A DNA stretch of 64,000 nt, from the NCBI RefSeq assembly GCF_028752835.1, contig NZ_CP087952.1, positions 2,399,041 to 2,463,040 of the forward strand, in the 5' to 3' direction. Both the position numbers and the translations under genes were made by a program. The notes under the pieces were generated by a model, which did not search any database, had not been told where the DNA came from, and was given only the letters and a program-made list of their open reading frames with translations. This DNA comes from Desulfosarcina sp. BuS5. GTDB taxonomy: Bacteria > Desulfobacterota > Desulfobacteria > Desulfobacterales > BuS5. This document shows positions 1-64,000 of this stretch, piece by piece; the stretch's first letter is position 1; every line of letters begins with the position of its first letter.

Positions 1-22
1 CTCTGTCCAGGGTATTAATAAT

Positions 23-1144
23 ATGATTATTAGGGAAGCAATTACTGAAAAGCAAAGCGTCGTTTTTTACCTTGACAATTCACCTGATTGTTCAGGGTTA
101 GAGCAAATTGATGTGTCAGGTTATCAAAAATGTATAGTTATTTGTGATGAATATCTGGAAAAAACATGGTGGCCGATATTAAGAGAAAAACTTGAGAAAA
201 GAATCAACATATCTCATGTTGAATATTTATCAGCCTCAGAATCGTCAAAAAGTTTGGAATCATATGTTAAACTGGTTGATATTCTGGCAAAATTTCAATG
301 CAGCAGGGATGACCTTATTGTAGCTGTCGGGGGCGGCACAATTCTTGATGTTGCTGCGTTCCTGGCATCTACTTATATGCGCGGAATTGCAATGCTTATG
401 CTTCCTACCACGCTTATAGGTCAGGCCGATGCATCAACAGCAGGCAAAACTTGTTTAAACGCAGGCTATTCCAAAAATCTTTTAGGCACTCTTTATTTGC
501 CTGCTTATGTTTATAATAATGCAGCTATACTTAATACGAATTCATCTTATGACCTTAGACAGGGATTTTCTGAAATTTTTAAGTATGCCCTATTAGGGTC
601 CCACAAGTTATTAATTTTGCTTAAAGAATACAATAGAACACCCGACAACGACAAGTTGCTTGAAATAATAAAGGAAACCATAAAAGTCAGGATGATGATT
701 CGCAAGAAAGACCCCCTGGCAAGTAATTTCGGACATACTTTCGGCCATGCTTTTGAGAAATATTCTGATTTTGCAGTAGGGCATGGGGATGCCATAGCTG
801 TTGGAATTGCCATGGCTTTGGAGCTTAGTGTTATTAAAAAAATAATTTCTGAAAAATTGAAAAATGAAATATTTAGCTTGATGCGCGAATTAAAGCTTAA
901 CAATAAAGTGGAAAAAGGTATTGATCCTGAAAAAATAACCGAAATTATGCTTAAAGATAAAAAATCATCCAATACTGCTATTAGATTGGTACTGATTGAG
1001 GATATTGCCAAGCCGTTTGAAACCTCCGGCAGTCCTTTTTATTCGGTTAATCCAACATATATGCAAAATTTTTTGTCTGAAATTTTGCATAACGAAATGT
1101 ATTTTCAAAAAAATCATTGGGCTGAATTACGCAAAGGTATTTGA
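23..1144 (+). CDS. AroB-like sugar-phosphate cyclase (DHQ synthase superfamily)
   Basis: This 373-residue protein belongs to the 3-dehydroquinate synthase/sugar-phosphate cyclase family, NAD- and metal-dependent enzymes that cyclise a phosphorylated sugar acid or ketose. Seen: the NAD-binding VGGGTILD motif (residues 102-109), the PTTLIGQADAST block with the conserved GKT and KNLLGTLYLP segments (128-160), and candidate metal ligands E184, H238 (in NFGHTFGHAFE) and H254 (in GHGDA). The segment just before NFGHTFGHA is shorter than in true AroB and lacks the E-x-G-x-R motif, so the substrate may not be DAHP. The gene leads a tight run with an SDR (3-bp gap), a nucleotidyltransferase and a CDP-alcohol phosphotransferase, which points to cyclitol formation rather than shikimate synthesis. 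Family assignment is strong; the substrate (for example sedoheptulose 7-phosphate) is inference. The cluster may continue upstream of the window. Confidence 0.8.
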   Translation: MIIREAITEKQSVVFYLDNSPDCSGLEQIDVSGYQKCIVICDEYLEKTWWPILREKLEKRINISHVEYLSASESSKSLESYVKLVDILAKFQCSRDDLIVAVGGGTILDVAAFLASTYMRGIAMLMLPTTLIGQADASTAGKTCLNAGYSKNLLGTLYLPAYVYNNAAILNTNSSYDLRQGFSEIFKYALLGSHKLLILLKEYNRTPDNDKLLEIIKETIKVRMMIRKKDPLASNFGHTFGHAFEKYSDFAVGHGDAIAVGIAMALELSVIKKIISEKLKNEIFSLMRELKLNNKVEKGIDPEKITEIMLKDKKSSNTAIRLVLIEDIAKPFETSGSPFYSVNPTYMQNFLSEILHNEMYFQKNHWAELRKGI

Positions 1145-1147
1145 CGA

Positions 1148-1924
1148 ATGAGATTTAAAGACAAGATTTTTGTTGTTACCGGAGGCGGAACAGGTATCGG
1201 CAGTTGTATTGCAAAAGATTTGTGTGCTGAAGGTGGTATAGTAAATATTCTTGGGAGACGCTCCCGGGAACTGGAAAAGATAAAAAATCAAACAGCCGGC
1301 AAAACTGTATGCCAAGGTAAAATAATACCTTATACTTGTGATATATCATCTGCAGAACAGGTTAATAAAATTTTCGACGCTATTCTCAAAACAACAGGTC
1401 CTGTTAATGGTTTGGTTAATAATGCCGGAGTCAATCCTTCCCGTACTGATATTATTAACACAGATGTAACAGCCTGGAAGAATACGCTGGATATTAATTT
1501 AAGTGGAGCTTTTAATTGTTCAAAAGCCGCTGTAAAACAAATGCTGTTGAGTGGAATGGGCAGTATTGTAAACATATCTTCAATAGCAGGGATCAGCGCA
1601 ATGCAAAACAGAACCGCTTATTCAGCAAGTAAAGCCGGTTTAATAGGCTTTGCCAGGGCAATGGCTATTGATTTTGCAAAAAATCAAATCAGGGTGAATT
1701 GTGTGTGCCCCGGATATATTGAAACTAATCTTGTCAGAGAATATCTGAAAAGTTTAAATAAAGAGGAATTCGACAGCCTTGTAAATGCTCACCCATTAAA
1801 AAGGTTAGGCTCTGCAAAAGATATTTCACAAGCAGTTTTATTTTTGTTATCCAGTGCTGCGAATTGGATTACAGGCGCTGTATTACCTGTTGATGGCGGC
1901 TACAGCATGGGCAAGGAGTGTTGA
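1148..1924 (+). CDS. SDR-family NAD(P)-dependent oxidoreductase
   Basis: Classical short-chain dehydrogenase of 258 residues. It carries the TGGGTGIG nucleotide-binding motif at residues 11-18, NNAG at 91-94 and a full catalytic triad S145, Y158 and K162 (YSASK). The C-terminal ITGAVLPVDGGYS matches the FabG-like branch. It starts 3 bp after the cyclase gene and is followed within 5 bp by the nucleotidyltransferase, so the run is presumably one transcript. In that setting the most economical role is oxidation or reduction of the cyclase product (inference). A general FabG role is less likely, because no fatty-acid synthesis genes are nearby. Confidence 0.85.
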   Translation: MRFKDKIFVVTGGGTGIGSCIAKDLCAEGGIVNILGRRSRELEKIKNQTAGKTVCQGKIIPYTCDISSAEQVNKIFDAILKTTGPVNGLVNNAGVNPSRTDIINTDVTAWKNTLDINLSGAFNCSKAAVKQMLLSGMGSIVNISSIAGISAMQNRTAYSASKAGLIGFARAMAIDFAKNQIRVNCVCPGYIETNLVREYLKSLNKEEFDSLVNAHPLKRLGSAKDISQAVLFLLSSAANWITGAVLPVDGGYSMGKEC

Positions 1925-1928
1925 ATTA

Positions 1929-2657
1929 ATGATAAAAACCGCTATTATTTTAGCTGCCGGCATAGGCGTACGTTTGCGTCCATTGACTCTTGATACTCCA
2001 AAATGCCTGATTGCGATTGATGATAAATCTATCCTTGATTATCAATTGAAACTTTTGATCAAGATGGGGATTACAAATATTATAATTGTTACCGGTTACT
2101 TAAGTGATAAAATTGCAGATCATATAAAAAATCATCATTATGATAACAAGGTTAATATTCATATAGTATTTAATGATCGATATAAAGAGACCGGCAGTTG
2201 TTATTCTTTGCTGCTATGCAGAGAACTGATCAGGGGTAAGGGTTATATCCATATAAATTCCGATTCTTATTTTTCGATTGCGGCGCTGAAAAATCTTTTG
2301 GCAAGTAAGCAGCCGAATGTAATGCTTACATCTTTGCCTCTGATTCAGGACGAAGATATTGTTCGCTTTGAGTGTAACCATGACCGGAAAATTACAAAAA
2401 TAGGAAGACCATGGTATATCCCTGAACCGGCAGGTTATCTGGTTGGGCCGGTAAAATTTTCTTCACAAGGAGCGGCGATTTTTTTAGATATAATAGAAAA
2501 ACGGATCGAAAAAGAGATTATGAATGACACATGTTATCTTTTTTTAAATGAAGTAATTGATAAGATTAACCTGTTCAGTCTTGATGTAGGTAGTGAGAAG
2601 TGGTTTGAAATAGATACCCTTGATGATCTGGAAAGAGCAAAAAAAATACTGGTATAG
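1929..2657 (+). CDS. LicC-like nucleotidyltransferase (NTP transferase family)
   Basis: A 242-residue nucleotidyltransferase that would activate a phosphorylated alcohol or sugar with an NTP. The N-terminus shows the family signature L-A-A-G-x-G-x-R-L-x-P-L-T-x-x-x-P-K (about residues 8-25). A later NSDSYF supplies the metal-binding aspartate, and the C-terminus has the WFEIDTLDDLERA ending typical of phosphocholine and sugar-phosphate transferases. The ATG at 1929 is chosen because it begins directly before the conserved beta strand (IKTAIILAAG); an in-frame ATG at 1854 lies inside the SDR gene. The neighbouring CDP-alcohol phosphotransferase suggests that the product is a CDP-activated group, which is inference. 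Confidence 0.8.
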   Translation: MIKTAIILAAGIGVRLRPLTLDTPKCLIAIDDKSILDYQLKLLIKMGITNIIIVTGYLSDKIADHIKNHHYDNKVNIHIVFNDRYKETGSCYSLLLCRELIRGKGYIHINSDSYFSIAALKNLLASKQPNVMLTSLPLIQDEDIVRFECNHDRKITKIGRPWYIPEPAGYLVGPVKFSSQGAAIFLDIIEKRIEKEIMNDTCYLFLNEVIDKINLFSLDVGSEKWFEIDTLDDLERAKKILV

Positions 2658-2666
2658 ATTAAAAAA

Positions 2667-3419
2667 ATGGAAAATTCAACATCCGAAACAAAGCAGTCTC
2701 AAATATTTAATAATTTTAAAAACAAGGTTCCGAAAAGAAAAAATCTGTTTGAAGCATTTTATAATTTTTTAGCTTCCCTGGTGACGCCCCTCTTTCTCAA
2801 CACTTCCTGGACACCGAATCAAATAACTATTATTTCAGGAGTTTTCGGTATAGCAGGAGCTGCGTTGCTGATTTTTCAAGGCCATTTTTTTTTAATTACG
2901 GCTGGAATATGCATCCAGATTTTTACTATTTTGGATCTTGTTGACGGTAATATTGCCAGAGCTAAAAAGATGCAATCTGATTTTGGAGCATGGCTGGATG
3001 CTTTTTTTGACAAGCTTAATGACTTTCTCATAATCACAGGTTTAACTATTGGAGCTTATCGTTCAGTCGGCAGTATTCACGTTTTAATTTTAGGAATGTG
3101 CCTGATGGGGTTTGTGTTTTATATTCAGTATATTATGACATGGAGTAAGATGCAGATAATTTGTGCGGAAATTGCCGAAAAGAGTAATCCGGGATCTGCG
3201 CAACAGCATCGTAAAATGAATGATTCCGCGGCAATAGTATCTGCGTTAAAATTTATTTTTCAGCATGCAAAGCTTGGGCATTGTGCGTTTCTTTTTTTGG
3301 TTTCTTTTTTTGCGTTTTGCAATTCTTTATATTTAGGCCTCTGTTTTCTGGTTATCCATGCATTTATAACTCTGACTGCTTTAGTTACGCTTAATTTTTT
3401 ACGATTGAGGAGGCAATAG
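2667..3419 (+). CDS. CDP-alcohol phosphatidyltransferase family membrane protein
   Basis: A 250-residue integral membrane enzyme with the complete CDP-alcohol phosphotransferase signature D-G-x2-A-R-x8-G-x3-D-x3-D: D93, G94, A97, R98, G107, D111 and D115. Several hydrophobic helices surround it (about residues 52-90, 125-150 and 205-245). The family moves a phospho-alcohol from a CDP donor to an alcohol acceptor with loss of CMP, as in phospholipid and di-myo-inositol phosphate synthesis. Preceded at 10 bp by a nucleotidyltransferase, it probably uses that enzyme's product. Donor and acceptor cannot be read from sequence; a cyclitol phospholipid or a phosphodiester-linked surface decoration are both possible. 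Confidence 0.85.
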   Translation: MENSTSETKQSQIFNNFKNKVPKRKNLFEAFYNFLASLVTPLFLNTSWTPNQITIISGVFGIAGAALLIFQGHFFLITAGICIQIFTILDLVDGNIARAKKMQSDFGAWLDAFFDKLNDFLIITGLTIGAYRSVGSIHVLILGMCLMGFVFYIQYIMTWSKMQIICAEIAEKSNPGSAQQHRKMNDSAAIVSALKFIFQHAKLGHCAFLFLVSFFAFCNSLYLGLCFLVIHAFITLTALVTLNFLRLRRQ

Positions 3420-3508
3420 GGATACTGTGAATCGTAAACCATTACGAATTTTGGACATCTTTCATATCACTGCAAAAGTACTTTACACTTTTTTTAAAAA
3501 ATAAACCT

Positions 3509-3537
3509 ATCTGTGTTTATCTGTGTGCATCTGTGTT
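3509..3537. repeat. Short tandem repeat (ATCTGTGTxx)
   Basis: Three consecutive 10-bp units of the form ATCTGTGTTT, ATCTGTGTGC, ATCTGTGTTC lie between the CDP-alcohol phosphotransferase gene and the long palindrome. No coding potential is seen here. Confidence 0.6.
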
Positions 3538-3580
3538 CTATTGTTCTTTTAAAAGTATCAACGACAAATGAAGGATGCCG

Positions 3581-3740
3581 AATTTTGGGGCTTGGTTCTA
3601 ATTTCGGCCATACACTGAGCTATAATAAAATTTGAAAACCTCTGGAACTCGCTACGCTCAAACAGCCAGAAATTTTCAAATTTCACCATAGCTCAGCTTT
3701 GATATCTGATGGCCGATGTTATGACCAACCCCGAATTTTG
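3581..3740. repeat. Long imperfect inverted repeat in the 3420-3755 gap
   Basis: Two arms of about 65-75 bp face each other around a short centre containing CTCGCTACGCTCAAACAG. Matching blocks include TCGGCCAT, CTGAGCTAT, AAATTTGAAAA and CTGG in the left arm and their reverse complements in the right arm. RNA from either strand could fold into one long hairpin. It ends just before the ABC transporter start and could separate the two transcription units. It may be a dispersed repeat or a non-autonomous element; no coding frame spans it. Confidence 0.7.
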
Positions 3741-3755
3741 TAATAATTGAAGCGC

Positions 3756-5489
3756 ATGTTGAATATCATAAAAAAAAACAGGATATTATATTTTTTATAT
3801 CCTTTTGTTGCCCGATACAAATATATAGTTGTGATGATATTGATTACCACTGTTGTATCGGCATTCCTGGAAGGATTATCAATCGGGCTCCTTGTCCCTT
3901 TCCTCAGGTCTTTATCAGGAATCAGCGCCGAAACGTATGATTCTTCATTGATGTCATATGTTAATACTTTTTTTTTAAAATTTCCTGAACACGACAGAAT
4001 ACTTTATATTTCCGCCTTTATTTTTTTGGCGATAATTTTAAAAAATGGAATTTACTATATATCAAAGATTTTTATTGCATATTTAAATACAAAATTAGCC
4101 TTTGATATACGCAGCAAACTTCTTTCATTATTTATCAATGTACGTCTTTCTTTTTTTATGCAGCATAAGGCAGCCGATCTTACTGATCGTATAAATCTGC
4201 AAGTACATTATTGTGGCACTGCTGTACAGAATATACTCCTTCTTATTTCATCTGCCATAGTCACTCTCGCGTATATCTTTTTAATGATATTTATCTCCTT
4301 CTACATAACCTTGATCGCCAGCGCCGTGATTTTTGGAATTTTTGTTTTTCTTCGTTATCTTACCTCATCGGTCAGGCGTTATGGAACCCAGTCAGCGGAT
4401 TCAATCGGCGCGATGTCTGCAAGGATCGGGGAGATGATAATGGGTATCGCCACAGTAAAAATGTTCGGCCGCGAAAAACATGAAACAAACCGCGCAAGCG
4501 AACTTCTTGCTATCATACGGGACAGTCAGTATAAATCTTTAAATTGGGAAGCCACTATACAACCTTTAAGCGAAATTTTTATTACAGCCACTATATTGAT
4601 TTTAATTATTGCATCGATTTTTTTTATTAGCCAACCGCCTGATTTTGCACTGTTGATTACTTTCCTGTTTCTTCTTTCACGGCTTAATTCAAAAGCTTCA
4701 ATTATAAGTTCATTATTCGCCAAGACAAGGAGTCAGTTGGGATATGTGGATCGTGTTATAAGTATTTATCAGGATATGAAAAGCCAAATATTCAATAATG
4801 GAACTTATGAAATTAAAAAAATAGATGACAGTATTTTTTTAAATAATATAACTTTTTATTATCCGGGTTCACACCAAGCTGTCTTTGAAAAGAGTACCCT
4901 TAAAGTGCGGAAGGGTGAAAAAATTGCTATTATCGGCCCATCCGGTTCAGGAAAGTCAACTATGATCAATCTTCTATTAAGATTTTATGATCCTGATAAG
5001 GGTTCTGTTTTTATAGACGGAAAGAATCTGACTGATTTAGAGATAGCTTCTTACCGGCGCAGGATAGCAATTGTAAGCCAGGATATATTTTTATTTCATG
5101 ATACTGTCAGGAATAATATTGCCTATGGCGCAGACAATACAAGTAATGAAGATATAGTTGTGGCTTGCAAACAGGCCTTTGCTCATGATTTTATCATTTC
5201 CCTTGAACATGGGTATGATACAGTTATTGCCGACCGCGGGATGAAACTATCCGGCGGACAAAAGCAGAGAATAGCCATAGCAAGAGCAATTTTAAAAGAC
5301 CCCGATATTCTGATTCTGGATGAAGCGACCAGCGGGCTGGATAAACAGACTGAGATCCAGGTTCAAGAATCGCTGGAAAAGCTTGCTATAGATCGAACTG
5401 TAATTATAATTACACACCGTTTAAAGGCGCTTAAAAAAGTAGATAAAGTTTACGAGATAAAAGATGGTAAATTTATTTTAAAAGGATAA
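3756..5489 (+). CDS. MsbA-type ABC transporter (fused membrane and ATPase domains)
   Basis: A half-transporter of 577 residues with an N-terminal six-helix membrane domain (roughly residues 15-310) and a C-terminal ATPase. The ATPase has Walker A GPSGSGKST, Q-loop SQDIF, signature LSGGQKQR, Walker B ILILDEATSGLD and the ITHR histidine switch. Such homodimeric exporters flip lipid A, lipid-linked oligosaccharides or peptides across the inner membrane. It is the first gene after a long palindrome, and the following glycosyltransferases suggest a lipid-linked glycan substrate (inference). ATG 3756 is chosen; an in-frame TTG at 3747 is an alternative. The next gene starts 3 bp after its stop. Confidence 0.9.
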   Translation: MLNIIKKNRILYFLYPFVARYKYIVVMILITTVVSAFLEGLSIGLLVPFLRSLSGISAETYDSSLMSYVNTFFLKFPEHDRILYISAFIFLAIILKNGIYYISKIFIAYLNTKLAFDIRSKLLSLFINVRLSFFMQHKAADLTDRINLQVHYCGTAVQNILLLISSAIVTLAYIFLMIFISFYITLIASAVIFGIFVFLRYLTSSVRRYGTQSADSIGAMSARIGEMIMGIATVKMFGREKHETNRASELLAIIRDSQYKSLNWEATIQPLSEIFITATILILIIASIFFISQPPDFALLITFLFLLSRLNSKASIISSLFAKTRSQLGYVDRVISIYQDMKSQIFNNGTYEIKKIDDSIFLNNITFYYPGSHQAVFEKSTLKVRKGEKIAIIGPSGSGKSTMINLLLRFYDPDKGSVFIDGKNLTDLEIASYRRRIAIVSQDIFLFHDTVRNNIAYGADNTSNEDIVVACKQAFAHDFIISLEHGYDTVIADRGMKLSGGQKQRIAIARAILKDPDILILDEATSGLDKQTEIQVQESLEKLAIDRTVIIITHRLKALKKVDKVYEIKDGKFILKG

Positions 5490-5492
5490 AAA

Positions 5493-6953
5493 GTGAAAAA
5501 TTTCTTTATTGAATCAGATTATAATCACGAAGAAGTTGATCGTCAATGCATTGAAATATATAATATTCTTCATGAAGCATACCAAAGATGTCAAACTTAT
5601 GGCGGGCCGTATTTGAATTTGGCGGGCCTTTTTTTTCATGAACTGATTTTCATTTTTTCATCAGCTCTGTTCAGAAACAGGTTTTATAAGAAGGATTGGG
5701 ATGGTCAAGCGTATGTAAAGAGTGATTTTGATATTTTAGAAAATCCATATTTTGGTTATAGAAAGCATAAAAAATTGACCCTGGATTCATTTAAAGTCAG
5801 GTATCGGAAAAAAATTTTAACCAAGTTAAGCCTGTTAACCGGAAAACCGGATTGGACGATAGGCTTTTTAAACCCAAGTTTAAATTTTAAAAAATTTTGT
5901 GTTAGAGTGTTATGTAATAGAATATCAATTCTGTTCCCTGAGAATATTTTAATAGATCTTCCAAATATAGAAAAACAAAAAAAAATAATAGAAGATACTA
6001 TTGCCGATTTATATAATGATTTCAATATATGCGGGAATCAGGATAAAATTATTTCAAGGATGAATAAGACTCTTGAAAAAATTATCAGCCCCAACGTTCC
6101 CAAACCGGATTATTCATTATTATTGACCGGTACTTTAGGGAAATTGAACATGAAAATTTTAGCTGCAAATGCCCTTTCAAAAGATATCCCGGTAGTATGT
6201 ATGGCGCATGGCAATGAATGCGGCACGGCAGATCATCCAAATGTCGCTTATAATGACAGGAGCTACTCCAGTCATTATATCGGTTATGGCAAGGCCGGTC
6301 TTTTGGAAATTAATCAGGCTAATTTCCTTAATACATTACACGGAAAACAACCAGTATATTTTGAAGGAAATTCTCAAACAATTAGAAAAGCTTATGATAA
6401 AAGGCCAATATTGCCTTTATCTAAAATAGAATCGCCTGAAATCGCATATGTTCCGCTTAAATTATTAGGCTTTAACCGTTTGCCGTTTTTAAACATTCCG
6501 GATGAGCATTATATAAAGTGGCAGCAGTATCTGTTTAAGGTGTTTCCGGAAATGACATTCAAGAAACATCCCAAGCAGATTATAGAGCATCAACTTAATG
6601 AGGTTAAATCCATATCTGAACGTCTTGAAGACTGTCTTGACCGGTTTGATATTTTTATGCTTGATTTTGCTTTAAGCACAGCCTTTGCCAATATTGCGGC
6701 AACTTCAAAACCAGTAATATATTTTAATATAGGACAGGGACGGATGACTCCCAAGGCTGAAGAAATTATTCGCCGGCGTTGTATCTGGATTGATGTTGAT
6801 TATAAAAATCCAGGTGATATTCTTGAAAAAATCGAATCTCAAAAGGATAAACAGTGTTATAATGCTTATACTGAACTTTTTTCTCTTGCTGATCATGCTG
6901 AAACAAGAGAGCAGACAGCAGTGAGGGTAATAAAGGAGATATTGGATTCCTGA
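5493..6953 (+). CDS. Unknown surface-carbohydrate protein, GT-B-like
   Basis: A 486-residue protein starting at GTG, 3 bp after the ABC transporter stop. I do not recognise a named family. The C-terminal half resembles the nucleotide-binding half of GT-B enzymes of the KpsC/CDP-glycerol transferase kind. It has PVVCMAHG (about residues 230-237), FKKHPKQI (about 350-357) and then a block where a serine-threonine pair is followed by ATSKPVIYF (about 393-410). The N-terminal third has one hydrophobic stretch (LAGLFFHELIFIFSSALF, about residues 43-60). Its position between an exporter and GT4 genes supports a role in glycan synthesis or modification. Its activity is inference only. Confidence 0.6.
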   Translation: MKNFFIESDYNHEEVDRQCIEIYNILHEAYQRCQTYGGPYLNLAGLFFHELIFIFSSALFRNRFYKKDWDGQAYVKSDFDILENPYFGYRKHKKLTLDSFKVRYRKKILTKLSLLTGKPDWTIGFLNPSLNFKKFCVRVLCNRISILFPENILIDLPNIEKQKKIIEDTIADLYNDFNICGNQDKIISRMNKTLEKIISPNVPKPDYSLLLTGTLGKLNMKILAANALSKDIPVVCMAHGNECGTADHPNVAYNDRSYSSHYIGYGKAGLLEINQANFLNTLHGKQPVYFEGNSQTIRKAYDKRPILPLSKIESPEIAYVPLKLLGFNRLPFLNIPDEHYIKWQQYLFKVFPEMTFKKHPKQIIEHQLNEVKSISERLEDCLDRFDIFMLDFALSTAFANIAATSKPVIYFNIGQGRMTPKAEEIIRRRCIWIDVDYKNPGDILEKIESQKDKQCYNAYTELFSLADHAETREQTAVRVIKEILDS

Positions 6954-7004
6954 TGACCTGCAAAACATAACTTTTATGATGTTGTAAAAAGGCTCTTTGA
7001 TCGA

Positions 7005-8153
7005 ATGCCGAATAAACCTAAAAAAATAATTCTCTTCGTAGGAAAACTGGGAGGAGGAGGAGCTGAAAGGCGGATTGTTTATCTCGCCAATTATTTTCAT
7101 GCAAAAGGATATAATGTTATCATCGCTCTTTCCAGAATCACAGGCAATTATCTGGATGACTTAAATCCTGATGTCAAGGTTGTTTGCCAGTCCATGAATA
7201 TTAAAATGGGGCCGCTCACTCCGATAATTTTAACATTGCATACACTTTGGCTTTTATTTAAAGAAAGACCGGATGTACTTTTTTCTACTTTATTTCATAA
7301 TAATAAAATATTACTTCCTATTTCCTTTATTATAAAAAAAGCAGGAACAAAGTTATTTGTTGGAGTAGTTAACAATCCTGAAAAAAAATTTAAAGTACAG
7401 CTTAAAGCCAAAATTTTTATTGCGAAATGGTACCCCAAGGCAGATCTGGTAATCACAAATTCGAATGGGATTAAAAGATCTATGATGAATTATTTTAAAA
7501 TATCATCGTCTAAAATTTGTGTAATTAATAATGGCATTGATATTGATGCCATTCATAAGAAGATGCTACAAAATGCGGCAATTCCCAAAATCCCATCAAC
7601 ACATGGGCGGCTGGTTTATGTCGGGCGATTATCACCGCAAAAGGGATTGAATGATCTCTTACTGACATTAAAATATCTCAATGCTATCAAGCCATGTTCT
7701 TTGTTGATTATTGGCGAAGGAAGCGAGTTGTCTATGCTGCATGATTTAACTGATAAACTTGGGTTGCAGGATGCCATTCACTTTTTGGGCCAGGTAAAAA
7801 ATCCTTATCCCTATATATACTCATCTGAAATTTTGATTTTATCATCACACTATGAAGGATTCCCTAATGTTATTCTGGAGGCAATGATTTGCGGAGTACC
7901 CGTAATATCAACAGATGCACCTTATGGACCTAATGAAATCATCAAGGACGGCTGGAATGGTTTTTTAACGCGGGTTGGAGATTGGCAACAAATGGCTGAC
8001 AAAATTTTGCAGGTACTTGGAGATGATAATATCAGGCAATCTTTTATCTGCAATGGGGAAAAAAGAATTGTAAAGCATTTTAATCTCGAAAAAATGTGCG
8101 AACGGTATGAAAAAGCTTTTTTTAGCTGGAAGGAAAATACAGATGAAAAATAG
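7005..8153 (+). CDS. GT4-family glycosyltransferase
   Basis: A 382-residue GT-B glycosyltransferase. The N-terminal domain begins with the FVGKLGGGGAERR loop. The C-terminal domain has LVYVGRLSPQKG, a GEGSE segment and the EGFPNVILE block matching the E-x7-E motif that contacts the sugar nucleotide, followed by GVPVISTDAPYGPNE. It would transfer a sugar from an NDP donor to a lipid-linked glycan at the cytoplasmic face. Donor and linkage cannot be read. Its 3-prime end overlaps the next GT4 gene by 11 bp, a sign of translational coupling. Confidence 0.88.
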   Translation: MPNKPKKIILFVGKLGGGGAERRIVYLANYFHAKGYNVIIALSRITGNYLDDLNPDVKVVCQSMNIKMGPLTPIILTLHTLWLLFKERPDVLFSTLFHNNKILLPISFIIKKAGTKLFVGVVNNPEKKFKVQLKAKIFIAKWYPKADLVITNSNGIKRSMMNYFKISSSKICVINNGIDIDAIHKKMLQNAAIPKIPSTHGRLVYVGRLSPQKGLNDLLLTLKYLNAIKPCSLLIIGEGSELSMLHDLTDKLGLQDAIHFLGQVKNPYPYIYSSEILILSSHYEGFPNVILEAMICGVPVISTDAPYGPNEIIKDGWNGFLTRVGDWQQMADKILQVLGDDNIRQSFICNGEKRIVKHFNLEKMCERYEKAFFSWKENTDEK

Positions 8154-9231
8154 GATCCTCCATTTCATCTATACCCTTCAGGGCGGCGGGGCCGAGAAGC
8201 AGTTAAAATACCTTCTTAATACAATGGATACTGATCGGTTTCTTAATGCAGTCTGCTGCGGCAACACTGAAGGAACGGATGACCTTGCTACTGGTGTTGA
8301 AATCTTCGAGATTCCAGGAAAATTCCGCTTTGACCTTAGATGGAGACGGATATTTAAATGCATTAAATCGTGGCGGCCTGATATTATTCATAACTGGCTG
8401 CCTAATGGGTTATGGCCGAGTTTGATACCGTCCTGGTTTTCCGGCACTCCCTGCTATGTTGCGTCATATAGAAATTATTATAAGATTAATCGGTTGCAGG
8501 ATGCCATTGAAACTGCAGGGTTCTGTTTAAGTAATAGAATCGTGTCTAATTCCGGCTCTATGGGATTTCCATACAAGAACATTTTTGCTTTAAAAAAAGG
8601 GGTTGTTATACCTAACGGTGTCGATCTGGCTCATATTGGCTGCCTGGAATCATTCGATATTTCCAGGCTCGGAATTGATAATCAAAAACCGGTGATCCTT
8701 TATGCAGGAAGACTTGTAGAACATAAAAATATTCAGGTACTGCTAAATGCTGTTTCTTTATTAAAAGATGAAGGGATTGCTATAACGCTTTTGCTTTGCG
8801 GAACAGGAAATTATTCAAATAATCTGCAACAAATATCTCATAAACTTGGCATAAAAAATCAGGTTCTCTTTGCTGGATATCGTGATGATGTGTTAAGGAT
8901 TATGAAAAGTTGCGATATGCTGTTACTGCCCTCTTTTTATGAGGGAATGCCTAACGTTGTTTTTGAAGCAATGGCGACAGGTATTCCTGTGATTGCAAGT
9001 GACATCAAAGCGCATAATAAGTGGATAACACATAAAAAAACCGGACTTCTTTTTTGTCCGAATGACCACCAGGATCTTGCTGATAATATTAAACAAATTT
9101 TAAACGAGCCTGAAACAACAAAAAAGAAGCGTCTTGCCGCCGCTCGCAGCATCGTAAACAAATTGAGCCTTATTAAAATGGCAGGGGCTTATGAAGCTTT
9201 TTATAAAGATTGTTTAAAAACGGCTCATTAA
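8143..9231 (+). CDS. GT4-family glycosyltransferase
   Basis: A 362-residue GT-B enzyme of the GT4 family. It has the N-terminal TLQGGGAEKQLKYLLN loop, the central VILYAGRLVEHKN strand, and EGMPNVVFEAMATGIPVIASD carrying the E-x7-E donor site. ATG 8143 begins right before the first beta strand and overlaps the previous gene by 11 bp; an in-frame ATG at 8107 would lengthen the overlap and add residues outside the fold. It is probably the second of three sequential GT4 steps of the same glycan. Confidence 0.87.
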   Translation: MKNRILHFIYTLQGGGAEKQLKYLLNTMDTDRFLNAVCCGNTEGTDDLATGVEIFEIPGKFRFDLRWRRIFKCIKSWRPDIIHNWLPNGLWPSLIPSWFSGTPCYVASYRNYYKINRLQDAIETAGFCLSNRIVSNSGSMGFPYKNIFALKKGVVIPNGVDLAHIGCLESFDISRLGIDNQKPVILYAGRLVEHKNIQVLLNAVSLLKDEGIAITLLLCGTGNYSNNLQQISHKLGIKNQVLFAGYRDDVLRIMKSCDMLLLPSFYEGMPNVVFEAMATGIPVIASDIKAHNKWITHKKTGLLFCPNDHQDLADNIKQILNEPETTKKKRLAAARSIVNKLSLIKMAGAYEAFYKDCLKTAH

Positions 9232-9242
9232 CAAACGAATAT

Positions 9243-10409
9243 ATGAAAATAATTCACGTTGTTGCTTCACTGGATCCCGCACAGGGCGGCCCTGCCAGGA
9301 GCATGCCCAGTCTTGCCGCGGCCCAGGCAAAACTTGGGCATGATGTAACTCTATTTTATAATGCAGCGCCTGGTCGCATGGAGGATATTAAAGTTGCGAC
9401 CGCCTCAATTCCTCATTTTGACCTTGTCAACACTGTAACCTGCCCTCAGCCTGACGGCCTGGAAAAATTGACTGGAAACAGAGCCGGACGCATATTTAAA
9501 ACCATCCTGGATAAAAATGCTGTTATCCATATCCATGGCTTATGGCTTCCGATTTTACAAAAAGCCGCATCACTTTCAATAAAGCAGGGAGCTAAATATA
9601 TCATTGCTCCAAGGGGCATGCTGAATCCCTGGAGTTTGAATCAAAAAAGCTGGAAAAAAAGATTGGCATTGCATTTAGTCTGGAGGCGTATTTTAAATCA
9701 TGCCTTTTTTCTGCATGTGCTGAATGCTGATGAGAAAAAATTTATCACGTCTCTTAACCTTAACTGTCCTATGGAAATAATTCCAAACGGAATTTTTCCG
9801 GAAGAATTAAATAATCTTCCTCCTGAAAACAGATTCTACAATTTTTTTCCAAGGATAAAGAATAGGCCTTATATCCTTTTTTTGGGCAGGCTGCATGAAA
9901 TGAAAGGCCTTGATTATCTTGCGGAAGCATTTAACGAATTTGTTAAAAAGAATAATGATGTAGATCTGGTGGTCGCCGGCCCCGATGAAGGCGCAAGGGA
10001 TAATTTTGAGAAACAGATTGATCATTATGGCATAAAAAAAAGAGTACATCTGGTGGGGCCTCTTTATGGAGTAAAAAAATATGCGGCTTTTGTTGATGCA
10101 AAATGTTTTTGCCAGCCAAGCCGGGAGGAGGGTTTCAGCATGGCCTCAGCGGAAGCAATGGGATGCGGTCTGCCGGTTGTTATTTCAAAAAATTGCCATT
10201 TCCCCGAAGTTGCAGAGGCTGGAGCGGGGGAGGTTGTCGATCTTGATGCAAAAGCAATCAGCAGGGCTTTGCACAGGGTTTTGGGCAATGAAGATGAAAG
10301 AGTGAAAATGGGTGAAGTAGCACAAAAGTTGGTTCTTTCTCGTTTTACCTGGCCGAATATAGCCAAAGGGACTATTGCTGCCTATAAACGTGGATCTGCG
10401 AATAAATAG
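9243..10409 (+). CDS. GT4-family glycosyltransferase
   Basis: A 388-residue GT4 enzyme. The N-terminus has the DPAQGGPARS loop and an IHIHGLWLP segment common in WcaI/WcaL-like transferases. The C-terminal half has YILFLGRLHEMKGLDYL, then SREEGFSMASAEAMGCGLPVV with the donor-site acidic residues. ATG 9243 follows the previous stop by 11 bp. A start at 9210 would sit inside the upstream gene and is not needed. It is moderately similar in layout to the other two GT4 proteins but is clearly a separate gene, not a duplicate. Confidence 0.87.
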   Translation: MKIIHVVASLDPAQGGPARSMPSLAAAQAKLGHDVTLFYNAAPGRMEDIKVATASIPHFDLVNTVTCPQPDGLEKLTGNRAGRIFKTILDKNAVIHIHGLWLPILQKAASLSIKQGAKYIIAPRGMLNPWSLNQKSWKKRLALHLVWRRILNHAFFLHVLNADEKKFITSLNLNCPMEIIPNGIFPEELNNLPPENRFYNFFPRIKNRPYILFLGRLHEMKGLDYLAEAFNEFVKKNNDVDLVVAGPDEGARDNFEKQIDHYGIKKRVHLVGPLYGVKKYAAFVDAKCFCQPSREEGFSMASAEAMGCGLPVVISKNCHFPEVAEAGAGEVVDLDAKAISRALHRVLGNEDERVKMGEVAQKLVLSRFTWPNIAKGTIAAYKRGSANK

Positions 10410-10449
10410 CGATCTCGGTGGGATATATGATAATTCAGGAGCGTAGTGC

Positions 10450-10995
10450 TTGAGACTCGATTTGTTTGACAATACAGACGTTTTTACAAGGGGCAGGCCC
10501 GCCTGGGTAGAGATGGTATGGCTGGTGGTGCAGGCCTTTTTTGTAAATTCATGGATTCCGGGTTCTCTTCATAGAATCTTTTTTTTGCGTATTTTTGGAG
10601 CCAAAATAGGAAAAGGGGTAGTTATCAAACCCGGAGTCAGGGTGAAATTTCCCTGGCGTCTTGCGATAGGAGATTATTCCTGGATTGGAGAAGATGTTTG
10701 GATAGATAATCTGGCCCAGGTAAATATAGGCAATCACTGTTGCATTTCTCAGGATGTTTATATTTGTACCGGCAACCATGATTGGGAAAATGAGAGATTC
10801 AGCCTTATATCAAGCCCTGTTACAGTGAAGGATAAGGTCTGGCTCTGCGCTAAATCTGTAGTAGGGCCAGGCATTATGGTGAATGAGGGCGCTGTGCTGG
10901 GACTTTCAAGCCTTGCAGTTAATGACCTTAATCCATGGTCTGTTTATAAAGGGGTCCCCGCAAAATTGTCCAGTAAAAGAAACAAACAGGCTTGA
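10450..10995 (+). CDS. WcaF-type hexapeptide-repeat acetyltransferase
   Basis: A 181-residue left-handed beta-helix acyltransferase. The imperfect hexapeptide repeats run from about residue 50 (IGKGVVIKPGVRVKF, LAIGDYSWIGEDVWI, VNIGNHCCISQDVYI). They are followed by the TGNHDWENERF loop with the likely catalytic histidine, and by VWLCAKSVVGPGIMVNEGAVLG. This matches WcaF-like enzymes that O-acetylate capsule sugars with acetyl-CoA. The start is TTG at 10450, preceded by an AGGAG ribosome site. The gene sits among glycosyltransferases, consistent with acetylation of the same glycan. Confidence 0.85.
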   Translation: MRLDLFDNTDVFTRGRPAWVEMVWLVVQAFFVNSWIPGSLHRIFFLRIFGAKIGKGVVIKPGVRVKFPWRLAIGDYSWIGEDVWIDNLAQVNIGNHCCISQDVYICTGNHDWENERFSLISSPVTVKDKVWLCAKSVVGPGIMVNEGAVLGLSSLAVNDLNPWSVYKGVPAKLSSKRNKQA

Positions 10996-11055
10996 TTTTA
11001 ATAAGAGCCCCTGTTTTTATTATAAATTTGGTATTAATATGCTGGTCGTAATTTT

Positions 11056-11805
11056 ATGAAAATATCAGTAATCACTGTTTGCCGTAATGCTGAGGCCACA
11101 ATCTCGGACACGTTATTTTCCGTGCAGGAACAGTCTTATAACAATATTGAACATATTCTGATTGACGGAGCTTCTTCTGATGGAACTGCAGATATAATTC
11201 GCAAGCATGAAAGACGGCTGGCTTACTGGGTCTCCGAGCCGGATCAAGGAATCTATGATGCCATGAACAAAGGAATTCAGCAGGCTACAGGTGATCTGGT
11301 CGGGTTTTTGAATGCCGATGATATATTTGCAAATAATATGGTGTTGGAATGGATTGCCAAAGCTTTCTCGGAGAGAGATATAAGCGCTTGTTATGGTGAC
11401 CTTATTTATGTTGACCATACAGACTTAAGCCGGGTAGTGCGCTATTACAGGAGCAAATATTTTACTCCCGCAAGGATTGCATGCGGAGTCATGCCTGCCC
11501 ATCCGACTCTTTATCTAAAAAATGATATTTTTAAAAAATTTGGTCTTTTTAAAACAGATTACCGTATTGCGGCGGATTTTGAATTTATTGCCAGGATATT
11601 CGGCAAGCAGATGATTAAGTTTCACTATATCCCCAGAGTGTTGGTAAAAATGAGAATGGGCGGGATAAGCACCAGGAGTATAAAAAGTAATTTTATTCTA
11701 AATCAAGAGATATTTAGAGCCTGTTGTGAAAATAATATCCCGACAAGCTTGTTCAAGGTTTATTCAAAGTATTTTAGAAAGATTTTTGAGTTGGTACAGA
11801 GGTGA
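11056..11805 (+). CDS. GT2-family glycosyltransferase (WcaE-like)
   Basis: A 249-residue GT-A glycosyltransferase. It starts MKISVITVCRNAEATI and carries the HILIDGASSDGTADI segment and the FLNADD metal site, with the preceding SEPDQGIYDAMNKGI block seen in WcaE/colanic-acid-type enzymes. It should be cytoplasmic or peripheral and transfer a sugar to the growing lipid-linked oligosaccharide. It lies directly before the nucleotide-sugar epimerase and after the acetyltransferase. Confidence 0.87.
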   Translation: MKISVITVCRNAEATISDTLFSVQEQSYNNIEHILIDGASSDGTADIIRKHERRLAYWVSEPDQGIYDAMNKGIQQATGDLVGFLNADDIFANNMVLEWIAKAFSERDISACYGDLIYVDHTDLSRVVRYYRSKYFTPARIACGVMPAHPTLYLKNDIFKKFGLFKTDYRIAADFEFIARIFGKQMIKFHYIPRVLVKMRMGGISTRSIKSNFILNQEIFRACCENNIPTSLFKVYSKYFRKIFELVQR

Positions 11806-11836
11806 GACTTTTTGTAAAAATCTCAAACGGCATTTT

Positions 11837-12796
11837 ATGAACATACTTGTAACCGGCGCTAATGGTTTTATAGGACAGGCATTGTGCGCAAGATTATGCG
11901 CCGATGCCCGGCACGTGCGAGGCGCTGTCAGATCGCCGCAAAAAGCGGAAACCCTTCCAAAAAAAGTATCTCCGGTTATAGTAAAATCAATCGGGCCTCA
12001 AACCGACTGGTCTGAAGCCCTGACCGGCATCGACACGGTGGTTCATCTTGCTGCGCGGGCGCATGTGCTGAAAGATGCGGCCGCAGATCCTCTTACAGCA
12101 TTTCGGGAGGTAAACCTTAAAGGCACGGCGCGTCTTGCCGGGATGGCGGCGCAGTCCGGTGTAAGGCGCTTTATTTATATGAGTTCAGTCAAGGCCTGCG
12201 GTGAAAACAGGGGATTGCCATATTCCGAAGATGATCAGCCTGAGCCTCAAGATCCATATGGTATCAGCAAATGGGAAGCAGAGCAGGCCCTGCATGAAAT
12301 TTCAGAAAAGACAGGCATGGAGGTTGTTGTTATCAGACCGCCGCTGGTATACGGGCCCGGCATAAAAGCCAATTTTTTAAGTCTTTTCAAAATTATTGAA
12401 CGGGGCATTCCTTTACCATTGGCAGGTGTTGAAAACCGTCGCAGTTTAATCTACCTGGAAAATCTGGTTGACGCTGTTTTAAAATGCATTCTTCATCCAA
12501 AAGCATCCGGGAAGACTTATTTTGTGAGTGACGGGGTCGATCTTTCAACCCCTGAACTGATCAGGAAGATTGCCGCTGCTATGGGGAAGCCGGCGCGCCT
12601 TTTTTACTCACCCTCTTTTTTGCTGAAAGCGGCAGGAATGTTTTCAGGCAAATCCGGGCAGGTTGACCGCCTTACAGGATCACTTACGGTTGACAGTGAT
12701 AAAATCCAAAGGGCATTAGGGTGGAAAGCAAATTATACTATTGACCAGGGACTATCAGAAACTGCAAAGTGGTATTTAAAAATAAAGGATGCTTAA
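11837..12796 (+). CDS. NAD-dependent nucleotide-sugar epimerase/dehydratase (WbpV-like)
   Basis: A 319-residue extended SDR. It has the TGANGFIG dinucleotide motif at the N-terminus, a MSSVKACGE strand with the catalytic serine and a YGISK Tyr-Lys pair, followed by VIRPPLVYGPG. This subfamily acts on UDP-sugars, and in O-antigen loci members are commonly paired with a WbpL-type phosphoglycosyl transferase. Here that partner is present at 15193 but displaced by 2.4 kb. ATG 11837 is chosen because the Rossmann strand begins there. Base composition is richer in GC than the neighbouring GT genes. Confidence 0.85.
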   Translation: MNILVTGANGFIGQALCARLCADARHVRGAVRSPQKAETLPKKVSPVIVKSIGPQTDWSEALTGIDTVVHLAARAHVLKDAAADPLTAFREVNLKGTARLAGMAAQSGVRRFIYMSSVKACGENRGLPYSEDDQPEPQDPYGISKWEAEQALHEISEKTGMEVVVIRPPLVYGPGIKANFLSLFKIIERGIPLPLAGVENRRSLIYLENLVDAVLKCILHPKASGKTYFVSDGVDLSTPELIRKIAAAMGKPARLFYSPSFLLKAAGMFSGKSGQVDRLTGSLTVDSDKIQRALGWKANYTIDQGLSETAKWYLKIKDA

Positions 12797-12799
12797 ACC

Positions 12800-14392
12800 A
12801 TGCAGAAATTACCCATTGGGATATCCACATTCAAAGAGATTCGGAAAAAGTATGGATATTATGTCGATAAAACTTTGCTTTTAAAAAAACTGGTTGATAA
12901 TGGAAAATATTATTTTATGGCGCGCCCGCGGCGGTTTGGCAAGAGTTTGTTTATTGATACGCTGAAGCAGGCTTTTTTAGCCGAAAAAAAATATTTCAAG
13001 GGTTTGTTTTTAGAGCAAAACTGGGATTGGGCACAGAAATATCCGGTTATTCATATCAGTTTTGGGGCGGGTGTGATTCAATCCGCCCGGCACTTGAATG
13101 AAGTGATAAACTATAACATGGATAAACACTATGCTGTTTATAAAATAACCAACCGATATAAATCGCCTGACATAAAATTTCATGAATTAATTAAAATTCT
13201 GCATGAGAAATACCAGCAGCAGGTCGTTATCCTGATAGATGAGTATGATAAACCGATTCTTGACAATATTACTGAAACAGGTATTGCCCTGGAGATCAGG
13301 GAAGGTCTGAAAAATTTATACTCGGTTATAAAAGATTGTGATGAATTCCTGAAATTTGTTTTTTTTACCGGCGTAAGCAAGTTTTCAAAGGTGAGTCTTT
13401 TCAGCGGTCTTAATAACTTGACCGATATTACCCTGGATCACCGGTATGCCACCCTGTGCGGTTATACCCATCCTGAGCTGATTCATACTTTTAAAGATCG
13501 GCTGGACGGGGTCGATCAGGACAAGATAAAGCTTTGGTATGATGGTTACAGTTTTTTGGGAGAGACTGTTTATAATCCTTATGATATTCTTCTTTACCTG
13601 GATTCCGGGGTTTATAAAAATTACTGGTTTGAAACAGCAACGCCTTCATTTCTGATTAAGCTGATCCGGGAGAGAAAATATTTTGTGCCCAGGATAGAAG
13701 ATATAAAAGCTACTGAAACTCTTTTAAGCAGTTTTGATGTTGATGTTATTGAGCTGGAAACACTTTTGTTTCAGACCGGTTATTTAACTATTACAGGCAG
13801 AAGGCAGGTTGGTGCGAGGGAAATATATGAACTGGGCTATCCCAACCTGGAAGTAAAAATGAGTTTAACCGATTATATTTTGCATTACCTGCTAAAAGAA
13901 ACCTCAAATAAAGAAGATAACAAAATAGCCATATATGAAGCTTTGGTGGAAGCTGATTTTGACAAGCTGCAAACTGTTTTTCATTCCCTGTTCGCTTCAA
14001 TTCCTTATAACTGGTATGTTAATAATGATCTTGATAAATACGAAGGCTATTATGCCTCTATCTTTTATTGCTATTTTGCGGCCTTGGGGATTGACGTAAA
14101 ACCTGAAGATCCCACCAATCATGGCCGAATTGATTTAACTATTAAATTAGACAGGCATATTTATCTGATTGAATTCAAAGTGATTGAATTGGATCAAAAC
14201 AAAAATAAGGCCCTGGCACAGATTAAAACAAAAAAGTATTTTGAAAAATATCAGGCATTGCTCCATTCTGATGACTATAAAATATTCCTGGTCGGCGTTG
14301 ACTTCAGCAGAAATGAAAAAAATATTGTTGGTTTTGAGTGGGAACGGCTGAAAAACTCTTTTTCAGCCTTGTTAAATAAGAATGGGTTTTAA
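12800..14392 (+). CDS. AAA-ATPase-like / PD-(D/E)XK nuclease-like protein
   Basis: A 530-residue protein of the AAA-ATPase_like plus PDDEXK_9 (DUF1703) type. The N-terminal ATPase shows YVDKT, the atypical P-loop RPRRFGKS (residues 42-49) and Walker B VVILIDEYDKP (D147, E148). The C-terminal nuclease-like domain has GRIDLTI followed by YLIEFKV, the D...E-x-K core (about 445-462). These genes are abundant and patchy in Bacteroidetes and Desulfobacterota; their biological role is not established. It begins 3 bp after the epimerase stop, between two genes that normally adjoin, and two broken relatives lie within 4 kb. Apparently intact. Confidence 0.85.
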   Translation: MQKLPIGISTFKEIRKKYGYYVDKTLLLKKLVDNGKYYFMARPRRFGKSLFIDTLKQAFLAEKKYFKGLFLEQNWDWAQKYPVIHISFGAGVIQSARHLNEVINYNMDKHYAVYKITNRYKSPDIKFHELIKILHEKYQQQVVILIDEYDKPILDNITETGIALEIREGLKNLYSVIKDCDEFLKFVFFTGVSKFSKVSLFSGLNNLTDITLDHRYATLCGYTHPELIHTFKDRLDGVDQDKIKLWYDGYSFLGETVYNPYDILLYLDSGVYKNYWFETATPSFLIKLIRERKYFVPRIEDIKATETLLSSFDVDVIELETLLFQTGYLTITGRRQVGAREIYELGYPNLEVKMSLTDYILHYLLKETSNKEDNKIAIYEALVEADFDKLQTVFHSLFASIPYNWYVNNDLDKYEGYYASIFYCYFAALGIDVKPEDPTNHGRIDLTIKLDRHIYLIEFKVIELDQNKNKALAQIKTKKYFEKYQALLHSDDYKIFLVGVDFSRNEKNIVGFEWERLKNSFSALLNKNGF

Positions 14393-14507
14393 TAATTTTA
14401 TTGCATCATTTTAATATGTTACGATATATAGAACTATCCGGAATTAACAATGCCGATTTTTTAAAACGAATAACAATGTAACCCGTTGTTTTCATAAGGG
14501 TTTAACA

Positions 14508-15091
14508 ATGAAATTTCCATACGGTATCAGTGATTTTCAAAAGCTTGTTACAAAGGGTTATTTTTACTGTGACAGAACAGACAAAATACCCTTGCTTGAA
14601 AAATCGGATTTCCAGTTGTTCATCCGTCCCAGGCGTTTTGGCAAGAGCCTTGTTCTTTCCATGCTGGAGAACTACTATGATGTGGCGAAAAAGGATGAGT
14701 TTGAAAAAATTTTTGGGGGATTGAAGATTGGGAAGAATCCAACTGATCTGCGTAATTCATATTTTATTTTAAGATTCGATTTTTCATGTGTTGATCCCAC
14801 AGGCAGCTCTGAAGATGTCAAAAAGACATGCCGTTGTTTATGATGTTTTAATCGAATTTAAGTTTGTAACCCTGAAAGATGCCGGCATAACCGGTACGCA
14901 GGCAAAAAAGCTTTCTGAAAAACGCATTACCCGGAATTCCCCGAATCCGGCAGGAGCTGGATAACGGTACAAAACAGGTTATTGATTACGGGGAAAAACT
15001 TGAATCAAGGCATAAAAACCTGCGTCTCCTAAAATTTGTAGTTGTTGCTCTTGGTTTTGAAAGAATTTGTTTTAAAAGAGTGGACGGATAA
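14508..15091 (+). pseudogene. Broken AAA-ATPase-like / PDDEXK gene (internal deletion, frameshifts)
   Basis: The first 100 or so codons match the start of the same family: PYGISDFQKL, the YCDRT element and the P-loop RPRRFGKS. The frame then ends at 14843. From about 14826, in another frame, sequence typical of the C-terminal nuclease domain appears (YDVLIEFKFVTL, then AKKLSEK). After a second frame change come the terminal strands (KNLRLLKFVVVALGFERI), with a stop at 15091. The middle of the gene, about 300 codons including Walker B, is missing. This is a decayed second copy, read directly from the three frames. Confidence 0.8.
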
Positions 15092-15192
15092 AAACAACTA
15101 AATCTTGAAATAGCTTTGCAGGTTCGGGTTTGGTTCTGACTCCTGGATTCTTTAAAAGGCAAACCCTGGATGCAAAAAATCATTTTCCTGAT

Positions 15193-16206
15193 ATGAAAAA
15201 AACAGATATTATTTTTTACCTTGCGGCTCTTGTCTCAGGGGGAGCAGGCGCTTGGGTAATGGCGATTTATGGCAACAAAATCGGGTTTTCCGATAATCCT
15301 GGTGAGCGGAGTTCACATAAAAATGTAACACCTAAAGGCGGCGGAATAGGTATTCTGGCCGCTTTTTTATTTTTTTCGGTCGTATTCAATATTGTGTGGA
15401 CTTTCTGGGTGCCGGCGCTGATTATTTCATTGGTCAGTTTTTGGGGGGACAGATCCGATATCCGGCCGGTATTCAGATTGATCGTTCAGTTTTCAGCAGC
15501 CATTATGCTTGTATCCGGAATATGGGGAAGCGATCAAAACCCGATACATGCTTATTTATTACTTTTATTCTGTGCCATATTTATTGCGGGAACTGCCAAT
15601 TGTTACAATTTCATGGATGGGATTAACGGAATCGCGGGAATTACAGGCCTGGCCGGATTCGGGTTGTTATCATTTTATGCTTTCAGGATTGGAGCAAATC
15701 CTGATTATATCAAACTCTCTCTTTGCATGGCTTTTGGCTGCCTTGGATTCCTGCCTTTTAATATACCGAATGCCAGGGTATTCATGGGAGATGTTGGGAG
15801 TGTTCTGCTTGGTTTTGTGTTTTCGGGATTGATGGTCGTATTTTGCAGGAATTGGCTTGATTTTTTTGTGATGACTGCATTTCTTTTACCGTTTTATGCC
15901 GACGGTCTTACTACCATGGCAATAAGGTTTGTCGATGGTGAAAATCTCAGCAAGCCCCATCGCCGCCACCTTTACCAGATTCTGGCCAATGAAGGCGGCA
16001 TGCGGCATTGGAAGGTGTCTGCCGGATACGGATTTATTCAGCTTTTTATTGGAATTTCCATAATTTCACTCTGCAATAAATATGGTCCGGCTGTAATATT
16101 GCTGCTTGTTCTTTATTTTGCCCTTTTTGCATATTTTTCTTGTTTCATTCGAAGAAAAATGGTGCATTTAATTTCATGGCCAGGCTTTAAATCAGATCAA
16201 AGATAA
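15193..16206 (+). CDS. WbpL-type undecaprenyl-phosphate sugar-1-phosphate transferase
   Basis: A 337-residue polytopic membrane enzyme of the MraY/WecA superfamily. It has about ten hydrophobic helices, the NFMDGINGIAG motif with catalytic aspartate, the FMGDVGSVLLGF motif and the HRRHLYQIL signature characteristic of WbpL-like proteins. It would load a HexNAc-1-phosphate on undecaprenyl phosphate, starting a glycan chain. ATG 15193 is chosen; an upstream in-frame ATG at 15130 would add residues lacking homology. The last residues (after about residue 330) are encoded by sequence that in another frame reads as a PDDEXK fragment, so the natural C-terminus may be altered. Confidence 0.87.
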   Translation: MKKTDIIFYLAALVSGGAGAWVMAIYGNKIGFSDNPGERSSHKNVTPKGGGIGILAAFLFFSVVFNIVWTFWVPALIISLVSFWGDRSDIRPVFRLIVQFSAAIMLVSGIWGSDQNPIHAYLLLLFCAIFIAGTANCYNFMDGINGIAGITGLAGFGLLSFYAFRIGANPDYIKLSLCMAFGCLGFLPFNIPNARVFMGDVGSVLLGFVFSGLMVVFCRNWLDFFVMTAFLLPFYADGLTTMAIRFVDGENLSKPHRRHLYQILANEGGMRHWKVSAGYGFIQLFIGISIISLCNKYGPAVILLLVLYFALFAYFSCFIRRKMVHLISWPGFKSDQR

Positions 16207-16315
16207 AAAATATTTTGAAAAATATCAGGAAATGAACAAGGAAGTTTATCTCTTCGGGGTTGAATTTACCAACCGGAATGTTGGGGACTGGTTGCTTGAG
16301 AAAATGCGCCTATGA
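16181..16315 (+). pseudogene. 3-prime remnant of a third AAA-ATPase-like / PDDEXK gene
   Basis: Read in the frame beginning at 16181, 44 codons before a TGA give ALNQIKDKKYFEKYQ, then VYLFGVEFTNRNVGDWLLEK. This is closely similar to the C-terminal end of the intact protein at 12800 (ALAQIKTKKYFEKYQ, then FLVGVDFSRN). It overlaps the last 26 bp of the wbpL-like gene in a different frame. Only the tail of the gene is present, so this is a recombination scar. The rest of the gap to 16449 shows nothing recognisable. Confidence 0.7.
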
Positions 16316-16449
16316 AAGCCCACCTTAAAAAAATATAGGAGATATACGGTTAGACACATAAGTGGAGACAAAAAACTTAGAAAACAGCTTATGCAGATAG
16401 AAAAGAAGGTTGAAATTGTCAAGAGTGTACCCCTTGACCCCATACTATG

Positions 16450-17208
16450 CTACGCTATCATGCCAAAAAGCCAGAGGGGTATTTTGCGAACATCTGTAGT
16501 GTAGTCAATATCAATGACCAAATAGCTCTTTTGTACATCTTTGATTTGTTTAAAGGTTTTATCTCTTCCGCCGATTTCAAAAAAAGTATCCTTTACCCTG
16601 AAATCCCCGATATCTGAATAGTAAATATCGGAAAAGCAACTTGCAAAAAAAGTCTCTCTGATCGTTCCGACCTCCACATCCATGCCGAATTCGTCGGCAT
16701 AGGCATGGAGAATATTGGTATTATCAAAGAGCAGTTTTGCCGGTTTTCTGGATATCCGGGTCGAATATTTTTTTATGGGTTGAAAAATTTTCGAATCTTT
16801 GAGCATGTCCAGGTAAATACTCAACGTGGGATGGGTGATACCAAGTTCCAGAGATAATTTTGACACATTGACTTTATAGGGCACCCTTGATTCGATTAAT
16901 TTCGCAATGAGTTTTTTGAATATACGGGTCTGAAGATAATCTATTTTATGGCAGGACGGAATATCTTCATTAATGATCTTCTGCAGGGCATTAAAAAGCT
17001 TGTTTTTGAATTCATCCTTATCCTCCATAAAAAATGGATATGCCCCATATTTCAGATAATCTTTAAAATCACTGTAAATGTTGGACTGTGACAATGCCAG
17101 ATCAAGGCTGATTTCCGAGCCCCGGTTTAAGATCTCTTCCAGAGGCTGAACAGGCAATTTGCAGCCTCTGCTGAGATCAAGATATTCATTAAAACTCAAT
17201 ATATCCAT
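16450..17208 (-). pseudogene. N-terminally truncated DUF4143-type ATPase
   Basis: 252 codons remain of an AAA_14/DUF4143 ATP-binding protein, a family normally about 380-400 residues. What is left starts near the LSFNEYLDL element that follows the ATPase domain. It continues with the winged-helix-like segment (VNVSKLSLELGITHPTLSIY) and the terminal restriction-like domain (FFEIGGRDKTFKQIKDVQKSYLVIDID). The whole P-loop half is absent. Upstream on the minus strand, a good ribosome site (GGAG) precedes an ATG at about 17282, but that short frame closes after 25 codons. I read this as a decayed gene; a functional short form cannot be excluded. Confidence 0.6.
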
Positions 17209-17646
17209 CGAACAAAAGCATCGGGTATGAACTGAACAATCCTTGCCTGTTTGTTTCTAAAATAATTTAGCATAATTATCTCCTTTCGACTTTTGAATTA
17301 TAATGCTCAAGTATGCTTTAGGATTTAACTGTACCTGGACGTACTTGCGGAACGTCCATTGTTTTTATTGGTTTCTTTGTCAGGCAAAATAAAAAAACTG
17401 TCATTGATGAGGCTGCATTGAAATTATTTATGTGACGATCTATAGACCTTGTAAGTTCCACTATAGAACCCGACACTTTCTCCTTTCAAAATGATAGAAA
17501 AAAGTGTTACCTTATCGTAACCTGTTTTGTTTGATTTCTTATTATAAATTACAGCTAATAGCTTTAAACCCTGGTTTAGAAAAAAACTGGAAATAGTTAT
17601 TTTATCAACATGATATATACTTGTAGTTGAGGCACTAAGTAAAAAA
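17209..17646. other. Intergenic region, 438 bp
   Basis: Between the truncated ATPase and the WecA-like gene. It holds a 25-codon minus-strand frame with a ribosome site near 17282 that probably belongs to the decayed ATPase. AT-rich sequence before 17647 must contain the promoter of the following EPS genes. No RNA gene or clear terminator was recognised. Confidence 0.4.
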
Positions 17647-19284
17647 ATGTATCTCTTTTCCACTCTACTTTTGTCAATGTTCATTACTATTATCCTTATT
17701 CCTTGTTTCAAGGAATATGCGGTTAAAATGAATGCGGTGGATATTCCCAACAAGAGAAAAATACACGAAACAACCATGCCGAAAATAGGCGGACTCGCCA
17801 TGGCTACAGGCGCCCTTGTTCCGATTCTATTCTGGTCAAGCATGGATCATTTTATTCAATCTATTCTGGCCGGTGCTTCTATAGTTGTTATTTTTGGATT
17901 TCTTGATGATATAAAAAACCTGGGATATAAAACAAAATTTACCGGCCAGATTGCTGCAGCCCTGATTGTTATCCTTTACGGGGGAGTCAAGATACAGTAT
18001 CTTGGCACCTTACTGCCGGATGGCAGCCTTCTGGCCGATCCATTCTCTATCCCATTGACCTTAATTTTTATTGTGGGCATAACAAATGCTATCAATCTTT
18101 CCGATGGCCTTGACGGTTTAGCAGGTGGAATATCAATCCTAACCTTCATAGGCATTGGTTATCTGGCCTATTTAAGTAACAACTCCGCAATCCTGCTGAT
18201 TGCGGTAGCAGTCACAGGAGCAATATTCGGATTTCTCAGGTTCAACACCTTTCCGGCGGTTATTTTTATGGGTGACGCAGGCAGCCAGGCACTCGGGTTT
18301 ATGGCTGCTGTGCTTTCAATCAGTATAACACAATCGAATCCGCCCTTTTGCGCTGTTTTACCTTTGCTGCTGACAGGTTTTCCGGTACTGGATACTTTAA
18401 CTGTGATGACAGAACGTATTATTGCTCATAAGTCTCCTTTTGTGGCCGACAAAAGGCATTTCCACCACAGACTTCTGGATCTCGGCTTTTTCCATACCGA
18501 AGCAGTACTTTTAATATATATTTTTCAGGCATTGCTGGTTACTGCTGCGGTTCTGCTCCGCTTCTTTTCAGAATGGTTCATATTAATAATTTATCTGATA
18601 TTTTCGGGTACAATTATTTACTGTTTTTTAACGGCCAAAAAAGCAGGCACGCGCCTGGCCAGGTTAAGCTGGTTCGACAAAAGCATCAAAGGCAGACTCA
18701 AAATACTTAAAGAGAAGAAGGTTATTATAAAAATATCTTTCAAAACAATTTATAATGGCATCCCTTTACTTTTGCTGGCGACTGCTTTTATTCCGGTCAA
18801 TATTCCGATATATTTCTCAATTTTTTCAATTATTGCGTGTATACTGATTTTAGCATCTATACTTTTCAAAAAAAAAAGGCTTTGCAATATTCTCCGCCTT
18901 TGTTTATACATTTCTATCCCTTTCCTTATTTTTATAAGTGAATCAACCCCTGTGCCATGGATAAACAGCAGTATGACGCAAATTTATAACCTTTCATTTG
19001 GATTCCTGGTTTTTTTTGTGATAATGACGCTGAAGTTCACCAAGCGACAACATGGTTTCAAAACAACGCCCATGGATTTTCTTATACTCTTTGTCGCTTT
19101 AATTGTGCCTAACTTTCCTGCGGTTTACTTTGATAACAATCATTTAGGTCTGATTACTGCAAAAATAATTGTCTTTCTGTTCAGCTATGAGGTTATTATC
19201 GGAGAACTGCGCGGCGAGTCAGGTAAGCTGGGAGCCGCTACTGCCGGCACTTTTATGGTAATTTTTATAAAAGGTTTTACATGA
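17647..19284 (+). CDS. WecA/TagO-like undecaprenyl-phosphate sugar phosphotransferase
   Basis: A 545-residue polytopic membrane protein. The first 320 residues carry the WecA family landmarks: GFLDDIKNLG, NAINLSDGLDGLAGG, FMGDAGSQALGF and the ADKRHFHHRLLDLGF histidine motif. It would transfer a sugar-1-phosphate to undecaprenyl phosphate as the first step of chain assembly. Compared with WecA (about 370 residues) it has an extra hydrophobic C-terminal region of about 200 residues, predicted to add several helices of unknown role. It is the second initiating transferase in the window and probably serves the EPS system that follows. Confidence 0.88.
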   Translation: MYLFSTLLLSMFITIILIPCFKEYAVKMNAVDIPNKRKIHETTMPKIGGLAMATGALVPILFWSSMDHFIQSILAGASIVVIFGFLDDIKNLGYKTKFTGQIAAALIVILYGGVKIQYLGTLLPDGSLLADPFSIPLTLIFIVGITNAINLSDGLDGLAGGISILTFIGIGYLAYLSNNSAILLIAVAVTGAIFGFLRFNTFPAVIFMGDAGSQALGFMAAVLSISITQSNPPFCAVLPLLLTGFPVLDTLTVMTERIIAHKSPFVADKRHFHHRLLDLGFFHTEAVLLIYIFQALLVTAAVLLRFFSEWFILIIYLIFSGTIIYCFLTAKKAGTRLARLSWFDKSIKGRLKILKEKKVIIKISFKTIYNGIPLLLLATAFIPVNIPIYFSIFSIIACILILASILFKKKRLCNILRLCLYISIPFLIFISESTPVPWINSSMTQIYNLSFGFLVFFVIMTLKFTKRQHGFKTTPMDFLILFVALIVPNFPAVYFDNNHLGLITAKIIVFLFSYEVIIGELRGESGKLGAATAGTFMVIFIKGFT

Positions 19285-19330
19285 TTTCAATTAATCCGCG
19301 AAAATTTACGTTTTGAACGGAGCATCAAGC

Positions 19331-21739
19331 ATGTCTAAATACTTATCCAAAACTCTTATTGTCTGTCTTTTGGCTTTCCTCCTTGCCGCCTGCGGCACAC
19401 CGGAAGAGAAAAAAATGAAATTTTTCACTAAAGGGCAAACACTTTTTGAAAAAAAGGATTACGTAAAGGCCCGGCTGGAATTCAAGAATGCCCTGCAGAT
19501 CGATCCAAAATTTGCGGGCGCCTATTACATGCTGGGTATGGTGGAATTTAAGGATAAAAATTATAAAAAGGCTTTTGGTCTCTTTTCAAAAACAATATCC
19601 CTTGATCCTAAAAATATGGATGCACATCTGCAGCTTGGCAAACTTTTCATAGCAGGCCGGGCTTTTGACCGGGCCAAAAAAGAGGTTGAGCTGATATTAA
19701 AGGCAAACCCGGATAATCTTGAGGCGCTCCTTTTGAAAGGAGCAATCCTGCTGAGCGAAAAAAAGAGCTCTGAAGCGGAAAAGCTGCTTAGAATGCTGCT
19801 TGAAAAAGGAATGACCAAACCGGACATATATATTATGATCGCATCTATTTATTCCCGGGATAAAAATCTCCATGATGCTATAGAAATCATCCGGACCGGT
19901 ATTAAAGAAAACCCACAATCTGTTTCGCTCCATCTTATTCTGGCCCGATTTTATGCCGGCTCCGGGCAGCCCGATGACGCTGTTGACACTCTGAAAAAAA
20001 TCATCAAGCTGGAACCTGACAAGGTCGGCCCAAAATTTAATCTGGCCGGTTTTTATTGGGATTCGGGCCGGCAAGACAAGGCTGTGACCCTGCTGAAGGA
20101 ATTGGTTGAATCGGATAAAACCAATGAGGATAACTGGATCAATTTCGCCAAATTCTATATAACCAAAAAACAGATTGATGAAGCTGAAAAAATGCTGCGC
20201 CAGGGGCTGGAACATAATCCCGGCAGTTACAAGCTCCGTTTTATACTTGGCGAGCTCTATGCAAAACAAAACAAATCGGACAAAGCGGTTGAGATTCTTA
20301 AAGAATGCCTGGCACTGGATAAAGATCCGGCAGCGCCGGAGATTTTGCAGGCCAAAAATGCGCTCGCAAAAATATATCTTATTAAAAAGGATCTAAAAAC
20401 AGCGGAAGTGTATGTTACGGAGGTGCTAAAAGAAGATTCTAAAAGCCTTGAAGCGCATTTTACCAAAGGAGAGATCTGCCTTATCAAGGGTGACGGTTTG
20501 AATGCCATCTCTGAATTTCGCACCATAGTAAACGAAAAGCCTGAAAATATTACCGCCTATCTTCGCCTTGCCCAGGCGCACATGATGAACAATGAAAAAG
20601 GTCTGGCCCTGGACACCCTCCGCAGTGCCCTGAAAGTTAACCCGAAATCAAGAAAGGCTTTAACGGGTATTGCGCGCATACTTGTTATGAATAAGGATTA
20701 TAAAGGTGCCGAAGATAATCTGAAAAAAATAATAGCTTATTATCCTGATGATATCGGAGCAAAAGCTGCGCTTGGCGATCTTTTTGCCGGTTTAAAGAAA
20801 TTTGACCAAGCTGAAAATGAGTATAAAAAAATAATCCGAATAATGCCTGAAAATGCCCAGGGTTATTTAAAGCTGGCCAGATTGTACGGCGCCGAAAAAA
20901 AGTGGGATCAGGCTATCCGGATCCTGGAGCAGGGCTATGAAAAAAACCGCCAGTCTGCCGCCATTTTATCTTCCATGCTCAGGCTTTATATTTTCAAGAA
21001 AAAACATAACAAAGCCATAGCGATATGTGAGGAAAGAATAAAAGATAATCCTGGGGATGCGTTTGCATACAACATGCTGGGACAAATTTACGGATCTCAA
21101 AAAAAATATAAAAAATCTGGAAATGCATTTAAAAAAGCGATTAAAATCCAGCCCTTGTGGCCGGCGCCGCATAATAACCTGGCCAGTCTTTATATTGCGC
21201 AGGGAAAAAAACAGGAAGCTATAGACAAATTTGAATCCGCCTTAAAGGCCAATCCCAACAATCCGGCCGCGTACTTGTCACTTGGACAAATATATGACCA
21301 GGCCGGCGAATATGAAAAGGCAATCAAAACATATGAAAATGCCCTGGAGGTTAACCCGAAGCTCTGGTCGGCCGCTAATAATCTTGCATTTTTGATAAGT
21401 AATCACTACCAAACAGACGAGGAGCTTGAAAAAGCTCTCGAAATTGCAAAAAAAGCTGAACAAGCAAGACCAAACGAGGCGGTAATACTTGATACTATAG
21501 GATGGATATATTACAAAATGGAGAATCTGACTGAAGCATTGCGGTTTACCCGTTATGCCTTTGATGCAGCGCCTGACAATCCTGTGATAGCATACCATAT
21601 GGGGATGCTTTTAAATAAAACCGGCCGGATCGAAGAAGCTGTTGATATGCTTGAAAAGGCCCTTGCCGAAAATCAGGATTTTGACGGCAGGAATGAGGCG
21701 AAAAAAATATTAAAAAAACTTAAAGGACAATTATTATGA
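19331..21739 (+). CDS. TPR-repeat lipoprotein of an EPS/PEP-CTERM-type locus (PrsT-like)
   Basis: An 802-residue lipoprotein. The first 20 residues are a signal peptide ending in the lipobox LLAAC, with Cys21. The rest is made of many consecutive 34-residue TPR units (for example GAYYMLGMVEFKDKNYKKAF and AYLSLGQIYDQAGEYEKAI). Such proteins scaffold secretion or chain assembly in the periplasm. PrsT-like TPR proteins accompany exosortase-type EPS loci, which the following genes resemble. ATG 19331 has an ACGGAG site upstream and gives the cleanest signal peptide; an in-frame TTG lies at 19313. Its stop overlaps the next start (ATGA). Confidence 0.82.
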   Translation: MSKYLSKTLIVCLLAFLLAACGTPEEKKMKFFTKGQTLFEKKDYVKARLEFKNALQIDPKFAGAYYMLGMVEFKDKNYKKAFGLFSKTISLDPKNMDAHLQLGKLFIAGRAFDRAKKEVELILKANPDNLEALLLKGAILLSEKKSSEAEKLLRMLLEKGMTKPDIYIMIASIYSRDKNLHDAIEIIRTGIKENPQSVSLHLILARFYAGSGQPDDAVDTLKKIIKLEPDKVGPKFNLAGFYWDSGRQDKAVTLLKELVESDKTNEDNWINFAKFYITKKQIDEAEKMLRQGLEHNPGSYKLRFILGELYAKQNKSDKAVEILKECLALDKDPAAPEILQAKNALAKIYLIKKDLKTAEVYVTEVLKEDSKSLEAHFTKGEICLIKGDGLNAISEFRTIVNEKPENITAYLRLAQAHMMNNEKGLALDTLRSALKVNPKSRKALTGIARILVMNKDYKGAEDNLKKIIAYYPDDIGAKAALGDLFAGLKKFDQAENEYKKIIRIMPENAQGYLKLARLYGAEKKWDQAIRILEQGYEKNRQSAAILSSMLRLYIFKKKHNKAIAICEERIKDNPGDAFAYNMLGQIYGSQKKYKKSGNAFKKAIKIQPLWPAPHNNLASLYIAQGKKQEAIDKFESALKANPNNPAAYLSLGQIYDQAGEYEKAIKTYENALEVNPKLWSAANNLAFLISNHYQTDEELEKALEIAKKAEQARPNEAVILDTIGWIYYKMENLTEALRFTRYAFDAAPDNPVIAYHMGMLLNKTGRIEEAVDMLEKALAENQDFDGRNEAKKILKKLKGQLL

Positions 21740-22329
21740 AAAGGTTAAAACTCCTGGTAATGGTTTTAATTTCAGCCGTTTTAATTCCAGTTTCCATACT
21801 TGCTACAGCGTGCCTGGCAGAAGAAGATAGGGTAAAATTTTTTGGTGATGACTATTTAATCGGTCCCGGTGATATCCTGGATATTTCCGTCTGGAAAGAG
21901 GAAGCTTTGACCAAACTGGTTACTGTTCTGCCTGATGGTAAAATTTCATTCCCGTTGATCGGTGATATTGATGCTGCCGGAAAAACAGTGGCTTCTCTCG
22001 GGAATGAATTGAATAAAAAAATTGAGCGATATGTTCCCGATCCAAACCTGTCCGTGGTTGTGCAGCAAGTAAACAGCATGCTGATCTATATTATTGGCCG
22101 GATAAATCATCCCGGTCGTTTTGTTCTCAATACTAACATAAATGTGCTCCAGGCGCTCTCCATGGCCGGTGGACTGAATCCATTTGCAAAAAAAAATAAA
22201 GTCCTGATTTTCAGGGAGAAAAACGACAAAACAACTATTTTTAAATTCAGGTACGACGATGTCTCAAAAGGCGAAAATCTTGAACAAAACATAATGCTGA
22301 AACGCGGGGATATTATAGTAGTGCCGTAG
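21736..22329 (+). CDS. Wza-type polysaccharide export protein
   Basis: A 197-residue secreted protein. It has an N-terminal hydrophobic signal (about residues 5-27, ending ATACLAEED, with no perfect lipobox), then the Poly_export domain (DDYLIGPGDILDISVWKEE, then LPDGKISFPLIGDI) and one SLBB domain (YIIGRINHPGRF). It ends in the usual GDIIVVP. It should form the outer-membrane or periplasmic part of an EPS export channel. It is coupled to the TPR gene by a 4-bp overlap. Its stop codon lies inside a short dispersed repeat. Confidence 0.87.
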   Translation: MKRLKLLVMVLISAVLIPVSILATACLAEEDRVKFFGDDYLIGPGDILDISVWKEEALTKLVTVLPDGKISFPLIGDIDAAGKTVASLGNELNKKIERYVPDPNLSVVVQQVNSMLIYIIGRINHPGRFVLNTNINVLQALSMAGGLNPFAKKNKVLIFREKNDKTTIFKFRYDDVSKGENLEQNIMLKRGDIIVVP

Positions 22330-22350
22330 GGGCAACCCTTGTGGTCGCCC
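22326..22350. repeat. Short dispersed palindrome (GTAGGGGCAACCC type)
   Basis: GTAGGGGCAACCC followed by TTGT and GGTCGCCC forms an imperfect hairpin. It begins inside the last codons of the export gene and resembles the GTAGGGG palindromes at 50268 and 59261. The rest of the gap to 22559 shows nothing else. Confidence 0.5.
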
Positions 22351-22559
22351 TATCCGAAAAATATCGAATACATTAGCCCGCCCATCAGGGCATGGCGGTT
22401 ATTATAGATTTCCACATAAATAATTTCACTGCGTTATCGGTCGTCGGAGTATTACAATACGCCTTCCTCCATCTGGCCTTGTGCCCAATTTTAAAATCGG
22501 GTAATTATCTGAAAATCTATAGGAACTTTTTTTTGTTCAAGGAAGTATATTTTTTACAT

Positions 22560-23828
22560 ATGGTCTTACAAAAAAAAATTATCTTATATTTATTTGCCTT
22601 GGCTCTTGTGGCCGGGCCGGGAAAAGCTGCCGCAGACGATTTCAAGCTTATACCTTCAATTGGCATTAAAGGGGAATATAATGACAATATATTTTTCGAC
22701 GACGGGAATGAAGAAGAAGACTTTATAACCACGATTTCGCCCGGGCTGAAACTGAGCAACCGTACCGAGAGATTAAATGCCGGCCTGTCCGCCCGTTTTG
22801 ACGGAATAAGCTACTTTGATAATAATGACCTGAATGCCATAGATCAGGATTATAAAGGCAATCTGGATTATCAGCTTACACCTAAAACAGGTGTAACCGC
22901 TGATGCCGGTTATAAAAAGGATTCCCGCCGGGACCGTGATATTGAAGTAATAGATGAAGGCACGGCAACAGGCCTGATTCAAGGCGATGAAACCCGTATA
23001 AGGTATAACGGCGGCTTTTCTTTCAACAGCATGCTTACCGAAACAACTGCAGTAAACTGCTCGTATTCATTTGCAAAAGATGATTTTGATAACCGTGAAG
23101 ATAATGACATCCGCATGCAGAATGTAAATCTGGGATTTACCCATAATTTGACTTTTATAGATGAACTGACTGTGGGACGTTTGAATTTCGGTTATGGAAG
23201 ATATGATTATCTGGATGGTGAAATTACCAGATCTTTTTTAACAATTATTGACAATACAAGAATAGATTATTATTCCGCTACAATCGGTGTCAGCCGAAAT
23301 GTTAGTGAAGTTTTCAGCATACTTGCCGATATAGGAGGTAGTTACACAAAATCGAAATATGAAACCAGTTATGAGTATGATCAACCTTTTAGCGTATACG
23401 ATTCTACCCAAAAAGAAAATAACAGCGGCACCGGCATGGTCGCGCGGATTACTACTTCCTATAATGGAGAGCTTACAAGCGGCAGTCTTAATTTTTCCCA
23501 TGACGTCAGAGCATCCAGCGGGACATCGGGAGCAACCGAAAGAACATCCATAGAGCTTAATATAAGCCGGAGGTTCACATACGAACTCAGCGGCCGGATA
23601 TCGACGGAATATTATCTTAACAAAGCCGATGACGGCGACTATTCAGCGAGGGGTACTGATGAAACCACCTGGCGCATACGCCCCAGTATAAGGTATAATT
23701 TTACCAATGATCTTTTTATGGAAGCTTCATATTATTTTACAAAAAATAAAGACAGGGAAGATCATACAGATACAAGGCGAAATCAATTTTTTATTAAAAT
23801 TTCAATGGATTATCCATTGTTTGAATAA
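22560..23828 (+). CDS. Outer-membrane beta-barrel protein of the EPS locus
   Basis: A 422-residue protein starting at ATG 22560 with a signal peptide (KKIILYLFALALVAGPGKAAA). Alternating-residue beta strands rich in Tyr, Asn, Asp and Arg follow and end in aromatic residues (MDYPLFE). Typical strand patterns include LNAGLSARFDGISYF and LNFGYGRYDYL. A longer frame from 22392 exists, but its first 56 codons have no signal-peptide character. Proteins of this kind sit between the Wza and Wzz genes in exosortase-type EPS loci and may form an export pore. That role is inferred from context. Confidence 0.75.
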   Translation: MVLQKKIILYLFALALVAGPGKAAADDFKLIPSIGIKGEYNDNIFFDDGNEEEDFITTISPGLKLSNRTERLNAGLSARFDGISYFDNNDLNAIDQDYKGNLDYQLTPKTGVTADAGYKKDSRRDRDIEVIDEGTATGLIQGDETRIRYNGGFSFNSMLTETTAVNCSYSFAKDDFDNREDNDIRMQNVNLGFTHNLTFIDELTVGRLNFGYGRYDYLDGEITRSFLTIIDNTRIDYYSATIGVSRNVSEVFSILADIGGSYTKSKYETSYEYDQPFSVYDSTQKENNSGTGMVARITTSYNGELTSGSLNFSHDVRASSGTSGATERTSIELNISRRFTYELSGRISTEYYLNKADDGDYSARGTDETTWRIRPSIRYNFTNDLFMEASYYFTKNKDREDHTDTRRNQFFIKISMDYPLFE

Positions 23829-23900
23829 GCGCCATGCATTAATGTTTACCATTTTCATATAAAAAGTTTAATACAGACTGAGATTTTTGGAGAAAACTCT

Positions 23901-25466
23901 ATGGAAGAAGCCGCTTTATCACCTGCCGACTACATTCAGATTGTAAAAAACAGGAAATGGTCACTGATTATTCCTGCTTTAATCATATTTGTTATTGCCG
24001 CAATAGTTGCCTTGACGCTGCCGCCGGTTTACAAATCGACAGCTACAATCCTGATTGAAGAGCAGGAGATCCCGGCCGATTTTGTCATCACAACCGTTAC
24101 AAGCTATGCTGAGCAGCGGATCCAGTCCATCAACCAGCGAATCATGAGCACGACCAAGCTGCTGAATATTATTAAGCGTTTTGATCTTTACCCGGACAAA
24201 CAAAAAAAATGGACACAGGAAGAGATAGTTGAAAAAATGCGTGGAGATGTTTCAATGGAGCCTATCAGTGCCGAGGTAATGGACCGCCGCACAGGCAGGG
24301 CTTCAGTCGCAACCATAGCTTTTACCCTTTCCTATGAAGGCAAGGATACACCCGAAAAAATTCAGCGGGTTGCCAATGTTATAACTTCCCTGTTTCTCGA
24401 AGAAAACCTCCAGGTCCGGGAGCGTCAGACAAGCGAGACGACCAAATTCCTGGAAACCGAGATGCTCAAGGTTAAAAATGATCTTGCGGAAATAGAGGGA
24501 AAAATTGCCATCTTTAAAAAGGAGCATATTAATGAACTACCTGAACTGATACAGGTCAATATGCAAACCTTAAACAGCCTGGAGCAGAATATTGACCGTC
24601 TGAACGAACTCCTTCGCACGCTCAAGGAAAGGGAAAGTTCTTTGCAAACCCAGCTATCCGGGATCATTTCGGAATCGGCCAACCAGGACAAACAGCGGCT
24701 GGACGAGCTTAAGTTGCAGGTTGTTTATCTGAAAAGCCGCTTTTCAGATAAGTATCCGGATGTGATAAAAACAAAAAATGAAATCGCAGAACTGGAAAAA
24801 CAGATCAACGCCCCAGGAGGATCAAAAGGTAAAAAAAATGATATAAAACATAATCCTGTACATATCACCCTGGCATCCCAGCTTTCAGGCGTAAAGTCCG
24901 AGATAGATTCCGTTTACAGGCAGATAAAAGAGGTCAAGGAGAAACGAGACGATTATAGGGCCAGAATTGAAGCGACTCCGCGCATAGAAGAACAATTCAA
25001 GGCACTGGCAACTGAACAGTTGAACACCAGGGCCAAATATGAAGACCTGATGAGAAAATTCATGGAAGCAAAGGTCGCCCAGGGACTGGAAAAAGAGCAG
25101 AAAGGAGAGCGTTTCACCTTGATCGATCCGGCCCAGTTGCCTGAGAAACCTTTTAAACCCAACCGTCTTGCAATTATCCTGATAGGTCTTGTTCTATCTT
25201 TAGGAGCTGGAGTGGGGGCTGCTTCTTTAAAAGAATTTACAGATCAATCTGTCCGCAAAGCAGAGACCCTTACAGCCGCGACATCGTTCCCGGTACTGGC
25301 GGAAATACCTGAAATTTTAACCAGCAAGGATATTGTGAGTAAAAAAAAAAATCGCATTATCCTGGCAATAGGAATAATTTTATTTGTGGTGGCAGCAATT
25401 ATTATTTTTCATTTTTTTATTATGGATTTTAATGTATTCTGGGCCAAACTCATGCGGAAGCTATAA
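23901..25466 (+). CDS. Wzz/GNVR-type polysaccharide chain-length determinant
   Basis: A 521-residue inner-membrane protein. Helix 1 spans about residues 20-40 (SLIIPALIIFVIAAIVAL), then the Wzz domain (VYKSTATILIEEQEIP). A long coiled-coil region (about 170-370) precedes the GNVR-like stretch before a second helix (LAIILIGLVLSLGAGVGAA, about 425-443). A third helix lies at about 488-510. This layout matches the chain-length proteins of exosortase-linked EPS loci. It should control EPS length together with the tyrosine kinase encoded 170 bp downstream. Confidence 0.87.
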   Translation: MEEAALSPADYIQIVKNRKWSLIIPALIIFVIAAIVALTLPPVYKSTATILIEEQEIPADFVITTVTSYAEQRIQSINQRIMSTTKLLNIIKRFDLYPDKQKKWTQEEIVEKMRGDVSMEPISAEVMDRRTGRASVATIAFTLSYEGKDTPEKIQRVANVITSLFLEENLQVRERQTSETTKFLETEMLKVKNDLAEIEGKIAIFKKEHINELPELIQVNMQTLNSLEQNIDRLNELLRTLKERESSLQTQLSGIISESANQDKQRLDELKLQVVYLKSRFSDKYPDVIKTKNEIAELEKQINAPGGSKGKKNDIKHNPVHITLASQLSGVKSEIDSVYRQIKEVKEKRDDYRARIEATPRIEEQFKALATEQLNTRAKYEDLMRKFMEAKVAQGLEKEQKGERFTLIDPAQLPEKPFKPNRLAIILIGLVLSLGAGVGAASLKEFTDQSVRKAETLTAATSFPVLAEIPEILTSKDIVSKKKNRIILAIGIILFVVAAIIIFHFFIMDFNVFWAKLMRKL

Positions 25467-25528
25467 ATTATGGATCATAGCGGATTATTTTGGAAATTCT
25501 ATTTATTGAGCATATACTAATTAAACTT

Positions 25529-25614
25529 ATGCCATCAGCTATTAGCAGTTAATACCTAACAGCTAAAAGCTAATAGCTGTTCATCACGGATTACCACACT
25601 AATCCGTGATGAAC
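25529..25614. repeat. Two adjacent hairpins between wzz-like and kinase genes
   Basis: The first pair is AGCTATTAGC (25536-25545) with its partner GCTAATAGCT (25569-25578). The second is a perfect 15-bp stem, GTTCATCACGGATTA (25579-25593) and its complement (25600-25614), around the loop CCACAC. There is no T-run, so termination is uncertain; RNA stabilisation or an inert repeat are alternatives. Confidence 0.65.
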
Positions 25615-25636
25615 CAAAATTATTTAGGGCAAAATT

Positions 25637-26479
25637 ATGGAACTTAGAAAAGCTATAGAAAAAGCAAAACAGGAACGTGAACGAACAGGATCAACAGCGC
25701 AGCAAAACAAGGCTAAAGCACCAGTACACCAGGCCGTTCAGAAAAATACGGGATGGACTCCGCCGGATTATCTTGAATCAAAATCAGCCCAACTCGATAC
25801 GGTTAAAGCGGAAGAAAACAAGTGCGCAGCCCTTTTTTCGGATTCAGTTGCCATAAATTATTACAAGGTGCTGAAAACCCGCATACAGCATTGCATGCAG
25901 GCCAACGGATGGAACACAATCATGATAACCAGTGTCAATCCCGGTGAAGGTAAAACCCTCACTTCCATTAACCTGGCCATTACCATGGCCAGGGAATTCA
26001 ATCAGACCGTACTCCTTGTAGACACTGATTTACACCATCAAAATATTCACAAGTATCTGGGAGTTTCCAGCAATATTGGGCTGATAGATTATCTTGAAAA
26101 TAACACACCTCTGAAGGAACTGATTATATGGCCGGGAATTGAAAAATTGACTTTTATCTCCGGTGGCAAAAATGTACTGGAAAGCAGCGAACTCCTTGGA
26201 TCACCAAAAATGAAAAATCTGGTAGATGAAATGAAAAAGCGCTACGATGAAAGATATATTATTTTTGACATTCCCCCTGTACTTGGAAACGCAGATGCCA
26301 TTACGTTTGCACCAATGGTGGACTGCACCTTAATGGTGGTCGAAGAGGGAAAGACCACCATCCAGGACGTGAAAAAAGCGGTGGATCTTCTCCCGCAAAA
26401 CAATTTTATCGGATATGTGCTTAACAGACAAACAGCTTCTATTCATAAAAGGATGAAATATGGTTATGGTTATGCCTGA
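25637..26479 (+). CDS. BY-kinase (CpsD/CapB-like tyrosine autokinase)
   Basis: A 280-residue cytoplasmic P-loop kinase. Walker A is NPGEGKT (101-107), Walker A-prime VLLVDTDLHHQN and Walker B YIIFDIPPV. The protein ends KYGYGYA, a small tyrosine cluster that is the usual autophosphorylation tail. The preceding Wzz-like protein supplies the membrane partner, as in Gram-positive and exosortase-type split systems. The first 60 residues are charged and probably unstructured. Confidence 0.87.
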   Translation: MELRKAIEKAKQERERTGSTAQQNKAKAPVHQAVQKNTGWTPPDYLESKSAQLDTVKAEENKCAALFSDSVAINYYKVLKTRIQHCMQANGWNTIMITSVNPGEGKTLTSINLAITMAREFNQTVLLVDTDLHHQNIHKYLGVSSNIGLIDYLENNTPLKELIIWPGIEKLTFISGGKNVLESSELLGSPKMKNLVDEMKKRYDERYIIFDIPPVLGNADAITFAPMVDCTLMVVEEGKTTIQDVKKAVDLLPQNNFIGYVLNRQTASIHKRMKYGYGYA

Positions 26480-26502
26480 CGAACATAGGCTACAAAGATC
26501 GC

Positions 26503-27741
26503 TCAATAACGCTTGGCAAACCATTGCATAATCCCCCGTTTTACATGTTGATTTTTTGGATCTTCATCTTTCGGTGATTGCAATGTCGGCCTTTCTTCCC
26601 CGGCCTCTTTTTTTATCATACCGAAATAATCTCCGGATAACCGCTTGAATCTTTCATCCAGGGCTGCATATTCCTTTATAATTTTATCGCTATTTTCTCT
26701 TTCCCGATCAAGAAGGTTCTGCAGCGTGCTGACCATTTCATCATGGTAATCATCTTGATTCGCCTGTTTTTTAACAAGCATATTAATTTTCAGCCTGATA
26801 TCCTGGAGATTAACTTCAAATCTCTGGAACCGCTGTAAAAGTTCCTCATCACCCCCCTCCCCTTTCATTGCCGGCAAAATCCCGCCTTTATCTTCATCTT
26901 TTTTATCTTCATCCTTTTTTTTCTCCGGCTCGACATAAAATCCTATTCCGCCTTTATCTTCAATAACCCGGTCAATAACTTTTGAGTTTATCTGTTTCAA
27001 TTCATAACCAAAGCCATAGACCATGGCAGTATCACAGAACAGGTTTATAATCCTGGGAACCCCCCCGGAATTTGTATAGATTAAATCAACGGCTTCAGGC
27101 ATGAATATATCAGGACTCCCGCCTGCTTTTTTCAACCGGTACGCTATATACTCCCCTGTTTCCTCCCTAGTAAGGGTAGATAAATGATAATTTACGGTAA
27201 TACGCTGCGCAAGCTGAGCCAGCCTGGGATCTTGAAGTCTGGCTTTTAATTCGGGCTGTCCCACCAGCATGATCTGTAACAGGATCTGCTCATCCGACTG
27301 AAGATTCGACAGCATTCTGACTTCTTCCAGAACATCTGCAGCAAGATTCTGTGCCTCGTCTATAATTATCAAAACCCTGCTGCCATCGGAAAATTTTTCT
27401 ATCAAAAAACGATACAGCAGATCAAGATTAGCTGTTTTATCTTTTTTGGAATTGATTCCAAAATTATCCAGGATAAGGCCGATCAGCTGATCAGATGTAA
27501 TATTAGTATTGAAAATAACCGCAACATCCATATCAGGCTCAACCTGATTAAGGATATATCGCACCAGGGTAGTCTTGCCGGTGCCGATCTCCCCGGTCAG
27601 GAGGATAAAACCGGTTGCCTCCATCAACCCATATTCCAGATATGTCAAGGCATCCTGATGTTTTTCACTCCTGTAAAGATACGCGGGATTAGGTACTATA
27701 TTAAAGGGCTTTTCATTCAGGCCGTAAAATTTTTCATACAT
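26503..27741 (-). CDS. ExeA-like AAA ATPase of EPS/PEP-CTERM-type loci
   Basis: A 412-residue ATPase, convergent with the kinase gene at a 23-bp gap. The N-terminus is MYEKFYGLNEKPFNIVPNP, then Walker A GEIGTGKTT, Walker B VLIIIDEAQNL and a sensor segment LQIMLVGQPELK. The AAA domain ends by about residue 275. The remaining part is a charged linker (KKKDEDKKDEDKGG) and a predicted coiled coil. It resembles the GspA/ExeA-like ATPases that accompany exosortase EPS loci; the family assignment is good, the molecular role unproven. Confidence 0.85.
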   Translation of the reverse strand: MYEKFYGLNEKPFNIVPNPAYLYRSEKHQDALTYLEYGLMEATGFILLTGEIGTGKTTLVRYILNQVEPDMDVAVIFNTNITSDQLIGLILDNFGINSKKDKTANLDLLYRFLIEKFSDGSRVLIIIDEAQNLAADVLEEVRMLSNLQSDEQILLQIMLVGQPELKARLQDPRLAQLAQRITVNYHLSTLTREETGEYIAYRLKKAGGSPDIFMPEAVDLIYTNSGGVPRIINLFCDTAMVYGFGYELKQINSKVIDRVIEDKGGIGFYVEPEKKKDEDKKDEDKGGILPAMKGEGGDEELLQRFQRFEVNLQDIRLKINMLVKKQANQDDYHDEMVSTLQNLLDRERENSDKIIKEYAALDERFKRLSGDYFGMIKKEAGEERPTLQSPKDEDPKNQHVKRGIMQWFAKRY

Positions 27742-27898
27742 AGGAAACTCAACTTTTACATTATTGACCTTAAATTGTTTTATATGTTATATATTTTAGT
27801 GCTGTTATTTTGTTTAATTTATAAGGCTATTTTTTATTATTTAAAATATGTAAAGGCAAGTTTATTCTTAAGGGTGATTTCAAAGGAGGAAGTTTAGC

Positions 27899-29185
27899 AT
27901 GAAAGACGTGGTAATTGTAAGTGGCTCAAGAACTGCTATAGGTAGTTTCGGCGGAGGGTTGAAAACAGTTCCGGTGGTTGAATTAGGCTCGTTGGTAATG
28001 AAGGATGTTCTTAAACGCGTTGGCCTTAAACCGGTGCCGAATGAATTAATGGAGGAGAGCGCCCCGGACAAGCTGAAAGGCAGGGGAATTATTGAGCTTG
28101 AAAAAAAAGGTTATGATTGGGACAATTCTGCGGCTCCGGTAACAATCGACGAAGTGATTATGGGTAATGTGCTGCAGGCCGGTCAGGGCCAGAATACTGC
28201 GCGTCAGGCCATGATAAAGGCCGGAATCGTCAAAGAGACTCCGGCCACGACGATAAACAAAATCTGCGGTTCAGGCCTCAAAGCAATTGCCATGGGAGCA
28301 GCATCGATCATGGCCGGCCAGGCTGATATAGTGCTTGCGGGTGGTCAGGAAGCGATGAGCATGGCGCCCATGGCGCTGCCCAAGGCTCGATGGGGGCACA
28401 GAATGGAGCTTACCGGTGTCGGCGACATATATGATATCATGGTTTTTGACGGGTTGTATGAAATTTTCTACGGATACCATATGGGTTTAACTGCGGAAAA
28501 TATTGCCGATCTGTACGATATAGGCCGGAAGGAGCAGGACGAACTCGGTGTTTTGAGCCATAACAGGGCAAGAAAGGCCATTGCAGACGGAATTTTTGCC
28601 GACGAAATTGTGCCGGTCGTAATCAAAACCAGGAAAGGTGAAACGGTTTTTGATATTGATGAGCGTCCCATGGATACAAACATGGAAAAAATGGGCAAAT
28701 TAAGACCGGCCTTTAAAAAAGGCGGATCAGTCACAGCCGGAAATGCATCCGGAATTAACGATGCTGCGGCGGCCGTCCTTTTAATGACCGCTGATAAAGC
28801 AAAAGATATGGGGCTTGAGCCTATAGTAAAAATAAAGGCTTTTGCAGCCGGGGGCATAGACCCTGCGTATATGGGCCTCGGTCCCGTGCCGGCTGTAAGA
28901 AAAGTTTTAAAGGCTACAGGAATGACGCTTGATGATATTGATATGATCGAGTTGAATGAAGCCTTTGCATCCCAGGCGATTGGATGTATGCGTGAACTAG
29001 GGATCGAAACCGACCGGCCCAATGAGCTTGGAAGCGGTATTTCCCTAGGCCATCCGATAGGGTGCACAGGTGCCAGGCAGATGGTTACCGGAATGAACCA
29101 TATGAAACGCAAAGGCTATAGTACCGGCCTGATAAGCATGTGTATCGGGGGCGGAATGGGCATGGCAATGATAATTGAACGTTAA
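27899..29185 (+). CDS. Thiolase (acetyl-CoA acetyltransferase family)
   Basis: A 428-residue thiolase. The nucleophilic cysteine is in NKICGSGLKA, followed by NEAFASQA and the C-terminal GHPIGCTGARQ and GGGMGMA motifs. It would condense or cleave acyl-CoA. Relative to the usual 390-395 residues there is an extra segment of about 35 residues near position 45-80 (within PNELMEESAPDK to YDWDNSAAPV). An AAAGGAGG site precedes the ATG by 8 bp. No other fatty-acid genes are adjacent. Confidence 0.9.
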   Translation: MKDVVIVSGSRTAIGSFGGGLKTVPVVELGSLVMKDVLKRVGLKPVPNELMEESAPDKLKGRGIIELEKKGYDWDNSAAPVTIDEVIMGNVLQAGQGQNTARQAMIKAGIVKETPATTINKICGSGLKAIAMGAASIMAGQADIVLAGGQEAMSMAPMALPKARWGHRMELTGVGDIYDIMVFDGLYEIFYGYHMGLTAENIADLYDIGRKEQDELGVLSHNRARKAIADGIFADEIVPVVIKTRKGETVFDIDERPMDTNMEKMGKLRPAFKKGGSVTAGNASGINDAAAAVLLMTADKAKDMGLEPIVKIKAFAAGGIDPAYMGLGPVPAVRKVLKATGMTLDDIDMIELNEAFASQAIGCMRELGIETDRPNELGSGISLGHPIGCTGARQMVTGMNHMKRKGYSTGLISMCIGGGMGMAMIIER

Positions 29186-29211
29186 TTATTTTTAAAGGAA
29201 ACTTATTCATT

Positions 29212-29367
29212 ATGAATATAAGCAGAAAATTAGGTATTCTTGTTTTTTTTGTTGTTCCCGCCATAATCGGAGGTGTTATCGCTTTCACTCTTTCAGGCAG
29301 TTACGCGCCGGTTTTTGTTTATGAAATTATTCTTATTTTGGTAGGGCTCGGAATTATCAGTAAGTAA
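29212..29367 (+). CDS. Small two-helix membrane protein
   Basis: A 51-residue frame with ATG at 29212 and an AAAGGAAAC site 12 bp upstream. It encodes MNISRKLGILVFFVVPAI, then a second hydrophobic stretch (VFVYEIILILVGLGII), ending SK. Two membrane helices and the position 26 bp after the thiolase suggest cotranscription. No family is recognised. Confidence 0.45.
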   Translation: MNISRKLGILVFFVVPAIIGGVIAFTLSGSYAPVFVYEIILILVGLGIISK

Positions 29368-29376
29368 AACAAGAGT

Positions 29377-29408
29377 CAGGGTGCAGGTTTAAATTTTCCT
29401 GCCCCCTG
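29377..29408 (+). terminator. Hairpin between small membrane protein and permease genes
   Basis: CAGGGTGCAGG and CCTGCCCCCTG form an 11-bp stem with one mismatch around an AT-rich loop. No U-run follows, so it may be a weak terminator or an attenuator before the permease gene. Confidence 0.35.
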
Positions 29409-29433
29409 CTGCTTTAAAAGTATTGGAGGCAGA

Positions 29434-30528
29434 ATGGGTTGCAGTTCTTCCCGTGATTCGATATTCTGGTTTTTCCTGGTTCTCTTTATTATATCAATCT
29501 ATCTTATCAGCATTCTATTTTGGCCTTTTGTTTCGGTGATTATCCTCGGCGCAGTGGTGACCGGTGTCTTTAAGCCGGTTTATAAGTTTATAAAAAAAGG
29601 AACCAGACCATCTTTTGCGTCACTTCTGACATGCGCCCTGATCTTCATTATATTGTTTGTGCCGATAGTGTTTTTCGGAAACGCTCTGTCCAAAGAGGCT
29701 TATGATCTATATCTTACAGCAAAGAGCGCTGTATTAAACGATGAGATAAAAACTTTTCTTGCAGACAACAGAATACTGGAAAGAGTAAATATCTTTCTAT
29801 CTAATTTTAATTTTGAATTAAGCGCTGATGATTTAAACAAAGCAATTGCAGAGACAGCCAAAATAACAGGATTTTTTCTATATGAACAGATCCGGGTAAT
29901 CGCGTCAAACATGGCAGGGCTTGCGATTAACTTCTGTTTTATGCTGCTTGTGATCTATTTTTTGCTACTTGATGGCGATGACTTTCTTGCTTTTATAATT
30001 GATCTTTCGCCACTGCCCAAAGAGCAGAATGAGCAACTAATATCAAAATTTAAAGACATGGCCGGCGCCGTTCTCATAGGCAACGGATTATGCGGATTGA
30101 TCCAGGGCCTGCTGGGCGGTGTTGTTTTTGCACTTTTCGGCCTTAAATCTCCATTCTTGTGGGGCGTTATCATGGGGTTGCTGGCATTTCTGCCTATCCT
30201 GGGAATTGGACTCGTCTTCATCCCGGCAGCCGGAATTCTTTTTTTAAACGGACGCATAGGAGCCGGAATATTTTTTATTATCTTTTACCTGATCCTTTCC
30301 GGCTTCATAGAATATCTTTTTAAACCGCGCCTGGTGGGAAAACGTGTAAAAATGCACACCCTGCTGATTTTCCTGGCAATAATCGGCGGTCTGCAATTTT
30401 TCGGCATCCTTGGAATAATTTACGGACCACTGGTGGTTACCGCATTTCTGACTTTGACCGATATATATAAAACCAATTACCAGAAAATTATAGAATCAGG
30501 CGGATCGAACGCCGCTCCTCCCCTATAG
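29434..30528 (+). CDS. AI-2E family transporter (PerM/YdiK-like permease)
   Basis: A 364-residue polytopic protein. The N-terminus has two helices (FWFFLVLFIISIYLISILF, about 11-30), then a soluble part (about 90-150). The C-terminal helices carry the family signature GAVLIGNGLCGLIQGLLGGV and FGILGIIYGPLVV. Members export small molecules or act in Na+/H+ exchange; the substrate is unknown. The gene stands alone before a palindromic repeat. Confidence 0.82.
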   Translation: MGCSSSRDSIFWFFLVLFIISIYLISILFWPFVSVIILGAVVTGVFKPVYKFIKKGTRPSFASLLTCALIFIILFVPIVFFGNALSKEAYDLYLTAKSAVLNDEIKTFLADNRILERVNIFLSNFNFELSADDLNKAIAETAKITGFFLYEQIRVIASNMAGLAINFCFMLLVIYFLLLDGDDFLAFIIDLSPLPKEQNEQLISKFKDMAGAVLIGNGLCGLIQGLLGGVVFALFGLKSPFLWGVIMGLLAFLPILGIGLVFIPAAGILFLNGRIGAGIFFIIFYLILSGFIEYLFKPRLVGKRVKMHTLLIFLAIIGGLQFFGILGIIYGPLVVTAFLTLTDIYKTNYQKIIESGGSNAAPPL

Positions 30529-30554
30529 ATTTTCAGCTCACTGATATTGTTAAC

Positions 30555-30653
30555 TTTGGTGGATTCGTCGCTACGCTCCTTAATCCACCCTACAATTTTA
30601 TATATTTATATAAAAGTTTGTAGGGTGGATTAAGCGAAGCGAAGCCACCAAAA
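30555..30653. repeat. 99-bp dispersed inverted repeat, copy 1
   Basis: The arms are TTTGGTGGATTCGTCGCTAC...CCACCCTAC and GTAGGGTGGATTAAGCG...GCCACCAAAA, around an AT-rich centre. The same element occurs at 53128-53226 with matching arms but a different centre. It fills most of the 30529-30790 gap before gyrA; nothing else is seen there. Confidence 0.85.
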
Positions 30654-30790
30654 AGTATTGAAAGATATTGATTATTGACCAATTTTTTGTTTTAAATATC
30701 AGATAATTATAATAAAGCAAAATGAGTTTGTAAATTTCTGTTAACACTTAAAACTTAACTATTCATTATTATATGAAAAACTGAAAAATT

Positions 30791-33214
30791 ATGATTCAAC
30801 CGGAAAATAAACATACTATCGGCATTGAGATCGAGATGAAAAAATCTTATCTCGAATACGCCATGAGCGTTATTATCGGCCGGGCACTTCCTGATATTAG
30901 GGACGGTCTTAAACCTGTTCACAGACGTGTGCTGTTTGCCATGCATGAGCTCAAAAACGACTGGAACAAACCTTATAAAAAATCAGCCCGTATTGTTGGT
31001 GATGTTATAGGTAAATATCATCCACACGGCGACACTGCTGTTTATGACACCATTGTAAGGATGGCGCAGGATTTCTCTTTAAGATATCCGTTGATAAACG
31101 GCCAGGGCAACTTCGGCTCGGTGGACGGCGACCCCCCGGCCGCGATGAGATATACCGAGATCAGAATGATGCATCTATCCCATCAACTGCTTGAAAACCT
31201 TGAAAAGGATACTGTCGAATTTGTCCCCAATTACGATGAATCACTATCAGAACCTACTGTTCTTCCAACAAAATTTCCAAATTTATTGATAAACGGTTCC
31301 TCAGGCATAGCCGTCGGAATGGCGACCAACATTCCTCCACACAACCTGCCGGAAATTGTTGCGGGGGTTAAAGCCGTCATCGATAACCCGGAAATCAGCT
31401 TCCAGGAACTTGTCAATATCATTCCGGGGCCGGACTTTCCCACGGCGGGCATGATCTACGGGACCAAAGGAATCTACGATGCATACAGAACCGGCCGGGG
31501 AGTAATACGCCTGCGGGCCAGGGCTGTGATAGAAAAAGATAAAAGAACACAAAGAGAGACCATTATAGTTACCGAAATTCCGTACCAGGTTAACAAAGCC
31601 AGGCTGATAGAAAAAATATCGCACTTAATTAGAAATAAGCAGATTGAAGGAATAAGGTTTGTGCGGGACGAATCCGACAGGGAGGGCATGCGGATTGCTA
31701 TTGCCCTGAAAAAGGGCCAGATACCGGACATTACCCTTAATCAGCTTTATAAACATACCCAGATGCAAAACAGCTTCGGCATTATCCTTTTGGGAATATT
31801 GGATAACCAGCCCCGGATTTTTAACCTGAAAGAACTCCTGGAACAATTTGTTCTACATCGCCGGGAAGTGATTGTCAGGCGAACGCGGTTCGATCTTAAC
31901 AAGGCTGAAGAACGCGCCCATATTTTGCTCGGTTTGAAAATTGCGCTTGAGAACCTGGACGAAGTGGTTGCAATGATACGTAAATCAAAATCCCCTGCTG
32001 AGGCCAAAACCGGACTTATAAACAGATTCGATCTATCTGCCATCCAGGCCCAGGCAATTCTCGATATGCGGCTTCAAAGGCTTACCGGACTTGAGCAGGA
32101 TAAAATTTTGGAAGAATATAATAATATTTTGAAAGATATTGCCAGGTTCAAGGAAATTCTGGAAAGCGAGCACCTTGTTGACCTGATTATTAAGGAAGAA
32201 CTGGATGAAATAGAGAATGAGTACGGAGATGAGCGCAGAACCGAGATAGTAGAATCTACCAGGGAAATCACCCTGGAGGATATGATTGTAGAAGAAGATA
32301 TGGTGGTTACCATTTCAAGAAGCGGTTATATTAAAAGGAATCCACTAACCCTTTACAGCAATCAGCGTCGCGGCGGCAAGGGCAAGACCGCCATGACCAC
32401 CAAGGATGAAGATTTTGTGGAGCATCTTTTTGTGGCTTCCACCCACCACACTTTTCTGTTTTTTACAAATCTAGGCAAGGTTTACTGGTGTAAAGTTTAT
32501 GAAATCCCCCAAGCCGGACGAGCGACCCGGGGCAAGGCGATCGTAAATTTGCTGAATTTTGAAAAAAACGAAAAGCTTACAGCAGTGCTGAATGTTCCGG
32601 CTTTTGAACCTGGCTCTTATATAATCACAGCCACCAAAAACGGACTTGTTAAAAAAACGGATATCATGGCTTACAGCAGGCCCAGGGCCGGCGGAATTAT
32701 TGCGCTCGATCTTGTACCAGGCGATGAATTGATCTCCGCCAGAATCACGGACGGCACCATGAATGTATTCCTGGGATCATCTTGCGGGCAATCGATCAGG
32801 TTCCACGAATCTGATGTCCGCGCAACCGGTCGGGTTGCCAGGGGAGTAAGAGGGCTCAGGCTCGCGCCCGGCGACTCAATTGTCGGCATGGAGGTTTTAA
32901 GCTACGGACAGACTCTTTTTACCGCAACGGAACATGGATACGGCAAAAGGACTTCGATTGACGAATATCACATTCAAAAACGCGGAGGCAAAGGTGTTAT
33001 CACAATCAAGACCAGCGAACGAAATGGACGAGTTATTGCAATCCTGCTGGTGGAAGATGATGATGACCTTATGCTTATAGCCGACAGCGGCAAACTGATA
33101 CGTATGCCTGTACAAGGAATTTCCATTATAAGCCGTAATACCCAGGGTGTAAAACTTATAGGCATTGATTCTGAAGAAAAAGTTGTCGGCGCGGTCAGGC
33201 TGGCGGAAAAGTAG
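30791..33214 (+). CDS. gyrA: DNA gyrase subunit A
   Basis: An 807-residue type IIA topoisomerase subunit. The catalytic tyrosine is Y121 in [10 protein letters not shown], and the quinolone-region helix reads [10 protein letters not shown] (T82, D86). The C-terminal pinwheel domain carries the GyrA box QRRGGKGK, which separates gyrase from topoisomerase IV. With GyrB (not in the window) it introduces negative supercoils. The ribosome site before ATG 30791 is weak. gpsA follows after 11 bp. Confidence 0.96.
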
Positions 33215-33225
33215 GGGCATAATTT

Positions 33226-34257
33226 ATGAATGATAATAATTGTGACGGGTTGAGGATTGGAGTGGTTGGCTCCGGGAGTTGGGGAACCGCCATTGCCAAT
33301 CTCCTGGCCTTAAAAGGTTTTAGTATAGATTTATGGGCTTTTGAAAAAAATATTAAAGAAGATATAGCCAACTTCAGCGAAAACAGGATATTTCTGCCCG
33401 GCGTTAAACTTTCACCCAATATTCACCCATCGAACGATCTTAAAAAAGTTGCATCCGGAAAAGATCTGCTGCTACTTGTTGTCCCATCGCATGTGATGAG
33501 AGAAACAGCAAATAAAATATCCGATTTTGTTACCAAGGATATGACCATCGTATCAGCATCCAAAGGTATTGAAAACAAAACACATCTGACCATGACAGGT
33601 GTGCTTTCTGAAATTTTCAGCAATATTCCTGAAAATCTTTTTGCAGTTCTTTCGGGCCCTAGTTTTGCCAGTGAAGTTGCAAAAAAAATACCGACACTGG
33701 TAGCTGTTGCATCCAAAAATCAAAAAACAGCTGAATTAGTGCAGCATGCTTTCGCCACTCCCTATTTTCGGGTATATACCAGTAATGATATTACAGGTGT
33801 GGAGCTTGGCGGAGCAACTAAGAATGTTATTGCAATAGCTGCAGGCATGGCGGACGGTCTTAATTTCGGCTTAAATACCAGGGCAGCCATCATTACAAGG
33901 GGTCTTACAGAAATACGCCGGCTCGGGTTAAATCTGGGCGCAAATCCAAGAACATTTGTGGGCCTGGCGGGTGTCGGGGATCTCATCTTGACATGCACAG
34001 GCAATTTAAGCCGGAACTATACAGTTGGCAAACTTCTGGGGGAAGGAAAAAAAATAGATGACATCCTTTCTGAAATGAAGATGGTAGCCGAGGGAGTAAA
34101 AACAGCCAAATCCGTATATAATCTTTCGCAACGCATAGGGGTTGAGATGCCGATATCATGCGAAATATACAATATACTTTATAATGATATTTCTCCTAAA
34201 GAGGCTGTTCACAGGCTTATGACACGAGAACTCAGGGAAGAACTGGATGAAATCTGA
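33226..34257 (+). CDS. gpsA: NAD(P)-dependent glycerol-3-phosphate dehydrogenase
   Basis: A 343-residue enzyme that reduces dihydroxyacetone phosphate to sn-glycerol 3-phosphate for phospholipid synthesis. It shows the N-terminal GSGSWGTAIA motif, VVPSHVMRE, the SGPSFASEVA block, the catalytic lysine in GGATKNVIAIAAGMADGL, and GLAGVGDLILTCT. It directly follows gyrA and overlaps the next small gene by 11 bp. Confidence 0.95.
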   Translation: MNDNNCDGLRIGVVGSGSWGTAIANLLALKGFSIDLWAFEKNIKEDIANFSENRIFLPGVKLSPNIHPSNDLKKVASGKDLLLLVVPSHVMRETANKISDFVTKDMTIVSASKGIENKTHLTMTGVLSEIFSNIPENLFAVLSGPSFASEVAKKIPTLVAVASKNQKTAELVQHAFATPYFRVYTSNDITGVELGGATKNVIAIAAGMADGLNFGLNTRAAIITRGLTEIRRLGLNLGANPRTFVGLAGVGDLILTCTGNLSRNYTVGKLLGEGKKIDDILSEMKMVAEGVKTAKSVYNLSQRIGVEMPISCEIYNILYNDISPKEAVHRLMTRELREELDEI

Positions 34258-34540
34258 CATCAAGAATAACGAGTCTGAATATCCTTCCTGTTTCGGCCAA
34301 ATAGACAAGGTGTTTCCACAGACCGACGATGGATTACGAAAGACACCGGAAACATGCTTTGCATGTATTAATAAAACCCTTTGCTTAAAAAAAGCCATAT
34401 CCGGAGACCAGGGATTTAAACTTAAGGAAGAGCTCGTTGACAGGGCCTACAAAGCAGGTAAAATAAATTTTCTACAAAGATGGTCGCGAAAAAAAAGTTT
34501 ATCTTACCAAAAAAAGGAAAATCTTGATGAAATCAATTAG
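34247..34540 (+). CDS. Small cysteine-containing hypothetical protein
   Basis: 97 residues, start overlapping the gpsA stop by 11 bp and end overlapping the pgk start by 14 bp. It has four cysteines in the pattern C15-x21-C37-x2-C40-x5-C46 ([10 protein letters not shown]), which could bind a metal, and a basic C-terminus. No family is recognised. Double overlap and a usable frame support a real gene coupled to gpsA and pgk. Confidence 0.6.
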
Positions 34541-35732
34541 AGATCTTGATATAGACGGTAAAAGAGTTTTAATAAGGGTCGATTTTAACGTGCCTTATGA
34601 TGATCAGCAGAATATAACCGACGATACAAGGATCAGGGCGGTTTTACCGACTATACAATATGTTCTTGATCATAATGCCATATTGATTATCTGTTCACAT
34701 ATGGCCAGGCCCGGAGGAAAAGTTGTGCCTGAACTCAGCCTTTTGCCGGTGGCCAGGCGTTTAGGCAGGATAATAAAGCATAATGTGTCTATGGCGCACG
34801 ACTGCGTAGGCCCTGATATCAAAAAAATAGTTTCAGCAATGAATCCTTGTGATATTATTCTTCTTGAAAATTTGCGTTTTCACCCTGAAGAGGAGCAGGA
34901 TGATGATGCTTTTGCAAAAGAACTGGCCGATTTATGTGATGTTTATATAAACGATGCTTTTGCAGTCTCTCATAGGGCCAATGCATCTGTCAGCGCCATT
35001 ACCAGGTATGCGCCTGTTGCAGCAGCCGGTTTTCTTTTAATAAAAGAGCTCACCTATTTTTCAAAGGCCATGTCCGATCCTCATCGTCCTCTTGTTGCTA
35101 TTGTAGGAGGGGCAAAGGTTTCAGGCAAGCTTGAAGCCCTTGAAAATATGATAAACCATGTGGATAAGTTGATAATAGGCGGCGCCATGGCCAATACGTT
35201 CCTTAAGAGCTTAGGGATTGATATGGGTAATTCAAAAGTAGAATTAAGCCTTATTGATACAGCCCAAAATATCATAAAAAAGGCAAAGGAAAAAAAAATA
35301 AAACTTTACCTGCCAGTGGATACAGTTGTTGCGGACAGATTCGATGAACGTGCTGAAATCAAGGTAGTCCCGATGCAGGAAATTCCTGCTGACTGGATGT
35401 CTCTAGATATAGGACCTGCCACTTCCTTATTATATTCAGAAGCATTATATAATGCAAAGACTATAATATGGAATGGACCCATGGGCGTCTTTGAGATGGA
35501 TGCTTTTTCCAGGGGTACTGGCGCAATGGTGCAGAGCGTGGCAAATTCCTATGCACTTACAATTGTAGGTGGAGGTGACACTGATGTAGCCGTTCACAAA
35601 GCCGGAGAATCACACAGGATGACATATATTTCAACCGGGGGGGGCGCTTTTCTTACACTTATGGAGGGTAAGATGCTGCCTGCGGTCACAGCGTTGAATG
35701 AGGCTGCAAAAAACTTGGGGGGTAGAAATTAA
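34527..35732 (+). CDS. pgk: Phosphoglycerate kinase
   Basis: A 401-residue glycolytic kinase. Seen are the N-terminal [10 protein letters not shown], the substrate-binding [22 protein letters not shown], the nucleotide-side [22 protein letters not shown], and the C-terminal GGGDTDVA with STGGGAFL. It transfers phosphate between 1,3-bisphosphoglycerate and ADP. ATG 34527 is preceded by an AAGGAAA site; an in-frame TTG at 34524 is adjacent. Confidence 0.96.
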
Positions 35733-36420
35733 AAAACGGCAAAAAATTATTATATTTCTGATCCTTTTTACTTTGCTGATGATATTGGGATTTTTTTATA
35801 AAGATATATTATGGGAAGAGTTAAAGTCTTTCTTTGCTTTTATCACAGACAGAGATGAAGTTAAGGATTTCATTATATCCTTTGGGGCCATGGCTCCGCT
35901 TATATTTATCATAATCCAGGTTTTGCAGGTAATTTTTGCTCCTCTCCCCGGCGAGGCCACAGGTTTTATAGGCGGCTATCTTTTCGGCGCGGCGCAAGGT
36001 TTTTTATACTCAAGCGCCGGTCTTGCCGCAGGCTCATGCATTAACTTTTTAATCGGTCGTTTACTGGGAATCCATTGTATAAGACGCCTTATACCTCCCA
36101 AAAAAATAAAAAAACTGGGTGCTTTAACAACAAATAATGGTCTTTTTCTAATTTTTCTTCTATTTATTTTTCCAGGTTTTCCAAAAGATTATTTCTGTAT
36201 ATTTCTTGGAATAAGTGAAATACCGTTTAAAATTTTTATAATCATGGCATCAATAGGACGTATGCCCGGAACATTATTGTTAAGCCTGCAGGGAGCCTCT
36301 CTTTTTGAAAAAAACTATCTTATCTTTTCTTTAGTTTCCGCTTTGTGCCTTATTTCTATTTTATTTGCATTCCTGTATCGGGGAAAAATGTATCAATGGA
36401 TAAAAAAGAGAAATGATTGA
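35698..36420 (+). CDS. TVP38/TMEM64 (DedA-like VTT) membrane protein
   Basis: A 240-residue membrane protein of the VTT/DedA superfamily. The core reads [18 protein letters not shown], then [13 protein letters not shown] and a later [16 protein letters not shown] re-entrant element. Relatives act in lipid scrambling or in maintaining membrane potential; the substrate is not known here. ATG 35698 lies inside the pgk end with a 35-bp overlap, and no better start is visible. Confidence 0.8.
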
Positions 36421-36487
36421 TCAGGACGATTGACGATCTGCCGAATTTATGATAACTTATTATAAAAATTGAGAAAGGTATGAACAA

Positions 36488-37549
36488 TTGGCATTCTGGG
36501 GTGTAAGAGAAGAACTTAGTCAGTCAGACCGGTTGAAACGCTCTTATTATGAACTATTGAGAGATGAACTGGATCAGTTCATGTTTCAACATTCCCTTGT
36601 CGATTCCTACAATAATTTTATTAAAAAAAAAATTCCTTATCCTTTTGTAGAAAAGCGTGAATTAAAACCGCGGGCCCGCATACCGGATCTTGAATACCAA
36701 TACCAGAATGCTTTCCTGGTAATTTTTATAGAAGATACGATACCCGATGACCACAAAAAATATATAAGGTTTTTCGACGTAAACAAGACAACCAAACAAA
36801 ACCTACTACGCTCTAAAGCTTTTCCTCTGAAAAACAAATTCGACAGAAACCAGAAGTACCTTGAATCAGTGCATTTTTATGACTTCCTTGAAACGTTGCT
36901 CCCTGTGGATTATGCTCTGATTATTCAAAGGAATCCCGACGCCAAAGCAAGAGACCGATACAGTCTCTCCCATTTTCATGTAAGAATCGACTGGCCGATT
37001 GCCGATGCCGCAGAAGACATGGCCAAGAACATGCGCTATATTTCAAAAGATCTTTATGAAAAAGGTGACAAGTATGCGGAAGATATTCAAAAAAAATTTT
37101 TTGAATATTATGGCCAGCCTTTTATGGTAGGAGGCAGAAGAACTGCTGCTATTGTTGCCGCCCAATACCTTAAACGTATACCCTGTATCAGCACCATTTA
37201 CGCCGGCAGCAGCGAGTCGAGAGCTCTTATCAGAATTTCCGAAAGGGGGGTCTCAAAGACGATCCTTATGGAGCTTGATGAGAATGAGGTTGAGCAAATA
37301 GCCAGGGATAACAACATGGAGCCGCAAACATTGACCAAGAATTATATTGTTGCCCACAGTGAAGATAGAGGAATTGCCATTTTTCAAGCCACCTATGCCT
37401 ATACCAGCCAATCCAGGCCCCCTGATGACGGAAAATTGAGGGAAATCAAGCCCGATTTAAACTGGCTTTCAGTGGGCGGGCAGCATCTCTGCCCAAGGCC
37501 TGGGGTTTGGGAATATCCACCTATCCCTTTAAATGTTATCTACTCCTGA
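36488..37549 (+). CDS. Conserved-looking protein of unknown function
   Basis: 353 residues, starting at TTG 36488 with a GAAAGG site upstream; an out-of-frame ATG sits at 36480. No signal peptide, membrane helix or known motif is seen. The protein is rich in charged and aromatic residues. Notable segments are SHFHVRIDWPIADAAEDMAK (about 160-180), GGRRTAAIVAAQYLKRIPC (about 220-238) and HLCPRPGVWEYPP near the end. It is placed after the TVP38 gene and converges on a GNAT gene with a 14-bp overlap. I cannot assign a function. Confidence 0.65.
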   Translation: MAFWGVREELSQSDRLKRSYYELLRDELDQFMFQHSLVDSYNNFIKKKIPYPFVEKRELKPRARIPDLEYQYQNAFLVIFIEDTIPDDHKKYIRFFDVNKTTKQNLLRSKAFPLKNKFDRNQKYLESVHFYDFLETLLPVDYALIIQRNPDAKARDRYSLSHFHVRIDWPIADAAEDMAKNMRYISKDLYEKGDKYAEDIQKKFFEYYGQPFMVGGRRTAAIVAAQYLKRIPCISTIYAGSSESRALIRISERGVSKTILMELDENEVEQIARDNNMEPQTLTKNYIVAHSEDRGIAIFQATYAYTSQSRPPDDGKLREIKPDLNWLSVGGQHLCPRPGVWEYPPIPLNVIYS

Positions 37550-38012
37550 TTTTTTTCATCATAGCAGTTTCGTCACAATCCGGAAACTTTACACATAGGA
37601 TACAGTCTGCCCATATCTTAAGCGGCAAACTTGATCTGTTTATTATTTTAAAACCAAATTTTTTAAAAAATTCAGGTTGATAGGTAAGTGCAAAGACCTC
37701 TTTAATGCAGAAAGATTCCGCCTCGGAAAGAGCAGCCTCCACAAGTCCGGCTCCGATGCCCTTCCCTGTATAATCGGGACGCACAGCCAGGGATCGGATT
37801 TCAGCAAGATCTTCCCAGCAAAATTGCAGAGCGCAGCAACCTGTTAAAATATTAGTCTGCCCATCAATATGAACTGAAAAATCCCTTATATGATCGTAAA
37901 GTTCACTTAAAGGCCTGGGGAGCAGTTCCCCCTTGCTGCCATATACCATTAAAAGTTTATGAATCAATTTAATATCTTTGATAGTTGTTTTTCTGATCAT
38001 AGGCGTATGCAT
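37536..38012 (-). CDS. GNAT N-acetyltransferase (short ArgA-like)
   Basis: 158 residues from the ATG at 38012 (an in-frame ATG at 38000 is an alternative). The acetyl-CoA loop is VRPDYTGKGIGAGLV, and the protein opens IRKTTIKDIKLIHKLL. The C-terminal CVKFPDCDETAMMKKI matches the short N-acetylglutamate-synthase-like acetyltransferases, which suggests a role in arginine synthesis. That is only inference, as no arginine genes adjoin. Its 3-prime end overlaps the unknown gene; its start faces the dGTPase gene. Confidence 0.75.
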   Translation of the reverse strand: MHTPMIRKTTIKDIKLIHKLLMVYGSKGELLPRPLSELYDHIRDFSVHIDGQTNILTGCCALQFCWEDLAEIRSLAVRPDYTGKGIGAGLVEAALSEAESFCIKEVFALTYQPEFFKKFGFKIINRSSLPLKIWADCILCVKFPDCDETAMMKKIRSR

Positions 38013-38095
38013 ATCATCATGGCCCGCTAAAACAAAGTAAAAAATTGAGGCGCTGAACGGTTGAATTTTATACTTGAATAGGTTATGCTTTATAT

Positions 38096-39148
38096 ATGAC
38101 AATACGTAAAATATTCGAAAACCGTGAAAAAAGTTTTATGTCTCCGGCAGGCTGCTTGAGCGCTGAATCGAAAGGGAGAACAATTAAAGAGAAGCCATGC
38201 CCCATACGCACTCCTTTTCAGGTGGACCGTGACAGGATTGTATATTCCCATGGTTTCAGAAGATTAAAATACAAAACCCAGGTCTTTTTATCCCCCCTTG
38301 GTGATTTTTACAGAACCCGCCTGACACATACTCTTGAGGTTGCCCAAATATCAAGAACCATAGCACGCGCCATGTTCATGAATGAAGACCTTGTCGAGGC
38401 CATTGCCCTGGGTCATGACCTGGGGCATCCACCCTTTGGTCATAGTGGTGAAAATTGTCTCCAGGAAATTTATTCCCCTGATTTTTCACACAACAAACAG
38501 AGCCTGCGTCTTGTAGATCTGCTTGAAAACAACGGAAAAGGACTCAATCTAACCTATGAAGTACGAGATGGAATATTAAAGCACTCCAAAGGCTACGGCA
38601 AAGTCATTTCCAGCGATCCGGAGGAAACTGCCAATACTGCTGAGGGGCGGATAGTAAGAATAGGTGATATAATGGCATACCTGAATCACGATCTTGATGA
38701 TGCCATAAAAAGCGGTGTAATTAAAGAGAGCATGGTCCCTGATTCATGCAAAAAAGTGCTGGGCAACTCCTACTCCGAACGGGCAATGACAATGGTTAAA
38801 GATCTTGTTTTTTCAAGCCGGGTTTCAGACGGCAGAATGCACATGCAGGTTAGTGATGACGTATCAGCCGCAATAAAAGAATTGAGGAAGTTTCTTTATG
38901 ATAAAGTGTATCGTTCCAGCCGTGTACACCGGGAATTCGTTAAATCAAAAAAAATTCTCTCTGAACTCTATGCCTATTTTTTGGAAAATCAGGAGGAACT
39001 TTTCAAAAGACTTGAAAGCATGGATTTACGGGTTGCAGATAAAAACAGGCCTGTTGAGAGGGTTGCATGTGATTTGATATCAAGCATGACCGACCGATAT
39101 GCTTTATATCTTTATGAAAAAATCTTTTTCCCTTCCTCCCTGGTTTGA
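38096..39148 (+). CDS. dgt: dGTPase-like HD-domain phosphohydrolase
   Basis: A 350-residue hydrolase of the deoxyguanosinetriphosphate triphosphohydrolase-like family. The N-terminal SPAGCLSAESKGR and FQVDRDRIVYSHGFRRLKYKTQVF lead to the HD metal site: H78 in RLTHTLEV, H107 and D108 in ALGHDLGHPPFGH, and a late aspartate in IAYLNHDLDDA-like sequence. It should cleave dNTPs to nucleoside and tripolyphosphate. ATG 38096 diverges from the GNAT gene. The downstream Cys-cluster gene follows closely. Confidence 0.88.
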   Translation: MTIRKIFENREKSFMSPAGCLSAESKGRTIKEKPCPIRTPFQVDRDRIVYSHGFRRLKYKTQVFLSPLGDFYRTRLTHTLEVAQISRTIARAMFMNEDLVEAIALGHDLGHPPFGHSGENCLQEIYSPDFSHNKQSLRLVDLLENNGKGLNLTYEVRDGILKHSKGYGKVISSDPEETANTAEGRIVRIGDIMAYLNHDLDDAIKSGVIKESMVPDSCKKVLGNSYSERAMTMVKDLVFSSRVSDGRMHMQVSDDVSAAIKELRKFLYDKVYRSSRVHREFVKSKKILSELYAYFLENQEELFKRLESMDLRVADKNRPVERVACDLISSMTDRYALYLYEKIFFPSSLV

Positions 39149-39165
39149 TAGAAAATTTGCCTGTT

Positions 39166-39756
39166 ATGTTTAAAATAGAAAAATTACAATTCAACAAATT
39201 TATGCCCTTGCTTGACAGATTAGAAGAAATTTATGCCTACATGGATGAAAAATATAATCAAGCCACTGAATATTATGGTTTTAAATGTACCGACTGCATG
39301 GACAACTGCTGCCTTACCCGTTTTTACCATCATACCCTACTTGAATATCTTTACATCCGTAAAGGATTCAGCAAATTAAATACGAATATAAAGCCGGATC
39401 TCAAAAAGAAAGCCCTGGATGTTCTAAGATTAACCGGGGAAGCGGATAAAAATAAGAAAACAGCACATGTGATGTGTCCTTTCAATCTTGATGGTTTGTG
39501 TCTTATATATCATTTCAGGCCCATGATATGCAGGCTGCACGGAATACCCCATGAACTGAACAGACCAGGCCGGGGTATAACCTGCAGCCCGGGGTGCGAT
39601 GAATTTGCGAAACTATGCGGCTCAAAAGAATATTTTAAATTTGACAGAACACCATTTTACATAAAAATGGCAGGCCTTGAAAAGGAATTAAAGGAGACTG
39701 CCGGAATACACCAAAAAATCAAAATGACCATTGCGGAAATGATCATCAACTGGTAA
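39166..39756 (+). CDS. YkgJ-type cysteine-cluster protein (short form)
   Basis: 196 residues with cysteine groups CTDCMDNCC, MCPFNLDGLCLIYHFRPMIC and CSPGC, the arrangement of the CxxxCxxCC-type zinc or Fe-S cluster family. Function of the family is poorly known. The start is uncertain: ATG 39166 is chosen; TTG 39145 would overlap the dGTPase stop and suggest coupling. It is the first of three related proteins in 3 kb. Confidence 0.72.
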   Translation: MFKIEKLQFNKFMPLLDRLEEIYAYMDEKYNQATEYYGFKCTDCMDNCCLTRFYHHTLLEYLYIRKGFSKLNTNIKPDLKKKALDVLRLTGEADKNKKTAHVMCPFNLDGLCLIYHFRPMICRLHGIPHELNRPGRGITCSPGCDEFAKLCGSKEYFKFDRTPFYIKMAGLEKELKETAGIHQKIKMTIAEMIINW

Positions 39757-39763
39757 AAAGCGT

Positions 39764-40555
39764 ATGAAAAGCATTGATATTGAAAAACTGGGCGATTTGT
39801 CCGGAAAAAGAATTAAAGATAATGACACTTTTTCATTTCAGTGTCACTCCGGCCTATCCTGCTTTAATCTTTGCTGCAGGAATTTGAATCTTTTTTTATA
39901 TCCCTATGATGTGATCAGGCTGAAAAACAGCCTGAAGATCTCATCCGACAGGTTTATAGATGAATACGTCGACATCCTGTTAAAACCATCCGATTATTTC
40001 CCTGAAGTATTATTGAAGATGAAAGAAGATGCAGATAAAAAATGCCCTTTCCTGGGGGCATCGGGTTGTATGGTATACCCTGACAGGCCGGATACGTGCC
40101 GTACATTTCCTGTGGAACAGGGTATTATGCTAGAGCAGGAACAGAAAAAAGCCATACCTGTTTATTTTTTCAGACCACCTGATTTCTGCCTTGGTCGGCA
40201 CGAAAAAAAAACATGGACGACAAAAACCTGGGCAAAAGACCAGGATGCCATTATATATAACATGATGACAGCAAAATGGGCGGAAATAAAAAGCCTGTTT
40301 CAGGCTGATCCCTGGGGAAGGGAGGGAAATAAAGGCCCCAGGGCGAAAATGGCTTTTATGGCGGCATACAATATAGACATATTTCGCGATTTTCTCTTTA
40401 ACAGCAGTTTTTTAAAAAGATACAAGGTCAACAACAAAATAAAGAAAAAGATCAAAAAAGACGACGTTGAACTGATGAAATTAGGTTTTGAGTGGATAAA
40501 ATTTTATATATGGGGCATAAAAACAAAATCCTTCACACCACGCCCTCCGGCATAG
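39764..40555 (+). CDS. YkgJ-type cysteine-cluster protein
   Basis: 263 residues. The Cys cluster begins FQCHSGLSCFNLCCRNLN (about 26-43), followed by a KCPFLGASGCMVYPDRPDTCR segment (about 94-114). It is paralogous over its whole length to the minus-strand protein at 41327. It shares LYPYDVIRLKN/LTPYDILRIKN and the terminal LGFEWIKF/LGLKWIKY blocks. It follows the short form by 7 bp, and its end overlaps the SDR-like gene on the other strand. A metal-binding role is inferred from cysteine spacing. Confidence 0.75.
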   Translation: MKSIDIEKLGDLSGKRIKDNDTFSFQCHSGLSCFNLCCRNLNLFLYPYDVIRLKNSLKISSDRFIDEYVDILLKPSDYFPEVLLKMKEDADKKCPFLGASGCMVYPDRPDTCRTFPVEQGIMLEQEQKKAIPVYFFRPPDFCLGRHEKKTWTTKTWAKDQDAIIYNMMTAKWAEIKSLFQADPWGREGNKGPRAKMAFMAAYNIDIFRDFLFNSSFLKRYKVNNKIKKKIKKDDVELMKLGFEWIKFYIWGIKTKSFTPRPPA

Positions 40556-41348
40556 GTTCAACCTTTTCCCCGCCCAATACATATCCTCCGTCCAACCTTA
40601 TCAGGGACCCGGTCATAAAAGGAGCATCTTTAAGAATAAAAAGAACGGTTTTAACCACATCTTCGATGGCGCCTGTTTTTTTAAGCAGGGTATGATCGAT
40701 CAGGGCATCTTTCTGAGCATCTGTAAGGAGTCCCCAGCCCCTTGTCTTTTCTCCGTGCCTGGTTTCAAATATCCCGAGCATGATCTCATTCACCCTCACC
40801 TCAGGAGCTCCGATTCGTGCCCAGGTTTCCGTTAAAAGGGATAGACCGCGGTTTGCGGCGGAATAGCCTTCATTGAATATATAACTCGCAGGCCCCGTCC
40901 TTCCAACAAGACCCGCGATGGAAGAAAAATTTATAACAACCCCGTTTCCGGAGGCCTTCAGAAATGGCAATGCTGCTTCAAAGACCCAGCGCTTGGCTCT
41001 CAGGGTTGTTGCAAGCTCAAGATCCCACTGTTCCTGTATATAGGGTCCGTGAACCACAGGCCATCCGCCCCGCTCAATATTATTAATAAGGATATCAATC
41101 CGCCCAAAACGCTCCTTGACCTTATTGATCAAACCATAAATTTGTTCTGTCTCGAGCAGGTTTGTTTTTAATATAAGGTGCTCAATACCGGTTTTTGCAA
41201 AATCATGATTTAAATCGTCAAGATTCTCTTCCCAGTCAAAATAGTTTAAGGCTACCTTTACGCCTTCATTTGCAAGGGCTAAAGCGATTCCTTTGCCAAT
41301 TCCCTTTATGGCCCCAAGCACCAGCGCTACCCTGTTTTTAAATTCCAT
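40533..41348 (-). CDS. SDR-like protein with degenerate active site
   Basis: 271 residues with a Rossmann fold pattern: VALVLGAIKGIGKGIA in place of TGxxxGIG, ILINNIERGG in place of NNAG, FSSIAG with serine 143, and the C-terminal MTGSLIRLDGGYVLGG. The region that should hold Y-x3-K reads ASYIFNEGYSAANRGL, so glutamate or asparagine stands where lysine is required. It overlaps the upstream Cys-cluster gene by 22 bp, implying coupled expression. It may be a binding protein or use altered chemistry (inference). Confidence 0.75.
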   Translation of the reverse strand: MEFKNRVALVLGAIKGIGKGIALALANEGVKVALNYFDWEENLDDLNHDFAKTGIEHLILKTNLLETEQIYGLINKVKERFGRIDILINNIERGGWPVVHGPYIQEQWDLELATTLRAKRWVFEAALPFLKASGNGVVINFSSIAGLVGRTGPASYIFNEGYSAANRGLSLLTETWARIGAPEVRVNEIMLGIFETRHGEKTRGWGLLTDAQKDALIDHTLLKKTGAIEDVVKTVLFILKDAPFMTGSLIRLDGGYVLGGEKVEPMPEGVV

Positions 41349-42079
41349 GATATTTCCCGGTCTCCAAAAAGATTATATTTAATCCATTTAAGACCCAATT
41401 CCAACAAAAGGGTATCATCGGTTTTTACAGATTCCAGAGTTTTTGGATTCAAATTCAGATGATCCATAATACCATTTTCAAATATATGTTTTCTGAAGAC
41501 ATCAAGATTATAACAGGCGGTATGAAAAGTCAGTTTCGATTTGATATCGAAGGGACCGGGCATTAAACGATTCTTCATGCTTATGATTTCAAGGAGCATA
41601 TCATTCATCCGGTTATAAACGGCAATTCCCTGATCTGCGATCCATTGCTCCACGGTCCATGTTTGACCGTTCCGGAAACCTTTGCAATGATCCTCTTTTA
41701 AAATCATATAATGCTCGGTCGATATGCCGGTTTCCCTCGATCGCGAAAGACCCCGGGCAAGAGGATACATTCTGCATGAAGAAGGGCGGTCTTTGTAAAT
41801 ACTGCAACCCGCGGCAGTGACAAATGGGCACTTTAAAGCATCATCCGCATCAGCTTTCAGCGAAATAACAGGAAGGCCGGTTTCAGGACCGGAATGTTCA
41901 GAAGTATATTTCCCCAAAAATATATCAGACGGCATATGAAAATTATTTTTTATGCGAAGTATATCGTAAGGAGTTAAAAACTGGTTAAGGTCTCTACAGC
42001 ATTGATTAAAGCATGCGAGGTCGTCATTACATGAGAAATTAAAGGTATCTTTTGTTGTAATAGGTATAAAATCGCTCAT
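41327..42079 (-). CDS. YkgJ-type cysteine-cluster protein
   Basis: 250 residues from the ATG at 42079. The cluster is FSCNDDLACFNQCCRDLN, then KCPFVTAAGCSIYKDRPSSCR. It is a full-length paralogue of the plus-strand protein at 39764, placed as its inverted partner around the SDR-like gene, with which it overlaps. In-frame ATGs at 42085 and 42115 are alternatives. It diverges from aprB across a 369-bp gap. Confidence 0.74.
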   Translation of the reverse strand: MSDFIPITTKDTFNFSCNDDLACFNQCCRDLNQFLTPYDILRIKNNFHMPSDIFLGKYTSEHSGPETGLPVISLKADADDALKCPFVTAAGCSIYKDRPSSCRMYPLARGLSRSRETGISTEHYMILKEDHCKGFRNGQTWTVEQWIADQGIAVYNRMNDMLLEIISMKNRLMPGPFDIKSKLTFHTACYNLDVFRKHIFENGIMDHLNLNPKTLESVKTDDTLLLELGLKWIKYNLFGDREISWNLKTG

Positions 42080-42257
42080 AATCATTCCATGGTTTGCAAA
42101 AAAAAGTCTCGACAAGTGAGAATTATTTAGGTAACAGGTTCACAGATTCTGTCAACATAAAAAAGTCCATACAATTATTGGAAAAGGCCAATTGTTTATC
42201 CAAAAGTACTTGACAAGCATCAACTTAAAGAATAAATTATTTTTTTAATTAAATGGA

Positions 42258-42286
42258 TTGACCCATTTTATATGAATTCTTTTAAT
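42258..42286 (+). promoter_or_regulatory. Candidate aprBA promoter
   Basis: TTGACC (42258-42263) and TTTAAT (42281-42286) are separated by 17 bp, a good sigma-70 match. A second candidate, TTGACA at 42210 with TAAATT 17 bp later, lies upstream. About 160 bp of untranslated leader would precede aprB, whose own AGGAGG site lies 8 bp before its ATG. The 42080-42448 gap holds no gene. Confidence 0.45.
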
Positions 42287-42448
42287 TATTTATTTTTATT
42301 GTTTTTAAATTAATGGCCGAAAAGGCTGAGAAATATAGTTCAGAGAGTTCAGTAATGAAAGGAGGTGCGAACCCTTAAAATTGTACTATTGAAATTAACT
42401 GTAGTTTAACTATAATTTTGGGAAAACAAAATTTAGGAGGTTTAATAA

Positions 42449-42886
42449 ATGCCAAGTTTTGTAATTGCTGAAAAATGCGATGGTTGTAAAGGCGGGGATA
42501 AAACAGCTTGTATGTATATTTGTCCCAATGACCTTATGGTCCTTGAACCTAATGCTATGAAGGCCTATAATCAGGAGCCGGATCAGTGCTGGGAATGTTT
42601 CTCATGTGTAAAAATTTGTCCTACCCAGGCAATCGAAGTAAGGGGCTATTCCGATTTCGTTCCTCTTGGAAGCAGTGTTATGCCCATGCTGGGCACCGAG
42701 GATGTTATGTGGACCTGCAAATTCAGGAACGGTCTTATCAAACGTTTTAAGTTCCCCATTCGCACAACAGATGAAGGCAAGGCCAATGCTTATCTTGATC
42801 TTAAGGGAAAAGATCTCGACAGCGAACTCCTCTCCACGGAAGAGGCGGACGAAATGACGCTTAAAACACCTATTGCGACTGTTTAG
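42449..42886 (+). CDS. aprB: Adenylylsulfate reductase subunit beta
   Basis: A 145-residue iron-sulfur subunit of APS reductase. Two ferredoxin-type clusters are seen, CDGCKGGDKTACMYICP (with its insertion) and CWECFSCVKICP. The C-terminal tail from about residue 75 wraps the alpha subunit in the known enzyme. It passes electrons from the Qmo complex to the FAD of AprA during reduction of adenosine phosphosulfate to sulfite and AMP. It lies 60 bp upstream of aprA. Confidence 0.96.
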   Translation: MPSFVIAEKCDGCKGGDKTACMYICPNDLMVLEPNAMKAYNQEPDQCWECFSCVKICPTQAIEVRGYSDFVPLGSSVMPMLGTEDVMWTCKFRNGLIKRFKFPIRTTDEGKANAYLDLKGKDLDSELLSTEEADEMTLKTPIATV

Positions 42887-42946
42887 TTGCCAAATATTTC
42901 TAAAAATTAATATTAAAAATATATATTTTTATAAGGAGGATATAAT

Positions 42947-44926
42947 ATGGCATTACCTAATAAACCCTTGGGTGAACTTAAAGCCGTAAGAGATCCGGAA
43001 GTCGAAGAGCTTGAAGTTGATATTCTTATTGTGGGCGGCGGGATGGCTGCCTGCGGGGCTGCTTTTGAGATAAAAAAATGGGCGCAAGATGACGCAAAGA
43101 TACTCCTCTGCGACAAGGCTGCCATGGAAAGAAGCGGGGCTGTAGCACAGGGCCTTTCAGCTATTAATACATATATAGGCGAAAATACTCCTGACGATTA
43201 TGTCCGCATGGTCAGAAACGATCTGATGGGCATTGTTCGTGAAGATCTTATCTTTGATCTTGGCAATCATGTTGATGATTCCGTTCATCTGTTTGAAGAA
43301 TGGGGTCTTCCGGTATGGAAAAAAACCGATGACGGGAAAAACCTGGACGGTAAAAAAGGTCTAAAACAAGGTTCTCTGAAAAGCGGTGCAACCCCGGTCA
43401 GAACCGGTAAATGGCAGATAATGATCAACGGCGAATCCTACAAAAGGATAGTTGCCGAAGCTGCCAAACTGGCCCTTGGCGAAGAGAATATTCTTGAGCG
43501 TGTCTTTATCGTTGAGCTGCTCCTGGATGCCAACAAAGAGAACCAGATTGCCGGCGCGGTAGGTTTTTCAGTTCGCGAGAACAAGGTATATATCATCAAA
43601 TGTAAAACCATGATGGTTGCATGTGGTGGAGCCGTTAATATCTATCAGCCAAGAAGTGTAGGCGAAGGTAAGGGACGTGCATGGTATCCGGTATGGAACG
43701 CAGGTTCCACATATACAATGTGCATGAAAGTTGGCGCTGAACTTACAATGATGGAGAACCGATTCACCCCGGCCCGTTTTAAAGATGGTTACGGTCCTGT
43801 CGGAGCATGGTTCCTCCTGTTTAAAGCCAAGGCATTAAACGGACTGGGCGAAAATTTTGCCGCCAGTGATGCTGCCAAGGCTGAACTTGAAAACTACGCA
43901 CCCTATGGAACAGCAGCGATTACACCGACATGTCTGCGAAATCACCTGATGCTTTTTGAAATGAAGGCCGGCCGCGGCCCGATCATCATGGATACAGTAT
44001 CAGCCCTTGCAGCGCTTGGTGAGACAATGAGCAAAAAAGAGCTCAAGCATCTTGAATCCGAAGCTTGGGAAGACTTCCTGGATATGACATGCGGGCAGGC
44101 GAATCTCTGGTGCGCAACCGATACCGAACCTGAGAAAAAGAATTCCGAGGTTATGCCGACCGAACCTTACCTGCTCGGATCACATTCAGGCTGCTGCGGT
44201 CTCTGGACCTCAGGGCCGGATCTGGACTGGATACCCGATGCATACAAAATTAAGGCGTCCAACGGCAAGATATACAACCGTATGACTACAGTTGACGGGC
44301 TCTTTACAGCAGGCGACGGTGTGGGCGGTTCCGGCCATAAATTCTCATCCGGTTCCCATGCCGAGGGTAGAATAGCTGCCAAGTCAATGGCAAGATATGC
44401 CCGTGATAATGCAGACTTCTCACCGGCTTTAAGCCAGTCAAAAGAAGAACTAGTCGACCTTATCTATGGACCTGTGCGTACATATCTTGATAATTGTGAA
44501 TATACAACAGCCGAAGATATTAACCCAAACTATGTTAAACCTGCCGGAATGGCCCTGCGTCTCATGAAAGCTACCCATGAGTATGGTGCCGGAACAGCAA
44601 CATTTTATATGACAACTTCCAAATCTCTTGAGATCGTAATGGATCTTCTTGCAACCATGCGCGAAGACTGTAAAAAACTTGCTGCCGGTGACCTGCATGA
44701 ACTGATGCGATGCTGGGAGATCCTTCATCGGATCTGGACGGTTGAAGCCCACTTGCGGCATATCCAGTACCGCAAAGAAACCAGATATCCCGGTTTCTAC
44801 TATCAGGCTGACTATCCTGGACAGGATGATGAGAACTGGTTCTGCTTTACCAATTCCAAGTACGATCCAAAAGCAGCTTCCTGGGAAATGATGAAAAAAG
44901 ATTATATCAAGATTATCCCTGATTAA
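42947..44926 (+). CDS. aprA: Adenylylsulfate reductase subunit alpha
   Basis: A 659-residue FAD protein of the fumarate reductase superfamily. The dinucleotide motif is DILIVGGGMAACGAA. It is followed by the AprA-specific RSGAVAQGLSAINTY, the NRFTPARFKDGYGPVGAWF substrate region and a late GDGVGGSGHKFSSGSHAEGR FAD loop. It reduces APS to sulfite in the cytoplasm as the AprAB dimer. An AAGGAGG site precedes the ATG. The unit ends at a clear terminator. Confidence 0.97.
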   Translation: MALPNKPLGELKAVRDPEVEELEVDILIVGGGMAACGAAFEIKKWAQDDAKILLCDKAAMERSGAVAQGLSAINTYIGENTPDDYVRMVRNDLMGIVREDLIFDLGNHVDDSVHLFEEWGLPVWKKTDDGKNLDGKKGLKQGSLKSGATPVRTGKWQIMINGESYKRIVAEAAKLALGEENILERVFIVELLLDANKENQIAGAVGFSVRENKVYIIKCKTMMVACGGAVNIYQPRSVGEGKGRAWYPVWNAGSTYTMCMKVGAELTMMENRFTPARFKDGYGPVGAWFLLFKAKALNGLGENFAASDAAKAELENYAPYGTAAITPTCLRNHLMLFEMKAGRGPIIMDTVSALAALGETMSKKELKHLESEAWEDFLDMTCGQANLWCATDTEPEKKNSEVMPTEPYLLGSHSGCCGLWTSGPDLDWIPDAYKIKASNGKIYNRMTTVDGLFTAGDGVGGSGHKFSSGSHAEGRIAAKSMARYARDNADFSPALSQSKEELVDLIYGPVRTYLDNCEYTTAEDINPNYVKPAGMALRLMKATHEYGAGTATFYMTTSKSLEIVMDLLATMREDCKKLAAGDLHELMRCWEILHRIWTVEAHLRHIQYRKETRYPGFYYQADYPGQDDENWFCFTNSKYDPKAASWEMMKKDYIKIIPD

Positions 44927-44961
44927 TGGATAACCGACTATACTTGACAGTCGAATAAATT

Positions 44962-44994
44962 ACCTCTAGGCGTATGTGCGTCTGGAGGTTTTTA
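44962..44994 (+). terminator. Intrinsic terminator after aprA
   Basis: ACCTCTAGGCGT and GCGTCTGGAGGT form a 12-bp stem with three G-U pairs around ATGT, followed directly by TTTTT. It closes the aprBA unit 35 bp past the aprA stop. Confidence 0.75.
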
Positions 44995-45000
44995 TTAATT

Positions 45001-45168
45001 ATCTAAAAATCTATAGTCAATGATACTAACAACGCTTAATCTTTTTTCTTTAGCGATATCCTATTGATAGATTACTTTGTCCGGGAGTTTAATGGTTTTA
45101 TTTATCTAAAAATCTATATAAAGCCCTTAAACATTTGGATAAAATTAACGGATATCGCTTTAAAGAAA
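45001..45168. repeat. Nested direct and inverted repeats between aprA and qmoA
   Basis: ATCTAAAAATCTATA occurs at 45001-45015 and 45104-45118. TTTCTTTAGCGATATCC at 45045-45061 faces its near-complement GGATATCGCTTTAAAGAAA at 45150-45168. No gene is found in 44995-45284; the qmoA promoter presumably lies in the AT-rich stretch after 45170. Confidence 0.55.
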
Positions 45169-45284
45169 TTTTTATTTATTTCACAGAACGTTTTAAATCT
45201 TATTAATCTGAAGTAATTTCAAAAATTTTATTATATTTTTAAAAAAACTTCAATTAATTAGTATTTGGCGTACGGAGGGATAGC

Positions 45285-46562
45285 ATGGCAAATAATCAAG
45301 CGGCCCTGGCCGGCGGGAGTATTTTAGTAGTCGGAGGGGGAATAAGCGGTTTAACTACGACCCTTGAAGCCGCCGAAGTCGGGTATGAGGTCTTTTTGGT
45401 GGAAAAAAATCCTTACCTTGGCGGAAGAGTGTCTCAGTTAAAACAGTATTTCCCCAAACTCTGCCCCCCGACATGTGGTCTTGAGATCAATTTTCGAAGA
45501 ATAAAGGACAATCCCAGAATAAAAGTCTTTACAATGGCCGAAATTGAAAAGGTTGACGGAGCGCCCGGCAGCTACAATGTAGCCATTAAACTGAAACCGA
45601 GGTATGTTAATGAAAACTGCACCTGCTGCGGTGAATGTGCTGAAGCATGTCAGACTGAAATTTCAGATGAATTCAATTTCGGCATGAATAAAATCAAAGC
45701 AGCTTACCTGCCACATAATATGGCATTTCCTGCAAAATATGTAATCTCACCGCAGATCATAGGCACCGACGACGCCAAGCGCTGTCTTGAAGCCTGTAAA
45801 TACGATGCCATTGATTTTGACATGAAGGAAAAGGTCATAAATCTTAATGTGGGCGCCGTTGTCTGGGCAACCGGCTGGGAACCTTACGATGCCTCAAAAA
45901 TCGACAACCTTGGATTCGGCACATATCCGAACATCATAACCAACATGATGCTGGAAAGACTTGCGTCCACTAATGGGCCGACCAATGGCAAAATCCTCAG
46001 ACCTTCCGACGACAAGGAGCCTGAAAGTATAGCCTTTGTGCAGTGCGCGGGATCACGAGACGAGAATCATCTTCCTTATTGTTCCTATGTCTGCTGTATG
46101 GCTTCCCTGAAGCATACCACCTATATCAGGGAACAATATCCGGATGCTAAAATATATATTTTCTATATTGATCTGCGGGCGCCGGGCCAAAGGTACGAAA
46201 AATTCTATAAAAAAATTAAAGAAGATAAAAATATCTTTTTTATCAAAGGAAAGGTGGCAGAGGTTTCTGAAAATACCGGTACCGGCGATATAACCGTGGT
46301 TGCCGAAAACGCTGTGACCGGAGAAAAGATAAGACAGGACGTCGAAATGGTTGTGCTTGCTACGGGTATGCAGCCGACTGCGGCTGGTGCAAAGCTGCCT
46401 GCTGATCTGAAATATAATGAAGACGGTTTCATTATCAATGATTTTGAGCAGGGCGGAATGTTTGCCGCAGGATGCGCCAACAAACCGGCCGACGTGGTTT
46501 CGTCTAATCAGAATGCTACCGGAATGGCTCTGAAGGCTATTCAAACCCTGGTGAGGAGGTAG
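45285..46562 (+). CDS. qmoA: Quinone-interacting membrane-bound oxidoreductase subunit A
   Basis: A 425-residue HdrA-like flavoprotein. The FAD motif is ILVVGGGISGLTTTLEAAE, followed by the HdrA-type PYLGGRVSQLKQYFPKLCPPTCGLE and a cysteine cluster CTCCGECAEAC. QmoABC moves electrons from the quinone pool to AprAB. It starts after an ACGGAGGG site; qmoB follows by 6 bp. Confidence 0.95.
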   Translation: MANNQAALAGGSILVVGGGISGLTTTLEAAEVGYEVFLVEKNPYLGGRVSQLKQYFPKLCPPTCGLEINFRRIKDNPRIKVFTMAEIEKVDGAPGSYNVAIKLKPRYVNENCTCCGECAEACQTEISDEFNFGMNKIKAAYLPHNMAFPAKYVISPQIIGTDDAKRCLEACKYDAIDFDMKEKVINLNVGAVVWATGWEPYDASKIDNLGFGTYPNIITNMMLERLASTNGPTNGKILRPSDDKEPESIAFVQCAGSRDENHLPYCSYVCCMASLKHTTYIREQYPDAKIYIFYIDLRAPGQRYEKFYKKIKEDKNIFFIKGKVAEVSENTGTGDITVVAENAVTGEKIRQDVEMVVLATGMQPTAAGAKLPADLKYNEDGFIINDFEQGGMFAAGCANKPADVVSSNQNATGMALKAIQTLVRR

Positions 46563-46568
46563 GAATTC

Positions 46569-48905
46569 ATGGATAAAAAATATGGTGTTTATATCTGCAC
46601 AGGCTGTGGTATCGGGGATGCCCTTGATATGGAAGAATTGTGCGGAGTACCTGAAGAAGAAGGTTTTTCAGTAAAAACGCATCCTTTCCTTTGCGGAAAG
46701 GAGGGGCTTGATTTAATAAAAAAAGACATTGCCGATGATGGGGTTAACACTCTTATCATAGCAGGCTGCTCACGGCGTGTAAATTATGATGTTTTTAAAT
46801 TTGACGGATGTATTGTCGATCGCGTTAATCTCAGGGAACAGGTTGTCTGGTCACATCCCAGATCTGAATTTCCGGCTCTTACAGAAGAGCAGAAAGATGA
46901 CGAGGAGCACTTTGATTCACTCCAGATGCTGGCCGAGGATTATGTAAAAATGGGTATGGCCAGGGTTGAAAAAATTGATCTTCCGGAACCTTTTCTCCTT
47001 GAAAGCATCTCTAAAAAAATTCTTGTCATCGGCGGCGGAATTACCGGTATTTCAGCAGCGCTGGATGCTGCCAAAACCGGCTATGAAGTTACTATTGTTG
47101 AAAAGGAATCTTCCCTGGGCGGTTTTGCCGCCAAAGTCCGTAAACAGATCCCGGTGGTAGAACCTTATGACGGGCTGATTCCTCCAATTGTAGATGCAAA
47201 AATTAAAGAAGTCGAGGCTGAATCGAATATAACGGTTAAAACCGGCACCATTGTTGCCCGTATAGCCGGTCAACCAGGTGAATTTACGGTTACTTTTAAA
47301 AAACCTGGTGAAAAAATCGAGTTTGACGTTCCTTTCCCGCTTCCTGATGATATGAAGGTGGATGAAGACGGCAAGGAGCTGGATGTTGATAAACTCTTCG
47401 AAGTATACACTGAGTATAACAAGGGTAAAAATGATATCCTGGCTCTTGATCCTGACGGTGAACTCTTCGGCGCTGTGATTCTGGCTGCCGGCTGGAGGCC
47501 TGACGATCTTGAAGGAGTTGATGTTGAACACCTGGGATCCGGAAACCTGAAAGATGTTGTTACCAACAGCCAGTTTGAAGAAATAGCCGCCAAGGGTAAA
47601 ATTCTCAGACCATCGGACGGCAAAGAAGCAAAATCGGTTGTTTTTATACAGAGCCCGGATAAGGGTGATGATTCCGATTTCCGATATGCAGGATCAGTTA
47701 CAAGCCTGGTATCTCTAAAACAGGCCAAATATGTACGTGAAGATTATGAAGACGGAAAAGCCTTTATCTTCTATAAGCATATGCGGACCCCCGGTCTTTC
47801 TGAAAATTTTTACAAGAGCCTGCAGCAGGATGAAGGTATATTCCTGACAAAGGGCGAGGTTGTAAATGTATCGGACAATGGCGGCAACCTGCTTATTGAA
47901 GCTGACGATACCCTTCTGGGATCAAAAATCAAGGTCAAGGCCGATATGGTTGTACTGGCTGCCGGTATGGTCCCGGTTACCAGGGACGATCCGGTAATCA
48001 ACCTTGCATACAGGCAGGGTCCCGGTTTTCGTGACAACGCGCTTTTTGATGATTATGCCGATTCCAACTTCATCTGTTTTCCATATGAAACACAGAGAAC
48101 AGGCGTTTATGCGGCCGGATGTATCCGCAGAGGCATGACCATCGAGGAATCTATTGAAGACGCTTCCGGCGCGGCCCTGAAAGCGATTCAATGTCTGGAA
48201 TCCGTAAATAGAGGTGTGTCGGTTCATCCCAGATCCGGGGATATGACATTTCCTGATTTCTTTTTCCAGAGATGTACCCAGTGCAAACGGTGTACGGAAG
48301 AATGTCCTTTCGGGGCCCTGGATGATGATGAAAAAGGGACACCAAAACCTAACCCGACCAGGTGCAGGCGCTGCGGTACATGCATGGGAGCCTGTCCTGA
48401 ACGTATTATCGGGTTCGCCGATTATAACATCGACAGCATCGGATCGATGGTCAAGGCCATCAGTGTGCCGTCTGAAGATGACTATGACGAGCCGCCCATG
48501 AGGATACTCGGTCTGGTATGTGAAAATGATGCCTACCCTGCCCTGGATATTGCCGGCTTAAATCGCCTTACATATTCGGCGGATGTCAGGTTTATCCCGG
48601 TGCGCTGCCTTGGTTCCGTCAATGTTATATGGATCAAGGATGCATTCTCGCAAGGCCTGGACGGAGTCTTTTTGCTGGGCTGTAAACATGGTGATGATTA
48701 TCAGTGCCATTTTGTAAAGGGCAGTGAACTGGCTGACATCAGAATGCAGAAGATCGGTGATGCCTTGGAGAGTCTTGCTCTTGAGGCGGAACGAGTCGCT
48801 CAATTCGAAGTTGCAATTGACGACTATGAAAAACTCCCGAAAATGATAAATGATTTCGTTGAAATGATAGAAGGTATCGGACCGAACCCCTTCAAAGGGT
48901 TCTAA
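46569..48905 (+). CDS. qmoB: Quinone-interacting membrane-bound oxidoreductase subunit B
   Basis: A 778-residue protein with an N-terminal region (YICTGCGIGDALD), a HdrA-like flavin domain (ILVIGGGITGISAALDAA), and two ferredoxin clusters CTQCKRCTEECPFGA and CRRCGTCMGACPERI (about 575-615). The C-terminal part resembles the MvhD electron-transfer domain (FIPVRCLGSVN, then GVFLLGCKHGDDYQC). It is the soluble partner of QmoA. A strong hairpin and an inserted element separate it from qmoC. Confidence 0.95.
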   Translation: MDKKYGVYICTGCGIGDALDMEELCGVPEEEGFSVKTHPFLCGKEGLDLIKKDIADDGVNTLIIAGCSRRVNYDVFKFDGCIVDRVNLREQVVWSHPRSEFPALTEEQKDDEEHFDSLQMLAEDYVKMGMARVEKIDLPEPFLLESISKKILVIGGGITGISAALDAAKTGYEVTIVEKESSLGGFAAKVRKQIPVVEPYDGLIPPIVDAKIKEVEAESNITVKTGTIVARIAGQPGEFTVTFKKPGEKIEFDVPFPLPDDMKVDEDGKELDVDKLFEVYTEYNKGKNDILALDPDGELFGAVILAAGWRPDDLEGVDVEHLGSGNLKDVVTNSQFEEIAAKGKILRPSDGKEAKSVVFIQSPDKGDDSDFRYAGSVTSLVSLKQAKYVREDYEDGKAFIFYKHMRTPGLSENFYKSLQQDEGIFLTKGEVVNVSDNGGNLLIEADDTLLGSKIKVKADMVVLAAGMVPVTRDDPVINLAYRQGPGFRDNALFDDYADSNFICFPYETQRTGVYAAGCIRRGMTIEESIEDASGAALKAIQCLESVNRGVSVHPRSGDMTFPDFFFQRCTQCKRCTEECPFGALDDDEKGTPKPNPTRCRRCGTCMGACPERIIGFADYNIDSIGSMVKAISVPSEDDYDEPPMRILGLVCENDAYPALDIAGLNRLTYSADVRFIPVRCLGSVNVIWIKDAFSQGLDGVFLLGCKHGDDYQCHFVKGSELADIRMQKIGDALESLALEAERVAQFEVAIDDYEKLPKMINDFVEMIEGIGPNPFKGF

Positions 48906-48918
48906 ACGTTAAGTTTTT

Positions 48919-48952
48919 AATTGAGGGTGGCAAACAAACACCACCCTCAATT
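48919..48952 (+). terminator. Strong hairpin after qmoB
   Basis: AATTGAGGGTGG and its perfect complement CCACCCTCAATT form a 12-bp stem around CAAACAAACA, 14 bp after the qmoB stop. It lacks a long U-run, so it may reduce rather than end transcription, or protect the qmoAB message. Confidence 0.6.
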
Positions 48953-48957
48953 TAAAT

Positions 48958-49066
48958 AGTGTCCGAACGAAAACTAGAAAATTTTTTCAAGTTCTTTTTT
49001 CAAGTTCTTTTTTCAAGTTCAAGGAAGACAAAAATTGGGAAAATTAGCAGTTTTCGTTCAGGCACT
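48958..49066. mobile_element. 109-bp miniature inverted-repeat element
   Basis: The ends are AGTGTCCGAACGAAAACT and, inverted, AGTGCCTGAACGAAAACT (16 of 18 identical), flanked by the direct repeat AAAT on both sides. The inside carries a 13-bp tandem repeat (CAAGTTCTTTTTT, two and a half copies, 48988-49020) and no gene. This matches a non-autonomous element inserted between qmoB and qmoC; 20 bp separate it from the qmoC start. Confidence 0.65.
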
Positions 49067-49086
49067 AAATATATGGAGGTGTTAAT

Positions 49087-50265
49087 ATGACTGACAGATG
49101 CCTGATTCAGCCTGATGTTGATTTTATAAAGCAAGTTGTCGGGCTTGGGGGCGATACTCTGAAAAAGTGCTTTCAATGTGCCACATGTTCCGTGGTATGC
49201 CCTATTTCTCCTGATAACAAACCCTTCCCCAGAAAGGAGATGATTGCGGCATCCTGGGGTTTAAAAGACAGGCTGGTCGGTAACGGTGATATATGGCTCT
49301 GCCATAATTGCGGTGACTGTTCCACAATGTGTCCTCGGGGTGCAAATCCGGGTGATGTTCTGGGAGCGATACGCTCCTATGCCATTAACGAATACGCACC
49401 ATCAAAAACCTTGGGAGAAGCAGTTAATAATCCTAAAAAACTGCCGCTGCTGCTTGGCATCCCGGCGCTGTTGTTTGCTCTGCTTGCATGTATAACCATG
49501 TTTTGCGGTGGCACCATGGAAACTATTTTTCATGCCGTTGGCCTGGAATGGTACCATGGAGGACATGGCGATACCATTGCCCATGCCAATTTTTTTTCAA
49601 CCTGGTTTGTTGATCTTGTTTTTGTTCCTTTGACCGCCTGGGTAGTTATTAACTTTACAATCGGCCTTAAGAGATTTATCAAAGATATACATGAAAATGC
49701 GCTGCTTGAAGAAAAGACCGATAAAAAAAATATTGATGTCGGAGGGTTTATCCAGGCTTTCCTGAAGATAATACCCACAATAATCAAGCATGACAAGTTT
49801 ACTGAATGCAGTGAAAATCAGGATCGTGCTACAGCTCATCTGATGGTTCTTTACTCTTTTATCGGTTTGTTTATTGTAACCACTATTTTCTTTGTAGTAT
49901 TATATGTTTTCCACATACCAGGCCCCTATCAGCAGATTAATCCTGTAAAATGGCTGGCTAACATCAGCGGGCTGGCTCTTGTTATCGGCAGTATCATGAT
50001 GATAAAAAATCGTCTGGCAAAAAAAGATCAGGTTTCGGTCTACAAGGACTGGTACTTGTTAGGTCTTGTTCTGGGGCTCGGGCTTTCCGGTATGCTGACG
50101 GAGATGACCAGGCTGGCCGGATTGGCGGGACTGACATATTTTATATATCTTGTACATCTTGTCTTTGTTTTTAACCTGTTTGCATTTCTGCCTTACTCCA
50201 AGCTGGCACATCTGGTTTACAGAACTGTTGCAATGGCTTATGCAGAGTACGGGAACAGGAAATAA
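49087..50265 (+). CDS. qmoC: Quinone-interacting membrane-bound oxidoreductase subunit C
   Basis: A 392-residue membrane subunit. The N-terminal half holds two Fe-S cluster motifs (CFQCATCSVVCP and CHNCGDCSTMCP). The C-terminal half has about six helices like the gamma subunit of nitrate reductase, with histidines suited to heme b (for example AHLMVLYSF and YLVHLVFVFNLF). It oxidises menaquinol and delivers electrons to QmoAB. A GGAGGTG site lies 6 bp before the ATG. Confidence 0.94.
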   Translation: MTDRCLIQPDVDFIKQVVGLGGDTLKKCFQCATCSVVCPISPDNKPFPRKEMIAASWGLKDRLVGNGDIWLCHNCGDCSTMCPRGANPGDVLGAIRSYAINEYAPSKTLGEAVNNPKKLPLLLGIPALLFALLACITMFCGGTMETIFHAVGLEWYHGGHGDTIAHANFFSTWFVDLVFVPLTAWVVINFTIGLKRFIKDIHENALLEEKTDKKNIDVGGFIQAFLKIIPTIIKHDKFTECSENQDRATAHLMVLYSFIGLFIVTTIFFVVLYVFHIPGPYQQINPVKWLANISGLALVIGSIMMIKNRLAKKDQVSVYKDWYLLGLVLGLGLSGMLTEMTRLAGLAGLTYFIYLVHLVFVFNLFAFLPYSKLAHLVYRTVAMAYAEYGNRK

Positions 50266-50267
50266 CT

Positions 50268-50295
50268 GTAGGGGTTCAAAATTTTGAACCCCTAC
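50268..50295. repeat. 28-bp palindrome, copy 1 of 3
   Basis: GTAGGGGTTCAAA joined to its mirror complement through TT, giving a perfect palindrome directly after the qmoC stop. A half copy (AAACCCCTAC) follows at about 50306. Related palindromes occur at 50382, 50436 and 59261. Confidence 0.8.
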
Positions 50296-50333
50296 TTCGC
50301 TATTTTAAACCCCTACTTCGCTTGAGGATATAA

Positions 50334-50371
50334 CAAAAAAGGGAAGGTTTAAAAAACCTTCCCCTTTTTTT
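50334..50371. terminator. Bidirectional terminator between qmoC and sat
   Basis: AAAAAAGGGAAGGTTT and AACCTTCCCCTTTTTTT: a stem with A-run on one side and T-run on the other, able to stop transcription from both converging genes. Confidence 0.85.
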
Positions 50372-50381
50372 AGACATTCCT

Positions 50382-50409
50382 GTAGGGGTTCAAAATTTTG
50401 AACCTCTAC
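50382..50409. repeat. 28-bp palindrome, copy 2 of 3
   Basis: The same unit as at 50268 with one base changed in the right arm (AACCTCTAC). Confidence 0.8.
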
Positions 50410-50435
50410 ATTGTTAATTTTGAAACATTGTTAAT

Positions 50436-50460
50436 GGGGTTCAAAATTTTGAACCCCTAC
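50436..50460. repeat. 28-bp palindrome, copy 3 of 3
   Basis: GGGGTTCAAAATTTTGAACCCC and the final CTAC; the left end is cut short. It lies 3 bp from the sat stop codon. Confidence 0.75.
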
Positions 50461-50463
50461 AGT

Positions 50464-51738
50464 TTATTTGCCGCCGGTTGCTGCTGCGTGAGTTTTAATC
50501 TCAACCTTTTCTGTGAGGTTGCTATAGTATTCACGAAGAATCTCGAGAACTTCTTCCCGGCCAAAGTGATCCGGAATCGGAGTACCTTCCGACAGACCCT
50601 TGCGCAGCATTGTGCCGGAAAGCATAACCCTGTCTTCCTTGGCATGCGGGCAGGTTCTAAGGGAGGCCATTCCGTCGCATTTGTGGCAATAGAATGTCCA
50701 GTCTATCTTTAAGGGAGTACACAGAAGCGCTTTGCCTGGTTCAGACGGGGTTGGAATTTTATCAAAAATTGTCTGAGCTTCAAACATACCGTAAAAATCA
50801 CCTACACCGGCATGGTCACGCCCGATTATCATTTTTGAACAACCATAATTCTGGCGGAAAGTAGCATGCAGGAGGCCTTCCCGGGGACCGGCATAACGCA
50901 TATCAAGCGGGTAACCACCCTGTAATACATTAGCTTCTACAAAATAATTCTTTACAAGCGCGTCAATACATTTAACACGCACCTCAGCGGGAATATCGCC
51001 TGGTTTCAGGTTTCCAACCAGGGAATGAATGTAAACGCCGTCGCATACTTCTACTGCAATCTTGCAAAGGTATTCATGGGATCTGTGCATCGGGTTTCTG
51101 AGCTGCAGGGCAGCCACTTCACTCCAGCCCCTATCTTCAAACATTTTCCTGGATTCTGCCGGTCTAACGTAGATTCCTGGATATTTTTCCGGATATTCGC
51201 CTTCGCTAAGCACTTTAACAGGGCCAGCCAGGTTTACATCCTTTTGACCCATTACCATCTGAACACCTGGATGATCATCCTGTGCAATTTCCCAGAACTC
51301 TTTTGGAGTAGGAGTGCCCTCACCCATATAGACCTTTTCGCATTCATATTTCTTGTCTGCCTCGGTCATTTCATACTTCTCGGTAACTTTCATGGTTGCC
51401 ATGATTTCACCGGCGCCGGTCACAAGGGCTATCTCGTCGCCGTCATTAATCGCGTCGGCATCCGCCTTGTCCGCAGAAAGGGTAACCGGAATTGGCCAAA
51501 ATGTGCCATCCGCAGTAAGGAAATCATCGCATACGCCCTTCCAGTCGGCTTTTGTCATAAAACCTGTCAGAGGGCTGAATCCGCCAATACCCATCATGAT
51601 CAGATCGCCCTCTTCACGTGGTGAAATAGTTATTTTTTTAAGACCTTCAGCTTTTTTCTTTTCAGCTTCAAGCTCTGCGCCCTCAAGAAGGCAGCAGGTC
51701 AAGCCTTTTCCGCCATGCGGAGCTACTAGATTTGCCAT
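50464..51738 (-). CDS. sat: Sulfate adenylyltransferase (ATP sulfurylase)
   Basis: A 424-residue enzyme that activates sulfate with ATP to APS, the first step of sulfate respiration. It has the nucleotide motif [13 protein letters not shown], the GRDHAGVGD motif and a zinc-binding pattern [17 protein letters not shown] typical of the dissimilatory form. Its product is the substrate of AprAB, encoded 6 kb away. It converges on qmoC. The start is at 51738, with GGAG upstream. Confidence 0.96.
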
Positions 51739-51793
51739 AAGTATTCAATCTCCTTTTAATTAAAATCGATTAAAAAAAAAATCTTATCAAAAA

Positions 51794-51808
51794 AACCTGT
51801 TACAGGTT
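51794..51808. promoter_or_regulatory. Palindrome upstream of sat
   Basis: AACCTGTTACAGGTT, two 7-bp arms around one base, 56 bp before the sat start. It could be an operator or part of the leader. A TTGACA (minus strand, 51861-51856) with weak TAAAAA 17 bp downstream is the likely promoter. The half-site ACAGGTT also occurs near 42134 upstream of aprB. Confidence 0.4.
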
Positions 51809-51901
51809 AAAATTTTAAAAAAAACTAATAGATTTTTATTAAGTTATTATGCTTTTGTCAAGATTAATCAAGCAAGGCTGCTCTGGGTGTTATTTGATCT
51901 T

Positions 51902-53089
51902 TTACCACCCGCCGGTAATACCATTAGCTGTATTTTGTAAAATTTCTTCAATACCTCCGGGTTGGCGCAAGAAGTTGATAAAAACTTCTGCCGGCTTTGC
52001 CATGTATGAATCACCACCAGCCAAATAATCTGCCGCACCAACAGCATAGAGAATAAAAAATCCATAAAGAATACCAAGAATTATCAAATGCCCTGATTTC
52101 ATCTCTTTGCTGAAATAGTAGACTGCCACTGTAATTACGCTTACGATTAATAACATTATTCTAATGTCTATTATGGTTGGGCCTGCTTCAATAAAATCAA
52201 TTTTTTGACCTGTAATTACAAGAAAGAGACCGAGAGGAAGCCCCATGCTTATAGTAACATCAAATATATTGGAACCGAATACATTTGATAAGGCATCGTC
52301 GTGATTTCCTTTTTTTGCATCCCTGATTGAAATTATAGTATCCGGCACACTACTTACCGCTGCAACGAGAATTAATGCTATGAATAAAGGATTAATTCTC
52401 ATTGCATCAGCTATCCCCTTACAACTTTCCACCAAACCTGCACAAGCCGCTGCAATAACGACCATTGAAAGCAAAAACAATATCCAGCTCCGGCCTGTGC
52501 AGCCTTTCGGTGATTTAAACTGAAACTTTGTGAACCATGAATCTACTGCTTCATGTATATTTTTTTTTACATTTTTATTGTTTTTCATGGAAAGCAGGGT
52601 ATATGCAAGGTAAATAAAATAAAATGCCGTAAAAGCCCAACCATGCCAATGGGTTATGTAATCACTGGACAATAAAACCAAAAGCAGGACTTCTGCCGCA
52701 ATAAGGAAGAGACCATCCCTGAGAATCACTTTTTTGCTTATTCTCACACCAGTTAAAGCGGTTGCCAGAACAACCTGAATTACCAGCATGGGAATGACAA
52801 TGCTATTGAAAATAGCTGACCCTGCATTAGCGCCTATACTTGCAGCTAAATCCCGGCCAAGATTTTCATGTAACGCAAAAACAAGAAAAAATACAGTTGT
52901 TAATAACTCAGGCATGGACGAACCAATGGCATTTAAAGTTGCCCCTTTTACGCCTTCACTTAAACTACGGCCGAGATAGTTTGTTGCAGCTTCGAAAACA
53001 TCGCAGGATCGAGCCATTACAACTGAGCAAAATATCATTAAAATTAAGCCTCCATACCATGTATGAAGAAACAGATGTGCAATTCCCAT
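51902..53089 (-). CDS. CaCA-family cation exchanger (Na+/Ca2+ exchanger-like)
   Basis: A 395-residue membrane protein with about ten helices and the two alpha repeats of calcium/cation antiporters: GATLNAIGSSMPELLTTVF in the first half and SSVPDTIISIRDAKKG then ALSNVFGSNIFDVTISMGLP in the second. Family members exchange Ca2+ or another cation for Na+ or H+. It is encoded upstream of sat on the same strand with a 163-bp gap holding the sat promoter, so cotranscription is uncertain. A role in sulfate uptake is not supported by motif. Confidence 0.85.
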   Translation of the reverse strand: MGIAHLFLHTWYGGLILMIFCSVVMARSCDVFEAATNYLGRSLSEGVKGATLNAIGSSMPELLTTVFFLVFALHENLGRDLAASIGANAGSAIFNSIVIPMLVIQVVLATALTGVRISKKVILRDGLFLIAAEVLLLVLLSSDYITHWHGWAFTAFYFIYLAYTLLSMKNNKNVKKNIHEAVDSWFTKFQFKSPKGCTGRSWILFLLSMVVIAAACAGLVESCKGIADAMRINPLFIALILVAAVSSVPDTIISIRDAKKGNHDDALSNVFGSNIFDVTISMGLPLGLFLVITGQKIDFIEAGPTIIDIRIMLLIVSVITVAVYYFSKEMKSGHLIILGILYGFFILYAVGAADYLAGGDSYMAKPAEVFINFLRQPGGIEEILQNTANGITGGW

Positions 53090-53127
53090 TTAATATTTTT
53101 CCTCGGGGTTCACTTAAAAATTAGCTA

Positions 53128-53226
53128 TTTTGGTGGATTCGTCGCTTACGCTCCTTAATCCACCCTACGATTCAGGTCACCAAGGTAAGTTTGTAGGGTG
53201 GATTAAGCGAAGCGAATCCACCAAAA
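53128..53226. repeat. 99-bp dispersed inverted repeat, copy 2
   Basis: The same arms as at 30555-30653 (TTTTGGTGGATTCGTCGC and CGAATCCACCAAAA at the ends; CCACCCTAC and GTAGGGTGG inside), with an unrelated centre. It lies between the exchanger and the hisD 3-prime end, where it could act as a transcript barrier. Confidence 0.85.
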
Positions 53227-53275
53227 CCTGTAAATTCAATCAGCCATAAAGTGCCCTGCTTTAAGTTGGCAGCCA

Positions 53276-54577
53276 TCACATTCTTATCTTTACCGCCTTT
53301 GCATGGGCGTCAAGTCCTTCTATTTCAGCAAGACGAATAATATCCCCTGCTTCCCCCATAAATGCCTCCTGCGAATAATGAATAAGGCTGGTTTTTTTAA
53401 TAAAATGGTCAACGGACAGGGCTGAAGCATATCTGGCAGTACCGGCGGTGGGAAGAACATGGTTCGGGCCTGCCATATAGTCTCCCACAGGTTCAGGCGT
53501 ATAATTGCCGACAAAAAGGGCTCCGGCATTACGTATCCTCCCGATATGCTCAAAAGGGTCTTTGATATGCAACTCAAGATGCTCAGGCGCTATCCGGTTT
53601 GCAAGCTCAATAGCATTATCAAGGTCAGGCACAACTATGACTGTGCCGAATTTTTCAATCGATGCTTTTGCAATTTCAAACCGTTGCAGATTAGTAATCT
53701 GATCCTTGACAGCCCTTACAACTGCTTGGGCTTTCTTCCTGGAATCTGTTACCAGGATGGAAGATGCCAAAGGATCGTGCTCCGCCTGGGACAGAAGATC
53801 GGCCGCGACAAATTCGGGGATTGCGGTTTCATCAGCGATTATCAGGATTTCACTAGGACCGGCAATCAAGTCAATACCGGTTTTGCCGGATATAATTTTT
53901 TTTGCAAGGGTAACATAAATATTGCCGGGGCCGACAATAACGTTTGCCCTGGGAACGGATTCGGTTCCATAAGCCAATGCCGCAATAGCCCACGCACTTC
54001 CAATCTTGTATATATCATGAACTCCAGCCTTTTTTGCAGCAACAATAAGATGAGGATTAATACTCCCGTCTTCCCTGGGGGGCGTTACCATGACAATATT
54101 TTTTACACCAGCTATTACAGCAGGAATTGCACCCATAAGTACAGATGAAACAAGCGGTGTTTGCCCGCCTTTACCACCCGGCACATAAATACCGGCCGTA
54201 TCAACAGGATTTACAAGCTGTCCCAGGATAGTTCCCTGCCTTTCCGTGCTAATCCATGATTTACTCTTCTGAAGCCTGTGGAATTCCTCTATCTGCTTTA
54301 TTGCTTTATCCAGAGAGCAGGTAAAATCATCTTCTATTGCAAGAAAAGCAGCTTCTATCTCCTGCTCCGTGACTCTAAGGGATTCTATAGAAAGTTCAGG
54401 AGCATCAAACCGGTTGGTATATTTGATCAGTGCTATGTCACCATGCTTGCAAACATCTTCAATGATTCGCGATACACTCTGCAGATCTTTTTTCTTAAAT
54501 CCGGTATCACGGTTCAATATTAATTGAACTCTTTTTTTTGCCGATTCTGAAGGATAATAATAAGTTTTCATAATCAT
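53276..54577 (-). CDS. hisD: Histidinol dehydrogenase
   Basis: A 433-residue zinc enzyme for the last two oxidations of histidine synthesis. Landmarks are [21 protein letters not shown], the [12 protein letters not shown] block, [21 protein letters not shown] with the zinc and catalytic residues, and [11 protein letters not shown] 54577 has AAGGAA 5-6 bp upstream; ATG 54571 is a second possibility, and a longer frame reaches into the insertion sequence. No other his genes adjoin. Confidence 0.94.
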
Positions 54578-54634
54578 TGGTTTCCTTGAAAATGAAGTAA
54601 AATAAATATAAAATATATATAAACTATTAAGAAT

Positions 54635-55942
54635 CAGTAGTGTCCGGTTAGGTTTTTGCATGTTATATGGGATAAAAAAATTAGAAAAATGTTCATTTTT
54701 TACTTGACAAACCAAATAAAAATTTTTTATCGTTTTGTTATAAAATATAATTATAACAAGGAGTTAAGACAAAAATGGACATATTCAATATCCCAAAAAA
54801 GAATTTTAATCCCCAATCTCATGCTCGATTTCTCAAACCTTTGCAAAAGATTTTTCCTGACACGCCACAGCTTAAATCCCGAGGTCACAGGCCATTGAAA
54901 ATGACTTTTGAAGATCAGCTTCACGCACTGATATTTTTCCATCTACAAGAACATGAATCAGCTCGTGATCTTATTCAACACCTTAAAGAAGACGATTTTG
55001 CCAAAGAATGTGTCGCTCCAGATGGAGGGATCAGTCGTAGCAGTTTTTCCGAAATTATCAATTCTCGAGGGCTTGAACAGCTTGAATATGTTTTTCAAGC
55101 TCTTTGCAGCCAGGCACAAAATGCTTTACCATCAAATTATTCAGATCTCGGTGAACTCGTTTCCATTGATGGATCTTTAATTGATGCAGTTCTGTCCATG
55201 TACTGGGCTGATTACAGAAAAGGCGCTAAAAAAGCAAAAGGCCATTTCGGCTTTGATGTCAATCGCAAGATTCCTATAAAAATTCATCTGACAAATGGAA
55301 ATGGCGCTGAACGCCCCTTTGTCAGGTCTATCCTTACAAAAGGCCAAACAGGAATCATGGATCGGGGGTATCAATCACATAAGGATTTTGATCTTCTTCA
55401 GGATGAAAAAAAACATTTTGTTTGCCGCATCAAAGCGAAAACAACAAGAACTATTATCAAAGAGCAGCCTGTTGATCCCGACAGCTATATTTTTTATGAT
55501 GCTGTGGTTCTTCTTGGCACTCCTGGGGTAAACCAGACCAGAAAGCCGGTTCGACTGGTTGGTTATAAAATTGCCGGTGTCAAATATTTTGTGGCAACTG
55601 ATCGTTATGATCTTACAGCCGAGCAGGTTGCAACCGTTTATAAGCTTAGATGGGATATCGAAACTTTTTTCAAATGGTGGAAGAAACATTTAAAAGTGTA
55701 CCACTTGATTGCTCACAGTAGATATGGCCTGATGGTTCAAATCCTTGCGGGGTTAATAACCTACCTGCTTATGGCCATATACTGCCATGAACAGTTTAAT
55801 GAACCTGTATCAATAAAGAGGATTCGTCAGCTTAGAAATACCATCCAGAACGAATTACGTACTGACGAAAAAAACGTATGGTCTAATAATCTGATTATCA
55901 AAGAGCAAATGCTATATGCAAAAACTTAACCGGACACTACTG
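54635..55942. mobile_element. Complete IS4-family insertion sequence
   Basis: A 1308-bp element bounded by 27-bp terminal inverted repeats with a single mismatch (starting CAGTAGTGTCCGGTTA) and flanked by the 9-bp direct repeat ATTAAGAAT at 54626-54634 and 55943-55951. This is a target-site duplication, so insertion was simple. It carries one transposase. Both ends and the gene look intact. Confidence 0.9.
54775..55929 (+). CDS. IS4-family DDE transposase
   Basis: 384 residues. The N-terminus carries a DUF4372-like region (NPQSHARFLKPLQKIF). The catalytic residues are D132 in SIDGSLIDA, D196 in GIMDRGYQ and E296 in the Y-x2-R-x3-E-x6-K signature (YKLRWDIETFFKWWK). An AAGGAG site lies upstream. 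The stop lies inside the right terminal repeat. It should be active as far as sequence shows. Confidence 0.92.
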   Translation: MDIFNIPKKNFNPQSHARFLKPLQKIFPDTPQLKSRGHRPLKMTFEDQLHALIFFHLQEHESARDLIQHLKEDDFAKECVAPDGGISRSSFSEIINSRGLEQLEYVFQALCSQAQNALPSNYSDLGELVSIDGSLIDAVLSMYWADYRKGAKKAKGHFGFDVNRKIPIKIHLTNGNGAERPFVRSILTKGQTGIMDRGYQSHKDFDLLQDEKKHFVCRIKAKTTRTIIKEQPVDPDSYIFYDAVVLLGTPGVNQTRKPVRLVGYKIAGVKYFVATDRYDLTAEQVATVYKLRWDIETFFKWWKKHLKVYHLIAHSRYGLMVQILAGLITYLLMAIYCHEQFNEPVSIKRIRQLRNTIQNELRTDEKNVWSNNLIIKEQMLYAKT

Positions 55943-55951
55943 ATTAAGAAT

Positions 55952-56433
55952 GACATATTTAGGATTATCTATGCAAATTATTTATGCAAATAAAAAATAT
56001 TGATTTTTGCATACACATCCTTCAGCAAGCCGGAAAAGTAAGGAACGGGGGTGAATAAATAAAGCGCAATAAATTTTCAATTGTCAAATAAACAACCTTC
56101 TGTTAATTAGGAATCTAATTATTTTTAATTAATTTTTCGGCATCCTTCATTAATGCTGCAAAAGGAAGGAATAAAAATGCATAAAATAATTGAACAATTT
56201 ATGCGAAATTACAATAATTTTATGAAAAACTGTCAAAAGGTAACAAAATAACAAACCATATATTTCGCCAAAACAAAACAATACTAAAAAAGAAGCTTTA
56301 AACCAGTCTACTTTTAATGATCAATCAAAAAAAAACAGTTCCTGTTCAATTAGAATTATTTTGATGTTGTTTATATTTTGTTGTGTCCGATGGGGCGTGA
56401 CAGTTATTGAAAAGTATTTTTTTTGGAGGTTTA
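55952..56433. other. Upstream region of serC, 482 bp
   Basis: AT-rich DNA that formed part of the hisD-serC intergenic region before the insertion. It contains one possible 24-codon frame (56177-56251) and the GGAGG ribosome site of serC. No tRNA, terminator or operator is recognised. Confidence 0.5.
56177..56251 (+). CDS. Possible 24-residue small protein
   Basis: ATG after AAAGGAAGG at 7-8 bp; it encodes MHKIIEQFMRNYNNFMKNC and five further residues. The good ribosome site is the main support. It could be a real small protein, a leader, or the start of a decayed gene. It shows no amino-acid run typical of attenuation. Confidence 0.2.
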   Translation: MHKIIEQFMRNYNNFMKNCQKVTK

Positions 56434-57522
56434 ATGAAAGAAAACAGAGTATATAATTTTAACGCCGGTCCTGCGGCTTTACCATTGCCGGTTCTTGAGG
56501 AAATAAAAAATTCATTTCTGAATCTCAACGGAAGCGGGATGTCTGTAACTGAAATAAGTCATAGATCGAAATGGTTCGATGATATAATTAATGATGCGGT
56601 GGCAAGAACGAAACGGCTGCTGAATCTTGATGACAGATTCAGAGTACTCTTTATCCAGGGAGGCGCAAGCATGCAGTTTTGCATGATACCAATGAATTTT
56701 CTCCCTAAAGGTAAATCCGCAGATTATGTCAATACCGGAACATGGTCGACAAAAGCTATTAAAGAAGTAGAAATACAGCAAAAACAAATTAATGTTGCCG
56801 CATCATCGGAAGATGAAAATTTTTCTTATATTCCCCAGGATATACAATTCAATCCGGATGCTGCATATATACACATCACTTCAAACAATACAATCAAAGG
56901 AACCCAGTGGGCATCCTTCCCTGAAACAAACGATGTTCCTATTATTTCAGATATGTCATCGGATATGATGAGCCGACCCCTGGATATTGATAAATTCGGG
57001 TTGATTTATGCCGGAGCCCAGAAAAATATCGGACCCGCCGGAGTCTGTATGGTTATAGTTCGAGAGGATATGCTGGAACTTGTTCCGGACAACATACCGT
57101 CAATGCTGAAATATACCACTTATACTGAAAAAAATTCCATGTATAATACTCCGCCATGTTTCGTAATCTATGCGATTCAACTTGTACTCAAGTGGATTGA
57201 AGAGACTATCGGCGGTCTCGGCAAAATGAAACAAATCAACGAACAAAAGGGAAAAAATATTTACAGCCTGCTGGATAACAGTTCCTTTTATACAGGAACC
57301 GCCGCATCCGGAAGTCGTTCATTAATGAATGTAACTTTCCGTCTTCCCAATGAGGAGCTGGAAAAAAGGTTTATCCAGGAAGGAATAGACAACGGGTTCA
57401 TGGGACTCAAAGGACACCGCAGCGTAGGCGGCTGCAGGGCATCTATTTACAATGCTACCTCAATTGAAGCGGTTGAAGCGCTTGTTGACTTTATGAAGAT
57501 GTTTGAAAGGAAGAACGGGTAG
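56434..57522 (+). CDS. serC: Phosphoserine aminotransferase
   Basis: A 362-residue PLP enzyme that makes phosphoserine from 3-phosphohydroxypyruvate. It has the N-terminal YNFNAGPAALPLPVLEE, FIQGGASMQF, and the PLP lysine K197 in IYAGAQKNIGPAG. The C-terminal LKGHRSVGGCRASIYNA follows the family. GGAGG lies 4 bp before ATG 56434; an upstream TTG at 56407 is not needed. Confidence 0.94.
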   Translation: MKENRVYNFNAGPAALPLPVLEEIKNSFLNLNGSGMSVTEISHRSKWFDDIINDAVARTKRLLNLDDRFRVLFIQGGASMQFCMIPMNFLPKGKSADYVNTGTWSTKAIKEVEIQQKQINVAASSEDENFSYIPQDIQFNPDAAYIHITSNNTIKGTQWASFPETNDVPIISDMSSDMMSRPLDIDKFGLIYAGAQKNIGPAGVCMVIVREDMLELVPDNIPSMLKYTTYTEKNSMYNTPPCFVIYAIQLVLKWIEETIGGLGKMKQINEQKGKNIYSLLDNSSFYTGTAASGSRSLMNVTFRLPNEELEKRFIQEGIDNGFMGLKGHRSVGGCRASIYNATSIEAVEALVDFMKMFERKNG

Positions 57523-57540
57523 CATCTTTTGGATAAAAAA

Positions 57541-57574
57541 AATCCTCCCTACGGTGAAAACCGGAGGGAGGATT
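57541..57574 (-). terminator. Terminator serving the minus strand
   Basis: AATCCTCCCTACGGT and ACCGGAGGGAGGATT form a 15-bp stem with one mismatch around GAAA. A run of A residues precedes it on the plus strand, which is a U-run for minus-strand RNA, so it stops transcription from 57676. It may also end serC less efficiently. Confidence 0.65.
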
Positions 57575-57599
57575 ACCTGCAACTATTTAAAAAAACTGG

Positions 57600-57619
57600 A
57601 TTCCGGCTTTCGCCGGAAT
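57600..57619. repeat. Short hairpin repeat (ATTCCGGC)
   Basis: ATTCCGGC TTTC GCCGGAAT, a perfect 8-bp stem. It resembles short dispersed palindromes common in Desulfobacterota intergenic DNA. Confidence 0.5.
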
Positions 57620-57675
57620 TACAAAAAACCTTCAGGTTCTCAGATAATTAGTTTCACAAGGCTGGCGGCATTTCA

Positions 57676-58353
57676 TCACGAGGCGTTGATCCGGTCTATG
57701 ATATGCCGCGCTTTTTGTTTTAGCCGTGGAAGGATCTGCCTAACGAGGCATTCTTTTATTATTCCGCCCTTTTTTACAGGGTAAGCTATAATATCACCTA
57801 CTTCCGGAAGCAGTAAGCTTGTAAATCTAAAACATCCTGTGAACATTATAAGGGTCGGGACAACAGAAAGAAACAAAGCCATTTCCCACTCTGTAAATTT
57901 ATATATTGGCCGCAAGTAGATCGAAACCACCACAGCCATGGGGAGTCCCCAGAAACATAGCCTGCCTAAGAATTCCCTTGGGTCGTAAAAAAATCTTGTA
58001 ATATAAAATAACCTGCAGGCTGTGCATATTGCCAGGCAAACATAAAAAGCCTGCAAGGTTAAACTTATGGAAAAACCTATGCAGTCCCCGCTGAGTATTG
58101 CGAATATAGCTTGTGAGTTTTCTGTAAATATCGAAATATATTCTTTGCCTGCAGGCGTTAATACATATGCATGCCAAATAAGTTTGCATATATAAAAAAA
58201 ACCTGAATTTATAAGTGCAGTGGTTAATAACAGAATCAGGATTATTGCAACTTCATTCCATGTCCTGCGTACATAGTTAACATAAAGATTATTTCGTTTG
58301 AAATAATTGCTCCGGAACTCCTTTAACTTTTTGAACGGATTTCTTGTCATCAT
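57676..58353 (-). CDS. Unknown four-helix membrane protein
   Basis: 225 residues. It has hydrophobic segments at about 35-57 (VAIILILLLTTALINSGFF), 85-115, 133-150 and 160-178. The N-terminus is strongly basic (FKKLKEFRSNYFKRN), as is the C-terminus, which suggests both ends are cytoplasmic. No family is recognised. It stands alone, transcribed away from rpsT. Confidence 0.65.
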   Translation of the reverse strand: MMTRNPFKKLKEFRSNYFKRNNLYVNYVRRTWNEVAIILILLLTTALINSGFFYICKLIWHAYVLTPAGKEYISIFTENSQAIFAILSGDCIGFSISLTLQAFYVCLAICTACRLFYITRFFYDPREFLGRLCFWGLPMAVVVSIYLRPIYKFTEWEMALFLSVVPTLIMFTGCFRFTSLLLPEVGDIIAYPVKKGGIIKECLVRQILPRLKQKARHIIDRINAS

Positions 58354-58441
58354 ACTCTGCTTTGATAATTTTTATTGACAAACCTTATTTTAAAAATTAT
58401 AATTTATATTTTAACTTTGATACATTTAAAGGAGTACGATA

Positions 58442-58705
58442 TTGGCTAATCATAAATCTGCTGTTAAACGCGCCGCTCAGAATGAAAAAAAACGCTTACG
58501 CAATAAAAGCATAAAAACCAGGATCAAAAATGTAACAAAAAGTGTTCAATTAATAATCAAAGACAAATCAGGGGATGAGGTTGCCGCAATCTTGACCAGG
58601 GCTCAGTCCGTGATTGATAATGCTGCAAAAAAAGGTGTTATTCATAAAAATACAGCTGCACGTAAAATATCCCGCCTTTACAAACTCGTTAACAGCAACG
58701 GATAG
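58442..58705 (+). CDS. rpsT: 30S ribosomal protein S20
   Basis: 87 residues, very basic, starting ANHKSAVKRA after a TTG start codon and with the family's NKSIKTRIKNVTK and IHKNTAARKISRL segments. It binds 16S rRNA in the small subunit. The TTG start with an AAAGGAG site 7 bp upstream is usual for this gene, in E. coli too, and may limit translation. Confidence 0.95.
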   Translation: MANHKSAVKRAAQNEKKRLRNKSIKTRIKNVTKSVQLIIKDKSGDEVAAILTRAQSVIDNAAKKGVIHKNTAARKISRLYKLVNSNG

Positions 58706-58717
58706 AAGTTTCCGCCC

Positions 58718-58754
58718 AAAAATTATCTGTCAGGCTAAAAATTATCTGTCAGGC
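58718..58754. repeat. 19-bp tandem duplication at the lptE stop
   Basis: AAAAATTATCTGTCAGGC occurs twice with a one-base spacer. On the minus strand one copy encodes the last LptE residues (LTDNF) and its stop; the other lies beyond it. Confidence 0.7.
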
Positions 58755-59244
58755 GATTATAGACTTTCTCTGCGAGTTTTTTTGAAAGAATCTTAATTGC
58801 TTCACGCTTGTTGTTTTCAGTTGCCGGCTTGTCTGGTGAAACAGCATAGGTTTCGTCTTCCGATATCCCTTTCATGGCCCACATTATCATTCCATCATTC
58901 CCGGCTAATTTTAAATCAACAGCAAGCCTGACCCGCCTTTGACTGGATGTATCGCTGTTATGACGTGAGACCGTGCCTATTGCTAAGGAGCTTACGATCC
59001 CTGTGAGTACGGCTTCCGAGTTTTCTTCGTCTGTTATTACGGCTTTACCGCTTCTTGTAAATTCATAAATTATATCATCAGTTAGAAAATTTTCGATTCC
59101 GGTTTCAGATGTTCTATTTTCAAGGGTTTTCACATATACGCTTTTAACCCCTCCAGGAAGGTCCCCTCCTCCTGTAAACTTGTATGCACAAGAAGCAATA
59201 ATCAGACCAATAAAAACAACAACAATTTTTTTTCCCTTAAACAA
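58735..59244 (-). CDS. lptE: LPS-assembly lipoprotein LptE
   Basis: 169 residues from TTG 59244, which has AAAGGAGG four bases upstream. An earlier in-frame ATG at 59295 would put a dispersed palindrome inside the signal peptide and is rejected. The signal peptide ends at the lipobox IASC, then AYKFTGGGDLPGGVKSVYVK, a LptE start. It forms the outer-membrane LPS translocon with LptD. The gene order leuS-lptE-rpsT is common in Proteobacteria and relatives. Confidence 0.85.
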   Translation of the reverse strand: MFKGKKIVVVFIGLIIASCAYKFTGGGDLPGGVKSVYVKTLENRTSETGIENFLTDDIIYEFTRSGKAVITDEENSEAVLTGIVSSLAIGTVSRHNSDTSSQRRVRLAVDLKLAGNDGMIMWAMKGISEDETYAVSPDKPATENNKREAIKILSKKLAEKVYNRLTDNF

Positions 59245-59260
59245 TGTCCCTCCTTTGTCG

Positions 59261-59288
59261 GTAGGGGCACAAAATTTTGTGCCCCTAC
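59261..59288. repeat. 28-bp palindrome (GTAGGGGCAC type)
   Basis: GTAGGGGCACAAA and its mirror complement through TT, a perfect palindrome 17 bp upstream of the lptE start. It is related to the copies near sat but has GCAC for GTTC. Confidence 0.8.
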
Positions 59289-59360
59289 CCCGCATTTGGC
59301 CTATTCCTCATTTGGATTGATCGGGTTTGGAATCTACCCACTACGGTATGTAGATAAAAA

Positions 59361-61964
59361 TTATACGACTATGTTTACAAGCTTATTTTTTACAATAATA
59401 ACTTTTTTTACATGCTTGTCCCCAATAAATTTTTGAACACGTTCATCTGAAAGCGCTGTTTCCTTAATTACTGCTTCAGCAGCATTTTTACTAATATTGA
59501 ATCTGCTTCTCAATTTACCATTTACCTGTACAACCAGAAGAATGTCATCCTGCACAAGCACTTCTTCCTTATATGACGGCCATGAACTTAACAAAATACT
59601 CTCTTCATGCCCTAAAGACTCCCAAAGCTCTTCAGCAAAATGGGGAACAATTGGTGATAACATAAGGGCTGCGGATTCCAGGGTAAATTTCATCACCCCG
59701 GTATTGATAATGTTTTTTCTTAATTTATCCGACAGGTTGTCTATGGCGTATATTCTGTTGACAAGCTCCATAACAGCGCTTATTGCGGTATTAAAATGGA
59801 ATCTATCCTGAATATCGTTCGTAACCTTTTTTATGGTGTGATGCGTTTTCCTGTATAAATCGAGAAATTCTCCCTCAATTTCATCAACGCCGCCGTTAAA
59901 AGGAACCGCATCCCTGATCAGATCTACGATTATAACAAAAATACGCCATACACGTTTAAGAAAACGATAACCGCCTTCAACACCCTGTTCGCTCCATTCC
60001 AGGTCTCTATCGGGAGGCGCGGCAAAAAGGCAGAAGAGTCTCGTTGTATCCGCGCCATAAATTTCGAGCAGAGTATTAGGATCGATCACATTTTTTTTTG
60101 ATTTGGACATCTTTTCAACACGGCCGACAATAATGTGGTTGTCGCATTTTCTGCATACGGGTTGAGCGCCCTTGTCATTTACTTCCTCCGGAAAAAGAAA
60201 ACCATGTTCCGGGCATGTAAAAGTCTCTTTGCACACCATACCCTGGGTGAGCAACCTGGTAAAAGGTTCCTTGAATTTTACCAAACCCAGCTCATTCAAC
60301 ACGCGAGTATAATATCGGGAATATAAAAGATGTAGAATTGCATGCTCGACGCCTCCTATGTATTGATCCACAGGCATCCAGTAATCGACTGCATCTTTAT
60401 CGAAGATTAGGTCTGAACAATCCGGGCTGCAGTAACGTTCAAAATACCACGAAGACTCAACAAAGGTATCCATGGTATCCGTCTCCCTGTGCGCGTCAGT
60501 GGAGCCGCATTTCGGACATTTGGTCCTGGCATAATAATCGAGCTCTGGAAGAGGAGATTTCCCTCCTTCCAGAAGATCCACATCTTCTGGTAATATAATA
60601 GGAAGGTCATCATCCTTAACAGGAACAATTCCGCATTTATTGCAATGCACCATAGGAATAGGAGCCCCCCAATACCTTTGTCTGGAAATTCCCCAGTCCC
60701 TTAACCTGAAGTTAACAGTTCTTTTTCCCAAATCCTTTTCTTCGATAAACGATGAAATATCATCTATAGCTTTTCTACTATTTGTGCCGTCAAAATCGCC
60801 TGAATTAACCATCACACCTTCACCTGTAAAAGCCTCTGTCATGTAAGAGACTTCAAGATCGTCATCAGGCGGTTTGACTACGATAATAATATCGAGGTCA
60901 TATTTTTTTGCGAATTCAAAATCACGCTGATCATGCGCAGGGACAGACATAACAGCGCCTGTACCATATTCCATAAGTGCAAAATTAGCCGTATAGACCG
61001 GCATTTTTCTCCCGCTTAAAGGATTTATGCAAAAAGCTCCTGTAAAGACTCCTTCTTTTTCATAATTTTCCAGTGCCCGGCTTGATCTGTCCTGCCGGGA
61101 TATACGCGCTATAAACTTATCGATGCTCTCCTCATACGAGGTACCGTTTGATAACTTTTTGACAAGCGGATGCTCCGGCGCGAGACACATAAAAGTCGCT
61201 CCAAAAACAGTATCCGGTCTGGTTGTAAAAACAGGTATATGCTCATCCATATCCTCGATCGGAAATTTAATAAAAGTACCCAGGCTCTTTCCGATCCAGT
61301 TTTTCTGCATTGCAATAACCTTCTCCGGCCATCCTGGAAGCTTATCGCAGTAGACCAGTAGATCCTCGGCAAAATCCGTTATACGAAAAAACCATTGCCA
61401 CAGCTTCTTCTGGCGTACAGGCTCACCACATCTCCAGCACATATCGGCTTCAACCTGTTCATTGGCAAGCACTGTCTGACATGAATCACACCAATTTACG
61501 AGAGCCTCTTTCCTGTAAGCCATTCCCTTTTCATACATCCTTAAAAAGAGCCATTGCTCCCACTTATAATATTCCGGTTTACAGGTAGCTATTTCCCTGT
61601 CCCAATCATATGAAAAACCGAGTCGTTTCAATTCCCTGCGCATGGAATCTATATTATCATATGTCCAGGCCGCCGGATGGGTTCTGTTTGCAATTGCGGC
61701 ATTCTCGGCGGGCATGCCAAAAGCATCCCATCCCATGGGATGAAGAACATTAAATCCACACATCCTTTTATATCTTGCAACAACATCCCCGATTGTATAA
61801 TTTCTGACATGCCCGATATGGATCCTGCCTGAAGGATAAGGAAACATTTCGAGAAGATAATATTTTTTTTTCCCAGGTTCCTCTTTAGTCTTAAACAGGT
61901 TCGATTTTTCCCAGTAGGTTTGCCATTTTAATTCAACAGCCTTATGGTCATACACTTCATCCAT
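59361..61964 (-). CDS. leuS: Leucyl-tRNA synthetase
   Basis: An 867-residue class I synthetase. HIGH is at residues 49-52 ([12 protein letters not shown]), KMSKS in [13 protein letters not shown], and the editing domain has a [12 protein letters not shown] motif. The zinc-type cysteines CWRCGEP are seen in the insertion. It attaches leucine to its tRNA and edits mischarged products. lptE lies downstream on the same strand with a 116-bp gap. Confidence 0.96.
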
Positions 61965-62362
61965 TATTATATCATACCTCCAAGTATGTTTGTTCGATAA
62001 CGTAGTGAAGTTATTTTTAAGTGAGCTCTTATATAGATTTTCAGATAATAAATTTCAGAAAGATTATCCAGGAGATCTGAGCTTTACTCAATCATTTTTG
62101 AAATTATCCAGGTTACGCAATATAGGTTGAAATCTATAACATATTGTTCTGATATGTTGCAACAGGCAAGGTGCAACAATTATCCAGAAAATATTTGACT
62201 TGTTAAAGGCAATCTCATATTCAACTAAGAGAATTATTTAAAAATAAATGTGCCTGTTATCAAATATTCCATTACTCAAAGTCTGAAAAACAAATTTTTT
62301 AACCTAAGTTGAGCGAACCCTTAGGTTTAATCTTCTTAAATCGGCGCAAAGGATATTATTGA
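61965..62362. other. Divergent leuS-rng control region, 398 bp
   Basis: It contains three copies of ATTATCCAG (62063, 62103, 62180), a possible TTGACT at 62196, and a hairpin AACCTAAG...CTTAGGTT at 62301-62327 in the rng leader, 36 bp before its start. No gene is seen. Promoters for both genes must lie here. Confidence 0.45.
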
Positions 62363-63823
62363 ATGAGTGTAAAAATCCTTGTTAATGCAGTAGATCCTGA
62401 AGAATGTAGAATAGCGACCATAAGAAAAAATAAATTGGATGGTTTTTATATTGACCGTGCTTCAAAGGCTATTACACACGGCAATATTTATAAAGGTATT
62501 ATAACCCGCATTGAGCCTAGTCTGCAAGCCGTATTCGTTGATTATGGAGCCGAGAGACATGGTTTTCTCGGTCAGAAAGAGATACACAGCGATTATTATC
62601 AGGACAATCCTTCAAGAAGCAAAACCCTGAGTAACTTAGTCAAAACCGGACAGGAGCTGATCGTACAAATAACAAAAGATCCTTTTATGAAAAAAGGAGC
62701 AATGCTTACGACATATATTTCACTACCTGGAAGATACGTAGTTCTTATGCCGGGTACTGTCAATAAAGGAATTTCACGGAAAATTGAGGATGAAAAAGAA
62801 CGTAGCAGATTAAAGAATATAATCGAGAGGCTTAAACTGCCTGAGGGTTTTGGTTTAATAGTGCGCACAGCAGGGGAAAAATGTACAACCACCAGTATCT
62901 CCAAAGACATGAGCTATCTCCTGCGGCTTTGGAAAAATATTAATAAAAACGTAACTAATGAAAAAGCGCCCTGCCTACTTTACAAAGAAAGGAATCTGGT
63001 ACTGAGATCATTGCGTGATTATTTCACTCCTGATGTTACCGAAATTTTAATAGATAATGATGTCTTATTCAGGGAGGCCAAAAATTTCATTAAAATTATT
63101 GCTCCCAAAGAGACCCGGATCGTCAAACTCTACAAGGGGGCTAAGCCGATATTTTCAAAATACCAGCTTGAAAACCAGATCGCTTCCATTTTTCAAAGCC
63201 GTGTCGGGTTAAAATCCGGCGGTTCCATAGTAATTGAACAGACCGAAGCCCTTGTGGCAATAGATGTAAATTCAGGAAAAGCAACCAAAGAAAAGTCTAT
63301 TGAACAGACTGCATCACATACAAACATAGAAGCGGCTGAAGAGATTGCCAGGCAGCTTAGACTTCGGGATCTTGGTGGTCTTATTGTACTCGACATGATA
63401 GATATGAGAGACCGCAAGCATAAAGCAGAAGTAGAAAAGGCACTTAAACTCCATCTGAGAATCGATAAGGCAAAAACAAAAATCGGTAAAATATCACAAT
63501 TCGGTTTAATCGAAATGTCAAGGCAAAGAATACGTCCATCCATAGAGTTCAGCAGTTTCGAAACCTGCAAGCATTGCCAGGGAAAGGGACAGATTCCATC
63601 TCCTGAAACACGCGGCCTCAGTTTTTTACGGGAATTAAGCGCGACGACTCTTAAAAGTGAAATGGTTTCGATTAACTGTATTGTGCCTGTTGATGTTGCC
63701 GAATACCTGTTAAACAAAAAAAGAAAGGAACTTGTTGAACTGGAAACAAGCCGGGGGATTCAAATTAATATAGTCGCAGAAAGCTCTATGACGCGTATGG
63801 AATCAAAAATAGATTACTGTTAA
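62363..63823 (+). CDS. rng: Ribonuclease G (Rne/Rng family)
   Basis: A 486-residue endoribonuclease. The N-terminal S1 domain reads GNIYKGIITRIEPSLQAVFVDYG. The catalytic aspartates are in ALVAIDVNSGKAT and LIVLDMIDM. The zinc-link cysteines are in CKHCQGKG. Its length is that of RNase G rather than RNase E, whose long C-terminal tail is absent. It cleaves single-stranded RNA, including 16S precursor in E. coli. Confidence 0.93.
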   Translation: MSVKILVNAVDPEECRIATIRKNKLDGFYIDRASKAITHGNIYKGIITRIEPSLQAVFVDYGAERHGFLGQKEIHSDYYQDNPSRSKTLSNLVKTGQELIVQITKDPFMKKGAMLTTYISLPGRYVVLMPGTVNKGISRKIEDEKERSRLKNIIERLKLPEGFGLIVRTAGEKCTTTSISKDMSYLLRLWKNINKNVTNEKAPCLLYKERNLVLRSLRDYFTPDVTEILIDNDVLFREAKNFIKIIAPKETRIVKLYKGAKPIFSKYQLENQIASIFQSRVGLKSGGSIVIEQTEALVAIDVNSGKATKEKSIEQTASHTNIEAAEEIARQLRLRDLGGLIVLDMIDMRDRKHKAEVEKALKLHLRIDKAKTKIGKISQFGLIEMSRQRIRPSIEFSSFETCKHCQGKGQIPSPETRGLSFLRELSATTLKSEMVSINCIVPVDVAEYLLNKKRKELVELETSRGIQINIVAESSMTRMESKIDYC

Positions 63824-63844
63824 ATTTCATAATTGAGGGAATAT

Positions 63845-64000
63845 ATGCCAATAAAAAAAAATGAAAAATCAAAATTTTCCTTAAAATTGAGCCTGATATT
63901 TGTAGTAATTATTATCCTTATTATTGCAGGATTATGGATAGTGTCAAAATATAAACCTGTTGTAACTGATACTACAGAAGTTAAGCCAATTCAGGTTAAA
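63845..64000 (+). CDS. Membrane-anchored protein, partial at window end
   Basis: 52 codons are visible from ATG 63845, with GAGGGA upstream. They show a basic start (PIKKNEKSKFSLK), one long hydrophobic helix (SLIFVVIIILIIAGLWIV), then a polar part that runs off the window. This is consistent with an inner-membrane anchor and periplasmic domain. The family cannot be told. Confidence 0.55.
   Translation, partial: MPIKKNEKSKFSLKLSLIFVVIIILIIAGLWIVSKYKPVVTDTTEVKPIQVK

Follow-up and report, generated by a model that had tools for sequence, protein, structure and literature searches.

A conserved cyclase, SDR and GAPDH-like gene module beside CDP-activation genes in Desulfosarcina sp. BuS5, with a candidate carbocyclic hydroxy acid product

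Described systems and the present locus

Known sugar phosphate cyclases feed the making of antibiotics, sunscreens and aromatic amino acids. The enzyme described here shares the fold, the GGG motif and the catalytic residues of that superfamily (AroB, aminoDHQS, DOIS, EEVS/DDGS and EboD), but belongs to a clade of its own that lacks the Arg264 loop, carries a D-A-x-T-A-G-K-T-C motif and has Lys250 exchanged for Arg. The ebo operon offers a parallel in setting, since the EboD cyclase is likewise uncharacterised and its conserved operon is also scattered (PMC5133447); however, the partners named in the available part of that source (UbiA, a metal-dependent hydrolase and a xylose-isomerase-like protein) are different and EboD falls in a separate cyclase clade.

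Three further systems resemble the locus in its CDP-dependent steps. DIPP synthesis (IPCT and DIPPS) also uses a cytidylyltransferase followed by a CDP-alcohol transferase, but here the two lie in separate genes, their products score 66.8 and 58.3 bits where the cut-off is 580, and inositol-1-phosphate synthase is absent from the host genome (PF01658, 0 matches; control matches in 6 of 14). CpgD, which performs the CDP-glycerate step of ceramide diphosphoglycerate synthesis, belongs to the COG1213 cytidylyltransferases and is a relative of inositol-phosphate cytidylyltransferase; it shares with the locus, by description only, a COG1213-type enzyme and a glycerate theme, but the available part of its report mentions no cyclase or GAPDH-like enzyme (PMC12275187). 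The Streptomyces DUF5941 cluster holds a LicC-type enzyme ('phosphocholine cytidylyltransferase family'), a DHQS/Fe-ADH-superfamily enzyme, a CDP-alcohol transferase and a transporter, but the superfamily enzyme there resembles glycerol-1-phosphate dehydrogenase (230 bits, cut-off 413) rather than a cyclase. Searches of the open-licence literature gave no account of the present gene set among the titles and abstract openings listed, which is no proof of absence.

A seven-gene run in a surface-glycan locus

The window, the whole stretch of 64,000 nucleotides that was analysed, opens with four forward-strand genes separated by 3, 4 and 9 bp, as the first-pass annotation had claimed. They encode a sugar-phosphate-cyclase-superfamily enzyme of a new clade (positions 23–1144, 373 aa), placed by Pfam, tree and AlphaFold model, an SDR (1148–1924, 258 aa), a nucleotidyltransferase of the LicC/inositol-phosphate-cytidylyltransferase type (1929–2657, 242 aa from the ATG at 1929) and a CDP-alcohol phosphotransferase (2667–3419, 250 aa). 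Every Pfam assignment lies above its cut-off: DHQ_synthase (111 bits) and DHQS_C (85 bits) for the cyclase, adh_short_C2 (210 bits) for the SDR, NTP_transferase (57 bits) and CDP-OH_P_transf (44 bits) for the last two. The SDR is complete as described earlier, with its TGxxxGIG, NNAG and S-Y-K motifs intact. The nucleotidyltransferase is indeed LicC-like, LicC itself (1jyk) being its best PDB match (E 3e-21), and the signature D..DG..AR.8.G...D...D, reported as perfect, is matched exactly by the CDP-alcohol transferase, whose best PDB match is AF2299 (4o6m, E 1e-18).

These four genes close a run of seven, whose order is methyltransferase-like, GAPDH-like, kinase, cyclase, SDR, cytidylyltransferase and CDP-alcohol transferase. 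The earlier remark that no kinase was visible is correct inside the window, but a P-loop kinase gene (189 aa; genome positions 2398489–2399058, starting 552 bases 5' of window base 1) ends at window base 18, its last codons occupying forward-strand positions 1–18; the upstream extension then proposed finds it directly 5' of the cyclase. The kinase scores 105 bits with the NCBIfam 2-phosphoglycerate kinase model (cut-off 343) and 49 bits with mevalonate-3-phosphate 5-kinase (cut-off 250), reaching neither threshold. The GAPDH-like gene lies wholly upstream of the window and overlaps the start of the kinase gene by 8 bases; in the numbering of locus L005, which covers both, it occupies 2407–3456 and the kinase gene 3449–4018. 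On the other side of the run and on the same strand, an ABC exporter of the HepA/PglK/MsbA type (3747–5489; below NCBIfam cut-offs, with a presumed role) follows after 327 bases, and a family 4 glycosyltransferase (7005–8153), the first of several, places the run in a surface-glycan locus.

The cyclase and the GAPDH-like enzyme

Judged by sequence, the cyclase and the GAPDH-like enzyme each fall in a clade of full support that is marked by a distinct active-site signature. The window cyclase obtained 250.3 bits (E 3e-74) with NCBIfam aroB, short of the equivalog cut-off of 305, and the best aroB E-value among the ten cyclase members (the window's and those of nine related loci, see below) was 1.1e-77, about 262 bits by conversion from E. 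The closest NCBIfam model besides aroB, TIGR04425 ('putative sugar phosphate phospholyase (cyclizing)'), gave 200.1 bits (E 5e-59, the best of the ten members), and its cut-off of 400 was not reached. A single-row tree left the window cyclase unplaced on a long branch and the ten-member tree was used instead. Here the ten members form one clade (support 100/100), sister to a group of DHQS, aminoDHQS and DOIS that is itself supported at 91/81. EEVS, S7P cyclases and DDGS, represented by four reference rows only, fall in clades apart with 100% bootstrap and differ in their motifs; the tree contained no 2-epi-valiolone synthase (EVS) sequence.

A six-residue deletion at the DHQS Arg264 position and the Lys250 to Arg exchange occur in all ten module cyclases, and the deletion in none of 24 control AroB genes. 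We take Arg264 and Lys250 (A. nidulans numbering) to be carboxylate-binding residues of DHQS. The catalytic and phosphate-site residues D136, K142, K151, N152, E184, K187, N235, H238, H242, H254 and K314 are invariant. The AlphaFold model (pLDDT 91) gave VIA Z values of 39.5 to DHQ synthase 1nvd, 37.2 to DOIS 2gru and 37.0 to ValA 4p53, and the remaining Foldseek rows for this and the GAPDH-like model were ordinary relatives only.

The GAPDH-like enzyme has the two GAPDH Pfam domains, the fold and the Cys and His (C153 and H180, invariant among members) of GAPDH and erythrose-4-phosphate dehydrogenase, but Cys-Thr is replaced by Cys-Asp and His-x-x-Thr by His-Pro-Trp-Leu; Cys-Asp and His-Pro-Trp are present in 10/10 members, Cys-Thr and His-x-x-Thr in 12/12 reference GAPDHs. 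Its model contains a low-confidence loop (185–215), and it stays below the NCBIfam cut-offs (260.8 bits against 367 for GAPDH type I in the window member). The members group in one clade with 100/100 support. For this tree 15 viral-contig loci were tried, of which 13 had a usable ORF and 2 were dropped. One viral contig carries a GAPDH-like gene of the module clade, in a stretch with no cyclase.

The cyclase is the sole DHQ_synthase-family gene of the host genome, which is 97% complete. A second aroB, whose absence had been named as an argument against a new pathway, is thus literally missing, but this is explained by an alternative route: ADH synthase and DHQ synthase II, the archaeal-type route to dehydroquinate, are both above cut-off. 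Because dehydroquinate can be obtained in this way, with neither a second DHQ_synthase-family gene nor inositol-phosphate synthase in the genome, the cyclase is not a housekeeping AroB. The only DAHP_synth_1 match is KdsA (DAHP synthase type II, PF01474, lay outside that search). A further DHQ_synthase gene is found in six of the nine host genomes of the relatives. The idea that the whole order is devoid of AroB was dropped, since 298/389 of its genomes have a match at 1e-10; the three nearest relatives (G001–G003), all incomplete genomes, have none.

Recurrence of the module and a candidate pathway

Nine relatives of the locus, all from MAGs and ranging from Gemmatimonadaceae to Woesearchaeota, were recovered in a genome scan. 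The search patterns came from two members and so themselves favoured, in part, loci with the TAGKTC and LRQGFSEI motifs. With the window included, a GAPDH-like gene is placed at most 3343 bp from the cyclase in 10/10 loci, an SDR near it in nine (none in 8.7 kb of L127) and a VOC protein in five. Canonical AroB neighbourhoods gave a GAPDH match in 0/24 and an SDR match in 1/24; the Fisher tests are indicative only, with loci treated as independent, and the one for GAPDH used 21 control loci, later 24. Because nine further genomes have the core and the 24 control neighbourhoods lack it, the association is not due to chance, and the possibility that the genes never co-occur elsewhere is refuted. 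We conclude that the cyclase, SDR and GAPDH-like core is a conserved, scattered biosynthetic module of bacteria and one archaeon. The window SDR is 46–51% identical to the cyclase-adjacent SDRs of L125 and L124; outside these loci likeness is only 26–34%, which leaves SDR orthology unsure.

A cytidylyltransferase homologue is present in six loci, window included, and missing from four. All six also have a kinase or kinase-like gene, and five of these fall in three glycerate/phosphoglycerate kinase families: MOFRL/DUF4147 in L128 and L130 and Gly_kinase in L129 and L132 (above Pfam cut-offs), with the 2-PGK-like window kinase as the third. All stay below NCBIfam equivalog cut-offs, and the L124 kinase is a guess from its sequence (DUF6206 below cut-off). 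Recognised kinases are confined to loci that have the cytidylyltransferase (Fisher p 0.048, likewise indicative). Gene order is shuffled among the six. Only L129 repeats all four genes with a CDP-alcohol transferase that matches the signature exactly; the L124 transferase (22.1 bits against a cut-off of 22) and the one in L130 are divergent and deviate from the signature. In L125 a SerA-like 2-hydroxyacid dehydrogenase and a class V aminotransferase, types of enzyme that likewise act on hydroxy or keto acids, stand in the kinase's stead, and in L131 the core is paired with an NRPS.

Among the matches listed, the module cyclase was seen in 2/389 genomes of the order (the window's own included) and in 2/379, 1/237 and 1/205 genomes in searches centred on known members, which found only those; their scores are high by construction because they are rows of the search model. 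Neither genome contigs, in a first scan, nor viral sequences gave a match to the window cyclase used by itself, the kinase alignment found nothing in a viral scan, and plasmid searches (cyclase, GAPDH-like, kinase and CDP-alcohol proteins) gave no module member among the matches listed. The kinase was found in 3/297 genomes of the phylum at 1e-8, the window's own included, and the other two have no further module gene in the surrounding 12 kb and 5.9 kb. CDP-alcohol transferase relatives occur in 27/58 genomes of the order; the three of their neighbourhoods that were examined contain no cyclase.

Our preferred reading, held with slightly better than even confidence, is that the module makes a hydroxy acid from a carbocycle and that in this locus the acid receives a phosphate, becomes CDP-activated and ends up on a surface glycan or lipid. 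Observed are the genes and their joint occurrence, the clades, the residues retained or missing and the genome's other route to dehydroquinate; from these we infer each reaction, their order and the product. Using NAD+ and a metal, the cyclase would transiently oxidise a sugar phosphate lacking the carboxylate of DAHP, expel phosphate and close the carbon ring, whose oxidation state the SDR would adjust. The GAPDH-like enzyme, through Cys153/His180 thioester chemistry and without the normal phosphate site, may convert an alpha-hydroxy aldehyde to the alpha-hydroxy acid, which a glycerate-type kinase would phosphorylate. The LicC-type enzyme would turn the phosphorylated acid into a CDP derivative, and the CDP-alcohol transferase would hand the phosphorylated unit to the glycan or lipid, to be handled by the downstream exporter and glycosyltransferases. 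The first-pass annotation correctly proposed a cyclase-based CDP pathway, but with an incomplete set of parts (GAPDH-like enzyme, kinase and the frequent VOC protein were missed), and its suggestion that phosphate is retained from the cyclase substrate is probably wrong, as the sugar phosphate cyclase products described in the available part of PMC5133447 keep none.

Kinases of three glycerate-type families, restricted where recognised to cytidylyltransferase loci, would also suit an operon of two branches, with cyclase, SDR and GAPDH-like enzyme making one sugar and the remaining enzymes making and transferring plain phosphoglycerate (as CDP-glycerate, compare CpgD). However, 2- and 3-phosphoglycerate are glycolytic, so that a dedicated kinase would be superfluous, and the branches stay together in six loci despite their shuffled order. 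We consider two branches unlikely, although CpgD prefers D-2-phosphoglycerate in the available part of its description (PMC12275187). The glycerate type of the recruited kinases points to an acid more than to a simple cyclitol. Together with a GAPDH-like gene near the cyclase in 10/10 loci, including those devoid of CDP genes, this kinase type also speaks against a pathway in which cyclase and SDR yield a simple C7 or C6 cyclitol that is then phosphorylated and converted to CDP-cyclitol, with the GAPDH-like enzyme in a side role; gene order and the resemblance of cytidylyltransferase and transferase to the two DIPP enzyme halves (NF041135, 4mnd) would agree with such a product, which we find improbable.

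We strongly doubt that the cyclase is a phospholyase limited to oxidation and phosphate elimination, which would leave a linear sugar, deoxy or unsaturated, with the ring not closed. The name of TIGR04425 (200 bits against 400) would allow it, but that name itself includes 'cyclizing', the catalytic residues are kept, and characterised relatives cyclise, as the available part of PMC5133447 indicates. An ordinary or relaxed AroB, captured by the glycan locus and supplying dehydroquinate, would match the 250 bits with aroB and the sole family gene of the genome; it was rejected as very improbable in view of the score below 305, the DHQS-II and ADH synthase route with KdsA as sole DAHP_synth_1 match, the Arg264 loop missing in 10/10 and the further family members in 6/9 hosts. 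The claim that the cyclase is other than an ordinary AroB is borne out by the same evidence and by its new clade.

Beyond the carbocyclic hydroxy acid proposed for this locus, we tentatively consider, as possible rather than probable, an unnamed pathway of Bacteria and Archaea in which the new cyclase and GAPDH clades provide a carbocyclic alpha-hydroxy acid from a sugar phosphate as an interchangeable block. After phosphorylation and CDP activation the acid would serve surface polymers (window, L128–L130 and L132); in L125 it would be oxidised and given an amino group, and in L131 it would go to an NRPS. Bradyrhizose is a carbocyclic sugar in lipopolysaccharide whose genes, by the available part of the source, were not known in 2016, a cluster having been proposed (PMC4743980); no direct link to the module is claimed. 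The labels 'AroB' and 'GAPDH' would mislead for module members, for which the cyclase and GAPDH-like enzyme supply two clear signatures to find more. The module points to an uncharacterised biochemical pathway, and a cyclase clade linked in this way with a modified GAPDH and with kinases of the glycerate type would open another way to carbon-ring blocks for surface glycans.

The gene run and its locus

The four genes at the start of the window are arranged as the first-pass annotation described them: a cyclase (23–1144), an SDR (1148–1924), a nucleotidyltransferase (1929–2657) and a CDP-alcohol transferase (2667–3419), separated by gaps of 3, 4 and 9 bases, each passing its Pfam cut-off with the main motifs present. 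Addition of the 4 kb upstream of the window revealed a longer run, in which a methyltransferase-like gene (448 aa; 1046–2392 of L005, the stretch reaching upstream), a GAPDH-like gene (349 aa) and a P-loop kinase gene (189 aa) precede the cyclase, with spacings of 14 bases, an 8-base overlap and 4 bases, respectively. The methyltransferase-like protein carries its methyltransferase domain at the C-terminus, its N-terminal stretch presumably resembles the ParB/sulfiredoxin fold, and the remaining module loci gave no homologue at E 1e-3.

The kinase gene ends at window base 18 and was missed by the first-pass annotation, which saw no kinase. Its product scores 105 bits against the 2-phosphoglycerate kinase model and 49 bits against the mevalonate-3-phosphate 5-kinase model, both under cut-off. 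Of the two alternatives then offered, a phosphate added by an enzyme outside the window or one retained from the cyclase substrate, the second is probably wrong: according to PMC5133447, sugar phosphate cyclases release the substrate phosphate. A kinase is therefore required ahead of CDP activation, and the upstream gene resolves the puzzle.

Downstream of the four genes lie an ABC exporter and glycosyltransferases and, farther upstream, genes that read as being of nonulosonic-acid type; the module thus sits in a surface-glycan locus. By eye, a CBS plus nucleotidyltransferase gene from the nonulosonic-acid region is nearly duplicated at a distance of 11 kb, where the copy is broken across two reading frames (L002, 1008–1963 and 12063–13121). 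A 530 aa ORF among the glycan genes (window 12800–14392) reads like an AAA-type ATPase.

Two distinct enzyme clades

The cyclase is no housekeeping AroB. It scores 250 bits against the aroB model (cut-off 305) and 200 bits against TIGR04425 (cut-off 400), and it is the only DHQ_synthase-family gene in the host genome (4.18 Mb, two contigs, 97.27% complete). The genome instead encodes DHQ synthase II (426 bits in Pfam and 503 bits in NCBIfam, over cut-off), adjoined by an ADH synthase gene, also over cut-off, which together constitute the archaeal-type route to dehydroquinate and explain why a second aroB is absent. KdsA is the sole DAHP_synth_1 match, and inositol-1-phosphate synthase has no match in this genome.

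Among 389 genomes of the order a single close relative was found (G050, 46% identity across nearly the full length of the cyclase). G050 belongs to the same order as the host genome of the window, and its contig was submitted under the name of a Desulfobacterales MAG. A scan of the species-genome collection with both cyclases gave nine loci, G050 included, all in MAGs, from Deltaproteobacteria (55%), Desulfobacterales, Gemmatimonadaceae, Nitrospinia, Woesearchaeota, Peregrinibacteria, Woesebacteria, Gammaproteobacteria and Solobacterium; as the scan relied on two motifs only, nine is a lower bound biased toward motif carriers. Additional DHQ_synthase genes, one or more per genome, are present in six of the nine hosts. 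In profile searches across whole genomes, the module cyclases already known, themselves rows of the model, score 569–618 bits, and the best other protein among the matches listed 233 bits (one search; the two others ran under a stricter limit).

The ten module cyclases form a single clade (100/100), sister to the group of DHQS, aminoDHQS and DOIS (91/81) and separate from S7P cyclases, DDGS and EboD, in a midpoint-rooted tree. All ten retain the catalytic residues, carry Arg in place of Lys250 and lack six residues immediately ahead of N-L/F-G-H-T, the place at which DHQS has its Arg for binding the carboxylate of DAHP. This deletion is absent from the canonical AroB of 24 control neighbourhoods (21 from genomes of the phylum, 3.4–19 kb, and 3 from plasmids). 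AroB-like genes about 25–34% identical to the window cyclase occur on IMG/VR contig stretches, and the loop-deletion motif is absent from those of the best 80 of 83 (L133–L212). The structure model of the window cyclase (pLDDT 91) aligns with DHQS (Z 39.5), DOIS (37.2) and ValA (37.0), and the fold thus cannot tell these enzymes apart.

The ten GAPDH-like proteins retain the Cys and His, with Cys-Asp replacing Cys-Thr and His-Pro-Trp-Leu replacing His-x-x-Thr, presumably at the phosphate-binding positions of GAPDH; loop 185–215 of the model is of low confidence. In a tree with 12 GAPDHs from viral contigs, these ten and a protein of the viral contig L249 group together with 100/100 support. 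No scanned member of either clade (for the GAPDH-like proteins, the window member only) passes an NCBIfam cut-off.

Conserved core and variable partners

All ten loci, window included, have the GAPDH-like gene at a distance of 16–3343 bases from the cyclase, and nine, all but L127, also have an SDR nearby; at E 1e-3 the control neighbourhoods gave a GAPDH match in 0/24 and an SDR match in 1/24. SDR orthology is clear only among the window, L124 and L125. Of the other parts, the LicC-type nucleotidyltransferase is present in 6/10 loci and the CDP-alcohol transferase in 4/10, two of the four lacking the exact signature, and a VOC/glyoxalase-fold protein is found in 5/10. Gene order is shuffled across the loci.

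A kinase or kinase-like gene accompanies the nucleotidyltransferase in 6/6 loci and is recognisable in five, from three families: MOFRL/glycerate 2-kinase (L128, L130), Gly_kinase (L129, L132) and the 2-PGK-like kinase of the window. In L124 the slot is taken by a 236 aa protein whose one match, to DUF6206, falls below threshold. Such a kinase was not recognised in the four loci without nucleotidyltransferase, among them L127, which spans 8.7 kb and of which part of the ORFs were scanned. In L125 (contig shared with L114) a phosphoglycerate-dehydrogenase-like enzyme and a class V aminotransferase replace the kinase, an arrangement that we take to be the layout GAPDH/Epd–SerA/PdxB–SerC, with alpha-hydroxy and alpha-keto acids as substrates. 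The viral contig L249 (IMG/VR 3300037586_005524) carries, at 8994–13850, a GAPDH-like gene of the module type alongside an HpaI-type aldolase, a SerA-like enzyme that shares 46% identity with the G050 one, and glycan-type genes, with no cyclase in the 21 kb examined. In L131 (Gammaproteobacteria) SDR, cyclase and GAPDH adjoin a MATE exporter, a TauD oxygenase and an NRPS (9109–19164), likely a natural-product cluster. A look-alike run on Streptomyces fungicidicus plasmid p1 (L067, 8407–13660) comprises a DUF5941 protein, a LicC-type cytidylyltransferase, a glycerol-1-phosphate-dehydrogenase-like protein, a CDP-alcohol transferase, a glycosyltransferase and an ABC transporter, but has this dehydrogenase where the module has the cyclase; hopanoid genes lie nearby.

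A candidate pathway

In the proposed pathway the cyclase would close the ring, the SDR would then adjust it, and the GAPDH-like enzyme would oxidise an alpha-hydroxy aldehyde to a hydroxy acid, which would be phosphorylated, CDP-activated and finally transferred. The single theme running across the three kinase families suggests that the phosphorylated compound resembles glycerate, and the chief rival reading is that plain glycerate itself serves the kinase and the nucleotidyltransferase. The latter enzyme alone cannot fix the substrate, since its COG1213 relatives, according to PMC12275187, act on phosphocholine, inositol phosphate, phosphoglutamine and phosphoglycerate.

No published description of this gene set was found in an open-licence literature library. 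The module is real and recurrent, and it would represent a variant form among the sugar-phosphate-cyclase pathways, with two enzyme clades whose scanned members all fall below the NCBIfam cut-offs.
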